DNA of 64,000 bases from Gemmatimonadota bacterium (GTDB lineage Bacteria; Gemmatimonadota; Gemmatimonadetes; Gemmatimonadales; Gemmatimonadaceae): NCBI GenBank assembly GCA_003155795.1, contig PMEM01000004.1, positions 1 to 64,000 on the forward strand, written 5' to 3'. This document shows, piece by piece, positions 1-64,000 of this stretch. The notes beneath the pieces were generated by a model. The model saw only the letters and a program-made list of their open reading frames with translations. It ran no database searches and had not been told where the DNA came from. The translations under genes and the position numbers were made by a program. How positions within the stretch are numbered: position 1 is the stretch's first letter; each line of letters starts with the position of its first letter.

Positions 1-287
1 CAATCACCCATTGAACCCACCGCGGCTTTTTTCAGGATGTCGCGCTCCATCTTGAGCTTCGCAACTTCCCGTCTCAATCTCGTCAGCTCAGCCTGTTCAG
101 GTTTCTGCTGACCCTCGCCAGGAAAGGCGTGCGCCGGATCCGCTTTCTGCTCCCGCACCCACTTCCGAAGCACATTAGGATTGAGCCCTAAATCGCGAGC
201 TGCTTGAGCGACTGTGACACCGCGCTGCGTGACGAGCTGAACAGATTCCTGCTTGTACTCCTTCGTAAATCTCCGTCTCGTACCCAT
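1..287 (-). CDS. IS3-family transposase OrfA, partial
   Basis: The reading frame starts with ATG at 287 and is still open at the window edge (about 95 residues visible). The protein opens MGTRRRFTKEYKQESVQLV and continues with the helix-turn-helix of the transposase_8 (IS3 OrfA) family, then a leucine-zipper-like helix (LTRLRREVAKLKMERDILKK). The run CTG AAA AAA GCC near position 30 is the type of A-rich slippery site at which IS3 elements make a programmed -1 frameshift to produce the OrfAB transposase. It is not part of the neighbouring gene set and marks insertion-sequence activity at this border. Confidence 0.8.
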   Translation of the reverse strand, partial: MGTRRRFTKEYKQESVQLVTQRGVTVAQAARDLGLNPNVLRKWVREQKADPAHAFPGEGQQKPEQAELTRLRREVAKLKMERDILKKAAVGSMGD

Positions 288-349
288 CCCGACCTCCGAT
301 TCCTCTCAGTCCACCTAAATATGGTGTCCTTGAAACCGGCAGCAGCTCA
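1..349 (-). mobile_element. IS3-family element, truncated by window edge
   Basis: This is the upstream end of an IS3-family insertion sequence, read leftward. It holds the start of OrfA (287 down to 1) and about 60 bp of terminal sequence. Its outer end is judged to be near 349, because the sequence from about 190 to 349 is repeated in decayed form at about 8286-8444 and similarity stops there in both copies. The outer end read inward begins TGAGCTGCTGCCGGTTTC, a plausible IS3-family terminus. The rest of the element lies outside the window. Confidence 0.75.
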
Positions 350-424
350 TTCAGCCCATCGGTCCGAGGGCAGCAAAGCGGACTGGAAGACTTAAGAAAG
401 CGACAGCCCCAACCCCCATTGTGA

Positions 425-649
425 TCACAGTCTCCGCGCTATGCGAGTTAGCAGCGTGCGCCTACCGCTTTCCTGGGCCCAGAACGCAATACTAAACGTC
501 CAGATCGCGTAGCATGCCGCCCGAACCAGCCAAGCTCTATCCGAGGATAGGAGCACCAACGCTACGAATCCAGAAAGCCATGCAATTAGTGCTAAGCGCA
601 CCACATTGATCCGACGGCTTAGGGGAGGTTGAAGGAGGACTGACATCAT
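425..649 (-). CDS. small membrane protein, unknown
   Basis: A 74-residue protein beginning MMSVLLQPPLSRRINVV. Two hydrophobic stretches (about residues 17-35 and 45-60) could form a helical hairpin in the inner membrane. There is no recognisable family and no strong ribosome-binding site. It stands alone between an insertion sequence fragment and a secreted peptidase gene. It could be a real small gene or a chance reading frame; I give it modest weight. Confidence 0.35.
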   Translation of the reverse strand: MMSVLLQPPLSRRINVVRLALIAWLSGFVALVLLSSDRAWLVRAACYAIWTFSIAFWAQESGRRTLLTRIARRL

Positions 650-792
650 TAATTAGGCTCTGGTAACAGTAACTCCAGCAAGAATCACGCAATGCGATCC
701 GCCTATATGTGCCTAGTTAACTTCGTCCTCGGTTTGGAAAATCGCTTAAGGCGTGATGGTGCTGTTATGCACCAAGCAGTGAACATGGTTAA

Positions 793-1974
793 TCAATGTG
801 CCTTGGCCAGCCTTTCCGTCTCAGCGCGCCACCAGCCATCGATTCCGCGCGTATCAGTTGGGCCTATGAACTCGTGTAAACGCGCGAGCACTTCTGTAGC
901 CGAACCAGTTACATTCGCGAATCGTAGTAGGCCTGGTATCCCGGTACGGTGGAAGATTGCCTCCACAATGACTGCATCTGTTGTATACATAGCATTGCTC
1001 GCTTCCGAACCACCTGGAGAGTTACCACCTAGCACCTGTGCTATAGTGACGTCTGGGTGAGCTAACTGATACTTGTGCAGTAGAGTGTACATCTCCGTTA
1101 CTGGATGACCGTCGTGACCTCCTAACCAGACCGCAACTCCTTCATTAAACGCGGCGGTGCGGCTATTCAGGGTCGGCGACAGAACCACATGCACGAATTC
1201 GTGGAGATAGTCTTCACCGACTCTGGGATCGCCAATTAAGACAATTCCTGCCCGGGGGATTGAGCGTCCTCCGAATCCGGTCTCCGGTCCCGAGCCATCG
1301 GGGAAAAAGTCAAGGCCCATCGTGCGCCATGCTTCGTCCGTCGAGGCAGTAACGTAAGCGTCAATATGCTCTGGCAATCGAACCGAGAAGAGCCGGCCAA
1401 CCGAGTCAACGAAAGTGGCAGTTTCCCTCGCCTTGGACGGCGATTGTATCTGGCCAGGAGCGTACCAGAACGTTATCCGCCCAGCATTACGTCGAGCCCA
1501 ATCACGTGTGAGCCGAGGGAGTGCGCCTGCCAACTGCCAACCAAATGGCGATCCAGAGGCACGGACCGCGAACAGTCTCTCTAGGGCGAGTGCGGAAACG
1601 GGCTCGCCAGTTTTTGGACTGTTCGCATGGAGAAGTTTTACAGCGTAGACACTGTCACCGGGGAATGCTGGTGTGACAGCGAGGATGGTCACGTTGAATC
1701 CTTGGTATGCGTTAGTCACAAGGTCCCCAAATCGCGCGTCAAGCTTGGTTCCGACGCTCCATAGACCGCGGCGTCGAGCCGTGGAGTCAGGATTCGCGAG
1801 GTAAGCCCGGGTGAGCGCGACGATGTCGTGAACTTCGGCTATTGTTGTATCGATGCCAAATCCAAGCCCGACGGCTGGGGCGGGCGCTTGCGCTCCGATA
1901 ACAATTGGTGCTAGCAGCAATAATCCAACCGTGGCCGCACTATGCCACATTCCAAGTCGTAACCCGCTCGGCAA
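793..1974 (-). CDS. secreted zinc metallopeptidase (HEFVH, gluzincin-like)
   Basis: An exported protein of about 393 residues. The start is probably TTG at 1974, because GAGGAGG lies six bases before it; a TTG at 1989 and an ATG at 1950 are alternatives. The N-terminus is a clear signal peptide ending ...VIGAQ. A zinc-peptidase motif HEFVH lies near residue 258, followed about 20 residues later by NEG, which would supply the third ligand as in gluzincin-type peptidases. The rest is poorly conserved to my eye. It presumably acts in the periplasm or outside the cell; substrate unknown. It is transcribed alone and flanked by insertion-sequence material, so it looks like cargo. Confidence 0.75.
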   Translation of the reverse strand: MPSGLRLGMWHSAATVGLLLLAPIVIGAQAPAPAVGLGFGIDTTIAEVHDIVALTRAYLANPDSTARRRGLWSVGTKLDARFGDLVTNAYQGFNVTILAVTPAFPGDSVYAVKLLHANSPKTGEPVSALALERLFAVRASGSPFGWQLAGALPRLTRDWARRNAGRITFWYAPGQIQSPSKARETATFVDSVGRLFSVRLPEHIDAYVTASTDEAWRTMGLDFFPDGSGPETGFGGRSIPRAGIVLIGDPRVGEDYLHEFVHVVLSPTLNSRTAAFNEGVAVWLGGHDGHPVTEMYTLLHKYQLAHPDVTIAQVLGGNSPGGSEASNAMYTTDAVIVEAIFHRTGIPGLLRFANVTGSATEVLARLHEFIGPTDTRGIDGWWRAETERLAKAH

Positions 1975-2379
1975 GGTCAACCTCCTCAAAAGGAATCGAA
2001 AAGCACCTGTGCAACCGGCCTTTGGATGGCGGTGCTCTCTGGATGGATCCTAAGCTGTTTCGCTGATGGAAAATAGACAATACGCGCGGATCATCGTTTT
2101 GTCGAGTGCACCGTTGGCAGAGCAGAAGGAGTACCCTAGTTAGAGTCTTTTTTGACGGCGAGCACATCAGCGACGCACGCTTCCGTTAGTCGAGGTGGTT
2201 GTGATTGGACGGGCTGAATTGCCGATGACAGATCGACTGACAGATCGACTGACAGATCGACTGACAGATCGACGAATTCGACATCGATGCACGCTGGAAC
2301 CGATTAGCCCCGTTGCGCCGATGTCAAACCGATCGTAGGTTCGGGTTCGCTGCCGGAGTTGTAGCGCGCTACCGGTAAG
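1975..2379. other. intergenic stretch with tandem repeat
   Basis: About 400 bases with no convincing gene. They hold the presumed promoter region of the leftward metallopeptidase gene and a short tandem repeat at 2227-2274 next to the end of the IS at 2380. Small reading frames here are biased by the repeat and are not called. Confidence 0.5.
2227..2274. repeat. 12-bp tandem repeat, four units
   Basis: The unit GACAGATCGACT occurs four times head to tail; the last unit differs at its final base (GACG instead of GACT). The array is 48 bp, in non-coding sequence about 100 bp from the IS end at 2380. The array length may vary between strains by slippage; no function is evident. Confidence 0.9.
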
Positions 2380-2405
2380 TGTCAAGGTAGTTGTCGCATG
2401 ATGGT

Positions 2406-3504
2406 TTATGCTGCTGTTCGATTTTCCTGTCGAAGTACTGTGGATTCAGGGTTGAGTCGTACGTCCTTGATCGGTTCCCAATTGCGCACCGGCCCGGTCC
2501 AGCGATCAGGCCGTTCTGTGCGCGCAGTGTTGTACACCGCCTGACGCGCAGCAAGGATCTCGACATCACGCCTCGTGTGCCTGTCCTCTGGTGTAACGAA
2601 ACGAATTGAGCTGTGCAGGTGCTGCGTGTTGTACCAGCGCACGAAAGCCGAGACCCAGGCACGTGCGGCTTGGATGTTGGCGAAGGGCTTGTTCGGATAC
2701 TCGGGGCGGTACTTCAGCGTTCGGAAGAGTGACTCTGAAAACGCGTTGTCGTTGCTCACACCCGGCCTGCTAAATGATGCCAGCACGCCCAGACGCTCCA
2801 GTGTTACGACCATCGTAGCACCCTTCATGGGACCACCGTTGTCGGAGTGCAGTACAAGGCTACCAGGATCGGCGCGTTCGGTGTGACACGTCGCCGTGAA
2901 TAAGCTGGCCGACAGTTCCGCAGCTTCGACGTCGTACACCTCGAAGCCCACGATCTTGCGGCTCCAGATGTCCATGATCAGGTACAGGTAAAAGAACACG
3001 CCACGCACCGGTGTCGTGAGATACGTTATGTCCCAGCTCCACACCTGATTTGGTCTCGTTGCCAAGTGCGATCTTGAAGCGCTACTCCCACGTCGCACCG
3101 GCGCCTTGGAGCGACCACGGTGTTGGAGCTGCTTCTCTTTCTCTTAAGATGCGATAGATCGTGGACTCCGACGCCAGATACACGCCGTCATCAGCCAGGC
3201 GCGGCACGATCTGATTGGGCGATAGATCGCGGAATGGAGCAGAGTTCACGGCCGTGAGGACATCTATGCGTTCTTCGCCCGTGAGCTTGTTGGACGGTGC
3301 TGCTCTCTTAGCCGACCGCGTGCACCGCGCGTCTTCGATCTGTCCACCGCCTTTCTCGCTGCGCCAGCGCTCAAGCGTACGAACGCTCACGCCCATGAGC
3401 TCCGAGCAGCGTCTCCGCCGTGCGCCAGATACAACAGCCTCCTCGATCAAGGTCAGGATCATTTCCCGCGTCTCGCGTCCGTGGTATCGTCCTCGTCCTC
3501 CCAA
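2406..3504 (-). pseudogene. IS3-family transposase OrfB, frameshifted
   Basis: Two reading frames together make one OrfB. The first (3504 down to 3082) carries the HTH_21-like region and runs out as ...TPWSLQGAGATWE. The second (to 2406) carries the rve integrase core with the DDE triad: D in VWSWDITYL, D in VLHSDNGGP, and E in AFSESLFRTLKY. In the intact family the text would read on as QLQHRGRSKAPVRRGS. That sequence is present in the next frame from about 3135, so a single-base indel near 3135-3150 split the gene. Expression would normally depend on a -1 shift from orfA at a run of nine A (3525-3533). Confidence 0.8.
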
Positions 3505-3995
3505 GTCCCCCAGATCTCCTGGACTTTTTTTTTCAATACCAGCAGTGCTGCTGTCTCGGCCAGCGCTTTGTCCTTCCGACGGACCTCGCGCTCCAGCTCC
3601 TTGATGCGCGCGGCAGTGCGTAAGTCCTCACTCGAAGGTTTGGCGCGACCTCTGGCCATCTCTCCAAGCGCGGCCTCCGCTGAGTGGCGCCACTCAGCTA
3701 GCTGCGTCTCGTGCATCCCTTCATGCCTGAGCAGTGCGCCCAGATCACTCTCGCTGAGCCCGGCCGCCTCTGTGACGACGCGAAGCTTCTCAGCGCCGGT
3801 CCACGCCTTCTTGCTGTTCTTTGTCTTCCCCGAGGATCGCGTCATACCTCCAACGCTACCCACCTCGCGCAGCCACCGCGAGAGGGAGCCCTGCGACACC
3901 CCGGTTTCCTGTGACAATGCATTGGCGCTCACAGCCCTCGGGCCGGCCATCCGCGCTATCATCCGAGATCGGAACGCTTCACTGTACTGCGGCAC
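3459..3995 (-). CDS. IS3-family transposase OrfA
   Basis: A protein of about 178 residues from GTG at 3995, giving MPQYSEAFRSRMIARMAG, the usual OrfA opening of this IS3 subgroup. A longer TTG frame starts inside the inverted repeat and is unlikely. The N-terminal third is a helix-turn-helix that binds the IS ends (SQETGVSQGSLSRWLR). The C-terminal part is a long charged helix for dimerisation (IKELEREVRRKDKALAE). The frame crosses VLKKK, coded by a run of nine A residues at 3525-3533, the probable slippage site leading into orfB. It then ends about 60 bases later inside the overlap. Confidence 0.8.
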   Translation of the reverse strand: MPQYSEAFRSRMIARMAGPRAVSANALSQETGVSQGSLSRWLREVGSVGGMTRSSGKTKNSKKAWTGAEKLRVVTEAAGLSESDLGALLRHEGMHETQLAEWRHSAEAALGEMARGRAKPSSEDLRTAARIKELEREVRRKDKALAETAALLVLKKKVQEIWGTWEDEDDTTDARRGK

Positions 3996-4072
3996 AATTG
4001 TCTTCCACCTCGCCCCCTTTGTTGTTATACACACAGCCGGTTCACACCGGCCGTGCGACAACTATCCTGACA

Positions 4073-4393
4073 CAGGGGGTACGTCGTCCTCGAAACCGGC
4101 TTCATGCCAGCTTCTCACAGGTTGCTCACCGACCCCGAAGCGTCGCACCCGGTCGCTTGTCAGCCGCGCTCCATTCCCCGAATTACTTCAACCACTCGTG
4201 AAGATGAAGAAAGCTGCCAATATTTCAACGCGCTGAAAGGTCCAATTTCGCCTGAGGCACCACTCAGTGGTCTTCGCCATAGCCAAGCTCGACCAGCAGT
4301 CATCAGGGTTAATTATGGCAGGAAGTAACATTCAAGCCAAGATCCAATGTCCTGCTCTGCGCCCCTATTGCACGTGACATCGCCTACTCTGCC
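4073..4393. other. intergenic stretch beside IS end
   Basis: About 320 bases between the IS end and the next gene. No convincing gene. At 4088-4101 the sequence GTCCTCGAAACCGG repeats part of the terminal region seen at 326-339 and 8421-8432, so this may be a small leftover of the other IS type. The rest shows no structure I can name. Confidence 0.4.
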
Positions 4394-5503
4394 ATGCCTC
4401 CGATTGATCTTACCGCGGATTATTTCCGTTACGTAAATGAAATTGCGAACGAGTGTCTAAAAAGGGCCGTCCCAGCTGTCGAATTTCTTGAAACACCACC
4501 GTCAGGATGGGGAGAAATCGTTCGCCAGCTTGTCGATATCCGGTCCCGACTTGTGACATCTGATGACGCCGCAAACGCTGCAGGCATGTTGTCGACAGGT
4601 TATTTCGTCACATACATCGGCGCGGATCGCATTGCGGCTTTTGCTGCTCAGGCTGATATCTCGGCTAGATGTCAGCAGCTCTTTCTACAACGGCGATGCA
4701 GCCCGTATAGTCGCGGAGACGCCCTCTTCCACGCATACCCACATTTGTTCGACACCCTACTTAATGACGAACTCATTCCTTTGAGCGAAGTCCCGCGAAG
4801 ACGCGGTGCCGGCCACGTAGCGGTCGGATCTCACTTTGCAGCGATTGACGGCGCCGTCACACCAGAATTATTGGATTGGGTGACAGACACCTTTCCAACT
4901 TTACCGAAGTGGATCCGGCTAGATGCACACAGCCTGTGGGACAAATGTCCAATGCGAACTGTTCGCGAGGCGATCATTGTCCCGACAAGACCGGAATGGT
5001 GGCGAGACTTATCAGTTATCAACCGCACAAATTTCCATGCTCGCCATGACCTGTTCCCCGTTACGCCAAGCCCGCAGACTGTTCTAGAATTTTGGGACTA
5101 TGAGGTCCGACATATACGGAGGTTGGAAGTTAACGTTGCGCGAGACGGGCGCGGGACGCTAAGCCTCCTAATTGAAGAACTATCGCACATCGATCCCGCG
5201 ACGCAGCAGTTGCTTGGCTACTGCCTTCATTTGGATACTGTTGATCCGGTGGGCACATCGTTTGCGGCGTCGACGCTCTTACATCTCGATCTGGCGATCA
5301 ATCTTTACGAATGTCAACGCGCCGCGGAACGAGAGGCTGCCACCCTTCGCGACGGAGTCAACGTTGAAGCGACGAGCCGTACTCATATCTTCCGGATTAA
5401 CAATGTGCCCTTCACGTCGTTACCCGGCTTTTGTCGTCGGTTCTTCCGAGCGGCTAGTCTCGCCGACGAATATCTACACGCACAGTTTGGTGCAGAGGCG
5501 TAG
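4394..5503 (+). CDS. hypothetical protein, 369 aa
   Basis: A soluble-looking 369-residue protein starting MPPIDLTADYFRYVNEIAN. I see no signal peptide, membrane segment or motif that places it in a known family. It is rich in aromatic residues and histidines in its second half (for example WRDLSVINRTNFHARHD). There is no strong Shine-Dalgarno sequence ahead of the ATG. It converges on a SEC-C protein gene 40 bp downstream. The cargo setting (IS elements, dGTPase) would fit an accessory or defence role, but nothing in the sequence proves that. Confidence 0.65.
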   Translation: MPPIDLTADYFRYVNEIANECLKRAVPAVEFLETPPSGWGEIVRQLVDIRSRLVTSDDAANAAGMLSTGYFVTYIGADRIAAFAAQADISARCQQLFLQRRCSPYSRGDALFHAYPHLFDTLLNDELIPLSEVPRRRGAGHVAVGSHFAAIDGAVTPELLDWVTDTFPTLPKWIRLDAHSLWDKCPMRTVREAIIVPTRPEWWRDLSVINRTNFHARHDLFPVTPSPQTVLEFWDYEVRHIRRLEVNVARDGRGTLSLLIEELSHIDPATQQLLGYCLHLDTVDPVGTSFAASTLLHLDLAINLYECQRAAEREAATLRDGVNVEATSRTHIFRINNVPFTSLPGFCRRFFRAASLADEYLHAQFGAEA

Positions 5504-5542
5504 TCGATGTCTGTTAGCACCTTGCCACAATCTCGTCGCCAC

Positions 5543-6151
5543 TCAGCTCAGCTTGCCATGGCACTTCTTGTACTTCTTACCGCTGCCACAGGGACATGGA
5601 TCGTTTCTTGGGGCTGTTGGATAAGGAGAGCGTAACATTTCCTCTAATTGCGCCATGCGCTGTATAACTGGCATTATCTCCTCTGCCGGTACACTCACAG
5701 CTCCGAACTGCACTGCTTTGGGGCCACGATTTATAATCTCAAACCTTGCTTCCGCGAGACTGATGAATTCATGAATCACCGGATCGTCGCGGAGGGGTCG
5801 ACGAATGTTATCGAGTGAGCGTCCTTCGAATACTCGAATCGGATCTGGGACAAATGCTATGATGCGCTCATCGTCGACACGTGGTGTCACGTCCACTGGA
5901 CGGCCGTCCGGCGCACGCCATATTGCGTGGAACTCAGCCTCGATGAGCACAGTGGGCCATTCCCAAATTGCCCATCCGTATTCGATTTCACCGCCGTGCT
6001 CCATGACTTGCCGTTCGACGTTTGCAAAGCACTCGTTGATTTCGCCATCTACACGTGGCTCTACACCAACGAAGACTGGCAGGCCGCCAGCGACGGCGGT
6101 CTCTGCAATCGACAGTACGTCTCGACTGATAATACGAGGGGCACGCGTCAA
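5543..6151 (-). CDS. SEC-C motif protein
   Basis: About 202 residues from a TTG start; no ATG is available before residue 50, so the exact start is uncertain. The last 20 residues carry a SEC-C zinc-binding motif ([16 protein letters not shown]), the same metal-binding tail found at the end of SecA and in many small accessory proteins. The first 180 residues resemble no family I can name; they contain a segment rich in Trp and acidic residues ([17 protein letters not shown]). SEC-C tails usually act as small zinc modules for protein or nucleic-acid contact. The job here is unknown. Confidence 0.75.
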
Positions 6152-6235
6152 CAGTAGTAAATCAGAGGTCGGTTACGCCATCCACAGTACCGCGAGGCCG
6201 CGGCTGTGGACACTATCGTTAACGGGAAAAGAGTC

Positions 6236-6571
6236 TCATTTCTTGCCGCCGGCCTGTAGTTGCGCCCCCAGCGCCAGAGCTTGCCGCCGCACCTCTTCGC
6301 TAATAACGAACCGCTTTCCAACGAGGTCGAGTGTCGTCATGATGAACGCACCTGGGTCATGCTGGCGGTATGTTAACGTCTTGGTATCCAAATCGGTAAG
6401 CCTTGGATCGAACGTATTATACAGATCTTCGTACGTCACCCCTTCCGCTGCGCTGTTCGTAACTGCTACGAGTCGTACGCCGATATCCCGACTTACCACA
6501 CCACCATCTATGCTAACGCCACGTCTCAACAGATGAGAATAGAGCGCCGGCGTAATACCGTGAATTCTCAT
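6236..6571 (-). CDS. hypothetical protein, 111 aa
   Basis: A 111-residue soluble protein starting MRIHGITPALYSHLLRRGV. No known domain recognised. It follows the dGTPase-type gene by 46 bp on the same strand and probably shares its transcript, as the third gene after a small 84-residue protein and the HD hydrolase. AGGA a few bases before the ATG supports the start. It could be a partner of the hydrolase; this is inference from order only. Confidence 0.55.
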   Translation of the reverse strand: MRIHGITPALYSHLLRRGVSIDGGVVSRDIGVRLVAVTNSAAEGVTYEDLYNTFDPRLTDLDTKTLTYRQHDPGAFIMTTLDLVGKRFVISEEVRRQALALGAQLQAGGKK

Positions 6572-6617
6572 GTCCTATACTGTTGCAAATTGGCCACGCA
6601 AGTAACACGATCGTAGG

Positions 6618-7916
6618 TCACGGTCCAAGAGCATCTCGCACACTTCCTACTGCAATTCCTGTTAGTCGATGAGCCATCTTCGTCGCCTGCTCGTCTCCGA
6701 AACTGGCAACGATGTCGATCGCAAGCCGTACTGCGTCCGGTGATGATGTCGCGTGGCCTGCAATGAGACTCTCGGCCTCCTCACGAAATAACGGCGGGAT
6801 GACATCCAGCTGATCGTGGTTGATGGCGTCGTGATATATCGTGAAGAGTTCTCGGATAATGCGGCGCTGTCCAGTCTGGAGGCTCGCGAGGCGAGGGTTC
6901 GTTATGACGAAGTCCCAGACGAGTTGCTTGAGGAACTGAATATCGAGTTTCCGAGCTGGGGTGATCTCCACCCTCCAGACGCAGGTGGGGTCTGATTGCA
7001 GCGTCACAGCTTGGACGAAATTGCCAATTTGCGTTGATGTGAACGCCCGAAGTCCAGCTCGCTGCGCTCTCGTGCCAGAATAGGGCAAGCCTAAACGCAC
7101 AAGACCGAGAAGATTCTCGAGCTGCCTCATCTCCGGCATCGCAATCATTGGTCCGCCTTGCTGCTGCCAACGTGCGAGGAAGTCGTAAAATTGCGACCGA
7201 TCCGTAGCAAGCTGGTCGAGAGGCAGCAGACCTGCCCTGTAGAAGTCATCCACATCGTGAACGCTATAGGCAATGTCATCGGCGAGATCCATGATCTGCG
7301 CTTCGGGACACTGTTCGAATGCTGCTGGCCCAAGCACGCGAGCGAAGTCGAATGCTACGTCGTCGCTGGCGTATGCTCCGAACTTACCTTTTTTATGTGG
7401 TGACGTCGTGGGAGGAATTTTGGTCGCCACCCACGGATACTTGAGCACCGCGTTTAGCGAGGCCCTTGTAAGGTCGAGACCGTTCGGCCACCTAGGCCCG
7501 AGCTCGGCCAGACGGGTAATGATCCGAAAGGATTGAGCATTGCCCTCGAATCCGTCGGAGAGACCATTGGCATGCGCGATTCGATTTAGCTCGTCCTCCG
7601 CTGCATGGCCGAATGGAGGGTGGCCGAGATCATGTGCCATCGCTGCGCATTCTACGACGTCTGGATCAATGTAGCCGTTCGCAGTCGGAAATTGCGCGCG
7701 AAGTAACTCGGCAAGGCGGCGGCCAATCTGCGCGACTTCGAGCGTGTGTGTGAGCCGATTGTGGAAAATGTAACCTTCGAGCGGTCCGACAACTTGTGTA
7801 ACCGTCGCAAGACGCCGGAATGCTAGCGAGTACAGGACTCGGTCACGGTCCTTTTGTCCTGGTGTCCGTTGTTGTTGACGTTTAAGTGCGCCAGAAATAC
7901 GGTCATCTCGCGCCAT
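6618..7916 (-). CDS. dgt: dGTPase-type dNTP triphosphohydrolase (HD domain)
   Basis: A 432-residue HD-superfamily enzyme of the dGTPase family, which removes triphosphate from deoxynucleotides (dNTP to deoxynucleoside plus PPPi). Metal-binding residues are visible: H57 (RLTHTLE), H95-D96 (AMAHDLGHPPFGH), and a later D in DLADDIAYSVHD near residue 225. The family motif EGNAQSFRI is at about 124. The length fits the short class of about 430 residues. Such enzymes adjust dNTP pools, and some act in phage defence by draining dNTPs. An 84-residue gene ends 16 bp upstream and a 111-residue gene follows, so this is likely a three-gene operon in an IS-bordered cargo patch. Confidence 0.85.
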   Translation of the reverse strand: MARDDRISGALKRQQQRTPGQKDRDRVLYSLAFRRLATVTQVVGPLEGYIFHNRLTHTLEVAQIGRRLAELLRAQFPTANGYIDPDVVECAAMAHDLGHPPFGHAAEDELNRIAHANGLSDGFEGNAQSFRIITRLAELGPRWPNGLDLTRASLNAVLKYPWVATKIPPTTSPHKKGKFGAYASDDVAFDFARVLGPAAFEQCPEAQIMDLADDIAYSVHDVDDFYRAGLLPLDQLATDRSQFYDFLARWQQQGGPMIAMPEMRQLENLLGLVRLGLPYSGTRAQRAGLRAFTSTQIGNFVQAVTLQSDPTCVWRVEITPARKLDIQFLKQLVWDFVITNPRLASLQTGQRRIIRELFTIYHDAINHDQLDVIPPLFREEAESLIAGHATSSPDAVRLAIDIVASFGDEQATKMAHRLTGIAVGSVRDALGP

Positions 7917-7932
7917 CTGCTAAAACAGTCGA

Positions 7933-8187
7933 CTAGGCGAACGCAGCGTTCTGAGCGGTTCCTTGCCAGGCGTCGTGCTCAGTTCGTAGGAGGCTATGGT
8001 CTGGAGTTTGTATGACAGCACCGCTACTCAACAATCCCCAGAGCGCAATCCTCAGGGTTTCAGCGGTGAGTCCCGCTTGACGTTTTTCAGCAGCTCGCAC
8101 AAGGAGATCCGTCGGCGTTATCGCGTCCGTGTTCGAGAGCAGATCTAACAGAATCTTTTCTGCACGTTCCAGCGTTTCGTCGCTCAT
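7933..8187 (-). CDS. small hypothetical protein upstream of dGTPase
   Basis: An 84-residue, mainly helical acidic protein (MSDETLERAEKILLDLLSN). A strong AGGAGG lies eight bases before the ATG, so the start is well supported. Its middle part (TAETLRIALWGLLSSGAVI) resembles a winged-helix or small regulatory fold, but I cannot assign a family. It is the first gene of the apparent operon with the dGTPase-type enzyme, 16 bp ahead of it, and may regulate or bind that enzyme. Confidence 0.6.
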   Translation of the reverse strand: MSDETLERAEKILLDLLSNTDAITPTDLLVRAAEKRQAGLTAETLRIALWGLLSSGAVIQTPDHSLLRTEHDAWQGTAQNAAFA

Positions 8188-8285
8188 AAACCCAGCCTCC
8201 TAATTTGGCGAAGTCGTGCGTCTGACCTGCCCCTTAAGATTACTATCCTTTTACGTACATCGCCAGTCGGAAGACGCTGTGATTC

Positions 8286-8444
8286 CCGAATTGCGAGCTG
8301 CTGGAAGATCGTGGCCGACGGTGCATGACAGTTAAGCAGCTCCTTGCTTATACTCTCTCGTGAATCTCCATTCTCTATCCATCTCGACCTCCGATCTCTC
8401 TCAGTCCACCTAAATATGGTGTCCTCGAAACCAACAGCAGCTCA
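8286..8444 (-). mobile_element. decayed IS3 terminus (solo remnant)
   Basis: This stretch is a degenerate copy of 190-349: it repeats the start of OrfA (no longer an open frame) and the outer end, including CCACCTAAATATGGTGTCC. It lies in the same orientation as the copy at the window start. The two therefore frame the 350-8285 segment like remnants of direct IS insertions. The remainder of this copy has been lost. Confidence 0.65.
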
Positions 8445-8467
8445 CACCGAGCGATTTCTCGGACGTC

Positions 8468-8953
8468 TTAAAGAGCGGCGGCGATGGCCCTACCGAGTGC
8501 CCGCGCCGCGCGCGCGTTCGCCTCGATTTCTCGGCTTACCGTTTTTGGAAAGAACCCCGCGTAAAGCAAGCCTTGGCGCATATCTTCATGGTGGACAGCA
8601 CCGCCGAAGTGTGCGTTCAACCGATCGGTGATTTCTTGTGGTACATAAAAATGCCACTCCGGCCCAGAGGTCGACTCAACAGTCCAAGGATCGTCAGCTA
8701 GGTCGGTTGGATCGAAGCCATAATCGCGAGCCACCATAACCAGCTCCCACACGTCAGGCCCTTGCCGGAGCGAAGCGCGGCGCCCGGAGACACCATCACG
8801 GAAGTGAAGGCGCGGCAGATGTTGCAGAGTCCACCACTCTTCGGCCACATGGCGCAGACCCGCCGATGGGGTCTCACCTCGGTCGCGCCAGAAACCTTCG
8901 AGGGCCGCTTTGAGCTTCGGATGAAGACGGGTAGTGATTCCATCGTTGGGCAT
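8468..8953 (-). CDS. ribbon-helix-helix protein with DUF433-like segment
   Basis: A 161-residue protein. The start is ATG at 8953, supported by GAGGAGG just upstream; a frame opening at 8998 is longer but lacks this site. The first 45 residues look like a ribbon-helix-helix DNA-binding unit (ITTRLHPKLKAALEGFW). They are followed by a DUF433/antitoxin-like stretch (FRDGVSGRRASLRQGPDVWE). Proteins of this type are often VapB-like antitoxins or autoregulators. No toxin gene is adjacent: upstream is an unassigned region and downstream is an IS remnant that may have removed a partner. Function assigned by resemblance only. Confidence 0.6.
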   Translation of the reverse strand: MPNDGITTRLHPKLKAALEGFWRDRGETPSAGLRHVAEEWWTLQHLPRLHFRDGVSGRRASLRQGPDVWELVMVARDYGFDPTDLADDPWTVESTSGPEWHFYVPQEITDRLNAHFGGAVHHEDMRQGLLYAGFFPKTVSREIEANARAARALGRAIAAAL

Positions 8954-9136
8954 AGTCGCCTCCTCGACAGGTGAATACGGCGTATTCGCTATATACACAG
9001 AGATTATTACCCGTAAACAATATCCTGATCCGCGCTCAGGGGTGCTGGGCGGGGGTCAATTGCAGCATGTTTGGTCGGGGCATCTTGGCGTGCCTCTGGA
9101 TTCACTCAGAGAGCGTTGATGGTACTACTCCAAAGA

Positions 9137-9534
9137 TTAGCGTTTCAGTGAATCCAGTGCGCCGCGATTACAGGAATAACTACAGGGCCTGTACGAGAAG
9201 TTCTTTGAACCACGAATCATCATCGCTTGCTGCTTGTGTTCGTACTCGCCCATTGCGTGAAGGATCTGCAGTTGACGTGGGAGTGCATGGAATTCGATAT
9301 GCTGCCAATGTGTGAATTGGTCTTGTCCGATGAGTGGACTGATCTCGAACATGATTTGCTTCCAGTCGCCGAACCGGTCGGACGTGATGCGGACACGATA
9401 GACAAGATTGAATCCGCCTACGGTATCCTGGTCCCAAGCCTGTTCCGACTCTCCGGAGTCGGCATCGGCTGGAGCTTTACGACGGTGGCTAGACGTGCGA
9501 GTCCATCTGATCGCATATCCAAGTCACTCATCAT
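9137..9534 (-). pseudogene. frameshifted small gene remnant, unknown
   Basis: From an ATG ATG at 9534 the frame reads MSDLDMRSDGLARLATVV and stops after about 37 residues. A neighbouring frame continues with protein-like sequence (DTVGGFNLVYRVRITSDRF, then FEISPLIGQDQFTHWQHIE) to a stop at 9137. The good composition of both parts suggests one gene of about 130 residues broken by a base indel near 9430. No family is recognised. It follows the 82-residue gene at 9542-9790 at the tail of the serine-recombinase operon. Confidence 0.35.
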
Positions 9535-9541
9535 TTCCCGA

Positions 9542-9790
9542 TCATGGAAAGCCGCCGAGATCCCGACTTCGATCCAACCTCACTGAAAGCGGACCGACTA
9601 CTTTCATCTCTAATGTGCCAACAGTAGCGGCGGCGTTGAACGCTTCCACCAAGCTCCGAAGAATCTCGACGGGTTTCATGAACGGGAATGCTTGCTCGAG
9701 AAGTGATTTCCGTTCTTGCACTTTTTCACGCTCGGCACGCTGGCGTGTGTCAGACTCGGTGTTTTTCACCAGCGTTGACGTGGCCTTCAT
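9542..9790 (-). CDS. small hypothetical protein, 82 aa
   Basis: An 82-residue protein (MKATSTLVKNTESDTRQRA) with a charged coiled-coil-like start (RQRAEREKVQERKSLLEQAF) and a beta-like end. No strong ribosome-binding site. It lies 118 bp downstream of the zinc-ribbon half of the serine recombinase and in the same direction, so it may belong to that operon. No known family. Confidence 0.4.
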   Translation of the reverse strand: MKATSTLVKNTESDTRQRAEREKVQERKSLLEQAFPFMKPVEILRSLVEAFNAAATVGTLEMKVVGPLSVRLDRSRDLGGFP

Positions 9791-9908
9791 TACACAGATA
9801 GCCTTTTCGTCCGTACCGCGCGTAGGTTAAGCAATCCGTCATCAATACGACGACAAGCCACGGTGTGATCGCTCGTTCTGTCCCAACGCATGTGGACACC
9901 TCACATGA

Positions 9909-11795
9909 CTACCCGCGCGCTGGTTTCGATGGAGAGCACTTGCCGCGAAGCCACGCTCGCACATTCTCTTCGGTTGGATCATCTGTCACGGACTTAGGAC
10001 ACCACACCAGATAGCTGAGTCGTCGCCCTCCGCGCCCAACGATCGACCCGATGTGGCATGGGATCAATAGTACAGTGCCTGATATTCTCGCGTCGCGTAG
10101 CGCTGAGTATCCCGCACGGCAGCCTTTGCGACGGAGGATTCCAATAAGCTCAGCCTTCGGGTAGAAATTGCCTAACTCAGCTTCAGAATACCCCGCAGCT
10201 AGTACGGTCGCGGCAATGTCAGCGGAGGCATACGTGCTCCGGCCAATGTCTCGGCCGATCTCAGGACGTTCGGAGTCAAGTGGGAAACCGAAGCCTGACA
10301 GGCGATAGTAGGAGCGACCAGTAAGATCAACCGTGCGCAGTGAGGGGTCTGCCCGCTGGCGATACTCTGTGACTCCAGCGGGAATCCCGAAATATTTTTC
10401 GAGAACCGGACGCGACACAGCATCACCTGACTGCCAGCCAGCCCTCTCCTCCGATCTCCTTCGTGCGTACTCGGGGAATCCTGACTCAAGCTCTCGTTCT
10501 GTCGGCGATATGAGAAGGGCACCGTCGGGCTGAACACATGCGGGTCCCAGCACACCACTAAAGACCGAGCGGCGAACTGTATCAAGGTCACTTCGCACGC
10601 GTTCTGCGATCGCACCGAGAGTTTCTCCCGGTGTGGTTCGTGATTGGATTGACTCAAAGTAGTGACCCAGTAGAGCGAGCGTGAACACTGATTTCTCCGA
10701 TATTATCTTCGATTCACTGCCTCGATTTTGGCCGGCCGTCAGCTCCCGAGCGAGAACCTCTGGTGCTCTACCATTCTTAACGCCGGCCAGAGCAACGGCG
10801 CGTTCGGGCTGCGATGAAACCAACCGCCGTGTCAGGACGAGTTGGCGAGTCGAGCTGCCGTTTGGGAACGTCGCTTCGACCAAGAGTATGTACTGAGCGA
10901 CATGGAGAACTGACACATCTCGTACCAGTACGCCGAGGAGTTCACGGAGGCGTGCTCTGTTCCCCATCGCATGCTGCAACAGTTCGGGCAGACGTGTCGC
11001 GATTGAGTTGACGATGGCGAGCCGCTGCTCCAGTTGTCGTGGAGTTTGCGTGTCCATGAGAATAAGCTGAGCTTCGTCGATGGCTTGGCGAGCGGTCGCC
11101 CGCTGCTGGCGGTACCGTACGACTTGTTCTTTCCAATGGTTCGCTTCCGCGGCATCCTCGGCGTGTTCCGCGGCGAGAACTTTATCGCTGGCGGCATTGC
11201 AACGGTCTGTTGCTGATGCTAACTCGCGTTGGAGCGCTTCCACCTTGAGCTGCATGGAGATCGTACGTGTGCGCACACTCCGGATAGCGGATTCCATCGT
11301 AGCCGCTTGATACGCGTCCGTTGCCATACGGACGACGATATCCTCTATTATTCCTGTCGTTTGAGAGCGATGGCGCGGCTCACGCTCAGTGCATCTGGTG
11401 CTCTGGTAGAAGACCTTGCCTCTAAATTGCATTGGCGTGAGTCTAAGGCCGCAGCGACCACCCTTGCCATTCGAATGACCGCACCGCACCTCGGCGAGCA
11501 CCGCGTCGGGTGTACTACCATTACGTACCCATGACTCCCGTTCCGGCGTCCCGATGATCTGTCGAGCGAGACGGTAATCGTCGGATCGAGCAAAACTCGG
11601 GAACGCCTCTGACTCCCAGACGAGACGATCACCATCTATTAGATCAGCTCTGCCAGGCCCTGCCTGCTCAATAACCGCGCGAGTGATAGGGGTAGCAGGA
11701 CCAACCCGAACGGAACCGAGTTGATCCGATATCCCTCGAGCGAACATACTTCCAGTGTTTACATCGCCTGGCTTATCAGTGTCACGGTCAGACAT
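9909..11795 (-). CDS. large serine recombinase, zinc-ribbon/coiled-coil subunit
   Basis: A 628-residue protein that looks like the C-terminal half of a large serine recombinase encoded as its own gene. A cysteine-rich zinc beta-ribbon (C105, C115, C135; CGHSNGKGGRCG) is followed by a long coiled coil (about residues 175-260), the usual order in the zinc-ribbon and coiled-coil domains that bind att sites and control directionality. There is no resolvase catalytic domain here. The start is an independent ATG with GGAGG five bases upstream, so this is not a simple frameshift product. The catalytic half is the preceding gene, 58 bp upstream. The last 250 residues are not recognised. Confidence 0.65.
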   Translation of the reverse strand: MSDRDTDKPGDVNTGSMFARGISDQLGSVRVGPATPITRAVIEQAGPGRADLIDGDRLVWESEAFPSFARSDDYRLARQIIGTPERESWVRNGSTPDAVLAEVRCGHSNGKGGRCGLRLTPMQFRGKVFYQSTRCTEREPRHRSQTTGIIEDIVVRMATDAYQAATMESAIRSVRTRTISMQLKVEALQRELASATDRCNAASDKVLAAEHAEDAAEANHWKEQVVRYRQQRATARQAIDEAQLILMDTQTPRQLEQRLAIVNSIATRLPELLQHAMGNRARLRELLGVLVRDVSVLHVAQYILLVEATFPNGSSTRQLVLTRRLVSSQPERAVALAGVKNGRAPEVLARELTAGQNRGSESKIISEKSVFTLALLGHYFESIQSRTTPGETLGAIAERVRSDLDTVRRSVFSGVLGPACVQPDGALLISPTERELESGFPEYARRRSEERAGWQSGDAVSRPVLEKYFGIPAGVTEYRQRADPSLRTVDLTGRSYYRLSGFGFPLDSERPEIGRDIGRSTYASADIAATVLAAGYSEAELGNFYPKAELIGILRRKGCRAGYSALRDARISGTVLLIPCHIGSIVGRGGRRLSYLVWCPKSVTDDPTEENVRAWLRGKCSPSKPARG

Positions 11796-11853
11796 CGGGC
11801 CTCCATATAAGAAAGGAACTGACGGACGGGTTTGTGGACTGCCGATCGGGCTG

Positions 11854-12969
11854 CTATTTGGTGGGTTGGTGGGCCACGTATGAGTTGATTAGCTCTATGG
11901 CCGACGGAAGCGGGGGTCGTGCGATCGCGATCGCACGACCGTAGGCCGCGCCTTTTTTGTTCCGACGTTGGCGACGAGCAACAGTCTCAGTTGAGGCAAG
12001 TCGATGCGAATAGACGCTGTAAATGCCATAGTACGCGAGCGATTTAAGGCTGGCCTTGAGGTTGTACCGGTCCAGCTTATTCCAGATCACTGGTGTATCG
12101 GGATCGTAAAACGCAGTTTGCTTGATGTATGGGAGCTGTCCGACGTGAGCCGTCGGCCATCCGGGATAACCACTGTTGATTCGCTCGTACACGCCAATTA
12201 ACGATCGCAGCTCGAATAGCCACTTGAACCGCATTTCTAACGATGCTATAACATCGGCGTCGGGCCATGGCAAAATGTAGAGTGTAGTAGCATCTCGGGT
12301 CGATCGAACACGGTGATCCGGTGTTCGATCAAGCCAGTGACGTAACCCAGCATTTTTCATCGCCTCGACATAGCGCGAGTCTCGCGGAGACGCCCACACC
12401 AACCCTGTTGGAAGGCGAGTGCGAAAGGCGAGCGAGCGCGCTAGAACAAGTTTGGCACCGGCAAAACGTTCAATGCGTGTATTGTTATCAAACTCCGCGG
12501 TGACGGCGTCGGATGCCAGAGACCGCCGGTCGCGTGCCTTCCGGGGATCAAGAAGGTCGCCATTGATTAGGAACAATACGCCGTGCTTTGAAGCAGCTTC
12601 CAGCAGTCGACCCTCGTCAGCGAGGTTTCGGCCTGTCCTGTCATAGTACTGAACAACAATGAGGCCGACTTGGTTGTTAACAACCAGTGCAAGAATCTGC
12701 TCGAAGAACGGCCGCGGCTTGAGAGTCGTACCGGTTTCACCCCATGCCGCAACGAGTTTAATCCAGCTTCTGGGAATACCAGCAGCATCTGTCTCTTCGA
12801 GCGAGAATTGGACCTGAGCTGCCTGACTTCCTAGGTTGAGTTTCGCTTGGCGTGGATCTGATTGGCGTCCTATAATGATGACTCCTCGAGCTGCGGCGGC
12901 GACTTTTCGCTCTTCCATAGATCTAGGGATGGGGCAGGCGAAAGGAGAATCAAGGTTGATGGTCGTCAT
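11854..12969 (-). CDS. large serine recombinase, catalytic subunit
   Basis: About 371 residues from ATG at 12969 (GAGG nine bases upstream; the longer frame uses TTG). The N-terminal part is a resolvase/invertase catalytic domain. The nucleophile is S37 with R35 in IGRQSDPRQ, and the DRxxR motif is YDRTGRN (D110, R111, R114). It is followed by a recombinase-type DNA-binding region. The protein ends before any zinc ribbon; that part is in the next gene (9909-11795). Together they would equal one large serine integrase cut in two. It would catalyse site-specific integration, excision or inversion. A 26-bp perfect palindrome lies near its 3' end (11915-11940). Confidence 0.75.
   Translation of the reverse strand: MTTINLDSPFACPIPRSMEERKVAAAARGVIIIGRQSDPRQAKLNLGSQAAQVQFSLEETDAAGIPRSWIKLVAAWGETGTTLKPRPFFEQILALVVNNQVGLIVVQYYDRTGRNLADEGRLLEAASKHGVLFLINGDLLDPRKARDRRSLASDAVTAEFDNNTRIERFAGAKLVLARSLAFRTRLPTGLVWASPRDSRYVEAMKNAGLRHWLDRTPDHRVRSTRDATTLYILPWPDADVIASLEMRFKWLFELRSLIGVYERINSGYPGWPTAHVGQLPYIKQTAFYDPDTPVIWNKLDRYNLKASLKSLAYYGIYSVYSHRLASTETVARRQRRNKKGAAYGRAIAIARPPLPSAIELINSYVAHQPTK
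11915..11940. repeat. 26-bp perfect palindrome
   Basis: The arm GGTCGTGCGATCG is followed directly by its exact complement. The palindrome lies inside the 3' part of the catalytic recombinase gene, where it codes for GRAIAIARP. Its centre contains two overlapping GCGATCGC octamers. It could form a cruciform or a hairpin in the mRNA; a protein-binding role is possible but unproven. Confidence 0.9.
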
Positions 12970-13059
12970 AACACTGCGCCTCAATGTGTTGGAATGGATA
13001 ACGATTGGGGATATTCGAGCTTGTTGATCGCCGACATCGTCGTTTCGGGCGATGTTGGC

Positions 13060-13248
13060 CTACGATTCTTCCGATGCTCGCGACAACGTGTCGGCGTGGA
13101 GTCGGAGGTCAAGCGCAGCGTCTAGGAAGACACGCCGATCTGTTTCTGCGATACTGCCTACATTCGCTGCAGCTTCGAGCAGTACCGCGCTAATGTGTCG
13201 CTCTGCAACCGGAGTCAAGTTGATTGGCGGGGCAGCGGCGATAATCAC
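13060..13248 (-). CDS. small hypothetical protein, 62 aa
   Basis: Likely starts at a GTG (13248) that overlaps the stop of the previous gene as GTGA, with AGAGGCG just upstream, giving about 62 residues. A longer frame from 13305 is open but would overlap its neighbour by 61 bases. The sequence (INLTPVAERHISAVLLEAA) looks like a helical regulatory peptide but matches no family I know. The gap to the serine recombinase start at 12969 is 90 bp, so it is probably in the same leftward transcript. Confidence 0.5.
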   Translation of the reverse strand: MIIAAAPPINLTPVAERHISAVLLEAAANVGSIAETDRRVFLDAALDLRLHADTLSRASEES

Positions 13249-13607
13249 GAAGGCGCCTCTGGAAAATCCTCGGGGCTCTCGCCCGATCCCTGTCGGTCGT
13301 CGCATGTATCATCGACTCGCTGTTGCTTGTCCTCGTCGCCACCATCTAATAGGTCGTCGTGGATATCAGACGCATTTGCGGGACGTGCATGAGGGAATGA
13401 GTGGGTTAGGGTCTTTCGCTCCTCACGCATCCATCGTTTCTCGATCACCTTCACTTGCGTACCCAGGCGCAGGAGCGCATCGAGGCTCCAAGCGTCACTC
13501 TGATCGGAGTCTAGTGTGGCAGAAGCGACGTCGATGGCCTTGCTTGTGCCAACGGCGAACATCTGGCATGCGCGTCGATCCGGTGGGTGTCTGTATTTCT
13601 TTGGCAT
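13245..13607 (-). CDS. hypothetical protein, 120 aa
   Basis: About 120 residues from ATG at 13607, chosen because GGGAG lies six bases before it; the frame is open further upstream to 13646. The protein starts MPKKYRHPPDRRACQMF. It has a basic N-terminus and a very acidic C-terminus (DIHDDLLDGGDEDKQQ). It is the first gene of the leftward serine-recombinase operon and overlaps the next small gene by four bases. No family recognised. Confidence 0.5.
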   Translation of the reverse strand: MPKKYRHPPDRRACQMFAVGTSKAIDVASATLDSDQSDAWSLDALLRLGTQVKVIEKRWMREERKTLTHSFPHARPANASDIHDDLLDGGDEDKQQRVDDTCDDRQGSGESPEDFPEAPS

Positions 13608-13949
13608 CGGCTCCCGTGACCTATTCAGGTTCCACGGTGGGTGCACCCGCGCGAGTGGTTACCGCGCCGCGGCGTGGGGAGCAAAACGGATCCCGCAGGG
13701 CGTAGCCGTCGTCATCTAGTTGGGAATAACACTAGATAGGCCGTACTCCCAGCCTACCTCGAGGTAAATCGGGATGCGAGGCAACAGTCAAGAACAACCG
13801 GCCAAAGGCCAGCCAATCCGCCGGACGGCGCAGGGCCCGGCTGAACGGGTTGCCGGTGGCTATACCTGAGAGCGGCGACCGTTATTCTCTGCGGCCGCCG
13901 CTCGTCTGTTTTGTGGCCCGAGGAACGCCACTCAACCGATACTTCCATC
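13608..13949. promoter_or_regulatory. divergent intergenic region with short inverted repeat
   Basis: About 340 bases between the leftward recombinase operon and a rightward exported-protein gene, so promoters for both should lie here. A perfect inverted repeat with 7-bp arms (ATCTAGT at 13714-13720, ACTAGAT at 13731-13737, 10-base spacer) may be an operator. GGCC-rich inverted sequence near 13800-13815 could be a hairpin. No clear gene. Confidence 0.4.
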
Positions 13950-14720
13950 ATGGTCACATCATTGCTCGCAGCACTCGCTCCATTCACTGGGATCTTCCTG
14001 TGGGCTGGCTCCAGTCCGAGTGCAGCCGTCTATTGCCAACTGGCCAACGTCCGGAACGCTGTGTCGGGAGATTGTTACTCATCGTCGATCGCGCCGGCGA
14101 AGATAGGTGGAACTTCGTACAGCCAATTCACTGTGCGTGGCGAGACCGATGGATCAAGAGTGATCCTCCAACTGGCGAATGGTGCGTCATGGGGAACCGC
14201 AGTCGCACACGGGAATGGTTTTGTACTCCAAGCAGCTAGCGTGAGCGGCGTTACAGAGCTGCAGTTCAACACCGCAACAGTCGAAGATGCGAACCGCGCT
14301 ATAGCTAGGGTCAAGAATGGTGGCGCAACCGCCCGCGCCTCATTGGATGCCGAGCGAGAGCGAGCAAACCGTCTCCAGACGCTTTCCGCATACCAACGTG
14401 ACTATCGGGATGTGATCTCGCGCTATCCCTCAGCGATGAGTGAGATCGAACGTGCGCGCGCCGACAGCGTAAAGTCAGAGGCCAAAGTCAGCCAGGTGAA
14501 GCTCCGACTTCAGGCGACACGCGATTCTCTTGCCGTCGAAAAGGTTGACTGGAAGCGCGGCAGCTTGCAGGGTAGCATTGGCTTCGCTCAGGGCGATCTG
14601 AGTGCGGCGCAAACCGGAGTACGTTGGGCGAGTGAGCGAATCCGGGATGCGTCCCGAACCGCCGCTGATATGATGTCCCAGATTAAGCGAGATTCCGTCT
14701 ACATCCAGGCCCACCGGTAG
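13950..14720 (+). CDS. exported coiled-coil protein, unknown
   Basis: A protein of 256 residues if translation starts at ATG 13950, which places a signal peptide (MVTSLLAALAPFTGIFLWA) at the N-terminus. A TTG-started frame 13 residues longer exists. After a beta-rich stretch (residues about 25-110), the second half is a long charged coiled coil (ASLDAERERANRLQ; VKSEAKVSQVKLRLQ). It is the first rightward gene before the ATPase and sigma-factor genes. It could be a periplasmic or mating-related protein, but no family is recognised. Confidence 0.6.
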   Translation: MVTSLLAALAPFTGIFLWAGSSPSAAVYCQLANVRNAVSGDCYSSSIAPAKIGGTSYSQFTVRGETDGSRVILQLANGASWGTAVAHGNGFVLQAASVSGVTELQFNTATVEDANRAIARVKNGGATARASLDAERERANRLQTLSAYQRDYRDVISRYPSAMSEIERARADSVKSEAKVSQVKLRLQATRDSLAVEKVDWKRGSLQGSIGFAQGDLSAAQTGVRWASERIRDASRTAADMMSQIKRDSVYIQAHR

Positions 14721-14853
14721 TAAGGATTCAGAACCGTGTGCTGTATGGCAAAGTAGGGTCCTGTCGGCCTTTTTTTCTACGGGGTGTTGTGGAACCGAAA
14801 GAGGCAGGGCTGTCTGTCCCGTATGTGTATCATTCTCTGAGCGCCATCAGCCG

Positions 14854-15726
14854 ATGCCTGTGACAAATCCGCCCGTTCCCCCGGTACGCTCGACGATGCC
14901 GACCCCGCCACCGACTATTCCGTCGCCGGAAGCATTGACCACCGCTGTTCGCCAGCACGGTGCGTTAGGCTCTCGACTACTCGCCGAATATTGGCGCCGC
15001 GAAGGCACCTCCCCAGCGCTTGTGGACCAGGTTGTTGCCGCGGCAGTGCCAGCACTTAGGGTCACTTCGGTTAGGGATGTTGCTCTCGCTCGGCGCGAGC
15101 CCGCTCCTTTCCCCCCTGATGTTTCAGGTGGGCCGCTGGACGATCTGTATGGCTCCCCGGCTGCTATGGCAGCCGACAGGGTCGAGCTTCAGCGTTTCGC
15201 ATTCGAGTCTCGCACATTCGGCCAATGTCTCGGTGCCGAGATCGGGACGTACGGCGCCCGAGGTTTGGAAGCGATCGATGGTGCGATTACGCAGTTCGCC
15301 GCGCGGCATGTGGATGAGCTCATGCGAATGGGTGATTCTGCCAGTGAGGCAGTGGGGGATCTCGTGAGGATCCTGGCAGGGGAACCAGACACGCTCGCGG
15401 AACGTCAACGGGCAGTCATTCTTCGGCTCCTGTCTCCCCGTCCAGGGGAGCGATTTCACGGAATCGGGCCTGAGACCAGAGCTGCACTCGCCTTGGCGGT
15501 GCTTGCCGACGATAGCGCCGCAGCCAACCCGGTGGCAGGAGAAAAGGGGATCGCGATCGCGGAGCTCGTAGCGGGTGCGGCTCCGATTGCCAAGCGCATG
15601 GCGGGGCGCGGGGATGTATCACATACTCGTACTGCCGGGTCAGCAACCCAGGGTCGGGTTGCGGACGAGGCCGGGGTCGATGTTGACGCTGAGCCGGATC
15701 CGGGCCCCCCGGGACACTCGCTTTAG
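14854..15726 (+). CDS. hypothetical protein with Pro-rich N-terminus
   Basis: A 290-residue protein. The first 25 residues are rich in proline and threonine (PPVPPVRSTMPTPPPTIPS); the rest is Ala-rich and helical. No signal peptide or membrane segment. It sits 133 bp after the exported coiled-coil gene and 240 bp before the GspE/PilB-type ATPase. It is part of the rightward gene set of the element. No family recognised. Confidence 0.6.
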   Translation: MPVTNPPVPPVRSTMPTPPPTIPSPEALTTAVRQHGALGSRLLAEYWRREGTSPALVDQVVAAAVPALRVTSVRDVALARREPAPFPPDVSGGPLDDLYGSPAAMAADRVELQRFAFESRTFGQCLGAEIGTYGARGLEAIDGAITQFAARHVDELMRMGDSASEAVGDLVRILAGEPDTLAERQRAVILRLLSPRPGERFHGIGPETRAALALAVLADDSAAANPVAGEKGIAIAELVAGAAPIAKRMAGRGDVSHTRTAGSATQGRVADEAGVDVDAEPDPGPPGHSL

Positions 15727-15834
15727 GATTGTCCACAGGTGGTACTTGGCTCGCCGCTGTTTCAGGACGATACTTCAAGGGGACCACCGTTTATGACGTC
15801 CAGTTATGCCCTAAAGGCGTGACGGACGTTCCGA

Positions 15835-15855
15835 AATTGTAGGACGAAAAACTCG
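15835..15855 (+). promoter_or_regulatory. transfer-regulon motif copy (before ATPase)
   Basis: The sequence AATTGTAGGACGAAAAACTC matches the repeated motif (consensus GTAGGACTGACAACTCG) at most positions. It lies 113 bp before the GTG of the ATPase gene, with no gene between. It is one of seven copies, all placed before presumed transfer genes. Confidence 0.6.
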
Positions 15856-15968
15856 ACTTTTACAGCCCGCCATCGCGATTCCTGCGATTGGAGGTGAGTC
15901 ACGTACTGATGCGAACAGTGTGACCACTCCCATCGAAGCGATCTGTCTGGCAGGCAAGAGGACAAAGC

Positions 15969-18032
15969 GTGGCGACACTTACTCGACCTGAAAATTCCCA
16001 ATCGATTACCGCGCCGCATCCAACGCGCCGCCCCACTGGGAGTTCTCGTGATGCGTCAGATCCCGCGGGGGACATTGGCTCCGCATTTCACGCCGGAGGG
16101 GACGGCGGAGCGAATAATGACGACATCTCAATGCTGCCTACTGGTACGTCCGAGCGCTTTGGCGTAACACTCACCGAAGCGCAATGGCAGGGGGCCGAGA
16201 CTCGTGTGGTCGCGCAACGCATCGACGGAGACTTTCGATTACTCTGGGCGGCGCTTGCCTTGGGATTTGTGGCCGAAGACGTGGTAGCAAATGCGATCGC
16301 AACTCAAACGCAATCGCAGCGATACACGCATGCCGTGCTTCCGACGTCTGGACAGAGTCCTGAAGCGCGTGACATGCTCAAGATCGACCTCCAGCAAGCC
16401 GCTGGCGTCGCTCCGATTGTGTATGTGGATGGGCGGCTCCGCGTGGTTGTTGAGGATCCGACCATGCGTCTCGCAAGACACGCTCTTGCAGAGCTCGCTA
16501 CGCATGACCCTGAATTGTTCGTCGCGTCACGGAGTGAGTTCGCGACCATCATCAAGCGAGTTGGGCAGAGAACAGGTGGTCTCATTGATTTCGCCGGCGT
16601 GCGAGACGAAGTCTCTGGTTATGATAATTCTGCTAACCCAGACGATGGTGCAGAGAGATCGGACAGTGTCGTCGTCGACACCGTCGACAAGATTCTTGCC
16701 GAGGCTGTAGCGCTTAAAGCGAGCGACATCCACTTTGATCCTCAATCGGACGGCCTGAGAATAGAGGTCCGAATTGATGGCGCCCTTCGCGAACTCTCGG
16801 TGATTGAACCGAACCAATCGCTCAACGCGCGTGAGGCGATCCGCTTCCGTGAACGCATTCTCGCTCGCATCGTGAATGGCTTGGGGAGGGCTCCATTCGA
16901 GGAAGCCAAACACCATCCTGTCGAGGGGCGTTTCTCCTGGAATACCGACGCTGGGAGGCCCATCGATGTGCGATTTTGTGCGGGCGGGGTTGGCGGTGTC
17001 ACAACTTCGGTGTTCGTCACCCTTCGATTACTCGGTATCGATGAGGTCGTGGTCGACATTGAGCACATCGGTCTCGAGCCCTCGCAGCTGCGTGCGGTAC
17101 TCGTAGCCCTCCGTTACACACATGGCTATGTGCTACTGAGCGGCCCGACTGGCTCCGGCAAGTCGACCTCCGCACACGCAATGTTGGCCTTCGTGAACAC
17201 GCCGAGCAAGAAGTGTGTCTCGATAGAGAAGCCAGTTGAGCGTATTCAGAAAGGCGTTCGGCAAATGGAGGTAACTGAGTCGGGTACCGATCCGAATAAG
17301 AACACGTGGGCGGGATTGCTTCGTCTTGTACTTCGCGCGGATCCAGACGTCATCTACTGCGGAGAAATCAACGACACCGTTACGGCGGAGGCAGCAATGG
17401 CGGCCGCAGACACGGGCCACTTGATGATCTCAACCGTTCACGCGAACACAGCCGTCGAAACGATGGGGCGCCTGCATGCACTCGACGTCAGTCTGCAATC
17501 AATGGCGCATCAGGGGCGGCTCATTGTAGCGCAACGCCTGGTTCCAACGCCATGTGCTTACTGCTCAAGATTAGCCGACGATAAGCAGCGTGAAAAAACC
17601 CGGAAGGTGCTGGGAAACCACGGCTATTCACCGAACCTTACATGGCGCGAAGTTGGGCTGACTGAGCTGGACTTGGCGGAGGCGACGTCGGTGCCAGTTA
17701 CACGAGGTGTCGTGAAGGGACGTCCAACCGTTCCGCCGGGGTTGGACGATCAGATCGTTGACTGGCCTGGCCTCACCGCGGCGCCTGGATGCAGTCATTG
17801 CGAAGGCAAAGGAACAGATGGTCGTGTCGCCGTATTCTCCGTTGTGAGCGTTCGCGATGAGTTCACGGTTGCTTTGCTCCGCAAGGAATTCGAGTCACTG
17901 ACCAAGATCGCGTACGAACACGGTACCCGATCGCTCCTCGCGGCCGCGTGCTGCAGGGTGATGCGTGGGGAGATCACGCTTACCGATGCCGTTATGTCAT
18001 TGGGTCCGGGCTTCGGGCCCTACACTCTGTAA
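15969..18032 (+). CDS. GspE/PilB-type secretion ATPase
   Basis: A 687-residue hexameric traffic ATPase of the type II secretion/type IV pilus family. A GTG start follows AGAGGA. Features: SDIHFDP at about 252, Walker A GPTGSGKST at 392-400, DPDVIYCGEIND (Walker B region) near 460, a histidine-box stretch STVHANTAVETMGRL near 490. Two CxxC pairs (CAYC, CSHC) form the zinc site typical of GspE/PilB. The first 230 residues are less conserved, as usual for the N-terminal partner-binding domain. No VirB11-type ATPase is visible in the window. This protein may therefore power pilus assembly with the two type IV prepilins at 40-41 kb, or serve the mating channel. Confidence 0.9.
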   Translation: MATLTRPENSQSITAPHPTRRPTGSSRDASDPAGDIGSAFHAGGDGGANNDDISMLPTGTSERFGVTLTEAQWQGAETRVVAQRIDGDFRLLWAALALGFVAEDVVANAIATQTQSQRYTHAVLPTSGQSPEARDMLKIDLQQAAGVAPIVYVDGRLRVVVEDPTMRLARHALAELATHDPELFVASRSEFATIIKRVGQRTGGLIDFAGVRDEVSGYDNSANPDDGAERSDSVVVDTVDKILAEAVALKASDIHFDPQSDGLRIEVRIDGALRELSVIEPNQSLNAREAIRFRERILARIVNGLGRAPFEEAKHHPVEGRFSWNTDAGRPIDVRFCAGGVGGVTTSVFVTLRLLGIDEVVVDIEHIGLEPSQLRAVLVALRYTHGYVLLSGPTGSGKSTSAHAMLAFVNTPSKKCVSIEKPVERIQKGVRQMEVTESGTDPNKNTWAGLLRLVLRADPDVIYCGEINDTVTAEAAMAAADTGHLMISTVHANTAVETMGRLHALDVSLQSMAHQGRLIVAQRLVPTPCAYCSRLADDKQREKTRKVLGNHGYSPNLTWREVGLTELDLAEATSVPVTRGVVKGRPTVPPGLDDQIVDWPGLTAAPGCSHCEGKGTDGRVAVFSVVSVRDEFTVALLRKEFESLTKIAYEHGTRSLLAAACCRVMRGEITLTDAVMSLGPGFGPYTL

Positions 18033-18141
18033 GGATCCGTGAGATGAATTGGGTTGCCGGGGGCGTAAACTGGCCGCATAGTGTGCTGTGTTGGAGTAGA
18101 GAGAACATCTCCGCTCGATCGCCATTTGCCCCTGAATAGCC

Positions 18142-19713
18142 GTGACCATTCGATACGACGGATCTAATCCAGACGAACGCGAGAACAGCGAGGAGGAGTC
18201 TGAGCAGGTGGACCCTGGGGAATCGTTGCCCTACGATCTTGAGGGCAATTCCGCATCTGGTGCCCCGGCCGCCGAGAGGCGTCCGGTAAACTCGTCGGTA
18301 CATGAGGATAGTGTAGAGGGGAAGGACCGCGACTTCACAGCGCGAATTGTTCGTTGGCGCACAAGCGGTGACGAGACCGAGCTGACCCCGTTGATTGACG
18401 AGTTCACGCGCAGGATCGAGCGCCAAGCTTCACGGCATACACAGAGGGGGCTCGATCAGTCCGACGTGATGGAGGCTGGCTACACAGCACTCGCCTCAAC
18501 GCTAAAAGAGTTCAACACGGATATCGGCGTTCCCTTCGGCGTTCTGTTTGCGCAGCACTTCGGCGCCAAGATTAAGGAACAGCGGGCACAACTTGAGGGG
18601 GCGATGGCACTTCGTCGCAAGACCTATCAGGTGCGGAGTAACGTGCTCATTGCTCGCGATGCAGTCCGGAAAGAACAGGTGAGTGCTTCCGGAGTCCGGA
18701 GTGCTGGGTACAAACGCGATCGAGATGTTGAGCGATTCTCGCTTCCATCTTCTTTTGATGATACGCAATTCGCGGCGCTCTTTGATGCGAGCGGAGCGGG
18801 CGGAGAGCCACAAGGCCCATCAGATGTACGGGCAGAAGCGTGGGCGTCGCTGTTTGTTGCTGTCGCAGATCACTACTGCCGAGTCCTGCCGGACGCGCCG
18901 GTGGCGACTCTCGAGCGTGCAGCGACAGCAAAGACCGTCCCGATCGCGAGTGCGCCTCCTGTGTCGCGCGGTGCGATGGAGCGCGCGCTTGCCGACGCGA
19001 TTGACTACGACATCACGATGTTTGCCCGACGCGGAGAAGAATACGACCCAGCTCCATCGCGTGAACGGTCGACTGCGATGACTCGAGAGTTCTACGAGGC
19101 TGTTGCCAAACGCTCAGGGACGACACCTGACCGTGCCCGCGCGCTTCTCGAGTCGTTTGGATCGACCCAGTCGTTCGACGCGACACCTGACAGTGGCGGT
19201 GGGAAGAAAGTCGGCCCTGCGCTCGGTGCCCGCCTTACCACGGACGAGGTGGATACAGTGGATGAGGAGCAGGTTGAGCCGATCGTCCATGGACTTCACC
19301 TCGTACCCACCGTATCCCGCGTGGCGTTCGTGCTGCATACGGGATTGGATGGATTCCGTCCGTTACCGCTGCCCCAACTCGCCCATGACTGTGGTATCTC
19401 GCAAGGCCAGGCCGAACGTTTGGTGGACGGGGCGAGAGAGGTTTTCGCCAACCCGGCTGTCCGTGAGGCTATCTTCGACGTCCAGAAGACCACGACTGCA
19501 GCAGCAGCCCGCGCTAAGGTGGCGTTAACGGCCGCAAAGTGGCACTCAGAGCGCGAAGCTACGCGGACCGAGACTATCGCTGCATCCCAGGGTGATGAGC
19601 GAGTGTCTGACGCGTCGGCCACGGCAGACTTGAGCGCCGGGTTGCAAGTGCAGGCAGATATGGAGAACGAGCCGCCGCATCGATCGAGTATGCAATTCGG
19701 GATGCTCTTATGA
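18142..19713 (+). CDS. divergent sigma-70-family factor
   Basis: A 523-residue protein (GTG start) with sequence like sigma-70 region 2 at about residues 81-147 (QRGLDQSDVMEAGYTAL, then FNTDIGVPFGVLFAQHF). A region 4-like helix-turn-helix is at about 389-435 (SRVAFVLHTGLDGF, PLPQLAHDCGISQGQAERLV). Both segments follow the pattern of RpoD-type factors. About 240 residues lie between them, with no clear region 3, and the first 60 residues are acidic. It would direct RNA polymerase to special promoters. It is encoded 110 bp after the traffic ATPase. A conserved motif before transfer genes could be its target, which is inference. Confidence 0.7.
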   Translation: MTIRYDGSNPDERENSEEESEQVDPGESLPYDLEGNSASGAPAAERRPVNSSVHEDSVEGKDRDFTARIVRWRTSGDETELTPLIDEFTRRIERQASRHTQRGLDQSDVMEAGYTALASTLKEFNTDIGVPFGVLFAQHFGAKIKEQRAQLEGAMALRRKTYQVRSNVLIARDAVRKEQVSASGVRSAGYKRDRDVERFSLPSSFDDTQFAALFDASGAGGEPQGPSDVRAEAWASLFVAVADHYCRVLPDAPVATLERAATAKTVPIASAPPVSRGAMERALADAIDYDITMFARRGEEYDPAPSRERSTAMTREFYEAVAKRSGTTPDRARALLESFGSTQSFDATPDSGGGKKVGPALGARLTTDEVDTVDEEQVEPIVHGLHLVPTVSRVAFVLHTGLDGFRPLPLPQLAHDCGISQGQAERLVDGAREVFANPAVREAIFDVQKTTTAAAARAKVALTAAKWHSEREATRTETIAASQGDERVSDASATADLSAGLQVQADMENEPPHRSSMQFGMLL

Positions 19714-19834
19714 CCAGCGGCGCTTACTGCATGTTTGTGGAAAGACGCGCGTCTCGCTACGCCGGGAGTATCCTCTATGTACAGCACTGTGGCCTCATTC
19801 AGGTCACGAACCACACAACCGGCTTCTAAGGACA

Positions 19835-20419
19835 ATGTCGACCTTTCGTTATCCCCAGTCTTCTGAGAGTACGAACGATCCAACACACGCACCGGCAGAC
19901 GCGCTTGATGTCACAATCGACCGCGAGCTCGATAGCGTCGTGGATGCGGCGCAGGCTGCGATGATTGAGTCTGTTTGTGGAATTATCCCTGTCGCGACTG
20001 TCCGAGTGTCAGATGATCCGGCAATTGGTCCTCGAGCGTGGACTGCTGAGTATGTCATTGCTGGCTTCGACGATCCTGACGTGGCTGCGCGGCCGCCACT
20101 CCATCGGTTCTGGATCACTCGTGCCGACCGGGACGGACCTTCGATCAATGCAGCGGAGCTCGACATACTAGCAATCGAGCTCGATTCGCTTGCGGCTGAC
20201 CCTGAAGTCGCGTGGACGAGTAAGGTCGATGACTCCCCTATCGGTACTCGCGCGGTTATCAGTTCAGCGATTGGAGTCTCGGGAACGTCCCGCGACCGGC
20301 TCATGGTGGGAATTGTTACCGATCTACGTTTGCGCGACGTGATGCATGGCCCTGTTGAAAGGGTACTCGGCCTTATCTACCGTCTCCTGGATTTGAGCAG
20401 CGCCAGTTTCGAGATGTAG
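19835..20419 (+). CDS. hypothetical protein, 194 aa
   Basis: A 194-residue acidic soluble protein (MSTFRYPQSSESTNDPTHA) with AAGGA close before the ATG. It follows the sigma-factor gene by 121 bp and is the last gene of the rightward set, converging on the coupling protein. No domain recognised; the central part (VATVRVSDDPAIGPRAW) looks beta-rich. Confidence 0.6.
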   Translation: MSTFRYPQSSESTNDPTHAPADALDVTIDRELDSVVDAAQAAMIESVCGIIPVATVRVSDDPAIGPRAWTAEYVIAGFDDPDVAARPPLHRFWITRADRDGPSINAAELDILAIELDSLAADPEVAWTSKVDDSPIGTRAVISSAIGVSGTSRDRLMVGIVTDLRLRDVMHGPVERVLGLIYRLLDLSSASFEM

Positions 20420-20447
20420 CTGTCCTCTAGTCGCACAGAGAAATCAA

Positions 20448-20481
20448 ACGGCCGACCCCATACTGAAATGAGGTTGGCCGT
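20448..20481. terminator. bidirectional hairpin between convergent genes
   Basis: ACGGCCGACC (20448-20457) pairs with GGTTGGCCGT (20472-20481) with one G-T mismatch and a 14-base loop. It sits between the stops of two convergent genes (20419 and 20500). The A-rich left flank (AAATCAAA) gives a U-rich tail for the leftward transcript, so it probably ends the coupling-protein mRNA and may act for both sides. Confidence 0.65.
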
Positions 20482-20499
20482 CTTGCAGTGATGGTGTGG

Positions 20500-23400
20500 C
20501 TACGCTGCGTTCGACTTTCGACTCGTTCCCATGTGCTCTTCTACGCGCGAGATCACTGGCGTCGGATCTGTAGTGAGCCACTTGAGTCCAGCCGTCGCGA
20601 CTGGCGACGTGAGGAGCTCCGCCAGTGCGGTGCGTCCAGGCCCGGCCTGCGAAGTGTGCGAAGTCGCTTGCGTCGCATCGGCGGAATCGTAATTCACATC
20701 AGTCAGGAGCGAGCGCTTGACACGGAAGTCGATCTTAGGTTGATCATCTGTGAGCAAGCTTCGGAGCGCGTCGTCTGGATAAATCGCAGGATCGGTGATA
20801 GCGCGGAAGTCGAGAAACGACGCGCGTGACAATGCACCAAAGTCGGTGATTGCCTCGGCCAGTGCGAAGCGCCATGCCACTTCGGATGTGTGCGATACTG
20901 TGTTATCGCCAGCCAGCTCGTACCACCGCGCACGCGCAGATGCCCATCTTCGAGCGAGTTCTGCGACTCCTGTTGCCTCTCCCAGCCGGTCCCTAACATC
21001 CTCAAGGATGTTGTCCATCGCCATACATAGGGGAGGCGAGATAGTCGATCCTGATGCCGTCCAGAGGGCAAGCAATGCCTCTGGGGCCTGGATACCGCCA
21101 CAGAAGTCATCCAACTCAGCTTGGAGATCAGTGAGTAACTGCCTCACCTCATTCGGCGGCTGCGCGCCATACTTTGCTCTCCGCAGATGCTGATTAGTCC
21201 ACGAAATGAAGTCGAGAGCAACGTGCGCACTCAAGAACAGATACGCAGCAAGTGGGGCTGCGATCTCCGTTTCTGATATCGGTACAAGTGAATCTCCGGC
21301 CGCGTTCGGACGCACGACTACAGGAGCACCACCAGTCGGTCCGACAAGTCGGGCTCTCGCAGTCGCTTGCGCAATCTCCACCCAACCGCGGCGTCCCTCC
21401 TCCCACTCCACCCAAGGCATAGCCTGCTGTTGGAGTGGATACGAGCTGTCGAGCGCGAGAATGCTGTGATATAACCACGCCCAAGAGCGGATCGCCGGTA
21501 TAGTACTGATCGTCACCGGTTGGGGTGCGGCCGTACCACCCGGGCCTGCAGACGTTGCACCCATCGGGGTATTCGATTGAGATGTCTCCCCGTTCGCGGC
21601 CTTGCTCTTTGCGCTTCCTTTTTTCGCGGACGCTTCACGTCGCTCCTGAATCTCTTTCAGTTCCTTTGCGCTCGGGGGAGTGATCCCGAGTACGACAAGG
21701 TCCTCGACGTCGAGCGTGACAGGCTCCATTTCATAGTAGGTGGGCCGGTCGGGAGGTTCGATGAAATCGATGGTGTCGCGAAGTGGATCGACAGCATGCG
21801 GATCCAACTGCGCAACTCCATCCGGTCCAAGGACCTCATCGAACTGTGGCACCATATGAACCTGTCCCGTGCTTCTGTCTGTTACAGCAATACTTTCGGG
21901 TGAGCCATTAGCCCCCAACCGCTGCGTAAGGCGGGTACGCTTTACACGATGATACGGGCGATGGTTCTCACGCGGCTTAAGCTCTCCGGCGGCGTTGGGA
22001 GTGCAATTGAGTGTGCTGACCATAACCTCGTCGTGCCAATACTGCAGAAGCGAGAAGAAAAACGGTTCGGCAGCGGTCCCAAACGACATGGCTCCGAGCT
22101 TACCGAGCGATTCCCCGTTGATCATAACGTCGGTGACTTCGTTCACACGTAGGCGCTCAACGAGCTCAATCGACGTCCCGGTGCTGCCTCCTCCTGATTC
22201 ACCGCCGTGATTCTTATTACGGTTCTTCTTTTCGATAGATGCTACGCCGAAGCGCTCCGCAATTCGCTTGGCAGTGTCACCGCGAGTGCCTTTGAGGGCG
22301 ATCTGGTTCACCAAATTCTCGTCAACCGTTCCTGCGAGATCGCCGAGTAACCCCTTCCATTGTGTGTCACTCTGCGCGATAACAACAACAGCACCGCCAT
22401 TGGAACGGACGGTGGATAGGGTCTGTGGAAGGTCCTTATCCTTGAGCGTCGGGGCCTCTTCCATCAGCAGAGCAACGTCCGGCGACTTATGACGACGGGA
22501 GAACACTGTGTTCAAGACGAGCTTGGAAAAGGCGGATGCGATGAACTTGCCCGCAGCGCCCCGTGAGAGTGGGGCTCCGACCGTAAAAAGGGTTGGACGG
22601 TCCGCTACGGATCGGAAGTCGAATTCCGGATGGCTGAACGCCGTCGCTACCATGTCATCCGCGAACATCTTGAGCGAATTTTGCGTCGAGAGAACGATGT
22701 TCTCAAACGTGGTCTCCGGTTGACGAAACGTCGTGCCGAGCGTCCCCATCAGATCGCGCCACTCGCGCACACGGGCGCGCCAAATCTGCTCGAGCTCTGC
22801 CTCGCGTTCTTTCCAGGCAGTCGACGCGAAGTCTGGTGCCGGCTTTGGTGTTGACTCCTTACCGCGTGGCCATACCATTGCACGAGATTCCCGAACCCGG
22901 CAATGGATTTCGTAACCGGACCGATCGACAATATCGAGAGCGGTTGCGAGCGTGGTATTGCTTCGCGTACCGCGATGGGTGCGGGCCTGCACACCGTCGG
23001 CTTCGAGCCTTGCAGGTGCGGATGTTATGACAGATCTACAAGAGTCCCGCACTTCTTCCCACTTGATACGTTCGACCTCTGAGGCCCAACGACCATCGGA
23101 CGATGGCGCCACGCCAACCTGTGGTACCTCCGGCATGTAGGACTCCAATCGGACCGCGAACTCGACAAGAGCCTTCCCGCCCATCGCCACAATCTTGAAA
23201 AGTGCTGGGAGCGTGCAATAGCGACGGGGCGCGAAACGCATCATTCGCATCAGTCCTGCGAAGAACTGCTTTCCTGCGTCGTCGAAGAATTTATTTCCAC
23301 CACCAGCGGCGCCGGATTCCTGGCCACTATCCGCAGACATGAGCGCTTCTGCAATGATGTCGAGCTCGTCTCTGCGCGCTGAGTGTAGTAACTCGCAGCA

Positions 23401-24150
23401 CAGAGACTCGGCCGGGGTGTGTGGGGCAAAGTTGATCGTTTCGCGACCCCATGACCGCCACCAGTCAACGAGCCAAGGAAAGAACTCACACGGTTCCTTC
23501 ACGTCATTGAGGAATATCGATTGCCCTGACGTAGCGGCGATCCACGGTATCGCGAGCGAAAGTGTTGTTGTCTTCCCGGACCCCGTTGGTCCCATTACGC
23601 CCAGATGACGGAAGATCTCATCGTTCGGGATCCAGACCTGCATCGGATACCAACGCTCGAACCAATTTTCGGGAACGAGGATTCCGAGCCGGAAGGCACC
23701 AGCTCCGAACATTTGCCGTGATGTACGTGCTGCGATGTAGCCACCAGACTTTGACCACCCCATGCGCTGGAAGCCCCAATAGATCGTAGCTGGGGCTTCG
23801 GCCAAAACACCGGCGATGCGCCGTGGTACAGCACGCAGAATCGTGTGGAGAATTGTCTTCAAGTCTCGCTCGCTCGGCTTGAGCTTCGCGATCTCTGCGC
23901 GCACCGAGTACGTCGATACCGGCCCGGGCGGACGCTTCCGCGAGAGGTATGTCTTTCTGAGTGGAAAATCGTGCGGCCATTTCGGCAACTGGCTACGCGC
24001 ACGCCGACGTTTCTCCGCGCGAAGGAATCGCGGGGCCAGCGTGATGGCTGCGAAGCCGACAACGACGCTGCTGCCGACAAGCCAGTATACGAACGAGTGC
24101 AGATGTTGGAGATGGATCATAGCACGCGGAATGAGGCCGGCGTCGTTCAT
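20500..24150 (-). CDS. VirD4/TraG-type coupling protein, extended
   Basis: A 1216-residue type IV coupling protein, about twice the usual length. The N-terminus has a membrane segment (about 20-42). Walker A is GPTGSGKT at 187-194. A Walker B region (ALLMEEAPTLKD) and the family stretch VRSNGGAVVVIAQSDTQ follow near 560-600. These are the marks of VirD4/TraG/TraD ATPases, which bring the relaxase-DNA complex to the mating channel. The last 450 or so residues form an additional region with no family that I know; it is partly Ala/Pro-rich. A transfer-regulon motif lies 80 bp upstream. The gene stands alone, divergent from 24426. Confidence 0.9.
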   Translation of the reverse strand: MNDAGLIPRAMIHLQHLHSFVYWLVGSSVVVGFAAITLAPRFLRAEKRRRARSQLPKWPHDFPLRKTYLSRKRPPGPVSTYSVRAEIAKLKPSERDLKTILHTILRAVPRRIAGVLAEAPATIYWGFQRMGWSKSGGYIAARTSRQMFGAGAFRLGILVPENWFERWYPMQVWIPNDEIFRHLGVMGPTGSGKTTTLSLAIPWIAATSGQSIFLNDVKEPCEFFPWLVDWWRSWGRETINFAPHTPAESLCCELLHSARRDELDIIAEALMSADSGQESGAAGGGNKFFDDAGKQFFAGLMRMMRFAPRRYCTLPALFKIVAMGGKALVEFAVRLESYMPEVPQVGVAPSSDGRWASEVERIKWEEVRDSCRSVITSAPARLEADGVQARTHRGTRSNTTLATALDIVDRSGYEIHCRVRESRAMVWPRGKESTPKPAPDFASTAWKEREAELEQIWRARVREWRDLMGTLGTTFRQPETTFENIVLSTQNSLKMFADDMVATAFSHPEFDFRSVADRPTLFTVGAPLSRGAAGKFIASAFSKLVLNTVFSRRHKSPDVALLMEEAPTLKDKDLPQTLSTVRSNGGAVVVIAQSDTQWKGLLGDLAGTVDENLVNQIALKGTRGDTAKRIAERFGVASIEKKNRNKNHGGESGGGSTGTSIELVERLRVNEVTDVMINGESLGKLGAMSFGTAAEPFFFSLLQYWHDEVMVSTLNCTPNAAGELKPRENHRPYHRVKRTRLTQRLGANGSPESIAVTDRSTGQVHMVPQFDEVLGPDGVAQLDPHAVDPLRDTIDFIEPPDRPTYYEMEPVTLDVEDLVVLGITPPSAKELKEIQERREASAKKGSAKSKAANGETSQSNTPMGATSAGPGGTAAPQPVTISTIPAIRSWAWLYHSILALDSSYPLQQQAMPWVEWEEGRRGWVEIAQATARARLVGPTGGAPVVVRPNAAGDSLVPISETEIAAPLAAYLFLSAHVALDFISWTNQHLRRAKYGAQPPNEVRQLLTDLQAELDDFCGGIQAPEALLALWTASGSTISPPLCMAMDNILEDVRDRLGEATGVAELARRWASARARWYELAGDNTVSHTSEVAWRFALAEAITDFGALSRASFLDFRAITDPAIYPDDALRSLLTDDQPKIDFRVKRSLLTDVNYDSADATQATSHTSQAGPGRTALAELLTSPVATAGLKWLTTDPTPVISRVEEHMGTSRKSNAA

Positions 24151-24230
24151 GGCGCACGGTACGCCGACTCCAGGACTTTCCTGAAACGTGCACGATGCGC
24201 CACGGGCGATACACGTCCGTAGTGAATTCC

Positions 24231-24252
24231 CGAGTTGTTCGTCCTACAATTA
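24231..24252 (-). promoter_or_regulatory. transfer-regulon motif copy (before coupling protein)
   Basis: Read leftward: AATTGTAGGACGAACAACTC. It lies about 80 bp upstream of the coupling-protein ATG in the divergent intergenic region 24151-24425. It differs from the core only by GA for TG in the middle. A second, oppositely facing copy is at 24397-24416. Confidence 0.65.
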
Positions 24253-24396
24253 GGTGATCATGCAAATTCGCAATCGGGATAAAATCCGAAATTGAGTATT
24301 GTCTGATCGGTTGTTCCTGCCGAGATTAAGTATCGGCGGTCTATGCGACTAGCGTAAGCCCTCAATTGGGACCAAGCTGGACACGTACCGTTTTCG

Positions 24397-24416
24397 ATCT
24401 GTAGGACTGACAACTT
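24397..24416 (+). promoter_or_regulatory. transfer-regulon motif copy (before 24426)
   Basis: TGTAGGACTGACAACTT lies nine bases before the ATG at 24426, with GGAG between. The two copies of this intergenic region point away from each other, each toward the gene it precedes, which is how promoters or orientation-dependent sites would be arranged. Confidence 0.65.
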
Positions 24417-24425
24417 GGAGTGATT

Positions 24426-25373
24426 ATGGGCCATTCTCTCATGGCGGCCACGCCTGGGGCGCGCCCCGACGCCGCGGCATGGGGTGACGGGGATGCTTCG
24501 GCATTGCCGGCGCTCGACAACGTATCGCTGGCATGGCCGTGGCCGGGTGGTGTCGTCGCAACCCTCGACTTTGATCCCCAAAACGATGGGGACAAGGCTT
24601 ATGCTGCTATCGCCGTAGTCAGAGGAGCGACAACCATAGGCGGCGAGGCGATAGTGGATCGCATCGTATGTCTGAGTTGCGGATCATCCCGAGTGCGAGT
24701 CTCGCCGGCAACCAACTTTGGCGACGCCAAGACTCACACCGAGGCATTCGAAGTCTGGGCCGGAGAGTTCGCCGACCTTCACGACGGAGAGTCGTGCCTG
24801 GGGCCTTATGGCGATGAGACCGCTGATGCCGCGGGCGTCCTCACTGATGTTGTCACACCCGGCCTTGGCTCCGCTGAGGCGGTTGCAGACTTTATGGGCG
24901 CGTTCGCTCGATCCAGCCTGGATATGGATCAGGGAGAATGGAGCGTCATTGTAGCAACGCCGAACGGGGTCCGTCATGTCGATGCTGGTATCGCCGGTCT
25001 TGCGTCGAATGTGACGCTGGACGGGAGTCCACTCACCAGAGACCACGACATTGATATACGCGCAGTCGTAGCGAGGCTTGGTGGGTCTGTCGTGCTTCCT
25101 GACCGTCCTCGTATTCCGACCGTAGTTGCTGTAAGCAGCGATGGATATGATCTGAGCGTGGGAGTGCGGCGCTGGACAATACTTACTCCGGATCGTGTTC
25201 TCGTGTGTGAGACAGGGCCGGATCCAGAAGCTCCGACTACACTCGGTATTGCGCTCGGACTTGACGCTTACACTCGGAACGGCGACGTCACGCGCAGGTT
25301 CTTTCCTCCCGAGCGAGTGCGGGTAGCAATGATGCTTGCGGACGGTTTCGATACTGGCGCGGCCGCGCGGTGA
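24426..25373 (+). CDS. hypothetical protein, 315 aa
   Basis: About 315 residues from ATG at 24426 (GGAG eight bases upstream; a GTG six bases earlier is possible). It contains one CxxC (CLSCGSS near residue 78) and many Asp/Gly, and looks soluble and beta-rich. No family recognised. It is divergent from the coupling-protein gene and preceded by a copy of the conserved motif, so a role in transfer or its regulation is likely but unproven. Its stop overlaps the GTG of the next gene. Confidence 0.65.
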   Translation: MGHSLMAATPGARPDAAAWGDGDASALPALDNVSLAWPWPGGVVATLDFDPQNDGDKAYAAIAVVRGATTIGGEAIVDRIVCLSCGSSRVRVSPATNFGDAKTHTEAFEVWAGEFADLHDGESCLGPYGDETADAAGVLTDVVTPGLGSAEAVADFMGAFARSSLDMDQGEWSVIVATPNGVRHVDAGIAGLASNVTLDGSPLTRDHDIDIRAVVARLGGSVVLPDRPRIPTVVAVSSDGYDLSVGVRRWTILTPDRVLVCETGPDPEAPTTLGIALGLDAYTRNGDVTRRFFPPERVRVAMMLADGFDTGAAAR

Positions 25374-25933
25374 CCATATCCAATCCAGAGCAGTCGCGTG
25401 GGTTTGCCACGACGTCCGACGATTACAAGACGGTTGACGATCATACAGCGTACTATCTTCTTTCCGCGCCGTCTGGATTCGCGCAGGCAACCGTGAATCT
25501 CTTACGGCACATGGACGCGCATGCGAGAGAAGGTCGACGCGGAGCCGGAGCGCTCTTTATTCGTCCTGACCGCGCGTACAGTGGTCAGTCGGGAACGGCG
25601 TATATATCCCTACAGACACTCCGTGCGTACGATAACTATCTCGATGCTGTCACCAGGATCGGCGATGTAATGGTGATGCTCGACAGATTCGATTCACGGA
25701 TCACGCGAATCACAGGCGCTCAACTTCCGGATTTCTTGGTGGAATTGGGCGGAACCCAGGATCATCTCGAGTACTACCGCAAAGGACGGAGCGACGACGT
25801 TGGACCTGACTGGACAGAGAACGACGTTTCGGATGTCCTGGCGGCATATCTCCGATCACGCCATCCAGAAGGATGGAGCAGTCCGCGAATAAGGCGACCG
25901 ACTGCAACGCACCATCGACGTCCCCGCGATTGA
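25370..25933 (+). CDS. hypothetical protein, 187 aa
   Basis: A 187-residue protein starting with the GTG that overlaps the stop of the previous gene (GTGA), so the two are translationally coupled. Sequence MTISNPEQSRGFATTSDDY onward looks soluble; the C-terminus is basic (RIRRPTATHHRRPRD). No known domain. It probably works with the product of the preceding gene. Confidence 0.6.
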   Translation: MTISNPEQSRGFATTSDDYKTVDDHTAYYLLSAPSGFAQATVNLLRHMDAHAREGRRGAGALFIRPDRAYSGQSGTAYISLQTLRAYDNYLDAVTRIGDVMVMLDRFDSRITRITGAQLPDFLVELGGTQDHLEYYRKGRSDDVGPDWTENDVSDVLAAYLRSRHPEGWSSPRIRRPTATHHRRPRD

Positions 25934-25999
25934 GAAAGGACAATCCGGTATTGATGACGCTGATCTCGATTGAAAGCCCTTCCCAGAATGGTTCACAGT

Positions 26000-27013
26000 C
26001 TAGTTTAACCGTGCGCGAACAGCATCACGGTAGGCGATCGTCGCCTCACGAAAGTTCGGGTATTCGATTTGAGGAATACTAACGCCAGCGTCCGTTGCGT
26101 GGAGTGCTAAAATTCCGCACACCAGCGCCCACACAGACTCTCGGCTCTCATCGATCCACGTGTCGAGAACGTCCACTAATCTTTCAACACCGATGGGATG
26201 CGATTTAGGCGTTGTGGTTCGAGTCAAATCGAGTGAGGCAATGAAGAGCAAGGCTACTGCAGAGCCTATTGCGCGTTTCTCTGTCGCGCGATCCCCTTCT
26301 GCGGCTCGTTCTCCGAATATCCACTCACTTGCCGCGAGGTCACAGGCTCGCTCATGGTCAATTGAGTATTCCTTGATCCCTGGTGAGGTGTAGATGTGTG
26401 CGAGCTCGTGATGAAGCATGAAGGCGATCGCTAAGAAGGTAAGCTCGTCGACTACGCGCTCATCGGTAGCTTCGTCCATTGGCGAGAACGTGGAGCGTGC
26501 AACTGGGTGCGGTAGATTATTGGGCCAGAGTGAACCAGACGGAAGCTGCATCTCTGATCGAGCCCACGACAGCAGAGCTCGCGTCGAATTCAGTGCTGGA
26601 ATCATTGTAAGATCAGCGGTTGTCCCTGACGGCATTGTCCCAACCAAGTAGCGCGTGTAGAAACTCCAGTGCGCATAGGTCATTGCCCAGACGAGATCAA
26701 TTGTCCTCGTGCTTAGGATGATCACTTTCTGACCTGGCATTGCATACATCGCTGGCTTCTCCGCATCTACTACTTGTACTACAACCTCTGAGTACATCTC
26801 GAGCTTCGGTGCCCGTTCAGGTGCGACTCGCTCTAGAACATTCGGTAGGAATGGCAGTAGGTGCGCCGTCTTGGCGGTTGATTGCGTCGGGATGTCAAAT
26901 GTTGGCCCCATATTATCAGAATATCGCACACGGTAACGCGGTTTCGCAGTCACCGATGTCTGACACGACCCTTCACTCCCGGAATCCTGCCTTCGCAAGT
27001 CTCCGGAATTCAC
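26000..27013 (-). CDS. zinc metallopeptidase-like protein (HHELAH)
   Basis: A protein of up to 337 residues. The GTG at 27013 overlaps the upstream recombinase gene by 41 bp; a GTG at 26953 or an ATG at 26911 are possible starts. A zinc-binding HELAH (H202, E203, H206) is followed 13 residues later by DHERACDLAASEW, which can supply a third ligand. This pattern recalls the U49/Lit-type and related cytosolic peptidases; Lit cleaves EF-Tu in phage exclusion. No signal peptide, so it would act in the cytoplasm. It lies directly after a truncated tyrosine recombinase. The Lit-like comparison is tentative. Confidence 0.6.
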   Translation of the reverse strand: MNSGDLRRQDSGSEGSCQTSVTAKPRYRVRYSDNMGPTFDIPTQSTAKTAHLLPFLPNVLERVAPERAPKLEMYSEVVVQVVDAEKPAMYAMPGQKVIILSTRTIDLVWAMTYAHWSFYTRYLVGTMPSGTTADLTMIPALNSTRALLSWARSEMQLPSGSLWPNNLPHPVARSTFSPMDEATDERVVDELTFLAIAFMLHHELAHIYTSPGIKEYSIDHERACDLAASEWIFGERAAEGDRATEKRAIGSAVALLFIASLDLTRTTTPKSHPIGVERLVDVLDTWIDESRESVWALVCGILALHATDAGVSIPQIEYPNFREATIAYRDAVRARLN

Positions 27014-27896
27014 GGGGAGTTACAGTCGCGATCTTTGTTTCGTCTAATCCCGCTTCCCCGGCAAGTACTCTGAGCCGTTTATTGGACCTCTGCCGTGTGA
27101 TTCGGCATCCAGTCCACGGATGTACGAATAGATAATTCTCGTGACCTTTAGCTTTCTCTAAGGTTGCACGCAGTTCGATCCAACGCATGTAGTTAACGAG
27201 TAGCTCTCCTGAAATCGGATACATTCGGACGGCTCCGCGTGTATTCCTAATGCCTGCGAAGAGTTCGTTTTCTCCACGTAAGATGATGTCACTGAACTGA
27301 ATGTGGGTTGTCTCTGTGACTCGCGTTCCCCATTCATGCATAAACCCGTACAGTGCGGCGTCGAGAATGTAGAGCGCGGTATGGCTATCGAATTTGGGGG
27401 TTTTGGTTTTCGCCACATCTTCCGGCTGTTCCGATCCCTCGGAATCCTTGGGAACAGGGATTTGCTTCTCGATATACTGCAGCAGTAAGTCGAGTGTGCT
27501 GTCGGGAACCGTCGATTGCTCTGTCACTTCGAATCGCGGCACTTGATAACCGTCAACGGGATTCCCGGCAACGTGTTCATGTAGCACGAGATACATGAAG
27601 AACCGATGAAGCGCTGTGTGGTGCTTTGCAGCAGTACGTGGTGCCCATCGGCGCGAATCCGCGACGTTACCCATCTCCCGCGTTCGTTCATTGAAATAGG
27701 TGCGCACGGTTGATGCAGAGACATCGGCCAAGGCGGTGGCACCGAGTGCGTCAATGAACTCACCGAGGCTTTCCTCGTATTGTCGGACCGAGCCTGCAGC
27801 GAGCCGATTCTTGCTCGCGAGGAGATATTCGCGCATCAGTTGCTCGTTGGCCGGCAGAGGCCCGGAGGCTTCCGTGGAGATCATCCCGATGTCCAT
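26973..27896 (-). CDS. tyrosine recombinase lacking catalytic C-terminus
   Basis: About 307 residues (ATG at 27896). An N-terminal SAM-like core-binding domain (residues 20-120) is followed by part of the phage-integrase catalytic domain. The first catalytic arginine is present (EWGTRVTETT). The HxxR box appears as TPREFRRLA, with the histidine replaced. The protein then stops, so the second His/Trp and the nucleophile tyrosine are absent. No other frame downstream restores them. It is either a decayed integrase or a DNA-binding regulator made from one. It is divergent from an intact recombinase at 28057. Confidence 0.7.
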   Translation of the reverse strand: MDIGMISTEASGPLPANEQLMREYLLASKNRLAAGSVRQYEESLGEFIDALGATALADVSASTVRTYFNERTREMGNVADSRRWAPRTAAKHHTALHRFFMYLVLHEHVAGNPVDGYQVPRFEVTEQSTVPDSTLDLLLQYIEKQIPVPKDSEGSEQPEDVAKTKTPKFDSHTALYILDAALYGFMHEWGTRVTETTHIQFSDIILRGENELFAGIRNTRGAVRMYPISGELLVNYMRWIELRATLEKAKGHENYLFVHPWTGCRITRQRSNKRLRVLAGEAGLDETKIATVTPREFRRLAKAGFRE

Positions 27897-27928
27897 TGAT
27901 GGCAATATACGGATGTTTGACTTGTATG

Positions 27929-27954
27929 GGTAACGGAATTATAATTCTGTTACC
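27929..27954. promoter_or_regulatory. 26-bp inverted repeat between recombinases
   Basis: GGTAACGGAATTA followed by TAATTCTGTTACC is an inverted repeat with one mismatched pair. It lies 33 bp upstream of the truncated recombinase start, in the 160-bp divergent region. It could be an operator for a dimeric repressor or an accessory recombinase-binding site. Confidence 0.6.
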
Positions 27955-27963
27955 TTTTCTTCC

Positions 27964-28001
27964 GTCCGATAACCTCCCTTATCGGACGTAGACTATCGGA
28001 C
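27964..28001. other. recombinase core-like repeats (att candidate)
   Basis: GTCCGATAA (27964-27972) and TTATCGGAC (27979-27987) form perfect 9-bp inverted arms around a 6-bp spacer, followed by a third partial copy CTATCGGAC (27993-28001). Spacing of arms and spacer resembles a tyrosine-recombinase core site. A related sequence, GTCCGATA-CTCC-TTATC, is at 29163-29179, on the other side of the recombinase gene. Confidence 0.5.
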
Positions 28002-28056
28002 ATTAAGATGCTAACTTTGAGAGTATAACTCGGATTTCGTACCAACCAGATACTAA

Positions 28057-29106
28057 ATGGTAGATCAACTTCCAACGGATAGCCACGACGAAGCTGAGGT
28101 AGTGCCGGAGCGTGAGAGTCAGACGACTACGACGGCTATTGCCGTCGCTGGTCCACTTCTCAGCGCGGCCCATCGCACCGAGCTCGAGGAGCTGGCCGCG
28201 GGCGCCAAGCGCTACGTTGAAGCGGCGCTCTCCGCCAACACCCGGCGGGCGTATGCATCTGATTGGGCGCACTTTAGCAGCTGGTGTGAAGCGCATTACT
28301 TCACGGTGTGTCCGGCCGATCCCGTCACCCTTCACCTGTACCTGCAGGCTGAGGTTGAAGCCGGCCGGTCGGTACGCACGATCGAGCGCCACGTCGCGTC
28401 GATTCGGTGGTACCACCTGGATGCCGGGTATCCGTCCCCCGCTGATCATCCGATCGTCCAGCGCCAGCGCCGCGGAATGCGGCGCGAGCTAGGGCGGCCG
28501 CCCGAGAAGAAGACAGCCGCCATCCTCGAGCAGCTGCGAGCCATGCTGCCGGTCGCGCCGACGCTGCACACCGTGCGTGATAGGGCCATCCTTTTGCTCG
28601 GATGGGCCGGCGCATTCCGCCGCTCTGAACTCGCTTCGCTTGACGTCACGGATTGCCGTGCAGAAGGCCCGAAGCGCCTAGTGGTAACAGTCCGCCGAAG
28701 CAAGACTGACCAGGAGGGCCAGGGGATGCTGAAAGTCATACTCGCCGGCGAACACCCTGACACATGTCCGGTACGGGCACTTGAATTGTGGCGGAAGGCG
28801 GGCGGCATAACAACTGGCGCGCTATTCCGTCGGGTCTCGAAATACGGAACAGTGCTTGATGGACGTCTTTCCGATCGTGCTATCGCACGGATCGTCCAAG
28901 ATGGAGCGAAGCGCGCAGGGCTCGATCCAAAATTATACGGTGGTCATAGCCTACGATCTGGCTTCATGACTGAAGCGTATCTTCAGGACGTTCCGGAGGC
29001 TGACATCATGGAGCAGAGCGGCCATCGTTCGATCTCCGTCGCACGACAATATCGACAGGTCCGGGATCTCAGGCGACGTGACGCCGCCGGGCGCGTGGGA
29101 CTCTAA
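28057..29106 (+). CDS. tyrosine recombinase (site-specific integrase)
   Basis: A 349-residue phage-integrase-family recombinase with all expected catalytic residues: R188 or R189 (AFRRSELA), K216 (RRSKTDQ), H297 and R300 (GHSLRSGF), H323 (SGHRS) and Y332 (ARQYRQV). The N-terminal core-binding domain covers about residues 45-145. It would cut and rejoin DNA through a 3'-phosphotyrosine link, for integration and excision or multimer resolution. It is divergent from a truncated relative. Inverted repeats lie in front (27964-28001), and a similar sequence lies 56 bp behind it (29163-29180). Confidence 0.85.
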   Translation: MVDQLPTDSHDEAEVVPERESQTTTTAIAVAGPLLSAAHRTELEELAAGAKRYVEAALSANTRRAYASDWAHFSSWCEAHYFTVCPADPVTLHLYLQAEVEAGRSVRTIERHVASIRWYHLDAGYPSPADHPIVQRQRRGMRRELGRPPEKKTAAILEQLRAMLPVAPTLHTVRDRAILLLGWAGAFRRSELASLDVTDCRAEGPKRLVVTVRRSKTDQEGQGMLKVILAGEHPDTCPVRALELWRKAGGITTGALFRRVSKYGTVLDGRLSDRAIARIVQDGAKRAGLDPKLYGGHSLRSGFMTEAYLQDVPEADIMEQSGHRSISVARQYRQVRDLRRRDAAGRVGL

Positions 29107-29162
29107 CCCGTCAGTTGACCGGGACGTCTACACTCAAAGGGTCTGCGCTGCCAGTCCCGATC

Positions 29163-29180
29163 GTCCGATACTCCTTATCT
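29163..29180. other. second att-like sequence after recombinase gene
   Basis: GTCCGATACTCCTTATCT resembles the site at 27964-27987 if three spacer or arm bases are gapped, but its right arm is incomplete. It lies between the recombinase stop and the next gene start. It may be a degenerate half of a recombination site or a coincidence. Confidence 0.35.
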
Positions 29181-29240
29181 ATGGGCCCTCCATATAGATG
29201 AAGACGGCCTGTTCGGCCCTCATGACAAGCGGGAGTTCTG

Positions 29241-30338
29241 ATGATTAAAACACGTTGCCGCGCCATGTATTCATTGATGGCTGTTGCTCTTTGCGCACCT
29301 GTTGTTCGAGGGCAATCCAAGCCTTCCCAGAACAACGAGCATCCGCCGTTGGGCGCGACAAGGCTGCTTATCTCACTACCGTGGCAACGTGTTATCACCG
29401 CGCCAGATGGCAGCATTCGTATTGGCCAGCTAGTGTTTTCGACAGGTGGCCGTGGCACGCGCGCTTACACCGCAGCTACAGCTGCGTGTGCTGTATCGCG
29501 GTCAAGTTCGAGTTGTATTTTCGGTCGCACTTCGTCTCAAGACTTTCGGTGGAGCCTCTCCCTACTTCCAGGTACGACCACGCGTGGCCGCTTATGCCTA
29601 ACGTTCGGAGCTGGCCACGCAGACTGTGAGGTTATGGTCCTCGCTGCTGATCGTGTTACTCCCGAGGCGCATCTTACGATGGCATTCGGCGCAGAGCGCT
29701 GGCGGTCCATGCTTCCAATGAGTGTAGACCCGGACGCGGCTACAACGGCCAGCGAGGGATCAGACGTCGAGGCAAATGAGGATGGCACTGTCGGGACCAA
29801 CGGTCCAGTTGCCGCGGCGGCCGCAGCTTTTGATGACGCTGAACCGGTGAACCATTTTCCAATAGAGCGCCGAATTGAAGGCGATAGCCTTTGGTTCGCT
29901 ACGGCGCGCTCAACTGGCGGGCTTCCACCGCAGTCGCCTCAGTGCGCTGGCTGCCCGTCGTCCGTAAGCGCAGTGATCAACGCCGCACGTTCAATAACGA
30001 ATCGCGATACCAGTATCGTTGGTGTTTGGAGTGCAGACTTGGATGGTGAAACGCTGATTCGCACATTTCGATCTGACGGTACGGCATCGCAAGGAGTAAT
30101 TGGAAAAGGCCAACCCGAGTTCGTCTACTGGTATCAAGTCACGCCAGTGTACAAGAATCGGGTAACCGTTTGCGATGTGCGGGAGAATCCCCTTCGAGTT
30201 ACAAGCAGTAAAGTTCCACACGATCCAGTAGGCAACGCACCGGTTAGTTGTATGATCATCACGTTGTTGCCTGGTCCACGATCCAGCGATGACCAAATCG
30301 GTCTAGGTGTGATTCGCTTAAAACGCGTTACCCCCTGA
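29241..30338 (+). CDS. exported protein, unknown, 365 aa
   Basis: A 365-residue protein with a signal peptide (MIKTRCRAMYSLMAVALCA, cleavage near GQS) and GGGAG six bases ahead of the ATG. The mature part has several cysteines, including CAGC, that may form disulphides in the periplasm, and an Ala/acidic linker in the middle. No family recognised. A small tail-anchored protein gene follows 21 bp downstream, so the two probably form an operon. Confidence 0.6.
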   Translation: MIKTRCRAMYSLMAVALCAPVVRGQSKPSQNNEHPPLGATRLLISLPWQRVITAPDGSIRIGQLVFSTGGRGTRAYTAATAACAVSRSSSSCIFGRTSSQDFRWSLSLLPGTTTRGRLCLTFGAGHADCEVMVLAADRVTPEAHLTMAFGAERWRSMLPMSVDPDAATTASEGSDVEANEDGTVGTNGPVAAAAAAFDDAEPVNHFPIERRIEGDSLWFATARSTGGLPPQSPQCAGCPSSVSAVINAARSITNRDTSIVGVWSADLDGETLIRTFRSDGTASQGVIGKGQPEFVYWYQVTPVYKNRVTVCDVRENPLRVTSSKVPHDPVGNAPVSCMIITLLPGPRSSDDQIGLGVIRLKRVTP

Positions 30339-30359
30339 TTTTTTGCAACGGAGCGTTTT

Positions 30360-30809
30360 GTGGGATTGATCAAGCGCTGGATCATTGAAAGGTACATGCC
30401 TGCCGACGGCGAGGATTGGGATATCGTCGGGAGCGTGTTGGGCTCATGGACTGCGGAACAAGCTATCGCGAAGGCCCGTACCACGATTCCTCATATTCAA
30501 GCTGAGACGCGTATCCGGGCTAGAGACTGGTGGAAAACGTCGGAGGAGGATCGTGAGGCTGCTTCGTATGAGGATCAAATGGACAATCGAGGCATGGGTG
30601 GTTTCTTCGCTTCGGGAGTTGACGATACCTCTGGTGCGCCGACAGAGTGGGAACGCGATTACGTCGCCGGGGATCTTCCTGTAGGAGTAAACACTGCGGG
30701 CCGCGCGCTAGCATACAGGTTGATCGCATTGCTCCTGCGTTCTGGGAAACGCATCGTGATTATCGCCGTCATTATCATCCTTGTACGCATTTTTTGGCTG
30801 AAGCGGTAG
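30360..30809 (+). CDS. small C-terminally anchored membrane protein
   Basis: 149 residues from GTG at 30360 (MGLIKRWIIERYMPADGED). The body is soluble and acidic; a hydrophobic helix at about 131-146 (IVIIAVIIILVRIFWL) ends with basic residues, so it is likely tail-anchored in the inner membrane. It follows the exported protein gene closely. Function unknown. Confidence 0.55.
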   Translation: MGLIKRWIIERYMPADGEDWDIVGSVLGSWTAEQAIAKARTTIPHIQAETRIRARDWWKTSEEDREAASYEDQMDNRGMGGFFASGVDDTSGAPTEWERDYVAGDLPVGVNTAGRALAYRLIALLLRSGKRIVIIAVIIILVRIFWLKR

Positions 30810-30868
30810 AAAACGGTCTGGCGGTCATTTCGTCACGTTTGCCGGTTAGCTGTAGATAGAGTCGGCAC

Positions 30869-31543
30869 TCATACTGGAAACCAACATTCAGGTCCATCAT
30901 TACTTGAACGGTTGACGAGCGGCGATACCTCGTATGCGTGCAGGGTATCGCTCGGATCTGGAATCAGTAAATCTTGCAGCGACCCAACCTTCGCTGTCGG
31001 ATCCAGCCAAGCATCTTGCGCGGCGCCGGTGAGGATCACAGGCATGCGGTCGTGAATCGGTGCCATCAAATCATTTGGTGTCGTCGTTATGATCGCGCAT
31101 GTGATGAGTCGCTTATCTCCCTCGCCCCATGTCTCCCAAAGTCCTGCGAGTGTGAAGGGTGCGTTGTCGGGTCTGGCAATCCGCATTGGCGTCTTCGACC
31201 CGTCCGGATCGCGATGCCACTCGAAGAATCCATCGATGACGATCAACCCGCGACGTTTCTTGAATGCGCTCCGGAATGCCGGCATAGTTGCAACCGTCTC
31301 AGCGCGGGCGATGCTGAGCTTTCTACCAATGCTTGGGTCCTTCGCCCAAAACGGCACTAAGCCCCATCGCATCATTCTGGACTCACGCCGGTGGTCGCCC
31401 AGTTCGGTGAAGAGCAAGAGATCATCCTGGGGTGGGATGTTGTATCGCGGTCGACGGCGTGTGGGTGCCGCTGGAACGCCAACTGATTGTAAGTAGGCAG
31501 TGAGCTCGTCTTCATCGAGCGCGAGTGATGCGCGGCCACACAT
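30869..31543 (-). CDS. SRAP-family protein (HMCES/YedK)
   Basis: A 224-residue SOS-response-associated (SRAP) protein, which crosslinks through Cys2 to abasic sites in single-stranded DNA and shields them. The catalytic MCGR N-terminus is intact. The family signatures YNIPP, ARAET, GFFEWHR and IHDRMPVIL (with the active-site histidine) are all present, and the length is typical. Such genes are common on mobile elements, where single-stranded DNA appears during transfer. It may also belong to the DNA-damage cargo together with umuDC at 37.5-39.4 kb. Confidence 0.9.
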   Translation of the reverse strand: MCGRASLALDEDELTAYLQSVGVPAAPTRRRPRYNIPPQDDLLLFTELGDHRRESRMMRWGLVPFWAKDPSIGRKLSIARAETVATMPAFRSAFKKRRGLIVIDGFFEWHRDPDGSKTPMRIARPDNAPFTLAGLWETWGEGDKRLITCAIITTTPNDLMAPIHDRMPVILTGAAQDAWLDPTAKVGSLQDLLIPDPSDTLHAYEVSPLVNRSSNDGPECWFPV

Positions 31544-31751
31544 ATGGATCTCCTGCTCTGTATTCAGAAATTCATTGCTCGGTCGCCGGCGGGGAAGATA
31601 AACCTCTCGCCAACGAGCTTTACTCTCTCCCTTTAACCTACGCTACCACGTGTCAACCACATTGAGCGACTTCGCACGAGTGGCAGTCTCACTACCACTG
31701 GGGTGTAACACACCTGTACGATTCTAGCCCTTTCTCGACCGACGATATGAG

Positions 31752-32642
31752 CTAGCTCGCTTGCACGAAACCGCCGAGTTCGCCAGAATAGGTCGAAACC
31801 AGCGTGAGTGGCGCAGATACCTTCTTATGCGCGAGCATTGACTTCATTTGTAATGCATTCACGCCAGCCTTGCCCAAGCTGTGATTGTTCGTGATGACAT
31901 ACGTTTCCTTCGCTTGTTCTGCGATCGATTCTGCACGTTGAACCCACGGCTTTAATTGTTCAGGTGTGTAGAGGTAATCGTAGCGCTCTTGCACGTTCGC
32001 TTCTTTGCGAAACCACTCTTTGTAATTGCGCCCATGCACGCGGATGTATCCGACAGCAGATGTCACCTTCGCGCTTGGTTTGATACTCTTCTTGAAGAGC
32101 GGCTGGTCAATGTTGACGAACCCGATACCGCCCTCTGCGAGTGATTCGTAGAACTCCGGTACATTCCAAGACTCGTGGCGTATCTCGACAACGAGAGGAT
32201 ATTGACTGAACGCACTCACAATGTCGGCGAGCCAAGCTCGATCTTCCTCGGTGCGCTTGAACGACCAGGGGAACTGTACCAGTACCGCGCCGAGCTTTCC
32301 CGCCTGTTGTAGACGGTCGAGCGCTACGCACACCTCTCGCTCGTCCCCCTTTGTCCACGCTTCATCGCGCTCGTGCGTGAAACGTTTCCAGAGTTTGATT
32401 GTGAATCGGAAATCGGGTGCGTCTTCCGTCTTCGAGATCCATCCCTCCACGACGGCCTTTGTCGCCGGCCGATAGAAGGTCGAGTTCACTTCTACGACGT
32501 CAAAATATTCTGCCAGATAGGCGAGTCGGTCCACCCCGCGCGGCATCGGCTTAGGATACAGCGTTCCGTTCCAGTCCGCGTATGACCACCCGGCCGTCCC
32601 GACTCTGATGGAATCAGCATTATTACTTCGATGAGCGGGCAT
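31752..32642 (-). CDS. DUF72 family protein (YecE-like)
   Basis: A 296-residue DUF72 protein with a predicted TIM-barrel fold. It opens VGTAGWSYADWNGTLYP, a strong family signature, and contains VEVNSTFYR, QFPWSFKRT, VEIRHESW and YVITNNHSLGKAG. The biochemical role of this family is not settled. It lies downstream of the large NTPase gene (55 bp gap, same strand) and upstream of the SRAP gene, in a leftward cargo cluster. Confidence 0.88.
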   Translation of the reverse strand: MPAHRSNNADSIRVGTAGWSYADWNGTLYPKPMPRGVDRLAYLAEYFDVVEVNSTFYRPATKAVVEGWISKTEDAPDFRFTIKLWKRFTHERDEAWTKGDEREVCVALDRLQQAGKLGAVLVQFPWSFKRTEEDRAWLADIVSAFSQYPLVVEIRHESWNVPEFYESLAEGGIGFVNIDQPLFKKSIKPSAKVTSAVGYIRVHGRNYKEWFRKEANVQERYDYLYTPEQLKPWVQRAESIAEQAKETYVITNNHSLGKAGVNALQMKSMLAHKKVSAPLTLVSTYSGELGGFVQAS

Positions 32643-32696
32643 TCCCGAGAGGTACGCACCAGCTGTGCCCGCGCCGGCGGCTCGTTGGAGAGTTCA

Positions 32697-35600
32697 TTAG
32701 TTGCCGGATCTTCTGCTGGATCTTCGCTTAGCTGCGGTGCGCCGACTCTGCGCGCTACGATCGCTTTGCTGTCGAGCCACTCGTGAAACCGGTTCATCGT
32801 TCGAGAGGTGAGCATCCACTACCACTACCCGCACGGTTCTTCCGGCGTCAGAGAGCTCGCTGGCTTGCTGCGTGAGCTCTGACCGCAGGTCATCGAGCGC
32901 ACCAAGACGCGCGCTCCGATTTCTGTCCGGCCCGTCGCGCCACGCGTCGCACGTGTACCAGCCGACAAAGTACACGCCATACCGGTAGTCCAGGCCCTCA
33001 GCGAGATAGCCGTCGACGAGTTGTGATCGCATCGCCCTCCGGACGTTGGGATGCCATGATCCCTTCACCTCGATCACCAAGCTCACTGGACCTAATGCGT
33101 GCCGGTCGGCTCCGTACGCGCTCGGCATCGCCGTGACCGTAATGTCTGTGCGACGACCGGCACTCACGCCACGTACTCCCCGGTCGATGACAAGCTCGCA
33201 GCCAACCACGACACCGGTTGCTGCTAGGTCGCGGCGTAGGTGCCGCACGACATCATCGGCTAGATGGCCCTCGTCCTTCGGCCGAAACTCAGTCGGGGAC
33301 AATCGATCCCATAGAGTCGGTGCAGCCGGCAGTTCTCCCTGCATCTGAGCGCCGTAGCGTTCCAATGACTCGACCACGGCCGTCAGGAGCTGCTCTCCGC
33401 CGCGAACCAGACGGCTTGTACGCTGTTCGGCTAACGCGAAGATGTCAGAGATCGGCGGCGCGTTCCAGCGCGCACTCTGGAGGACAGCTCGCGCGCGGAG
33501 CAATGGCTGCGAGATGTAGGGTCGTTCGGGGAATGCGCGCGCAACCTTCGCGAGAGCATCAAGGGAGGCGCTCGTACCCCAGCCTTCGAGTGTCGATAGC
33601 AAGCCATCCCGCCAGTGAATCACGTTGTCACGCCAGCCTGGCGAGAATACGTGGACGTGCCACGGGTCCTCGTGCGGTGGAAAGGTACCAGCCACCCAGA
33701 TGTACAACTCCGCCACCTGATCCTCGCCAAGCCGCTCTCGGATGTCAGGTATAGGATCTTCCCGATAGGCGAGGAGGCGACGTACAAGCTCGTGCGCGAA
33801 CTTGTCGGAGCGGAGCATCACGGGCCACACGTCGGACCAACCGGCGTCAGGCGCATGAGTAAGAAGTGCTGCCGCTGCAGCGAGTGAGCGCCCACGGCGC
33901 GGACCGCGAACTGGCAGTCTGGCAAGAAGGGCGCGCGCAAGGATTCGCGCACGGGGCACGTCATGCGCGAGTAGCGGCCCAAGGAGATCATCCAAAATCG
34001 AGCCTGGCGTGTCCATGGCCTCACACCGTGCAAGCAACTCCGTTACTGCGAGATCCCGTGCCTCACCTGGCTCCTGTATGACTCCGTTCCATGCTTGCGG
34101 ATTGTGCGGCGCTCGAGGCCGGCCGAGCGCCGCACGCATTGCATCGACGGGGAGCTCTACTCGTTGCTCGTTGCGTTCGGAGTCTACAGCGCTATCAAGG
34201 AGTCGGCCGAGTGTGCGCGCAAATACTCGCGGCGCCACCGCCTGCGCACGCCTGAGCAAAGCCTGATGCGCGGCGCTCTCATCTTCGTCGTTCGTGTAAA
34301 GGCTTATACCGCACAGTACCGGGATCCATTGGCGCCAGACCGCCGGTGCTAGTGATGCGTCACCGTCGAGAAGACGGAACGCATGGTATGCCGGGCCCCC
34401 GACGGGATCAAATCGCACGGAGCGACTTGGCGCCCGTCCACGCCAGCGTGCACGCTCTAGAAACTCCTTGGCTACGGCCCGGATGCGATCGCGCGTACCG
34501 GGCGAGAGCGTGCCCCACAATAATGTCTCGCGCAAGTCGCCCGGACCCCAACCTGAGTGTTGCTCGGTCTGTGAGCGGCCTAGTTCCCACGCCACAGCCG
34601 GCCATGCTGGCCAACGGTGGCGCGCGCCCTCGCGCTCGTGGTGGTCCAGAATCTCGCCGACACGCGCTTCCGATGGGACTGGTGTTACCGCCCTACGCAC
34701 GAGCGCCGCCTCGCGCTCCGTGCGGCGACGCTCGGCCTCACGCTGGTGATCATGGTACTGCCGTGCCGCGGGACCATCAACCGGCATCGGCCGAAACCAC
34801 GCACCGAATGCGGTTTCGATCGTTACCTCGTGACGCTGCGCATAGAGGTATTCCACGTGCGTCGAGTTCGTATGGTCAAAGAGGTGCTGAGCAATTTCAC
34901 CCCAAGTCTCCCGGATGGGTGAGCCCTCAGGGGCGGCGAGCCAGCGCTCGATTACCCAGGGCAGGTCCGCCGGGAGGACTAGTGCCGCGTGATCGCGATC
35001 GAGCCAACCCACGACGCTCTGCGCGATACGGCGCGCGTGGTGCTCACCAGCTATCGTCTCCGCCGATGATGTCGCGTCGGTTACAATGTTCGGGTCGGCC
35101 GATACCGCGCCGACGGTACCGGTCTCATTGAATCCTGCCCCTTCGTGATTTGGTAACTCCAAAGGGCTCCGGAGAGCGAGGCGCGGATCAGTCTCCACCA
35201 AATCCCGCGCGAGCGCACGACGGGCACCCTCATTGGCAGTCAGCGTAGCGTTCAGTTCCTTTAAGGCGTCGCGCTCGATCAGTGGATGGTACTGCGTAAT
35301 GCGTCGTCGCACGATCTGCACGAGCTCCGCACGCACCTCCGGACTTTCAGCATGACGGGCCGCGTCGATCAGTATGCGCTCCTCGAGATTGGAGGCGCCC
35401 ACACCACCCGCATGCCCCATGTGATCCACCCACCTGAGCCCTTCCACCAGGTAGCTGGGGGTGAGTGATTGCGCGAGCATCAACAGGAAACCATCGTAGC
35501 TACCAGAGCGGTTTGGCCGACGTGTACGGGTCAAACATGCAAAGAGTGCATCGGGCGCAAGCGACCGCCATGTTGCGCTGAGAGCCGCTCCCTTGATGTC

Positions 35601-37412
35601 GTCGTCGATGTCCTCGGGTAGCGGAGTAGTAGCCAGAGGCAGAAGCCGCGCATGCGCCGCCGGATCGCCAGCACACGCCACGAGCGATGCCGCCTCGGCA
35701 CGCAGCCGCACCGGCTCGCGGGCGTCGAGCGCGACGTCGGCGCATACTTCTGCGACGGGAGCTAAATGACAGCCTTCCGCAATCTCGATTGCGAACGAGC
35801 GCACATGCTCTGGTTGAGCGTGGTCGGCAATCACGGGTGCGAGCTGTGCCGCGAGCGCGGGGTGCTCAAGACGCTCGTACTTGACTCGTTCGAGAAAACC
35901 GCGCCACCGGAGTGTATTCTCCCGCGACGCGCGGAGTAGCGTGTCTACCAAAACGGCACGATCGCCGGCTGGGATAAGTCGCGTTTCAGCGTTGAGTAGC
36001 ACCTGCGGATCGCGCTCCGCGACCAGACGATAGATGTCGGGCCGCATGCCTGCCAGCCATGCCGCCACGCCGTGGAGCTGCGGCACAATCCGCCCTTCGC
36101 CGTCGTCCGGATCGGCAAGCAGCGCTGCAACTTGCTCGATCGTGAGGTCGTGGCGCACTACCCAGCGCGCGGCGAGGAACTCCGCATAGGACTGGTGAGC
36201 CCACCCGACACGATTAGCGCCCCCGTGAATGGTGAAGAGGCCAGTCCCGAGCGTCTCTCGAACCGCTCGGTCCGTCACCATGACCTCTCGCGTTTCCAAG
36301 GGCGCGGCTGTGTCGTACCTCTCACGACCCAAGAGCGCGGCAATCGTTACGTCGGTCGACGGCACGTCGCCCCGATCAGGTCCAGCCCAGACCGCCCGTC
36401 GGTTCCCGAACAGAGTCGCCGCAGCAACACGCGAGGCAATATCGAGGCGCTGATCTGGGTCCAGCGCACCTGCACGTCTCGACGCCAATCGGCTCTCGTT
36501 CACTTCTTGGGTAAGGGAGCGGCAGCCGGCCAAGTACAGGTCCGCCTGTCCTGGCGGGAAGTCGCCCCGCTCTGCGTACACGCGAAGGAGGAAGTCGAGT
36601 TTTGCAGGCAAAGTGGCGAAAGGGACTGCTTCACGCTCAGCGACGCGTTCCATGAATCGCCCAGCCGCAGCGTCGCCCAGCCGCGCCGATGCTGCGGCAG
36701 TGGCATCGCGCCAGCGCAGTGGCGAGAGCTCCACGACGCGAAACTCATCCGGTGACCACAACTCACTGAGCGCACTACGCAGCACGTCTGGGAACTCGAA
36801 CGAACGACAGGCGAGGCGCAATCGGAGCCTCGCTCGCCGCGCCGCGTCCGGGAGGCGCTGGAGTTCCGTCACGATCCGTGTAGCAAGCGGCACAACAGCG
36901 AGCAACGCCTCGTCGAAGCTGTCCAGCAAGAGTGTGACAGAACGTCCCGCCTGCAGCGCACCGGGTACGTCAGGAGCATGCACGACGTCGTGCACGAGGT
37001 CGGAGATACTGTCGTAGTCCGCTAGATTTCGGGAGATAACAAGCGGTGCATCGGATGGATCGAGAGGCGCTGCTGGGCGCTCCTCCGATGCGGCATGGTT
37101 ACGTCGGTTGGCGTAGCGTCTGAGTTCAGTCGACTTCCCTGCACCGGGCTCGCCAAGCAACACGAGGCACGCTATGTCGTCGAGCGCCTCAAGGGTCCGG
37201 GCGTTTGGGTTGAGTACGTGCCCGTACTGTCCCTCCGGGTCCACGAGGAAGCCTCCAAACTCGATAGGAATCTGCTCGTCCGAAGCGTACCAGAACCTCT
37301 TCCAGTCGGTGTCGGTGCTCCGGTAGCCCGAGGTTCGCAGCATGTCTGCGCCGCCTATAGGGGCTTCGGCGTTGCGATGCAGGTCATGGTGTTGACGGGC
37401 CGAGTCGGGCAT
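32697..37412 (-). CDS. NACHT/STAND-like NTPase with PD-(D/E)XK-like C-terminus
   Basis: A 1571-residue protein. An N-terminal P-loop NTPase domain has Walker A LLGEPGAGKSTE (about 85-96), a NACHT-like Walker B LLLDSFDEA (161-169) and LRLACRSFEF (about 200). After the NTPase comes a very long helical region, rich in Arg and Ala, likely repeats of a HEAT or similar solenoid. The last 150 residues contain RTDITV and VIEVKGSW, the acidic and ExK residues expected of a PD-(D/E)XK nuclease fold. This NTPase plus sensor plus nuclease plan is that of STAND-type antiphage proteins, though usually the effector is N-terminal. Start: ATG at 37412; M24 is an alternative. Function is inferred. Confidence 0.7.
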   Translation of the reverse strand: MPDSARQHHDLHRNAEAPIGGADMLRTSGYRSTDTDWKRFWYASDEQIPIEFGGFLVDPEGQYGHVLNPNARTLEALDDIACLVLLGEPGAGKSTELRRYANRRNHAASEERPAAPLDPSDAPLVISRNLADYDSISDLVHDVVHAPDVPGALQAGRSVTLLLDSFDEALLAVVPLATRIVTELQRLPDAARRARLRLRLACRSFEFPDVLRSALSELWSPDEFRVVELSPLRWRDATAAASARLGDAAAGRFMERVAEREAVPFATLPAKLDFLLRVYAERGDFPPGQADLYLAGCRSLTQEVNESRLASRRAGALDPDQRLDIASRVAAATLFGNRRAVWAGPDRGDVPSTDVTIAALLGRERYDTAAPLETREVMVTDRAVRETLGTGLFTIHGGANRVGWAHQSYAEFLAARWVVRHDLTIEQVAALLADPDDGEGRIVPQLHGVAAWLAGMRPDIYRLVAERDPQVLLNAETRLIPAGDRAVLVDTLLRASRENTLRWRGFLERVKYERLEHPALAAQLAPVIADHAQPEHVRSFAIEIAEGCHLAPVAEVCADVALDAREPVRLRAEAASLVACAGDPAAHARLLPLATTPLPEDIDDDIKGAALSATWRSLAPDALFACLTRTRRPNRSGSYDGFLLMLAQSLTPSYLVEGLRWVDHMGHAGGVGASNLEERILIDAARHAESPEVRAELVQIVRRRITQYHPLIERDALKELNATLTANEGARRALARDLVETDPRLALRSPLELPNHEGAGFNETGTVGAVSADPNIVTDATSSAETIAGEHHARRIAQSVVGWLDRDHAALVLPADLPWVIERWLAAPEGSPIRETWGEIAQHLFDHTNSTHVEYLYAQRHEVTIETAFGAWFRPMPVDGPAARQYHDHQREAERRRTEREAALVRRAVTPVPSEARVGEILDHHEREGARHRWPAWPAVAWELGRSQTEQHSGWGPGDLRETLLWGTLSPGTRDRIRAVAKEFLERARWRGRAPSRSVRFDPVGGPAYHAFRLLDGDASLAPAVWRQWIPVLCGISLYTNDEDESAAHQALLRRAQAVAPRVFARTLGRLLDSAVDSERNEQRVELPVDAMRAALGRPRAPHNPQAWNGVIQEPGEARDLAVTELLARCEAMDTPGSILDDLLGPLLAHDVPRARILARALLARLPVRGPRRGRSLAAAAALLTHAPDAGWSDVWPVMLRSDKFAHELVRRLLAYREDPIPDIRERLGEDQVAELYIWVAGTFPPHEDPWHVHVFSPGWRDNVIHWRDGLLSTLEGWGTSASLDALAKVARAFPERPYISQPLLRARAVLQSARWNAPPISDIFALAEQRTSRLVRGGEQLLTAVVESLERYGAQMQGELPAAPTLWDRLSPTEFRPKDEGHLADDVVRHLRRDLAATGVVVGCELVIDRGVRGVSAGRRTDITVTAMPSAYGADRHALGPVSLVIEVKGSWHPNVRRAMRSQLVDGYLAEGLDYRYGVYFVGWYTCDAWRDGPDRNRSARLGALDDLRSELTQQASELSDAGRTVRVVVVDAHLSNDEPVSRVARQQSDRSAQSRRTAAKRRSSRRSGN

Positions 37413-37564
37413 CCCTCAATTTAGCCGTCACCACATGTAGTTCTCACTCCAGCGCTCTCAGGGCATGGGTCGGCGGCGCATATGCCTTGGTTTGGAGCCC
37501 GGTGTGAGAGCACCCCTCGTGAGAGTGCCCTCCCTTTCGGTGTCTGTTCGGGATAACTTCGAGG

Positions 37565-38032
37565 ATGGCCTCTTTGCGAATACCCGAGCCGGACTTCCAG
37601 GTTCTATTCAAACTGGACGGCGCAGAATGGGAGCCAGTCTTTATCCCCGTGTTCTCCGATTCCGTGTCGGCGGGCTTCCCCTCCCCGGCGACGGACTACC
37701 TCGAGGAGACGATCGACTTGAATCGCCATCTGATCACGAACCCACCAGCCACTTTCATGGTGCGCGTCTCAGGTGATTCGATGACAGAGGCCGGGATCCA
37801 TCCAGGCGACCTACTTATCGTTGATCGGAGCCTGACGCCAAACGCCGGAAGGGTGGTTGTCGCGGCCGTCGACGGCGAACTGACCGTGAAGAGATTGCGG
37901 AATCTCCGCGGCACTTGGACGCTCATGGCTGAGCATCCGGGATATCCAGATATTCCGCTGTCAGAGTCGCTAGACGTCGTCGTATGGGGTGTCGTTACGT
38001 ATGCACTTCATAAGGTGACGTTGCATGGATAG
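37565..38032 (+). CDS. umuD: UmuD-like autoprotease subunit of DNA polymerase V
   Basis: A 155-residue S24/LexA-like peptidase. The self-cleavage site A36-G37 (SVSAGFPSP), the nucleophile S72 ([10 protein letters not shown]) and the general base K109 (LTVKRL) are all visible. After RecA-stimulated cleavage it would form UmuD'2C, an error-prone translesion polymerase. It overlaps the umuC start by eight bases. I could not find a convincing LexA box upstream, so its control may differ from E. coli. Plasmid-borne umuDC pairs are common on conjugative elements. Confidence 0.88.
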
Positions 38033-39359
38033 GGCGTCCATCAGATCCGCCACTACGGAAGATTATTCTCATACTTTAGTCGCGCCGGGAACGCGTGCGA
38101 TTGCGCTGGTCGATTGCAACGCCTTTTACGCTTCGGCCGAACGGGTTTTCCAGCCGAGTATTGCCAATCACCCAACCATCGTGCTATCCAACAACGACGG
38201 CTGCGTGATTGCGCGATCTGCAGAAGCGAAAGCGTTGGGCATCGCGATGGGCGCACCGTTCTTCAAGATCAAATCATTGATTCGGAAAGAGAATGTTGTT
38301 GTGTTCTCTTCCAACTACGCGCTCTACGGTGACATGTCTCATAGAGTTGTGGCTACGCTTTCACAATTCGCGCCCGACGTAGAAGTGTATTCGATCGACG
38401 AAGCGTTTCTGGACCTTACAGGCTTCCTCGATCGTGATCTCACCGCTTACTGTCGTGAAATCAAGCGCACTGTACAGCAGTGGACGGGAATTCCGGTCGG
38501 TATTGGTATCGCGGAGACCAAGACTCTTGCGAAGATTGCAAACAGGCTCGCGAAGAAGTCCGCCAAAACCGGTGGCGTTCTCAATCTCGTTGGCACAAGG
38601 TATCGGACGGCAGCACTCGAGCGAACCGAGGTTGGAGATGTCTGGGGGATCGGGCGGCGGTACGCGGCGATGCTCGGTCTCAACGGTATCAAGACGGCGC
38701 TGGCGTTGGCCAACGCGGATGACAGGTGGATACGAAAGAAGATGGGCGTTGTTGGCTTGAGAACGGTGTTCGAGCTGCGCGGGATTGCGTGTATCCCTCT
38801 GGAACTTGCCCCACCTGCACGTCAGAGCTGCTGCTGTTCGCGATCCTTCGGTAATGCTGTGACAACCGCTGGGGGACTGAGGGAGGCTGTGGCGAGCCAC
38901 GTGGCCACCGCGGCGGCGAAGATACGGCGATCTGGCCTAGCTGCGGGTAGCGTCAACGTCTTCATCAGCACGAATCGTTTCAAACCGGAGGATCCGCAAT
39001 ACAGCAATGCGATCACGTTGACTGTTGACGTTGCAACCCATAACGGCCTGGCGTTGGGTCGCGTGGCTCGGCGCGCCGTCGACATGATCTATCGCGACGG
39101 GTATGCTTACAAGAAAGCAGGAGTGATACTACTCGACCTGCAGCCAGCCGCCGGAGTGATCGGGACTCTGTTCGACGATCCGGATCCACGTGGCGATGCC
39201 GTGATGGGAGCGATCGACACGATCAACAATCGTTATGGCCGTTCTACGATTCGATTGGCTGCGGAGGGGTTCGGGCAACCTTGGCAAATGAGACGGACAA
39301 AGCTCTCGCCGAGATATACGACGCGGATCAGTGAGGTGCCGGTAGTGAAAGCGTCCTAA
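38025..39359 (+). CDS. umuC: UmuC-like translesion DNA polymerase V catalytic subunit
   Basis: A 444-residue Y-family DNA polymerase. Metal-binding motifs are [14 protein letters not shown] (first Asp) and [12 protein letters not shown] (second acidic pair), followed by a helix-hairpin-helix-like stretch ([15 protein letters not shown]) and a little-finger domain. The full UmuC length is kept. It starts inside the last codons of umuD (ATG at 38025). It would copy past DNA lesions and raise mutation rates after damage. It ends at a convergent gene (39356). Confidence 0.9.
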
Positions 39360-40153
39360 TTACCGCGGACCTCAAGATCATACAACGCGAGCGCTTCTCT
39401 CGTGATTGTGCGTACCAGTTCGCGGTCCTGGGGGACTTCTGTGTCGCCGACGATACGCGAGAATAGGAGCATTCGCGCTTCCTCTTTCTTGCAGGCTGGG
39501 AATTTGGGATGGTTAGCCAATTGCGTGATGATCTCGCTGCGCTTGGCTCCGGACCACTTCCGGTGTTCGGCCGCGCGCGCCTGATTCTCTTCCTCCTGGC
39601 GACGCCAAGCCTCTTGGCGCGCGACGGTGTGTGGGTTTTCGTCGTCGGCCCCCTCGTCGTCTCCTCGAATGTGCGACAAGATGCTGTCGTACCCGACCAC
39701 AACGTAGTACCAGGGCGCCAGGATCCGTTGGGTAATGAAGATTGATGGTTGCTGCGTGATTGCGGATAGAGTGAGCTCCGCGATATGGCCAACCGGATCA
39801 CCTGCAGCAATCAGTGTCTCTTTCGCATGCGTCAAGTGCCCTGCAAACTGCTCGCCTAGTTCTGAATCAGCCGCAGCCCAAGCAGCCTGCGCGTCCTCCC
39901 ATTCCTCCGCTTCCACGCGTAGCACGGTCGCCACCAAAGCCTGAATATCAAACGCTGTGATAGCAGCGAGGAAATCAGTTACGTCGTCGCCAGTCCCGAG
40001 GCCCGGGCCTGTCTCATCGTCCGTATCGGAACCTACCTGGATTGTCGCCATCGCCAGCTCTGGATCTCTAACGATGCCGAAGATTAACGGCACGCCCTTC
40101 TCGACTGCGTACGATTGCACGGCCGCGAGCGTAGTCTCAAGGGAGTTCGCCAT
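39356..40153 (-). CDS. hypothetical protein, 265 aa, last of T4SS locus
   Basis: About 265 residues from ATG at 40153, supported by AAGG five bases before it; a longer frame uses a non-ATG start. The protein starts [19 protein letters not shown]. It is acidic in the middle and charged at the end ([19 protein letters not shown]). It lies seven bases after the small gene 40161-40346 and is the last of the leftward T4SS locus, overlapping umuC's end by four bases. It has no signal peptide or membrane segment. No family recognised. Confidence 0.6.
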
Positions 40154-40160
40154 CGATGCC

Positions 40161-40346
40161 TTAACCGTTGGACTCTGGTACAGTCGCCCCACCAGAGCGG
40201 TCCTTCGCAGGCGGCTGGATCGGCGCGTTATGGAATAACGAATCGGCGACATCCAACGTCCCGACCTCAGCGTCTAACGGTGTTTCGCCAAGCGGAGAAC
40301 CTCCGTCAGTTTCATTTGATTCGGGCGACGTTGTATCGCTCGTCAT
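40161..40346 (-). CDS. small acidic protein, 61 aa
   Basis: 61 residues (MTSDTTSPESNETDGGSP), unstructured-looking and acidic. GGAG five bases upstream supports the ATG. It is seven bases from the following gene, so the two probably share a transcript. Because of its size and composition, function is unknown. Confidence 0.5.
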   Translation of the reverse strand: MTSDTTSPESNETDGGSPLGETPLDAEVGTLDVADSLFHNAPIQPPAKDRSGGATVPESNG

Positions 40347-40518
40347 GGGATCTCCGTTGAGAGGGTTGCCGGCTGCGCATCAAAGATGCATTAGAAGGAT
40401 ACGCCCGGCGCTCGGCTTGGCGCGAATATAGGCGAGTGTAGGAGCCTGGGTCCAGTACCGGCAGTCCCGCGGGGAGTGGGAGCCTAGATCAAATCATTAT
40501 GACGTTGTGCGCATAACG

Positions 40519-40941
40519 TCATAATGTGCAGACGGACCCCGCGGATGAAAGCGAACCTACCCCGAGACTACAGGAGTCGGCTGCGTTCGTCAAAGGACGC
40601 ACTTGGACTATCGCACCGGAACGATCGGGCGTGGTACTGAATACTCCCCACTCTACACCGGAGACTTTGATTCGCGGGAGCTCAGCGTGGGCAGCTGCAA
40701 AAGAACCTGCGGTGCTCGGATAGCCTTTGTTCAGGAGGTAGTCCGCCTCAAGACCGCTCGCAATGTCATTAGCGGTCTGCTTGAGATTGACCTGGCGCGA
40801 TGCGCCCGCGGAGCCACTCACTTGTGGGATCGCCATCGCCGCAAGTACTCCGATGATGATGAGGGCAATCAGAATCTCGAGCATCGTGAAGCCGCGCCGT
40901 CGAATTGGTGACATGCGGATATTCATGGAAGCTGATTTCAT
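40519..40941 (-). CDS. type IV prepilin-like protein
   Basis: About 140 residues from ATG at 40941 (the frame opens further upstream but without good starts). It has the class III prepilin signal RRRGFTMLEILIALIIIG: cleavage by a PilD-type peptidase would fall after the Gly, and the mature protein would start FTMLEI with the invariant Glu5. The hydrophobic helix that packs in the pilus core follows, then a 100-residue globular domain with two cysteines near the end (DSCSLGV, SVCTL). A second prepilin is encoded just upstream. The GspE/PilB-type ATPase at 15969 may serve them. Confidence 0.8.
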   Translation of the reverse strand: MKSASMNIRMSPIRRRGFTMLEILIALIIIGVLAAMAIPQVSGSAGASRQVNLKQTANDIASGLEADYLLNKGYPSTAGSFAAAHAELPRIKVSGVEWGVFSTTPDRSGAIVQVRPLTNAADSCSLGVGSLSSAGSVCTL

Positions 40942-41061
40942 ACGAGACCGTACCCTCGAATCTGTTGATGATGTATAAAGCGCCGAAGGCACACTCCGAC
41001 GCGGTGTCGGAGTGTGCACTTGGATTCGGTCTTCCTACCGTACTCGGTCTGCCAGAACTTC

Positions 41062-41574
41062 TTAATTACTCGCGCATACGAGCGCAGGGTTTTCGTCGGT
41101 TGCGTGAACACAGTTTCGGTTCGACGACGAGTTGCTCACTTTGAGGCTCAGCGTTGTCGCGTCTGCGTTGACGACCGTGAGAGTGTTGTTCGGCGACACC
41201 TTGACGCGCGTCGTTGGATAGCCGGCGTAGGTGTTGTTCTGGGCGAAGTACAGATGCCCGTCAGCCATCGCCTTCTCGAGATCGTCCTTCATCGTCGCGT
41301 CATTCGCGCCAGCCAGGTAATCCTTGATGGCCGGGACGGTCATTGCGGACAAAACGCCGAGTATGATAAGCGCGATGAGGATCTCGATCAGTGTGAAACC
41401 GCGACGCTTCCGCTTGGAGTGCGGATGTGCCAGGACCGGCGGTGAGAGCACTGGTGCCATCGTCGTTGCGACAGGCGTGGCCGTATGGGAGTGAAGCGTG
41501 CGGACGTCGCGAGGGATTGTGTTACGCACCTCGACGCTGTCATCAGCGCTGTGTGAGCTGGAAGACCGAACCAT
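41062..41574 (-). CDS. type IV prepilin-like protein with long leader
   Basis: A 170-residue prepilin. The cleavage motif KRKRRGFTLIEILIALIILG is at about 54-73, giving an unusually long, charged leader of about 58 residues (usual leaders are under 30). The start at 41574 has AGGAG seven bases upstream, so the long leader appears genuine. The mature protein has an invariant Glu5, a hydrophobic N-terminal helix and a disulphide-like cysteine pair (NCVHA, LVCAS). It is 120 bp ahead of the other prepilin. A transfer-regulon motif lies about 122 bp upstream. Confidence 0.8.
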   Translation of the reverse strand: MVRSSSSHSADDSVEVRNTIPRDVRTLHSHTATPVATTMAPVLSPPVLAHPHSKRKRRGFTLIEILIALIILGVLSAMTVPAIKDYLAGANDATMKDDLEKAMADGHLYFAQNNTYAGYPTTRVKVSPNNTLTVVNADATTLSLKVSNSSSNRNCVHATDENPALVCASN

Positions 41575-41696
41575 TACAGACTCCTGTTAGCGCGTTGGTC
41601 GCGCGTTTGATACGCCGTGGATGGGCCCCGTCATTCAACGGTCCATGCACGACATGAGCAGGATCTCCACGAAATGGAGTCCTACGACGTGAAACC

Positions 41697-41717
41697 CGAG
41701 TTGTCAGTCCTACGATT
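41697..41717 (-). promoter_or_regulatory. transfer-regulon motif copy (before prepilins)
   Basis: Read leftward: ATCGTAGGACTGACAACTCG, matching the core exactly. It lies about 122 bp upstream of the first prepilin. A partial second copy (CGTAGGACTCC, 41677-41687) follows 20 bp further downstream. The same double arrangement is found at 54071-54102. Confidence 0.65.
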
Positions 41718-41803
41718 TGTTAGGAAGCGAGGCATCATGATAGACTGCCCTCACTTCCCGAATTTACCTGTATGCTAAGTGTCGGCAAGTTGCCGCCGAT
41801 AGT

Positions 41804-42430
41804 CTACGCACCTGGATCTACCTTACCCACTATTCGTAGCTTTGGCCTTACGTCCTGCACCACTGATTCGGGATCACTGACCAACCGCCGTGGGCCATCC
41901 TCGGCCGGTCTTCGAATTCCATCCGATTCATTGGAAGCCACTGCGGCCGCGGTTGCGAGCTCGTGGTAGCGAAAGTTTCGACTTATCACCAGCAGTGCGG
42001 CCGCTATCCCAGCGAGTACGAGCTCGTTCAGCGCACGGAGCACGCCGGTCACGAGGCTCGGGAGTAGGTGGCCCCAGATGTGTAACGCTGCAAAGAACAC
42101 CACTGGCGCGATCAACCACCGGAGCAACTGGCGATACATCTTGTGAAGACGATCCTGCGGTAGTACTCGAGCAGCCGAATCGCCGCGAAAGTCGTTAGAA
42201 ATGCGAACGTGGGCGGTCCGTACTACCTCACGGTCATCTTCCGTCCAGAGTGCAGGATCCTCCGCCAGGACAGAGTCGACCCGTGACCCGAGCGGATCGA
42301 TTGCACGTCCATCTCGTTCCGTTCTGTTTGGCAGACGTTCCGAAATCGTAGTTGGCAATCCAGCGCCAGGGACGAAAATGCGCCACCAGCCGTTTCGCTT
42401 CTCCGATCGCTGGCTCACTTTGCGGCCCAA
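41804..42430 (-). CDS. membrane protein, unknown, 208 aa
   Basis: About 208 residues from a TTG start; GTG at 42418 is an alternative. Two adjacent hydrophobic helices (about 105-125 and 134-150) suggest an inner-membrane hairpin with large soluble ends. It lies three bases after the previous small membrane-protein gene, in the leftward transfer locus. No family recognised. It is the last gene before the prepilin promoter region. Confidence 0.55.
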   Translation of the reverse strand: MGRKVSQRSEKRNGWWRIFVPGAGLPTTISERLPNRTERDGRAIDPLGSRVDSVLAEDPALWTEDDREVVRTAHVRISNDFRGDSAARVLPQDRLHKMYRQLLRWLIAPVVFFAALHIWGHLLPSLVTGVLRALNELVLAGIAAALLVISRNFRYHELATAAAVASNESDGIRRPAEDGPRRLVSDPESVVQDVRPKLRIVGKVDPGA

Positions 42431-42433
42431 GTG

Positions 42434-42739
42434 CTAAGCGCGTGGCGAGGGGTACTGCGCTTCATCTGCCGACGCGGATCGCCGTCCCTGAGATAATGAC
42501 GGGATCACGTAGTGGCGAAAGTTCTCGTTGAGCTGTTCACTCGTACTCACAAGCGCCGCAATGATCAGGAGAAGTGCTGGAGTCGCGAAGGCCTCGCGAA
42601 GACGTAGTAGATTATCACCCCATGCAGGGCTTGGCGTTAGCGCAATCGAAGCCAAACCGGCGACGAAGTTGAATACTGCGATGACTGTGACGATCGCGGC
42701 GAGGCGCTTTGGATTGAGAATGGCAGCGAGAGCAGACAT
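42434..42739 (-). CDS. small membrane protein, 101 aa
   Basis: 101 residues (MSALAAILNPKRLAAIVTV) with two hydrophobic segments (about 13-33 and 52-67). It is likely an inner-membrane hairpin. It precedes and nearly touches the 208-residue membrane-protein gene. Its tail has no features. Together the pair may form an accessory membrane part of the transfer machinery. Confidence 0.55.
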   Translation of the reverse strand: MSALAAILNPKRLAAIVTVIAVFNFVAGLASIALTPSPAWGDNLLRLREAFATPALLLIIAALVSTSEQLNENFRHYVIPSLSQGRRSASADEAQYPSPRA

Positions 42740-42825
42740 AGGAACTCAGGGTCAGAAGTGAATGATCGGGACTCAGACCGATCTGTGTGAACTACGAAAG
42801 TGCGAACACGAATAGGCGATGACTG

Positions 42826-43869
42826 CTACAATCGTGGAGGGGGTGGCAAGCGGAGCAAACGTGGTCCCATAGCCTTCGCGGACTCCCAACTCCTGCAGTG
42901 GTAATAACCTGACAAGTACGCTTCGGCCGCTCCCCACACGACGTGCGGCTCATAGCCTCGTGTGATGAGCATGGTGCGCACGTCATCTGCCGACGCCGCA
43001 CTGTAGTGCTTGAGAACACATGCAGTGACCAAGAATTGCCGCTGTTCAATACCTTCCCGTAGTCGGGCGGGAATCTTCGTACCGACAATCTCAGCGGCGA
43101 TTCGCACGCCGATGTCCAGCGTATCCTTCCGGGCAGTCGCAATGGCGGTGTGACTATCGAGGCGAACACCAGTGATGCCATTCTGGACCACATCGAAGAA
43201 GGCGCCGACGGCCCAGGGTTCTGTGAGCGATCCTCCGTCGCTATCCAATGGCAACACATCGCCGTTGAGCAGCAGGCTTTCAGGCCGGCTTGTGCGAAGA
43301 TGCCCGGGGATAGTGATGGGCGAAGCATCCGAAGGCGCCGCATGAGCCGTAAGGACTGGCTCGACGTTGTAGTACGTCTCGAATGACGGAACTGGGTCAC
43401 TCTGGTCAAGTGCGGCGCCATGAGGCGCATCCGCATGCGATCCGTCGTGCCATCTGTCGTACAACCGCCAGGCGAACGAACGGACATCGTAGGAGATCTC
43501 GGGAAGCATCCGCTTACCGAGACGGCCATGCAGAAGCCAGGCAGCGGGGATCAAGCAAACGATCCACATGCCGATCGCGATCGCGGCCGTTATTGAGATG
43601 TCAAACGTAGTCGCCGAGCTACCAACACTTCGTGCTGATTCCACCGAGTAAATAGAGGCAACCGAGCAGCAGATGATGGCCACAGCGAGCCACGCCAGAA
43701 AACGCACGAATCGAGGCCCGAAAATCGCGCCGGGATGCGGCAATGGTGAGACGGTTGTCGTCATCGTTCGATCCTCGGTAGATGAATTCGCCCCTGCCCC
43801 AGTCGGGCCAAGCGGCTCCTCATCATTAGGATACGCCCCGCGGTCGTCGGTGAGCACAGCCACATCCAA
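42826..43869 (-). CDS. membrane protein, unknown, 347 aa
   Basis: 347 residues (MDVAVLTDDRGAYPNDEEP) with AGGA eight bases before the ATG. Two hydrophobic helices lie near the N-terminus (about 57-77 and 90-112); the rest is a large soluble domain ending in a proline-rich tail. It follows the exported protein gene by six bases and is clearly in the T4SS operon. No family recognised. Confidence 0.6.
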   Translation of the reverse strand: MDVAVLTDDRGAYPNDEEPLGPTGAGANSSTEDRTMTTTVSPLPHPGAIFGPRFVRFLAWLAVAIICCSVASIYSVESARSVGSSATTFDISITAAIAIGMWIVCLIPAAWLLHGRLGKRMLPEISYDVRSFAWRLYDRWHDGSHADAPHGAALDQSDPVPSFETYYNVEPVLTAHAAPSDASPITIPGHLRTSRPESLLLNGDVLPLDSDGGSLTEPWAVGAFFDVVQNGITGVRLDSHTAIATARKDTLDIGVRIAAEIVGTKIPARLREGIEQRQFLVTACVLKHYSAASADDVRTMLITRGYEPHVVWGAAEAYLSGYYHCRSWESAKAMGPRLLRLPPPPRL

Positions 43870-43875
43870 TCAGTC

Positions 43876-44853
43876 CTAGAGCGAGTTGGCGACTGGTGCG
43901 GTGGGCGTTGATGACTCCGCCCCAGCCTTGGGCGCAGTAACCCGTGGGCCACGAAGGAGAATTCGGATGGAAGACTTGGGCCCCGTTGGAGGCGCATCGC
44001 GAACGATCACATGCTGTTCGTCGGCGCCGGCACCGATCAGATCTCGCCTGAGAGCATCAGCTTGGTCCAGGAGAGCATCAGTTGCATCGTCATCGCGTGG
44101 AGCTGCCTCTACTGCAAGAATGTAAGTGACATCGAGCGAGCGACGCGAATATTCCGCGGCCAACCCGACAACTCGATTGACTGTGCTTGGCCGGAGTTTG
44201 GTCCCGTTGAGCACAGGCCGGATGATGAAGTACTCACCCGTGGAGTCAGCTACGGTTGCAGTGGTGTCTTGTATCTCGTCGTCGATCTGGGCTTGAACAA
44301 CGGTCGATGGCGGAGCAACCGGTGCTGGAGACGTCGCCGCTGGCGCTGTACGCGTAGCGGAGGACGGCTGTGTAGCGACCTGTGTGGGTTCCGTTTGCGC
44401 TCTTTCAGTGCTTGGCGGTTCGGTGAAGGCTGGTTCAGTTCTCGCTGGCAACGGCGTTGCGGCCGCGGGCTGGACTGGCGCAGTGTATGCTGGCGCCGAC
44501 GACTGGTGGGATTGCTGTTGTGGACGCATAACGGCAGATGCCCGTGGCGCGAAGGCTGCTGTCGCCGCGAGTGTCGTTGGAGTCGATGGTGCGACTGGAA
44601 GGGCGTTGGCGAGGACCATAATCGTGTCGCGCTCGGCGGCTTTCCGCTTCACATATTCACCTTTCAGTCGTTTCTTATCCGAGGTCGATACCTGATCCAC
44701 AGTTGACGTCCGCGGGATGATATACGGGACCGGCAACACGCCTCCGGACGACGCGTCAGGGTCGGTAGCTTGCTGTGCGTGTGCGGCCGACGTTACCGCG
44801 AAGAAAAGGGCGGTAACAATAAAGAATGACTGGCCGAGCAATGAGCGTGACAT
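43876..44853 (-). CDS. exported Pro/Thr/Ala-rich protein (OmpA-like C-terminus possible)
   Basis: About 325 residues if translation starts at ATG 44853, which gives a good signal peptide (MSRSLLGQSFFIVTALFFA ... AHAQ). The middle (about 100-190) is a low-complexity Pro/Thr/Ala linker able to span the periplasm. The end (about 215-300; YILAVEAAPRDDDATDALL, QADALRRDLIGAGA) recalls OmpA-like peptidoglycan-binding domains, with an uncertain match. It lies 13 bp after the previous gene and six before the next. It may anchor the mating complex to the cell wall. Confidence 0.6.
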   Translation of the reverse strand: MSRSLLGQSFFIVTALFFAVTSAAHAQQATDPDASSGGVLPVPYIIPRTSTVDQVSTSDKKRLKGEYVKRKAAERDTIMVLANALPVAPSTPTTLAATAAFAPRASAVMRPQQQSHQSSAPAYTAPVQPAAATPLPARTEPAFTEPPSTERAQTEPTQVATQPSSATRTAPAATSPAPVAPPSTVVQAQIDDEIQDTTATVADSTGEYFIIRPVLNGTKLRPSTVNRVVGLAAEYSRRSLDVTYILAVEAAPRDDDATDALLDQADALRRDLIGAGADEQHVIVRDAPPTGPKSSIRILLRGPRVTAPKAGAESSTPTAPVANSL

Positions 44854-44866
44854 AGTAGCGTGTTGG

Positions 44867-45487
44867 TTACAGAGTGTGCGCAGCGGAATCACCGAATGCG
44901 ACGATGGCGAATCTCGGCGGCGGTCCTTCACTAACGAGTCGGTACACGATGACGCGTGGTGCTGGGTATGTGCCATCTGTGGGCCACGACGCCCCGCTTG
45001 TTGCGAGCACGAATCTCCATGATTCCCGCATTTCGTTGACGCGAGCAGCCTGATCTTCAGGCGAGACGACTTCGTAGAATTTCGGGTTGAGCACGATCGC
45101 GACATCCCCGCCATGTAGCGCTGTGGCCTTAACGATTAAGTGGGGGTATACGCTATTCTCACGGTCTTGCCATTGCGGCACGAGCGAGTCGAGGATTGCC
45201 GGAACTGGACCGAGTGTGTCAGCAGCGACCATCCCTGCAGCAGTTATTGAATCGAGACCGACTGTGCGCCACGCGGTCGTAACGGGGCCCGGCTGAGCAT
45301 TACCAATCACAACTCGACCGAAGTTCACAGAGAACGCGATCATGAATGCAAGAACTGGCATCGCCACCACTGCCCCTACGATTAGAGCAGACCGTAGCAA
45401 CCAAGACGCGTTGATCCATCGGACCCGAAGCGAAGGCTTGGGCGCAGGATGGATCACTCGATCGGAGGCTGCATTAATCGTGGGCAT
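44867..45487 (-). CDS. membrane-anchored protein, unknown, 206 aa
   Basis: 206 residues (MPTINAASDRVIHPAPKPS) with one hydrophobic segment at about 31-56 followed by a periplasmic domain. The layout (short cytoplasmic tail, one membrane helix, periplasmic domain) resembles VirB8-type or other channel-scaffold proteins, but no family match is claimed. It sits 18 bp after the zinc-ribbon membrane protein in the same leftward operon. Confidence 0.55.
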   Translation of the reverse strand: MPTINAASDRVIHPAPKPSLRVRWINASWLLRSALIVGAVVAMPVLAFMIAFSVNFGRVVIGNAQPGPVTTAWRTVGLDSITAAGMVAADTLGPVPAILDSLVPQWQDRENSVYPHLIVKATALHGGDVAIVLNPKFYEVVSPEDQAARVNEMRESWRFVLATSGASWPTDGTYPAPRVIVYRLVSEGPPPRFAIVAFGDSAAHTL

Positions 45488-45505
45488 CGGCCGGATCTCT
45501 ATTAG

Positions 45506-46285
45506 TTAGTGCGCGGAGTCGGAGACAGCCGCGTCGCCAGCAACATCGAGGTGCCCCGTACGATCGCGGCGCGCAAGGCGACGTAGCCCTCCGTGACCGT
45601 CCGGTGCGACGATCTGAACCGCGAAGTTCGTCGAGTCCGGGTACGCCGCATCACCGAGAAATGCCTGGTGGTATTTCGCGAGAGCTGCGATAACAAGTAG
45701 CCGGGTATTCGGAGTGAGATTCTTCCACGCATCCCCATCCTTGAATAGGAGTGAGAGATCGGGCGTCCCGGCGGGTGCCGTCTGACCGACAATTGGAATT
45801 GGGGCAAACGAAACTTCGACAACCCTACCGACGCTGTCAGGGTTGAGCAGCGTCATATAGTCACGACGCTTGAGCGATAGCCTCGTGGTTTCGTCTAGAC
45901 CTCGCCAGACCTGCTGCGCGCTGGCTGCGAGGTCCGCAGTCTGAGCTGCCTGGGCGACAGAAACTGAGCGTCGGCCCATCGAGTAGAAGATTGGTGCAGT
46001 CAATGCGAACACCGCAGCGGCAACGAGCACGTACGAGAGAGACAATCCGCGACGATGGAGGTTCTGACCCTTTACGGCTTCTTCATCCGCGATGTTTGCA
46101 TCTGAGAGCTCCATGTGGCACGTCGGGCAGATGGCTTCGCCACGCGTCCCCATGAAACAGCGCGGGCATTCTACCAACGACGTGTATCGCGTGTAGTCTC
46201 CACGCAGGGGCAAGTTGTTGACGGCAGTATCGTCGACGCGATCGTCTTCGGATGGTTGCGCTAGGAAGCTCGGGATGTTCGTCAT
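45506..46285 (-). CDS. zinc-ribbon membrane protein, unknown
   Basis: About 259 residues from ATG at 46285 (MTNIPSFLAQPSEDDRVDD); the open frame continues upstream but overlaps the VirB10-like gene. A zinc ribbon is visible (CPRC, 11 residues, CPTC at about 38-55), followed by one membrane helix (about 83-100) and a periplasmic domain. It directly follows the VirB10-like gene by 28 bp. It could be a regulatory or assembly component of the channel; no known family. Confidence 0.6.
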   Translation of the reverse strand: MTNIPSFLAQPSEDDRVDDTAVNNLPLRGDYTRYTSLVECPRCFMGTRGEAICPTCHMELSDANIADEEAVKGQNLHRRGLSLSYVLVAAAVFALTAPIFYSMGRRSVSVAQAAQTADLAASAQQVWRGLDETTRLSLKRRDYMTLLNPDSVGRVVEVSFAPIPIVGQTAPAGTPDLSLLFKDGDAWKNLTPNTRLLVIAALAKYHQAFLGDAAYPDSTNFAVQIVAPDGHGGLRRLARRDRTGHLDVAGDAAVSDSAH

Positions 46286-46313
46286 AAGGATCTGTGGAGT
46301 AAGAGGGAGCGCT

Positions 46314-47690
46314 TTACTGATTCTGGCCGAGACCGAATACAATGAGTAGTGGCTGATCGGCAGGTAGCGACAACACAACGCCAGTCGATGGAGCTTGCAG
46401 TCCGAGTTCGTTATGCGCCTGGTTATACGCGTCTTGTAATGCCTGGCCGGCGACCTGCTGTCCGACGCTCGGCTGCACGAATTCGGATTGCTGCGCGCCG
46501 CCTGTGATTTTGTCAGCCATCCGGCCCACGCCGTATGCGAGTCCAGTTGCGAGCCCAAGGCGAGTGCCCTTCCGTGCAAGCTGACGATTCACGGGCACGC
46601 TGATTCCCGGCCTGTTGTCAGATATCGAGTATGACATCCCCGTCATGGTGAGCACTCGATCGTCGGGGAGTACGAACTGTGTGAAGGTGATGAGCAACCG
46701 ATCATTACCAGTGCCATCGTCAAACATTGTCCCCTTCCCGATCGCGCGAGTGCCAGCCGGGGCTACGATGCGTCCGCGGTTGACCAATGGTCCATCCAAC
46801 ACGGCTTCTATCGGTTCTCCCGACGTTGCCGACGGTGTAGGAGTGTGGATGATTGCTCGTACCCGAGTTCCGGGAACAAACTGCACTGGTGCACCGGTTG
46901 CAGTCGCTTCAGAAACGTCGCCTCCAGCCAATGCAGAACGACGACCAGAGAACGGCGAATCACCTGTCCCTGTACCACCGTCTCCCAACCCGAGCGAGCC
47001 CTTGATGCGGGTGAAACGCTCACTCCTAGTGAGGATGTGAGGGGCGTCAGGAGGCACGTTCTCCTGCGTTGCTGCTCCACCACCTGATGAACGAGCCGGT
47101 GATGTCGTGTTGAATCGCGGTACCGGAGTATCACCACCAAACGATTGCGATGTGCGGGAAGGCTGACTGCCGGCGAGCTGCAGGCCGTCGGCGGTACCGC
47201 CAGGTAAAGCAGACGTCCCAACGTTGCCGCCGACCATACGTGGATCCCCGGTGCCGGTTGTTGCAGACTGTGGCGGCGCCCGAAATACAAGAGAGTCACC
47301 AGTTACAGGCACTTGTGCTGTGAGTGCCGAATCCTTACCGACAGCCACACCGTTCTTCGCAGTCGTTTGGATCTCACCATCTTCAATACTGGTGACGGCC
47401 TTGGATGCGGCCACCGGCGCCGGGGCAGCGTGCTTCTTTGCGCTACCACCGAATACGCGAACCATGAAGAGGCCAGCCAGAACGAGACCAGTGGCTGTGC
47501 CGCCCCAGATGAGCGCACGTCGCGAGAAGTTTTGCCGCCGTAAGGCTTGCACGTCTGGAGCACGTGCGCCGATCGGGCGCATCTCGATGTCGTCTACCGC
47601 GTCTTCCATATTGCCAGCAGGACGAGCGGGGCGACGAGTCGTGAAGCCAGCGTGCGCTTCAGGCGGCTTTTGATCGGGAGACTGAGTCAT
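46314..47690 (-). CDS. virB10: VirB10/TrbI-like channel protein
   Basis: A 458-residue VirB10/TrbI-family protein, which spans both membranes of the T4SS core. It has a short cytoplasmic tail, one membrane helix (about 58-78), a low-complexity periplasmic linker (about 85-260) and a conserved beta-barrel C-terminal domain (GTRVRAIIHTPTPSATSG, APAGTRAIGKGTMFDDG). It starts with ATG overlapping the stop of the VirB9-like gene (ATGA), with GGAGG six bases before. Order VirB8, VirB9, VirB10 matches many T4SS operons. Confidence 0.85.
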   Translation of the reverse strand: MTQSPDQKPPEAHAGFTTRRPARPAGNMEDAVDDIEMRPIGARAPDVQALRRQNFSRRALIWGGTATGLVLAGLFMVRVFGGSAKKHAAPAPVAASKAVTSIEDGEIQTTAKNGVAVGKDSALTAQVPVTGDSLVFRAPPQSATTGTGDPRMVGGNVGTSALPGGTADGLQLAGSQPSRTSQSFGGDTPVPRFNTTSPARSSGGGAATQENVPPDAPHILTRSERFTRIKGSLGLGDGGTGTGDSPFSGRRSALAGGDVSEATATGAPVQFVPGTRVRAIIHTPTPSATSGEPIEAVLDGPLVNRGRIVAPAGTRAIGKGTMFDDGTGNDRLLITFTQFVLPDDRVLTMTGMSYSISDNRPGISVPVNRQLARKGTRLGLATGLAYGVGRMADKITGGAQQSEFVQPSVGQQVAGQALQDAYNQAHNELGLQAPSTGVVLSLPADQPLLIVFGLGQNQ

Positions 47691-48907
47691 GAGTGACCTC
47701 CAAGCGCGGGCGGGGCAGTGAGCACGGGCGAAACCTCGAGGTCGTGCCCGTCTATTGTGAGCCGTACAACAAGTACTTCACCAGCGTTGACATGATCACG
47801 TCCGTCGAGAACGAGGGTTCCACGTACCCGTCGCAACGCTGGCACATTATGCGGAGTCCGCTGGTCCTCGATGATACGGGCATCACGTTCATTGCCAGAG
47901 TGCTGGTCGCGCCATACTGCATGGAAGGCAATGTCTGTCGCCTCTTGATAGCGCGAGTTGGAGATTAGGTACCGGAGATACAACCGGGGTGATGACAGAC
48001 ATGCACCTGAGTAGCCTGCGTCGACGATAGTGAGTCGAAGCGTTTCTCCTGTGTTCGAATCGCGGTATTCACTGCCCAAGTGAACAGGCTGGAAGTTGAA
48101 ACCATCAACCAGGCAGCGTTCAACCTCTGGCTCGAGTTTCGCCGCTACATCCCGATCTGTCTTTGCTGCGAACGATGCGCGAAGTGAGTCACCCATAGCT
48201 TTCACGCGGTCGCTTACAGGATCGGTGTAATTCCGAGCGAAGGTTGGGGTATGCTGTTTCTGATCGACGACCAGCAGGTAGGGCACGGCCGTCAACTCGC
48301 CATCATCCAGAAACACTTCCATGCGAGCCATGCAACCTTGTTCGCAGTCAACGACATTGATCAGAACGCTGTTGTTGTATTTCTGGACCTTGAATGTCTT
48401 GTCATCAAAGAGTGCGACATCCTTGACCGTGTACGGGAACGTGAGCCGAGTCCCGATGAAGGGCCATACGTTTACCGTTGCGACCTCGTTTGGGCGGAGC
48501 TGCGCGTAGCCTACTTCGATCTCGGACGGGGAATGAACTCGTCCATCGCCAGCGATCGGCGCCGTGGTACTCTTCGTTCTGTAGGCTGGGCGAGCATTGT
48601 CGAGACGAGTGGGGCTCGCACCTCCATCGGTCGCCGTTGGACTGTTTGGATCCGGCCCCAAGACCGGAGCGGGCGGCATGGTTGGACGCGGGGATGGGGC
48701 AATCGTATCGTTCGCATTCGACGTGTCAGCCGTAGTAGGAGCTGGCACGGTGTTACCTGACAGGCCCTTGGCATGCGCGAGGGCTGCGAGGGTGAGAGCA
48801 TCCGGCGGCTTCTGCGACTGCGATTGCGAGAGTACGGGAGTGCTGCCAACTAAGATTGCAATGGCGGTGCAAATCGCCATCGATCCTGAGATCGTTCGCT
48901 CTACCAC
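47687..48907 (-). CDS. virB9: VirB9/TrbG-like outer-core protein
   Basis: A 406-residue exported protein (signal peptide around AICTAIAILVGSTPVLSQS). The start is GTG at 48907 with GGGGGAT upstream; ATG at 48880 is possible. After a Pro-rich linker, the N-terminal domain (GYAQLRPNEVATVNVWPF, TFPYTVKDVALFDD) and a C-terminal domain with cysteines fit a VirB9/TrbG or TraK-type role. Assignment rests largely on position between VirB8- and VirB10-like genes. It overlaps both neighbours slightly. Confidence 0.6.
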   Translation of the reverse strand: MVERTISGSMAICTAIAILVGSTPVLSQSQSQKPPDALTLAALAHAKGLSGNTVPAPTTADTSNANDTIAPSPRPTMPPAPVLGPDPNSPTATDGGASPTRLDNARPAYRTKSTTAPIAGDGRVHSPSEIEVGYAQLRPNEVATVNVWPFIGTRLTFPYTVKDVALFDDKTFKVQKYNNSVLINVVDCEQGCMARMEVFLDDGELTAVPYLLVVDQKQHTPTFARNYTDPVSDRVKAMGDSLRASFAAKTDRDVAAKLEPEVERCLVDGFNFQPVHLGSEYRDSNTGETLRLTIVDAGYSGACLSSPRLYLRYLISNSRYQEATDIAFHAVWRDQHSGNERDARIIEDQRTPHNVPALRRVRGTLVLDGRDHVNAGEVLVVRLTIDGHDLEVSPVLTAPPALGGHS

Positions 48908-49683
48908 GCAAGATCCCCCTTCACGCCGTACACAGCCATCCCCTCCGGGTACTGCGGGGACGGCTCCACTGTACGTACATAAACAGTGTCACGGAATGCC
49001 GCGGACCTTCCGCCGGTCGCTTCCGAATTAACAACATTGAAGACGGTACGTGTGCCGATCACGAGGACAGCGATCGTGCTTTGGTGCACGGTGCTGTCCC
49101 GCCCGGCGTAACGTACTGCAACGGAATCGTATGAAAGAGTTGTGCGCGTCTTGGCTTGATCAAGTCGATCCGCATATGCGCTGTCCGGAAAGACGATGGC
49201 GTCCTCGGCGCGACCACCGGCAACGAATGCTTTTGCAGATGCGATGCTCGCAGGACCGGCACGATAGTCGTACGCGTATGCGTTATCGAAGAACCGTTTT
49301 ACAAACTCACTAACGAGCTCGCGGTTGTAGAGAGTTTTGTCTGTTAGTACCCATGAACCGTTTTCGGTTAATAGGCGTCCGGTCGATGCGTCTATCATCA
49401 CTGTTGCTGTCCTACCTTTCGCGACGGTCAGCGCGAGTGACGAGACTGCGGCAAGGCCAACTGCGATCGATAGTACCAACACACCGCCGAGTATGAGGTT
49501 GACGCGATGACCGCCAAACGCAGCACCGAGGTCAAACTTCGGCGTCTGGTTGACCGCGAAGTCCTTTGCCTCTTGCACCTTGGCATCGCTAGGTTGGCTT
49601 CCTTGCGGTTCGCCGACGACGCCGGTAGGTGCTCCCATTAAGGAGCTACCGCCGGCGGCCGGTGTGATGGCCGTCGAATCCAT
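48901..49683 (-). CDS. virB8: VirB8/TrbF-like inner-membrane protein
   Basis: A 260-residue bitopic protein with a soluble N-terminus, one membrane helix (about 61-85) and a periplasmic NTF2-like domain of about 170 residues (ELVSEFVKRFFDNAYAYDY, VYVRTVEPSPQYPEGM). This is the plan of VirB8/TrbF, which connects the inner-membrane complex and the core. No Shine-Dalgarno sequence is visible; instead a degenerate copy of the transfer-regulon motif ends five bases before the ATG. Confidence 0.75.
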   Translation of the reverse strand: MDSTAITPAAGGSSLMGAPTGVVGEPQGSQPSDAKVQEAKDFAVNQTPKFDLGAAFGGHRVNLILGGVLVLSIAVGLAAVSSLALTVAKGRTATVMIDASTGRLLTENGSWVLTDKTLYNRELVSEFVKRFFDNAYAYDYRAGPASIASAKAFVAGGRAEDAIVFPDSAYADRLDQAKTRTTLSYDSVAVRYAGRDSTVHQSTIAVLVIGTRTVFNVVNSEATGGRSAAFRDTVYVRTVEPSPQYPEGMAVYGVKGDLAW

Positions 49684-49688
49684 AATCT

Positions 49689-49709
49689 CGAGTTGTAAGT
49701 CGAACAGTT
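49689..49709 (-). promoter_or_regulatory. degenerate transfer-regulon motif (before VirB8)
   Basis: Read leftward: AACTGTTCGACTTACAACTCG, a diverged version of the core (TGTAGGACTGACAACTCG) with three differences. It spans the end of the upstream gene and ends five bases before the VirB8-like ATG, as in the copies at 24397-24416 and 63868-63889. An internal start point for the VirB8-9-10 section is possible. Confidence 0.45.
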
Positions 49710-50628
49710 AGTGTTGATTCCGATAGGACATGCCCCGTGCTACGGAGCGGATCCAGACAGAATCGGGTGGCACCACTACTCCATCAATGACAATGGAGGG
49801 GCGAGGCCGTGTCGCGAAATGGTATTGTCTCCACGTCGCAACGAGTGTCGAATCTAATTCGCCGCCCTGGAGGTCGTCGAAGCGCCACTCGGCGCCAGGT
49901 CCCCTTCGGACGGTGACGATCGCATTTTCGTAGACTCTGAGTCCCGACAACGCACCGTCATATGGGAAGTGTCGGCTGTGGAGCCTCCCAACCAAAGGGA
50001 TTACCACACGAACCTGCCCCGGTGCTACGCCGTAACTATACGCCCCCGTCCCAAACTCACGCAAAGCCACAATGCCGGAGTCCCCAAGGACGACCTGTTC
50101 GATTGCCGTTTTGGCATCTCCGCCCCGGGCGACGGAGGCCATGAGCTTCCGGGAGCCCGCGGGTGTTGAGTGCGCAAGGAGTTCTCGAAAGGCCCCGTTT
50201 ACGGCATCCGGATTGTACGCAAACCGGAGACGGATGAAGTGCTGTCCCGCGGCACGAGCCGCCCCCAGGTCGGCCGGGGAATTCCCCGCTAACAACTGAC
50301 CGTGTTGGATCCCTCCCTGTTGCTGGGAGAGTGTGTGGGCGAGACTGGTATTTTCCTGCCCGATTCGGCTTGTATCACGTACGACGGGTGATGCGGCATA
50401 CTTGATCTGTAGACTCGGGGCCACGAATAGCAGATAGCCGATTAGTGACATCAGAGCGATCAACGCGAGCAATAATGCCCGAAGCATGTCACGAGGCATT
50501 TCTACCCGTTCCCATGAGCACCACGCAGCCAGGGGTTGTTCCCCGGAAGCGAGCTTCCGTCCTATTTCTTCACGGTCAACGCGCTCCGCAATCAATCCGA
50601 TTCGATGCGCTCTGGACTTAGCCGTCAT
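49708..50628 (-). CDS. bitopic membrane protein, possibly VirB8-like
   Basis: 306 residues (MTAKSRAHRIGLIAERVDR) with one membrane helix (about 48-70) and a periplasmic domain of about 220 residues. The section FIRLRFAYNPDAVNGAFRE and the following lines are reminiscent of VirB8/TrbF or TraE folds, so this may be a second protein of that type. It overlaps the lipoprotein gene by four bases (ATGA). A clear assignment needs profile comparison. Confidence 0.55.
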   Translation of the reverse strand: MTAKSRAHRIGLIAERVDREEIGRKLASGEQPLAAWCSWERVEMPRDMLRALLLALIALMSLIGYLLFVAPSLQIKYAASPVVRDTSRIGQENTSLAHTLSQQQGGIQHGQLLAGNSPADLGAARAAGQHFIRLRFAYNPDAVNGAFRELLAHSTPAGSRKLMASVARGGDAKTAIEQVVLGDSGIVALREFGTGAYSYGVAPGQVRVVIPLVGRLHSRHFPYDGALSGLRVYENAIVTVRRGPGAEWRFDDLQGGELDSTLVATWRQYHFATRPRPSIVIDGVVVPPDSVWIRSVARGMSYRNQH

Positions 50629-51170
50629 TCGACGGGTTGCCTATTCCAACCCAACGTCGTTGGGGCGCATATGTATGCCCCTTGCTCGCCTGGGAAGGCG
50701 ATGAATCTCTGGCGTGAGTCAAGGCATTGATCGTTGGTGAGATTCACCTTATCCCCTGCAGTTATCCAGGTGAATCGTGCTCGGCTAATCGTGTAACTAG
50801 GGACCGGATTTGCCAGAGTAGCGTACCGCGTGAGTACCGGAACATCCCGTCCGGCGGCTATGGCCGCTGCAAATGTGACCGGCGATGTCACAGAGTCACG
50901 TATCATTTGTTGTGCTGCGGCGAGTATCGCGCGAATTACAGCCTCAGTGGGTGGAGCCCGACGGGCCGAGACTATGCTCGCATGAATGCCAGCAGTGACA
51001 ACCTTTCCGGTTTTTGTCGGCGATTGCACCGCACCGACGATACGAGTCTCAACTTGCTCGGCGGAGCTGTCGCCTGACCCGGTCGTATCCTTTGCTGTAT
51101 CACGGTGGCAACCTACGATGGCGACAAAAAGAACAAGCGCCGTGAGAGTCAGCGAATGAGATGATTTCAA
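50625..51170 (-). CDS. lipoprotein, possible VirB7 role
   Basis: About 182 residues starting at TTG 51170, which overlaps the previous stop as TTGA; a longer frame to 51341 lies inside the STAS-like gene. The signal sequence ends in a lipobox (LFVAIVGC), so the protein is predicted to be lipidated and held in the outer membrane. Position beside the VirB8-10 genes suggests a VirB7-type part of the outer-core complex, but it is larger than most VirB7 proteins. Three additional cysteines are present. Confidence 0.6.
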   Translation of the reverse strand: MKSSHSLTLTALVLFVAIVGCHRDTAKDTTGSGDSSAEQVETRIVGAVQSPTKTGKVVTAGIHASIVSARRAPPTEAVIRAILAAAQQMIRDSVTSPVTFAAAIAAGRDVPVLTRYATLANPVPSYTISRARFTWITAGDKVNLTNDQCLDSRQRFIAFPGEQGAYICAPTTLGWNRQPVE

Positions 51171-51592
51171 TTCACACCGCCCTGCTCTGGTTGTGGGCTC
51201 GCGGCAAGCGTAACTGCGCGACTCTGCAAGGACGGTGGAGGTGCCGGAAAGAACCAACCATTGATCGCCCGCCACAGCCTGACGATTGGGGATCCTTGCT
51301 CCGGTGGAAGCGCGAACACCTCCATGTCGAGCAGACCGCACTGCCTTCTGATTTCGTGCATCATCGCGTATGCTTGCTCAGTGACATGGGCAACATGCCG
51401 AAGGTCCAGTATCACGCTTCGGACATGTGGAGCTCCGGGAAACCGTCGTGACGGCGTTGCTGCTGCTACTCTGGCTAACTCGAGGACAGCCTCGAGATTA
51501 GATCCGGCCTCCAGGTTTATTGCACACGGCACAAGTATCGCTTCGGCTGTGGCGAGCGTGTGCGGTTCAAGCGGAAACGCTGGCATGGTCAT
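51167..51592 (-). CDS. STAS-like protein inside T4SS operon
   Basis: 141 residues (MTMPAFPLEPHTLATAEAI). The central part (VRSVILDLRHVAHVTEQAY, then CGLLDMEVFALPP) follows the beta-alpha pattern of STAS/anti-anti-sigma domains, although the usual phosphorylated Ser is replaced by Glu/Gln. Its ATG overlaps the VirB6-like stop (ATGA), so it is co-translated with T4SS genes. A regulatory link to the element's sigma factor is conceivable. The family assignment is tentative. Confidence 0.5.
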   Translation of the reverse strand: MTMPAFPLEPHTLATAEAILVPCAINLEAGSNLEAVLELARVAAATPSRRFPGAPHVRSVILDLRHVAHVTEQAYAMMHEIRRQCGLLDMEVFALPPEQGSPIVRLWRAINGWFFPAPPPSLQSRAVTLAASPQPEQGGVN

Positions 51593-54048
51593 GACGCAGC
51601 CCCAGCAGGCTCATGGGCTTCGGAGGCTTCCATGAACACGTATCGGTTAACTCGTGATGTGTAGGAGTCTGCGTTTTCTCCTGAATCGCGTGGCACCTGT
51701 TGTCGGACACGTGTCGCGGCGCGTTGATAGGCGGCTTCCTGTGGGATGCCGGGATTCGCACGCATCTCCATGTCCATGTGACTCCCAGCTTGGGCCGTAT
51801 ATTGACGCTGATGCGACGGTGTTGTCGGTCCTGCTGTAGCTGGATCGATACCGTATGAAGCGCCGGATGATGCCACAGCCTGGCGCGCCGCTACGCGAGC
51901 AACTGACGCCACCTGTGATTGGACACTGGACCAACTGCCACCAGACTGCTGACGGATCGTCTGCACCATAGCTGTGATCCTCTGTGCGTGCGTAGCCGGG
52001 TTGCTACGTTCGTTGGCGTTCTGAGGTGCAGTTACAGATGCGGGTAACATTTCGGCGATAGTCCGCTCGCTTGAACCGTCTGCTCCAATCGCTGCCTTAC
52101 CGAGAGGGGATGCATGACTACCGCTGAGTCGCGACGCAATCGCGGGCTGATTCGCGAACTCGTCGTTGCTCAGGCCCGCAGATGTACGGTACTTCGCACC
52201 ACCAGCTTCGCGAATGGCAGCAATAGACTTCGACCCAGAAGGTGTTAGCCGAACGCGGCCCTTTGAATCGGTATTGAAATCACGGCCGGCCTGCATGGTT
52301 TGCGAGAGAGCGGCGCCAGCGTGATTGAGTCCCGCGACGCGCTCCGCGGTGGATGTCGAGGCGAGACGACCGGGTTCATCAAGCGTACCCCTACCTGTCG
52401 GCCCGAGTGAGGTCGCGGTCCTGCGTGCTGCTTGGACTGCCCGCGTTGCGACTGTGCCAGCCCCTGAAGCCAGACGATCGCCACCAGCCGCACCTAGACG
52501 GGCAATCGTGTGTTCACTCATCGGCTTGTCGCCTGCGCCAATGGAGCGCGGCAACATTGCTGACGACCACTGTCCGGCCAATCCGCCAGTCTGACGTGCG
52601 AACTCGCCACCCATTGCCTTGGTGGCGCTCCCAGCCTTGGACATAAAGCCCGCGCCAGCACCTGCCCCAATGAACGCGCCAGCGCCTGCTGTTCCAACGG
52701 CAAGTGCTGCCTTACCCGCGACAGCAAGGACGTCCCCGCCGGCAGCCATGAATCCACCCGAGAAGCTATTCAATGTCTGCCAGCCGATCTTGATGAGCGC
52801 AACGGTCGTTGCGAGAAGTACGAGATACCCGGTGAGAGTCGCCGCCGTGTTGTTGTTGTTATAGCTAGCGAGCTGATCGACACCGCCATAGTACAGTCCG
52901 GTCGCTAGTGCGATGACGAACGGCATTAGTGTCAGCGCGAGCATGTTCTTAAACCACCAAGAGCCAGCACCCTTTCCGAATCGAAACGGGACGAGTGCCA
53001 AGCACATGGGACCGATCGCGCAAGCGGCGGCGAATAGAGTCGCCAGAAACGCACCGGCGGCGAGTGTAACCGCCCCGATTAGCCATTCGACCACCCATGA
53101 AACAGTCTTGATGATCGAGTAATTCAGGATTTCATTCGCCAGATCGAATGGCGCTTTCAACACATCGATAGCCGTTCCAGCGATGCTATTGACGGTGGCG
53201 AGTGCCTGGTGTCGCCGATTGAATAATTCCTGGCATGTCCGGTCGACCTGCGCGGAGGCCCGCGGCGGAGCTTGACGCGCCATAGCTTTACAACTGTTGA
53301 GGTCTGTGTACTTCTTGAGCTGAGTGAGTTGGGCTGACTCATCTGCGGTCAGTGCAAATGAAGAATCTGTTTTTGCTTTGTCGGCCTTGGCTTGTAGCGC
53401 CGTGTACTGCGCAACAACACGATCGGCCATCTGACCCGCATCGGCTGTCCCCAGTGCAAGATCTTCATCTGTTGGAGTGTTCGCGGAGTTTTGTACCGCC
53501 TCATGTACTAACTGGGATCCGAATATTGCTGACTGACGAAAGCCGTTGATGACCACATCGTAGTTCTGAATGACGAGCGCCATCGCAATGGTAAGTGCGA
53601 TCGCTTTCCCTGTACTTGCAGGTGCCTTCTTTCCGTCAAAGATCCCGGCGAACACGATCTCAAGCATGGCAAATGTGCCCAAGAGCGAAAGAGCGATGAC
53701 CTTAAAATGATCCATGAGATTCAGGATCATTGTTGGTTTCCCTGAACCTCCGAGGAGTATCGAGGTAACGCAGCTAAAGGAGAACCCCGTCAACGGCGGC
53801 GGAGATAACAGGCGATTCACATCGCCTGGAATACCGTCAGTATTCGGTTGGCATGAAACAGGTACGTCGGCGAAGGCAACACTTGGGGTCGCTGCAACGG
53901 CGCCGACGCCCCCGAACCCAAGTGCGAGTACCAGCATTCCGCGACGTACGGCGGTTCTTGCACGGAAGGAGAATGGTAAATAAACAAGGATATGTGCAAG
54001 GAGCTTGGGCACGTGACCACCAGATGGCGATAGTACGTAAGACGCCAA
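51589..54048 (-). CDS. VirB6/TrbL-like polytopic membrane protein
   Basis: An 819-residue protein with a signal-like N-terminus (GMLVLALGFGGVGAVAATP ... AFA). At least five hydrophobic helices lie between about residues 110 and 430, followed by a long Ala/Ser/Gln-rich soluble C-terminal half. This is the VirB6/TrbL plan; these proteins form the inner-membrane pore of the T4SS. The start is unclear: TTG at 54048, GTG at 54012 or ATG at 53937. It is preceded by a transfer-regulon motif and overlaps the STAS-like gene by four bases. Confidence 0.8.
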   Translation of the reverse strand: MASYVLSPSGGHVPKLLAHILVYLPFSFRARTAVRRGMLVLALGFGGVGAVAATPSVAFADVPVSCQPNTDGIPGDVNRLLSPPPLTGFSFSCVTSILLGGSGKPTMILNLMDHFKVIALSLLGTFAMLEIVFAGIFDGKKAPASTGKAIALTIAMALVIQNYDVVINGFRQSAIFGSQLVHEAVQNSANTPTDEDLALGTADAGQMADRVVAQYTALQAKADKAKTDSSFALTADESAQLTQLKKYTDLNSCKAMARQAPPRASAQVDRTCQELFNRRHQALATVNSIAGTAIDVLKAPFDLANEILNYSIIKTVSWVVEWLIGAVTLAAGAFLATLFAAACAIGPMCLALVPFRFGKGAGSWWFKNMLALTLMPFVIALATGLYYGGVDQLASYNNNNTAATLTGYLVLLATTVALIKIGWQTLNSFSGGFMAAGGDVLAVAGKAALAVGTAGAGAFIGAGAGAGFMSKAGSATKAMGGEFARQTGGLAGQWSSAMLPRSIGAGDKPMSEHTIARLGAAGGDRLASGAGTVATRAVQAARRTATSLGPTGRGTLDEPGRLASTSTAERVAGLNHAGAALSQTMQAGRDFNTDSKGRVRLTPSGSKSIAAIREAGGAKYRTSAGLSNDEFANQPAIASRLSGSHASPLGKAAIGADGSSERTIAEMLPASVTAPQNANERSNPATHAQRITAMVQTIRQQSGGSWSSVQSQVASVARVAARQAVASSGASYGIDPATAGPTTPSHQRQYTAQAGSHMDMEMRANPGIPQEAAYQRAATRVRQQVPRDSGENADSYTSRVNRYVFMEASEAHEPAGAAS

Positions 54049-54080
54049 CCAGACAATCGTGTCAGGTCAAAGTCCTACGA

Positions 54081-54102
54081 GCAAGTTGTCAGTCCTACAA
54101 TT
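54081..54102 (-). promoter_or_regulatory. transfer-regulon motif copy (before VirB6)
   Basis: Read leftward: AATTGTAGGACTGACAACTT. It lies about 33 bp upstream of the VirB6-like gene's first possible start. A partial second copy (CGTAGGACT at 54071-54079) follows 10 bases downstream. It divides the long leftward operon into two probable transcription units. Confidence 0.65.
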
Positions 54103-54107
54103 CGTTT

Positions 54108-54131
54108 CCGACATCGAGCATCCGATGTCGG
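54108..54131 (-). terminator. hairpin between VirB5-like block and VirB6
   Basis: CCGACATCG (54108-54116) and CGATGTCGG (54123-54131) form a perfect 9-bp stem with a 6-base loop. No U-run follows, so it may be a weak or factor-dependent terminator, or a processing site, ahead of the next promoter motif. Confidence 0.5.
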
Positions 54132-54224
54132 GGTGCGGCACCCACCCCGGAGTGGCGGAACCGCGGTCCTGTTATCCTTGGTAACGACCTGGGTCAGAGG
54201 TTACCAATTTAGTATCGACCATCA

Positions 54225-55208
54225 TTATCGAACGATTGATAAATCTACTGCGCGACTCATGAAGTCCTTTCGGATTTCTTTTCGAGCCTGTAGCGCAGCG
54301 ACCCGTGACTTTGAGGCTTCGATCAACGCCAGCATCTGCTGGTCATTGGCGGCAGCGATCTCGGCAGAGGCAGTTACTAAGGGTGCTGCGCCAGGAGAGA
54401 GTGGCCCACAGGTTCCATCGTTATCAGGTGCGACCCAACGTTGGGCGCCGTTTGCGTCAACCGTTGGGCACGCGAACGATCCGTCCGGGGCGCGTTCTGG
54501 CCGCGAGACAAGACGGTCCGCAAGCTGATTCAACGTCGTACGATTCGCACTCGCGGCAGCGTCAGCTCTATCAGCTAACTCCAGCGCCGCCTTCAATTCC
54601 CCATCAACAACCTGTAATGATTTGTCAGAGCCAACGGACGTGTTAACGTTGAAGATCCGTTGGTATGTCGCCTTGCGTGTGGCCGCGTCAGGATCCGGCT
54701 GACCGGCGTCAGTTGCCAGGGACATCGCAGACTGAAGTGACGGTAGGCGCTGGTCGATGCCACGATTCACAACTGTCCGAAGGAAATCAAACCGAGCCTG
54801 TGTAGCGGCGGCTGTTTGCTGTGTATTGCAGACTGCAGCCAATCCGAATGTCGCCGCGTATTGGTCAGCTTTGGCCCCTGCCTGGGCAGCAGTAGCGTAG
54901 GCATTGCCAGCCATGCTGGCAGCGAGATCAGTGGTTGGCACTCCAGTGAACTTCACTCCGCTCGAGATCTTCTGCAGTGTCCCAGTCACCTGCTGGCTCT
55001 GCTGCACAAGGCTTGTCAATCGCTGCACCGCGGCATCGCTTTTACATGCGGCGCTAACGACTTCGTTGTCGGTGAGGCTTCGCGTGGCGTTGTTCAGAAG
55101 CGACGTAACCGCTGCGTTGGCTCCCCCCTGAGCAACTACTCTGGTGGATGCGCCGGCGAGTGATCCAACGGCGAGACAAATATGGGCAATACGAGATGCT
55201 CTGCGCAT
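54225..55208 (-). CDS. exported protein, TrbJ/VirB5-like candidate (1 of 4)
   Basis: 327 residues with a signal peptide (MRRASRIAHICLAVGSLAG ... VAQ). The mature part is mostly helical and Ala-rich with several cysteines. This resembles VirB5/TrbJ-type periplasmic pilus-tip proteins in general plan only. Its ATG overlaps the stop of the previous gene by one base (TGATG). It is the last of four consecutive exported proteins between VirB4- and VirB6-like genes, the place where TrbJ is found in trb operons. Confidence 0.6.
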   Translation of the reverse strand: MRRASRIAHICLAVGSLAGASTRVVAQGGANAAVTSLLNNATRSLTDNEVVSAACKSDAAVQRLTSLVQQSQQVTGTLQKISSGVKFTGVPTTDLAASMAGNAYATAAQAGAKADQYAATFGLAAVCNTQQTAAATQARFDFLRTVVNRGIDQRLPSLQSAMSLATDAGQPDPDAATRKATYQRIFNVNTSVGSDKSLQVVDGELKAALELADRADAAASANRTTLNQLADRLVSRPERAPDGSFACPTVDANGAQRWVAPDNDGTCGPLSPGAAPLVTASAEIAAANDQQMLALIEASKSRVAALQARKEIRKDFMSRAVDLSIVR

Positions 55209-56035
55209 CAGCGGACTCCGGGGAGGATGGTATTCTTGACGGTTGTCGATATCTGCTGGCGTAGTTCACGTTTAAGGACCAGGTGTGCATCTAGTTCGAG
55301 CGCGCTACCGCGAGTCGCTGTTCGCGCGCCATCAAGATATGTACGCGCGGCAGCAGCCTCCGCCTGAATGCGCGAAGCTTCGGTTTCGCCGGCCGTGTTG
55401 GACATAATCGATTGCGCTCTCGGGTCCAGCGATTGAGCAACGTCGTTGGAGGCTTGCTCCAATGAAGCTGATGAAGATAGCGTCCTCGACACAAGCGCAG
55501 CCTCGTATGGATCGGTTAGTGTCATTCCTCCACTCCGATCACCTCTCACGCTTGCGAGGACGTCGAGTGATGCATCGCCAATTACGTACCGACTACGGTC
55601 GGCATCGCTCGGTGTCACGAGACTCTTCTGGATACTACTGGGCATGTCCAGGCGGACGGCTTGATCAAGTGCAGCATGGATCAAGGTTGCGAAAGTCTGA
55701 ATACGGATATCCGCGTCAGCCGTTGCGGACTCGTAACCGTTCCGAGCACTGAACGCCGCGAATGTCATGCCGAGTGCTTTTACGGCTGCCGCTCGCGCGC
55801 CGCGCCCAGCATCGAACGCGGGGTCTCCGGAACCGGCAAGACACATTGGCCTTCCCAGCACTTGTACTGACAAGCTCGCCATCGACCAGCACTTCCCGCC
55901 GAGCGCAGAAGCGACCTTGCCGGCGAGCGCATCGACCGGCGATGAAACGAGTTTGGCAATCGACGATGGCGAGAATGCAGTGATGTTGATGCCCGCGATT
56001 GCAAGCATTAGGGGTCCGCGAAGGATTCCGACCAT
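55208..56035 (-). CDS. exported/membrane protein (2 of 4)
   Basis: 275 residues (MVGILRGPLMLAIAGINIT). The first 20 residues are hydrophobic, either a signal peptide or an anchor. The rest is Ala/Ser-rich with two cysteines near the start (KCWSMA, PMCLAG). It overlaps both neighbours by one base, so it is tightly coupled with them. Family not recognised; grouped with its neighbours by position and composition. Confidence 0.55.
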   Translation of the reverse strand: MVGILRGPLMLAIAGINITAFSPSSIAKLVSSPVDALAGKVASALGGKCWSMASLSVQVLGRPMCLAGSGDPAFDAGRGARAAAVKALGMTFAAFSARNGYESATADADIRIQTFATLIHAALDQAVRLDMPSSIQKSLVTPSDADRSRYVIGDASLDVLASVRGDRSGGMTLTDPYEAALVSRTLSSSASLEQASNDVAQSLDPRAQSIMSNTAGETEASRIQAEAAAARTYLDGARTATRGSALELDAHLVLKRELRQQISTTVKNTILPGVR

Positions 56036-56850
56036 TATCTTCCCCCTGTCAGAATAGCGCCGATGGCTGTGTGTGAACCCGACCCCGCAGCTATTTCGTC
56101 GATCATGTTGCGAAGGTCTGCTATAGCGTAAGTCAACCGGAGGTTGCCAGCGAGTGCACGCCGGACCGCTAGATCGGCCCCTACCTGTTTCGATTGACCG
56201 CTAGACGGTGATTCACTGGAAAACGATGCTTCGTACGCTGCGGTTGTTGCGCCGAGATCGTTGGCAGCAGAATCTGCCGAGATGGCTGTTGCGAGCGAAC
56301 TGGTACCGCTGCGCTGAAATGCGGCAAGCGACTGGGCGTAGCGTTGAGTTGAGCCTGTTGTTGCGAGATTTCCCGCTGTCGCAATTCGATCGAAGGCATT
56401 GCTTCCCTGAGTACGTCTTCCGCTTCCGAGAACATTGTTCAGCCAGGCGGCGGACAGGTCCGAGAAGGCCGTTGCAGTGAAGCTGAGGCCGCCATCACCG
56501 AAGCGAAGTTGCGACCCAGGCGCGTCACCAAGGGCAAGGAGCCGCTCAGTGCTGATGACGCCCTGCAGTTTCTTGAACCGATCGACGTCCTCTAGGAGCT
56601 GCTTCGTGAGAACCGCATTTCTGTTCGTAGCCGCAGACATTGTTGTACATGCGAGAACAGTACTTCCGAGGAATGCTATGGCAAGGTTACCATTCGCTTT
56701 GGGAATGCCAGCCAGGCCCGTGAGTCCACTTGCCATGCCGCTCGCAATACTTGACCGAGTACAGTCTGCAACGCTAGAAGCTGACTGGCCAGTCGCGGAA
56801 TACAGTGGAATCGATAGAGCGGACGCGAGCGCTATCCAATGGCTGCGCAT
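56035..56850 (-). CDS. exported protein (3 of 4)
   Basis: 271 residues with a signal peptide (MRSHWIALASALSIPLYSA). The mature part is Ala/Ser/Gly-rich and helical, with a short charged coiled-coil section (LTKQLLEDVDRFKKLQG). It shares one-base overlaps with both neighbours. No known family; it probably acts in the periplasm with the VirB4/VirB6-like proteins. Confidence 0.55.
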   Translation of the reverse strand: MRSHWIALASALSIPLYSATGQSASSVADCTRSSIASGMASGLTGLAGIPKANGNLAIAFLGSTVLACTTMSAATNRNAVLTKQLLEDVDRFKKLQGVISTERLLALGDAPGSQLRFGDGGLSFTATAFSDLSAAWLNNVLGSGRRTQGSNAFDRIATAGNLATTGSTQRYAQSLAAFQRSGTSSLATAISADSAANDLGATTAAYEASFSSESPSSGQSKQVGADLAVRRALAGNLRLTYAIADLRNMIDEIAAGSGSHTAIGAILTGGR

Positions 56851-57683
56851 CAGTGACCCCCTTCATTGAGTGCATGCTGGATAACTCGGCTACGGGCAGC
56901 GCGCGCGCGGCTTGCAGCTTTCGCCGCTCGCACGACCTCCTCGGCGGCGTCGAGTCGTAAAGACGATTCAACCCCTCGGCTTTGGTCGAGTCCAGCCTTC
57001 GCTCCCAATATCTCTGCCCTGCTCTGACCTGCCATCCCAGTAGGGCCAGCTCGAACAGCGCCAGCCAGATCGTTCCCTGTTGTCGCCAGGTCTGCTCCTG
57101 TTACGATCGCACTTCGTCCGGAGAGACCCACTCGTTGGAGAACCGTCGCATACTCCGCTGTACCGCCCTGGTCGTTGGCCGCGGCCAAACTTGCTACCTG
57201 GCTTGCCATCTGACCGAGAGGATCAATTGCGGCGTTGGCAGATGATGCTGCGAGGTAGCGTTGGGCTTCCTCAGCCACGTTGACAACCTCAGTGGTTCCA
57301 TTTGCGTAGCGTACACGGACTACTCCATCGGGGTGAATCAGTGTCCAAGCAGCAGCAAAGGCGCGGGGGACAGGAACGCGTGGTCGCGTGACTGTCTGAA
57401 GCAACGAATCGTATTGGACGACCGTGGCGCTGTTGCGCCCCGTTGCCTCAGTTATTGCTCGCATGAGTGGTACTGATGCGTTCACAGCCCCGAGTCGCAT
57501 TAGCTCTGCTTCTGCGTTCGCCGCTAGGCTTTTGAAAAGTCCTGGGTCGGTGTACTTACAAAAGGTGCCGTGGCGCGGGGCTAAAGGGCATTTGTAGTAT
57601 ACAAACGCAGACTGCGTGGATGCCAACGCTATCAATGCCGCCGTCACCAGTACGGATCGAACCCTACTTCTCACCTGCGTCAA
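56850..57683 (-). CDS. exported protein, TrbJ-like position (4 of 4)
   Basis: 277 residues. The first 28 form a signal peptide (RSVLVTAALIALASTQSAF). The mature part starts with two close cysteines (YYKCPLAPRHGTFCKY) and then Ala-rich helices, ending in a basic helix (AAKAASRARAARSRV). The ATG overlaps the VirB4-like stop by four bases (ATGA). Directly after VirB4 is a usual place for VirB5/TrbJ, which makes this the best candidate for that role among the four. Confidence 0.55.
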   Translation of the reverse strand: MTQVRSRVRSVLVTAALIALASTQSAFVYYKCPLAPRHGTFCKYTDPGLFKSLAANAEAELMRLGAVNASVPLMRAITEATGRNSATVVQYDSLLQTVTRPRVPVPRAFAAAWTLIHPDGVVRVRYANGTTEVVNVAEEAQRYLAASSANAAIDPLGQMASQVASLAAANDQGGTAEYATVLQRVGLSGRSAIVTGADLATTGNDLAGAVRAGPTGMAGQSRAEILGAKAGLDQSRGVESSLRLDAAEEVVRAAKAASRARAARSRVIQHALNEGGH

Positions 57684-60600
57684 GAATCCTCCGAGGTTAC
57701 AGTAGACACTCGCGCACGGCGGCGCGGTGGAGCAGCATGGGCGACTACAGAGTCTGCCACACTCTCGCGATCGGTTGTCTCCAACACAACCACTTCGTCA
57801 GCGGATGCGTGGCGCTGCTGACCGGGATTCACTGATGCAACACCCCATGCGGCAACGTCGTGTGTCTGTATGGATTCGCTGGACTCATTCATCACTGTCA
57901 CATTTGCGACATCCGACTCAATCTCGTAGTCCGGACTCTCTGTCCTCGGTTCGCCGGCAGTGAGTGCCAGACGCTCATACGGCTCGGGCCACGGAATCAC
58001 GGTCTCATTTACATCCGCATCTTCGATATCGGTGGGGGCAACATTATCGCTCCCAGCCCATCTTGGATCCTCACCAACGCCCGCCAGTATCTGACTCTCA
58101 CATTCCCGGAACTCACGCCGAGCTTCCTGCGCCAGCCCGACGATAATGTCATCATCCGGGAACCGGTCAACTGTTACATCCGGGAATGGGCTGCCTCTTA
58201 CGGCACCCTCTGGGAAGATGGCTCCTAGCGCATACGCCATCTCAAAGTGCGACAAGCCGAATCGAGTGCCGGGACCAAAGCGTTCTGCCATTCTGGTGCG
58301 TGCCGTTTTGTCTCGCGGGTTGGATGACTCCCACCAGAGCTGAACGGGAATCGGATAGACACCGATGTCAGCGAACATCTCTTCGCTGGTGCCGTTTGTG
58401 GGGTTTGTGCGACGTTGGCGCATGATGGCCTCACCATATCGGCCAGGGTCAGTCGTTAGGCTCATTGCGCGCTCACCAACGACGGCGAGATTGTTCTCGC
58501 GAAAGGCCTTAGCCGTAGCTTCGTCCTTTGCGTGCATAAGAAACCACACCGTCCCAGCGGCTTGCTTAATCGGGCCACCGAATTCAGCGAACTCTGGAAG
58601 GCTGAGATCTGGGTAGCCTTGGAACATCGTGTTCACCGCCAGACCCAAACGGCGAGCTTGACGATATCCACGCACAACCTCTCGAGCGAACCGAACATTC
58701 GGAAGCAACTCTGCGCACTCATCGAACAGCCAATACGTACCGCGTCCCTCAGATGACGTCGAGTTAAGCAGCGCCTTTTGAGTGAACGCACCGCAAATGA
58801 CTGATATCAGATACGCCGTAACCAACGTCGGTCCCATGTTCTGGACCCGGAAAAAGTCGACGACGACAAGCGGCTTTTTGAGATCTACCGAGTTTGGAGT
58901 GTCAAATAGAGGTGCATTTGCTCCAACCTGGCCAGTCAGTCTGCACCGGACGTATGGTTTAAGTCGTGTGACGATATCCTTGGCGATGCCTTCATAGCGT
59001 GGTGCATCTGGGTTGGTGTAACGCCTGAAGCGTTCACGGACATCACCCAACAACACCTCGTACTGCACGGGATCTTCATCATGGGAGATAGCCGCGCCCA
59101 TTGCCCGTTCCGACTCTTGCAAAGCGTCGTTCACTACTTCCTGAATGATCGCGCTGAAGTCTGCTTCCTCGTCAGGACGCGGCATAACAAGCGTCAAGAC
59201 CAGATTCGTGTTTCCGCCAACGTGAGCTGCGAGGAATTCGCGTCGATCCTCCTCCTTCAATGCGAAGTACGTTGGAGGAATGTAAAACGAATTGAACCCT
59301 TGCTTACTGCCGTGGCTTGCTTCGTAGTATGTACCGCCCACGATGTTGCAAAGGGGTTTATACGTCCCAGCAGAGTCCGCAATGCAAACATCCACGTCGC
59401 CGCGGACGAGTGCAGGTATGATGTCGATCTCCTGCCCGTTGAAACCTTTTCCAGATCCAGTGACGCCCGTAAAGATCCGATTTCGATTCAGCAAATCCCA
59501 ATCGAATGGATCGTAGCCGAAAGGTTCTCCGCTTCGTGTCTTGAATACCCGCACCGGCTTTTTCGAACCCTTCCAAGGCTCAAACACAGGGCTCAAGGCA
59601 ACGACCTCGTGAGTGAACAACACAAGTCGAGGATTCTTGTTATTCGCAACGACGAATGGGAGAGCCTCGCGGAAGTACCGATCGGCACTCACCGTCTCCG
59701 GCACCATGCGTGAATCGTTCACTTCCGAGAAATACTGCTGAACTTGGATTTGTTTTTTCTTGAGATCATCCTGCGACTCCGCAGGGAACGTCAGCGTTAT
59801 TTCGACACCGAAGGGACGTGCAGCAGAATCAGCAAGCAATGCTTCGTGCCTTTCTTGCTTCTCTGTAGAAGCCATCCTGTTCCCTACATCTTCCCGGGGG
59901 GAGAACGCATTTTGCCGATTCGCTCTTTCAGCAGCGTCGGCAGCCTTTTTGAGCCGTTTGATTTCCGCTTGTTTCGATCGTGCTGACGCACGAATGGTGT
60001 ACGTGCATTCAAACGGTAGGCTCTCCCGAAAGTAGCGAAGCATCTCAGGGTCGGCATGCGATGGCGCCATGAACATTCGCATCACACCCATGATCCGTCC
60101 GTCAATTACGACGTAATCCGGCTTGGCCTCATAGGCGACAGAACCCAACTGTGCGCGAGTCGTTTGCGGGTAGTAATCGGCCGCGCGAGGGTCTTGGCTG
60201 AGTATCACTTTGCGAGTTGCAGGACTGACTCCTGCAAATACAAAGTGATTTGGCTCCGGCCGGCGTGACGGCTGATAACGAGCGAACCTCTCTGGCGACC
60301 ATAGGCAGCTCGCAGCGTACCTGTCGAGCCCCAGATTATCGAGTTGCTCCGGAGCAAAGCCGGCATTCTGGAGAGCAGACACGAACGAGCGGGCCCTTTC
60401 CTCGAAGAAGCGCAGTCGGGTGGCGAAGTTCGCCCGCGCCTCGGCTGCCTCCTGAACAGCGTCGAGCTTCTTGCCAGCAACCGACGACACGATGTCGCCA
60501 ACCAATCGGACTACTCCAGCACCGCGCTTCTCGGGAGCGACGCGGAGGAACACGTGGATCTGTGTGTCCAAGAATGGTGCTGTTGGATGGGTTGCGAAAT

Positions 60601-61036
60601 ATTCGAGCTGCCTGCGCCAAACCCTCTTGATGAAAAGAAGCGCGGCCGTGCGTGGTTTGGAGGCTTCGTCAAATGCTTTGAGGATCGGTCCCGAATCCTT
60701 GATTCGCCGAATCCGGATGATCGCCTCGCATCCCTCCTCCAGGGAGTTGAATGCTGATGCGAGACGCTCAACGCGCATCACCACATCTTCGGAACCTCTT
60801 AGGTCCGTTGCGACCCCGGTTATCCTGAATCCAGCTACCACGGATTCGTCAGTCAGGACATAAAGTTTGTGGGTGATTTCTTCGAGGGGAATCAGATCAT
60901 AGAACGGACGAATATGCCCCTCTGTAAACTTCCAGATATCTACCCAACCCGCGCGACGGTGGAGTACGAGATACACGACAGCCGCCCCCACCAGGAAGGC
61001 GACCATCGTAAGTAGTGTCCCAATTGCTGAACCCAT
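57680..61036 (-). CDS. virB4: VirB4/TrbE-like T4SS ATPase
   Basis: An 1118-residue VirB4-family ATPase. Two short hydrophobic segments lie near the N-terminus (about 5-27), so it may contact the membrane by itself. Walker A is GVTGSGKG at 524-531 and Walker B is YWLFDECAELL near 790. The N-terminal 500 residues correspond to the VirB4 partner domain; the tail of about 150 residues is acidic and not conserved. VirB4 energises pilus assembly and substrate transfer. It is preceded by the VirB3-like gene by 24 bp and overlaps the next gene. Confidence 0.9.
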   Translation of the reverse strand: MGSAIGTLLTMVAFLVGAAVVYLVLHRRAGWVDIWKFTEGHIRPFYDLIPLEEITHKLYVLTDESVVAGFRITGVATDLRGSEDVVMRVERLASAFNSLEEGCEAIIRIRRIKDSGPILKAFDEASKPRTAALLFIKRVWRRQLEYFATHPTAPFLDTQIHVFLRVAPEKRGAGVVRLVGDIVSSVAGKKLDAVQEAAEARANFATRLRFFEERARSFVSALQNAGFAPEQLDNLGLDRYAASCLWSPERFARYQPSRRPEPNHFVFAGVSPATRKVILSQDPRAADYYPQTTRAQLGSVAYEAKPDYVVIDGRIMGVMRMFMAPSHADPEMLRYFRESLPFECTYTIRASARSKQAEIKRLKKAADAAERANRQNAFSPREDVGNRMASTEKQERHEALLADSAARPFGVEITLTFPAESQDDLKKKQIQVQQYFSEVNDSRMVPETVSADRYFREALPFVVANNKNPRLVLFTHEVVALSPVFEPWKGSKKPVRVFKTRSGEPFGYDPFDWDLLNRNRIFTGVTGSGKGFNGQEIDIIPALVRGDVDVCIADSAGTYKPLCNIVGGTYYEASHGSKQGFNSFYIPPTYFALKEEDRREFLAAHVGGNTNLVLTLVMPRPDEEADFSAIIQEVVNDALQESERAMGAAISHDEDPVQYEVLLGDVRERFRRYTNPDAPRYEGIAKDIVTRLKPYVRCRLTGQVGANAPLFDTPNSVDLKKPLVVVDFFRVQNMGPTLVTAYLISVICGAFTQKALLNSTSSEGRGTYWLFDECAELLPNVRFAREVVRGYRQARRLGLAVNTMFQGYPDLSLPEFAEFGGPIKQAAGTVWFLMHAKDEATAKAFRENNLAVVGERAMSLTTDPGRYGEAIMRQRRTNPTNGTSEEMFADIGVYPIPVQLWWESSNPRDKTARTRMAERFGPGTRFGLSHFEMAYALGAIFPEGAVRGSPFPDVTVDRFPDDDIIVGLAQEARREFRECESQILAGVGEDPRWAGSDNVAPTDIEDADVNETVIPWPEPYERLALTAGEPRTESPDYEIESDVANVTVMNESSESIQTHDVAAWGVASVNPGQQRHASADEVVVLETTDRESVADSVVAHAAPPRRRARVSTVTSEDS

Positions 61037-61060
61037 AATGCGTCCGCTCCGAAAAGCCTA

Positions 61061-61465
61061 TTAGAGACGAAACAAAATCCAGTAGATCGCGCCTGCTCCG
61101 GCGAGGAACAACAACAACAAACCAGGAGATAGCTCACTCTTTTTGTGTAATCGGGTGAGGAATGGATCACCTTTCCTCAACGACACGTCAGTTGCGTAGG
61201 GAGCGAATACAGACTGGCCATAACGGGCGTAATCCCACTGATATCGAACCCAATCCTTGAACGAACCGGGAGGGAACGATCGCAACACGCCCAACACGAA
61301 CGCTGCATCAACGCAAAACGTGAGGATGATCAGATAAAGCGGTGGATGCGCAACTACAGTCACGAAGATGCCGGGGCCGAATAGGAAAACCCATTCGCCC
61401 ATTGAAAACGGACCAAGGCGAGCGACGCGCTGCTCGCGATCCGCGATCTTTCGGCCCCGGCTCAT
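61061..61465 (-). CDS. virB3: VirB3-like membrane protein
   Basis: 134 residues. Hydrophobic helices at about 27-62 and 112-133 and a basic N-terminus suit a VirB3/TrbD role as a small inner-membrane partner of VirB4. Evidence is mainly position (between VirB2- and VirB4-like genes) and topology. The protein is slightly longer than usual VirB3 and has a separate C-terminal membrane helix. Confidence 0.65.
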   Translation of the reverse strand: MSRGRKIADREQRVARLGPFSMGEWVFLFGPGIFVTVVAHPPLYLIILTFCVDAAFVLGVLRSFPPGSFKDWVRYQWDYARYGQSVFAPYATDVSLRKGDPFLTRLHKKSELSPGLLLLFLAGAGAIYWILFRL

Positions 61466-61496
61466 CGTGTGGTATCAGCTCGTGGAGGGCTGTTGA

Positions 61497-61931
61497 TTAA
61501 AAGCCGCCGCTGCTACCACCGGTCGCGCCGATCCCGCTCAGCACGCTCGACGCGGTAAGCCCACCAACAACAATGAGGCACAGGCCCAGGAGCAACACAG
61601 GTACCGCGCCGCCCTTCTCCTGCTTCCACATCCAAGCCCCGACCAAAATCATCAGAATGCCCACGGTTACCATCACCTTGAGCAAGGTGCTCTGCGCGTT
61701 GGAGTTCACGTTATTGAGCGATGTCCAAACGCTGCTCTGAGCAGACGCAGTGTCAGGGGCGAACAGTATTGTAAGCCCAACAAAGACTGCGACGATAAGC
61801 ATGGGGCCGTACGTCTTGAGAACAGGCATTACGTGTGCACGATACTTGTCGGCGCGAGTCACCAGCGAGCGACAGAATGCGCTCACGGTCCCCGACCGGG
61901 TGGTTTCGGAAAAGATCATCTGGTCTTGCAT
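61497..61931 (-). CDS. virB2: VirB2/TrbC-like pilin
   Basis: About 144 residues from ATG at 61931 (GGAG seven bases upstream). A long signal sequence ends ...DTASAQ near residue 66. Two hydrophobic helices follow (about 80-105 and 112-132) joined by a short charged loop (WKQEKGGA), then a Gly/Ser tail. This two-helix pattern is typical of VirB2/TrbC conjugative pilins. It stands at the expected place before the VirB3- and VirB4-like genes. Confidence 0.8.
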   Translation of the reverse strand: MQDQMIFSETTRSGTVSAFCRSLVTRADKYRAHVMPVLKTYGPMLIVAVFVGLTILFAPDTASAQSSVWTSLNNVNSNAQSTLLKVMVTVGILMILVGAWMWKQEKGGAVPVLLLGLCLIVVGGLTASSVLSGIGATGGSSGGF

Positions 61932-62058
61932 TGCGAAGCTCCGTCTCGGTTCGGGGTGGTTTCGCATTGAGCGTTTCTCAAAGCGCGGGCGACCCACATG
62001 CACCCGTTTAAGCAACCACTCGCTCTACGAGTCGAGTGGGATAAGTGATTCGGTCGGC

Positions 62059-62940
62059 TTAATCAGCACGTCCGGTATAGTGGGCGTCTGGTGGAACTGG
62101 ATGCCGTCTGGCGATGCGCGGTGCAGTATCCAGGTACACGACAGACGGCCCGTCAACAGCGAGGAGTACAAGCCCCTCCTTTGCCCAGACGGCGGCGCCT
62201 ACGCTTCCGACTCCCGTGGCACTAAACCGTGGGGAATCGAGCCAGGCGAGTAGGTGCCCCGGCTTAACAACGATGCGTTCTCCATCACCGATAACGCGTC
62301 GCACAATGTGGCCGCCTGCAGCGATGAAGACATCGCCGTCGCCGGTTGCGCGTTCGTACCAGAACGCCGCACCGGACGTAAGAGCAGCTAAGGGGGCGCG
62401 CATCGTACCAACTCCAATCGAGATGTCACCCGAATGTGCAACCCACGCTCCGCGTCTCGACGTCAATGCCGTCCCGTTACTGATTGGAATCCGCTGGATC
62501 TGACCACCAGAGTGGTTCACAAACGTCGCCATTCCCGGCTTCGTAGCACGCACCGTCAGCATCAGTGCAGATTCGCCAGCAGCCGTGCGTCCAATGAAGC
62601 CGCCGAACAGTCGAAACGGAGCTGTCAGGAGCGACGGCAACCATCTGATTGCAACCGGGAGATCCGCGATCCACCCGCGGCGCTGTGCCCCAATTAGCGA
62701 GACGTTTAAGACTGGACTCACGGTCGCTGAATGGAACGACCCCTTCTCCGCGAAGACGATATCGCCAGTCTCCATTGAGAACACGAGATACTGGCGGTCC
62801 GCGCCAGCGATCGCGGTTTGAACTGGCGATGGTGCGTTGTCGTGCTCGGGGAAAGGCGAGCTCGCGGTAACTACATCCATCACGCGAATTCCTTCCTCGA
62901 TCGCTGTATCTAATTCGTCCGGCAGGGCGACATTCGGCAT
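62059..62940 (-). CDS. AIM24-family protein
   Basis: 293 residues. A region of about 200 residues (from about 70) matches the AIM24/TIGR00266-type double-stranded beta-helix fold, with repeated G-rich strands (GDVFIAAGGHIVRRVIGDG, VKPGHLLAWLDSP). The function in bacteria is uncertain; some members are linked to membrane or stress roles. Here it is the second gene in the T4SS operon, nine bases after an unknown gene. A role in transfer is suggested only by this position. Confidence 0.7.
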   Translation of the reverse strand: MPNVALPDELDTAIEEGIRVMDVVTASSPFPEHDNAPSPVQTAIAGADRQYLVFSMETGDIVFAEKGSFHSATVSPVLNVSLIGAQRRGWIADLPVAIRWLPSLLTAPFRLFGGFIGRTAAGESALMLTVRATKPGMATFVNHSGGQIQRIPISNGTALTSRRGAWVAHSGDISIGVGTMRAPLAALTSGAAFWYERATGDGDVFIAAGGHIVRRVIGDGERIVVKPGHLLAWLDSPRFSATGVGSVGAAVWAKEGLVLLAVDGPSVVYLDTAPRIARRHPVPPDAHYTGRAD

Positions 62941-62949
62941 AGGATGCGA

Positions 62950-63861
62950 TTATGCCGCAGTCGCTACTTTCGTAGCGACACGAGATGTGCGTTTCTCTTG
63001 CTGGGGAGGAGCCTCGGCTGCTGTGTCGAGCGCGCCGGTCGCTGCCTTTGCCAAGTGCTGAGCAGGAGTGTATTCACACGTCGCGAGGGTCGAGAACACG
63101 CCGCGGTCGGCGGAAACGAGAAGCGACGTTGTCTCGAACTCGTACCGCAGGAGGTCCGCGAGTGCACGGTTTTTAGCCTTGGCTTGCAAACGTTCGTACG
63201 CTTCTGCCAGCGGGCGGAGCAACTTCATGTCGGCCTGCGCGTCATCGGCAGCCAAAGGCAGGGCAAGTGTGCCGACTCGGAGGAGATCGACCGCAGTGTT
63301 GTCAGGTGCGACTTCAGCCAAACCGATCCATGGCTTCGACTCGCCGCGTGGGACGCGATCAAGCACCCGACCACCTGCGGCAAGGAGTTCACGTTCTGTG
63401 CGCAGATCTGCAGCAAGTACGAAAATGCCACCTTCCGCATTTCCAGATGCTTTAAGTTCGGCTGGAGACTTCGGAATCGTGACGCCTTTCCGGACAGCGA
63501 GGAATCTCGGGTTGCCGAACGGTTCTAAGCCCGTGATCGATTGCTGGATTGCGCCGCAATAGCCGGACGTCATCGTGGGATCCATGCGTTTGTCGATCAA
63601 GACACGCATGAAGTCCCCGTAAGTTCCCGACAGCCATGTAGTTGCACCGTCACGATGTATGCGAAGGTGCTCCGCGAAGATACGCGGAGGTGCCCCTTTC
63701 ACACCAACGACAAGGTGACAAAAATCGAACGGTTCGGCATTGCCGTTACGGCCGGCATCGCGTTCCGTTTCAGCATTGTTGTCGCAGCCGAACTGAAGCA
63801 CGAGTTTCACGCCCGTTGCCGAATTCGACCGCGCAAGCAGTATCGCTGGCGCGTTCATCAT
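62950..63861 (-). CDS. hypothetical protein, first gene of T4SS operon
   Basis: 303 residues from an ATG ATG start (MMNAPAILLARSNSATGVK). No signal peptide or membrane segment. No family recognised. It has almost no leader: the conserved motif ends six bases before the ATG, so no Shine-Dalgarno sequence fits between them. It opens the long leftward transfer operon and is close to an AIM24-like gene. Confidence 0.6.
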   Translation of the reverse strand: MMNAPAILLARSNSATGVKLVLQFGCDNNAETERDAGRNGNAEPFDFCHLVVGVKGAPPRIFAEHLRIHRDGATTWLSGTYGDFMRVLIDKRMDPTMTSGYCGAIQQSITGLEPFGNPRFLAVRKGVTIPKSPAELKASGNAEGGIFVLAADLRTERELLAAGGRVLDRVPRGESKPWIGLAEVAPDNTAVDLLRVGTLALPLAADDAQADMKLLRPLAEAYERLQAKAKNRALADLLRYEFETTSLLVSADRGVFSTLATCEYTPAQHLAKAATGALDTAAEAPPQQEKRTSRVATKVATAA

Positions 63862-63867
63862 AGAGTT

Positions 63868-63889
63868 CGAGTTGTCAGTCCTACAGATT
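63868..63889 (-). promoter_or_regulatory. transfer-regulon motif copy (start of T4SS operon)
   Basis: Read leftward: ATCTGTAGGACTGACAACTC. It ends six bases before the ATG of the first gene of the operon. The remaining bases (63890-64000) show no gene. Confidence 0.7.
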
Positions 63890-64000
63890 CGTCGCGGTCC
63901 AGTCGCATGCGCGATAGGTGGCGTTCCAGAAGGTACAACTACATTCGACGTGTCCGCAAGGACGAACTGCTCCTACGGATTATTCCCTTACTCCGGTTAA

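Follow-up and report, generated by a model that had tools for sequence, protein, structure and literature searches.

The Locus and Its Probable Plasmid

The window analyzed here is a 64-kb stretch of DNA that forms the first part of contig C14 (196,270 bp) of an uncultured soil bacterium. On its forward strand, an ORF at 18142-19713 starts with GTG, has a strong coding score and encodes a 523-aa protein that we assign, from profiles, BLASTP, hhalign and structural models, to the sigma-70 family as a divergent member; its coordinates are exactly those given in an earlier note on this DNA, and the coding statistics bear that note out. Upstream, in the same direction, lies the gene of a PilB-like type IV pilus assembly ATPase (15969-18032, forward strand; T2SSE, E = 8e-68; TIGR02538 type_IV_pilB, E = 2e-73), and the two genes make up an operon at 15969-19713. 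Downstream, an ORF of 194 aa (19835-20419, forward strand) has no Pfam match and is, by virtue of its position, a candidate co-regulator. It is followed on the reverse strand by the gene of a VirD4/TraG-type coupling ATPase of 1216 aa (20500-24150; T4SS-DNA_transf, E = 3e-19). The protein had been described as lying in a transfer region next to a traffic ATPase, a setting that is borne out on both sides: a PilB-type ATPase upstream and a VirD4/TraG-type ATPase downstream on the opposite strand.

Across its full length, C14 encodes a T4SS (VirB4/TraG ATPase, VirB6, VirB10/TrbI, a VirB2-like protein and the VirD4/TraG coupling protein), a second, TraD-like coupling protein and parts of a type IV pilus (PilB- and PilT-type ATPases, PilC/GspF and pilins), together with megaplasmid genes for a ParA-type ATPase, ParB, PRTRC proteins, a polymerase III beta subunit and primases. 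With this gene content, C14 looks like a conjugative megaplasmid. A second MAG (G003, Gemmatimonadetes bacterium palsa_1236) contains contigs C92, C314, C24, and C68, which were 99.9-100% identical to C14 where compared, in pieces scattered from position 1 to 196270. The two MAGs represent different species, with three alignable housekeeping sigma-gene loci being ~76-83% identical, and the presence of a near-identical plasmid in both may reflect either recent interspecies transfer or cross-binning. A distant T4SS also occurs in G015 (C14:15001-61284), a genome from another genus of the family, with 26% identity in VirB4 and 25% in the coupling protein; no recognizable copy of the PilB-like ATPase or of the 523-aa protein's gene was found in the G015 conjugation locus.

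Elsewhere in the window, positions 30869-39359 carry SOS-type genes encoding a SRAP peptidase, a DUF72 protein, a 1571-aa AAA protein, a UmuD-like S24 peptidase and a UmuC-like polymerase, and adjoin two tyrosine recombinases (26973-29106). Near the start of the window, a 115-nt direct repeat (235-349 and 8330-8444; 81% identical and 8.1 kb apart) flanks a transposase-like integrase (2406-3098) and a 12-nt tandem repeat (2226-2273).

A Diverged Sigma-70-Family Protein

The earlier note had recognized region 2-like and region 4-like blocks in the protein, and held that profile searches matching neither sigma region would refute the reading. Such searches were run and the reading stands, both blocks being recovered by profile, BLASTP and hhalign matches. 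The NCBIfam profile TIGR02937 (sigma70-ECF superfamily) matched residues 83-433 over profile positions 5-159 of 165 (E = 1.1e-6), with a score of 28.4 bits against a curated cut-off of 42.9. When the genome was searched in six frames with the same profile, the protein was returned at E = 9e-7 with positions 5-159 covered; entries of similar score mostly covered just the C-terminal helix-turn-helix part. Pfam Sigma70_r2 gave E = 0.074 with the whole protein and 0.0073 with the region-2 piece, at scores (13.3 and 16.5, respectively) below the cut-off of 24. As judged from its sequence, the protein is thus a divergent outlier of the sigma-70 family and not a recognized member.

The best pairwise BLASTP match was to a chromosomal RpoD/RpoS-type factor of 291 aa from a sister genus within Gemmatimonadota, which aligned with residues 313-431 (45.8 bits, E = 6e-10) and, in a second, collinear piece corresponding to region 2, with residues 96-132; the best of 300 shuffled versions of the 523-aa sequence reached 24.6 bits. 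Alignment by hhalign to a 30-sequence sigma profile gave E = 8.9e-5. A strict profile built from RpoD-like phage sigma factors alone did not separate the protein from its shuffles, and therefore the protein is divergent; as a search tool, this RpoD-only profile was dropped as too strict. Region 2 of sigma-70 is thus found in the sequence, with the residues of region 2.3/2.4 not conserved, and the helix-turn-helix of region 4 is preceded by region 3.2 (BLASTP, residues 313-431, and hhalign). We consider the protein very probably a sigma-70 derivative. No homologue with the same architecture or insertion was found in IMG/VR, in plasmids, in phages, or among 288 genomes of the order and 390 of the phylum; the searches of order and phylum returned only chromosomal RpoD/RpoS-type factors matching regions 3-4, and a scan of genome contigs returned solely the identical copy in palsa_1236.

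Domain anatomy was read from an alignment with 30 phage sigma factors. The region 2-like block occupies residues ~75-150 (18364-18591, forward strand; Pfam Sigma70_r2, alignment and model), within which region 2.1-2.2 is continuous and recognizable (GDETELTPLI...RGLDQSDVMEAGYTALASTLKEFN; full stretch RWRTSGDETELTPLIDEFTRRIERQASRHTQRGLDQSDVMEAGYTALASTLKEFNTDIGVPF). Region 2.3 is very altered, reading FGVLFAQHFGAKIKE where the family has FISYAVWWIRQ, and the near-invariant RpoD-type block (SYAVWW and its neighbors) is absent from the alignment apart from F132. The next stretch, RRKTYQVRSNVLIARDAVRKE, resembles the start of region 3 and leads into an insertion of ~120 residues within that region (residues ~181-303; 18682-19050, forward strand; alignment and model), of which residues 184-274 were predicted with low confidence. 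Region 3.1-3.2 then follows at residues ~304-372 (19051-19257, forward strand; BLASTP, E = 6e-10), where SFDATPDSGGGKKVGPALG aligns with SLDEPASAMDGGRTLGETL in the stretch REFYEAVAKRSGTTPDRARALLESFGSTQSFDATP. Finally, region 4 with its helix-turn-helix lies at residues ~373-437 (19258-19452, forward strand; BLASTP, hhalign and model) and reads LVPTVSRVAFVLHTGLDGFRPLPLPQLAHDCGISQGQAERLVDGAREVF; its region 4.2 recognition helix is changed from TRERVRQ to SQGQAER. The gap of about 240 residues reported between the two blocks is right in size, but region 3 is retained within it: from the alignment, the gap is region 3 plus the ~120 inserted residues. By the same token, the ECF (group 4) pattern of regions 2 and 4 with no region 3 does not describe a protein whose residues ~304-372 match regions 3.1-3.2. 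An alignment with sigma factors split into pieces misplaced region 2 and was discarded.

Structural models pointed the same way. A single-sequence AlphaFold2 model was poor (pLDDT 43), and sigma factors made up nearly all of its top 25 Foldseek matches, none of them individually significant. A model built with the sigma alignment reached pLDDT 80-90 in region 2 and 93-98 in region 4, and among the 50 fold-search matches listed for it all were sigma factors (Z 9-11); its region 4 superimposed on that of SigC (2o8x) with a VIA Z of 9.9 and an rmsd of 2.2 over 61 residues. Since sigma factors were present in its alignment, this model is partly circular and is used as support only. Because region 2.3/2.4 and the region 4.2 helix are so altered, promoter recognition and initiation by the 523-aa protein cannot be assumed, and with its altered region 2.3 the protein could have lost the ability to melt DNA alone.

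A Conserved Motif Upstream of Transfer Genes

A conserved motif had also been noticed, and it proved both real and stronger than first seen: a ~22-bp element, A-N3-GTAGGACTGACAACT-CG, occurs in 15 places on the 196-kb C14. Repeat detection and a genome-wide pattern search found 12 occurrences, 11 of them on C14 and the twelfth on C52, and the core GTAGGACTGACAACT has 12 C14 sites with at most 2 mismatches, compared with 0.2 expected in 196 kb. By PWM, 15 C14 sites score at least 22 bits and all are intergenic; the next best, at 15.9 bits, lies inside a gene. The conserved positions are an A at -4, GTAGGAC and ACAACT, followed by CG or CA. By PWM, the surroundings of the motif showed no further conserved block at the spacing typical of sigma-70 promoters; the conserved bases form a single compact block and not a -35/-10 pair separated by 16-18 bp. 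The motif is also directional: 14 of the 15 sites face the gene that follows, no more than 260 nt away (random intergenic rate 0.32; P ~1e-6). Four of the 15 finish 7-10 nt ahead of an ATG (24401, 49691, 63870, and 116630; P ~3e-4), other starts have a copy 80-250 nt away, and the divergent gene pairs at 24233/24401 and 99208/99454 have one copy per gene. Of 60 relatives, 58 lack the exact core; the only two that have it are the genomes carrying the gene and plasmid, in effect one plasmid sampled twice.

Several of these sites fall in the window. Upstream of the ATPase-sigma operon, GTAGGACGAAAAACT (15839-15853, forward strand) has 3 core mismatches and scores 27 bits by PWM. A copy with 2 mismatches (24233-24247, reverse strand) precedes the coupling-protein gene, and an exact core (24401-24415, forward strand) stands 10 nt before the ATG of the ORF at 24426-25373. 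Exact cores likewise lie upstream of the type IV pilin-like genes at 41062-41574 and 40519-41019 (41699-41713, reverse strand), upstream of the VirB6/TrbL-like gene at 51589-54048 (54084-54098, reverse strand), and 8 nt before the ATG of 62950-63861 (63870-63884, reverse strand), the first gene of the cluster that encodes VirB2 and VirB4 (57680-61036). In the T4SS cluster, a weaker copy (49691-49705, reverse strand; 3 mismatches, 22 bits) precedes the ORF at 48901-49683, whose ATG is 7 nt away. The operons headed by the motif cover type IV secretion, the type IV pilus, the coupling protein and the sigma gene itself, and PilT, PilC, TraD-like and SLT genes are also among the targets. Nearly all DNA-transfer genes of the plasmid share the motif.

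Outside C14, the genome-wide search found a single copy, at C52:36297-36311, with 18 nt separating it from the lytic transglycosylase (SLT) gene that follows. Conjugation systems usually have lytic transglycosylases as partners. Over 20 kb, the C52 sequences of the two MAGs agree at 99.97%, and C52 may belong with C14 to one plasmid.

Several other identities for the motif were considered and set aside. A symmetric operator was rejected, the motif being weakly palindromic and divergent genes having separate, oriented copies, as was a sigma-54 type promoter, there being no GG/GC pair at the proper spacing. Two viral contigs matching the motif and its 3' flank have the same sequence as each other, lack the conserved upstream A in the right place and have no gene in common with the plasmid, and their matches were taken as chance.

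A Candidate Sigma Factor for Plasmid Transfer

As the best reading, we propose that the 523-aa protein is a dedicated, autoregulated sigma factor of the plasmid's transfer regulon, to which we give about an even chance. The protein is tied to the motif by position and co-occurrence only: among the plasmid's sigma-like genes, its gene alone lies within the transfer region, in an operon headed by the motif. In this proposal, a highly diverged, plasmid-borne member of the sigma-70 family, dedicated to the megaplasmid's transfer program, would use region 2.1-2.2 and region 4 to bind host core RNA polymerase and take it to the ~22-bp element, so that the genes of the T4SS, the type IV pilus, the coupling protein and the lytic transglycosylase are turned on. 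The copy at 15839, before its own operon, would provide positive feedback, such that a small rise in the factor might switch on the whole regulon. Sites with an ATG 7-10 nt downstream would give short or leaderless transcripts and, should transcription of the four nearest genes begin at the ATG, ACAACT would sit at the place of a -10 element. The conjugation regulon suggested in the earlier note therefore fares well in that the motif is plasmid-specific, directional and heads both the transfer operons and the ATPase-sigma operon; against it stand the altered regions 2.3/2.4 and 4.2, the motif's form as one compact block, two competing sigma-like readers and the failure to find a homologue with the insertion in 390 genomes of the phylum, in plasmids or in phages.

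These competitors, both encoded on C14 outside the window, bear on whether the motif is real but read by another plasmid factor, the 523-aa protein then having another target or none. The first is a second divergent sigma-like protein of 398 aa (C14:176414-177610), whose region 4 matches a Gemmatimonadota sigma factor (BLASTP, E = 7e-8; hhalign, E = 1.9e-4) and whose gene lies downstream of a motif site at 174312 and of an ArdC/thymidylate-kinase fusion gene. The second is an ECF-like sigma factor of 261 aa (C14:194334-195119), which at 53 bits exceeds the TIGR02937 cut-off; however, its gene lies at a distance from the transfer genes, and no scored motif site accompanies it. An unrecognized DNA-binding protein could also be the reader. 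Nevertheless, of the sigma-like genes only that of the 523-aa protein stands within the transfer region and in a motif-headed operon there, and we regard a different reader as unlikely.

Alternatively, the protein may be sigma-derived but no longer initiate alone: as an activator that binds DNA, or as an appropriator of RNA polymerase, it would use region 4 and the core-binding surface of region 2 and act at the motif jointly with a host sigma factor. Loss of the region 2.3 aromatic block with retention of regions 2.1-2.2 and 4 would suit such a role, as would a motif made of a single block in place of a -35/-10 pair. However, many ECF factors initiate despite lacking the WW pair, and copies that end 7-10 nt ahead of start codons are nearer to the gene than a classical upstream activator site should be, provided that the starts are correctly placed. 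We consider this alternative unlikely. It is far less probable still that the block functions within the mRNA 5' end, as a site for an RNA-binding protein or small RNA, instead of as a promoter: the motif is directional and near start codons at four sites, but it heads operons, lies 80-250 nt from other starts and occurs as paired copies in divergent intergenic regions, and no Rfam family was found in the window. Finally, a chance resemblance of some unrelated helical DNA-binding protein to sigma factors, to which the shuffle-like score with the strict RpoD-type profile and the scores under curated cut-offs might point, is scarcely credible and already disfavored given that two matches are collinear and correctly ordered (E = 6e-10 and E = 1.1e-6) and that the real protein scores 45.8 bits against 24.6 for shuffles.

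A dedicated sigma factor for conjugation had been called unusual, which is fair, although other plasmids are known to encode sigma factors that serve plasmid regulons. SigN (ZpdN) of the Bacillus subtilis plasmid pBS32 is plasmid-encoded and only weakly similar to known sigma factors; the regulon it directs is plasmid-specific, with a distinct consensus, and it activates the gene that encodes it (PMC6751061); an element-encoded sigma factor with its own regulon is thus already known. SigN answers DNA damage, leading to cell death, and its regulon is rich in replication and nucleotide genes. The 523-aa protein may resemble SigN: its gene shares a contig with megaplasmid genes, and a motif copy precedes its own operon (15969-19713), from which autoregulation would follow if the motif is, as we suppose, the promoter that this protein reads. 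Unlike SigN, its motif heads conjugation genes, it retains region 3 with a ~120-residue insertion, and its activity is predicted.

The order of regions 2, 3.1-3.2, and 4 is that of group 1-3 sigma-70 factors (RpoD, RpoS, SigB/F, FliA), from which the protein differs in the region 3 insertion, the lost FISYAVWWIRQ block, the changed recognition helix and a motif that is not a -35/-10 pair. Like ECF factors (TIGR02937 superfamily), it has regions 2 and 4 and finds its best curated-profile match there; unlike them, it keeps a region 3-like stretch, is more than twice the usual length and scores under the family cut-off. The SetCD regulon of SXT/R391 elements (PMC4344509) offers a further comparison. 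As in that system, the genes for transfer would answer to one element-encoded regulator by way of a repeated element in their promoters. SetCD is an activator that works with a host sigma factor, whereas the candidate regulator here is itself sigma-like. The collections searched and a limited, non-exhaustive survey of the literature yielded no sigma-70 derivative that unites a conjugation regulon and a compact one-block target with a region 3 insertion and loss of the region 2.3 signature.

More tentatively, the megaplasmid may possess at least two diverged sigma-70 factors (18142-19713 and C14:176414-177610) that use single-block, often leaderless promoters with no separate -35 element, making transfer autonomous from host promoters; we think this possible, but not probable. 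With its inserted region 3, lost melting motif and one-block promoter, the system would test how far sigma-70 can diverge and yet work, and the 16 motif sites are a ready set of promoters for such a test. If the factor does read the motif, the mobile element would carry the key to its own promoters, and could run conjugation after entering a new host, regardless of which promoter rules apply there.
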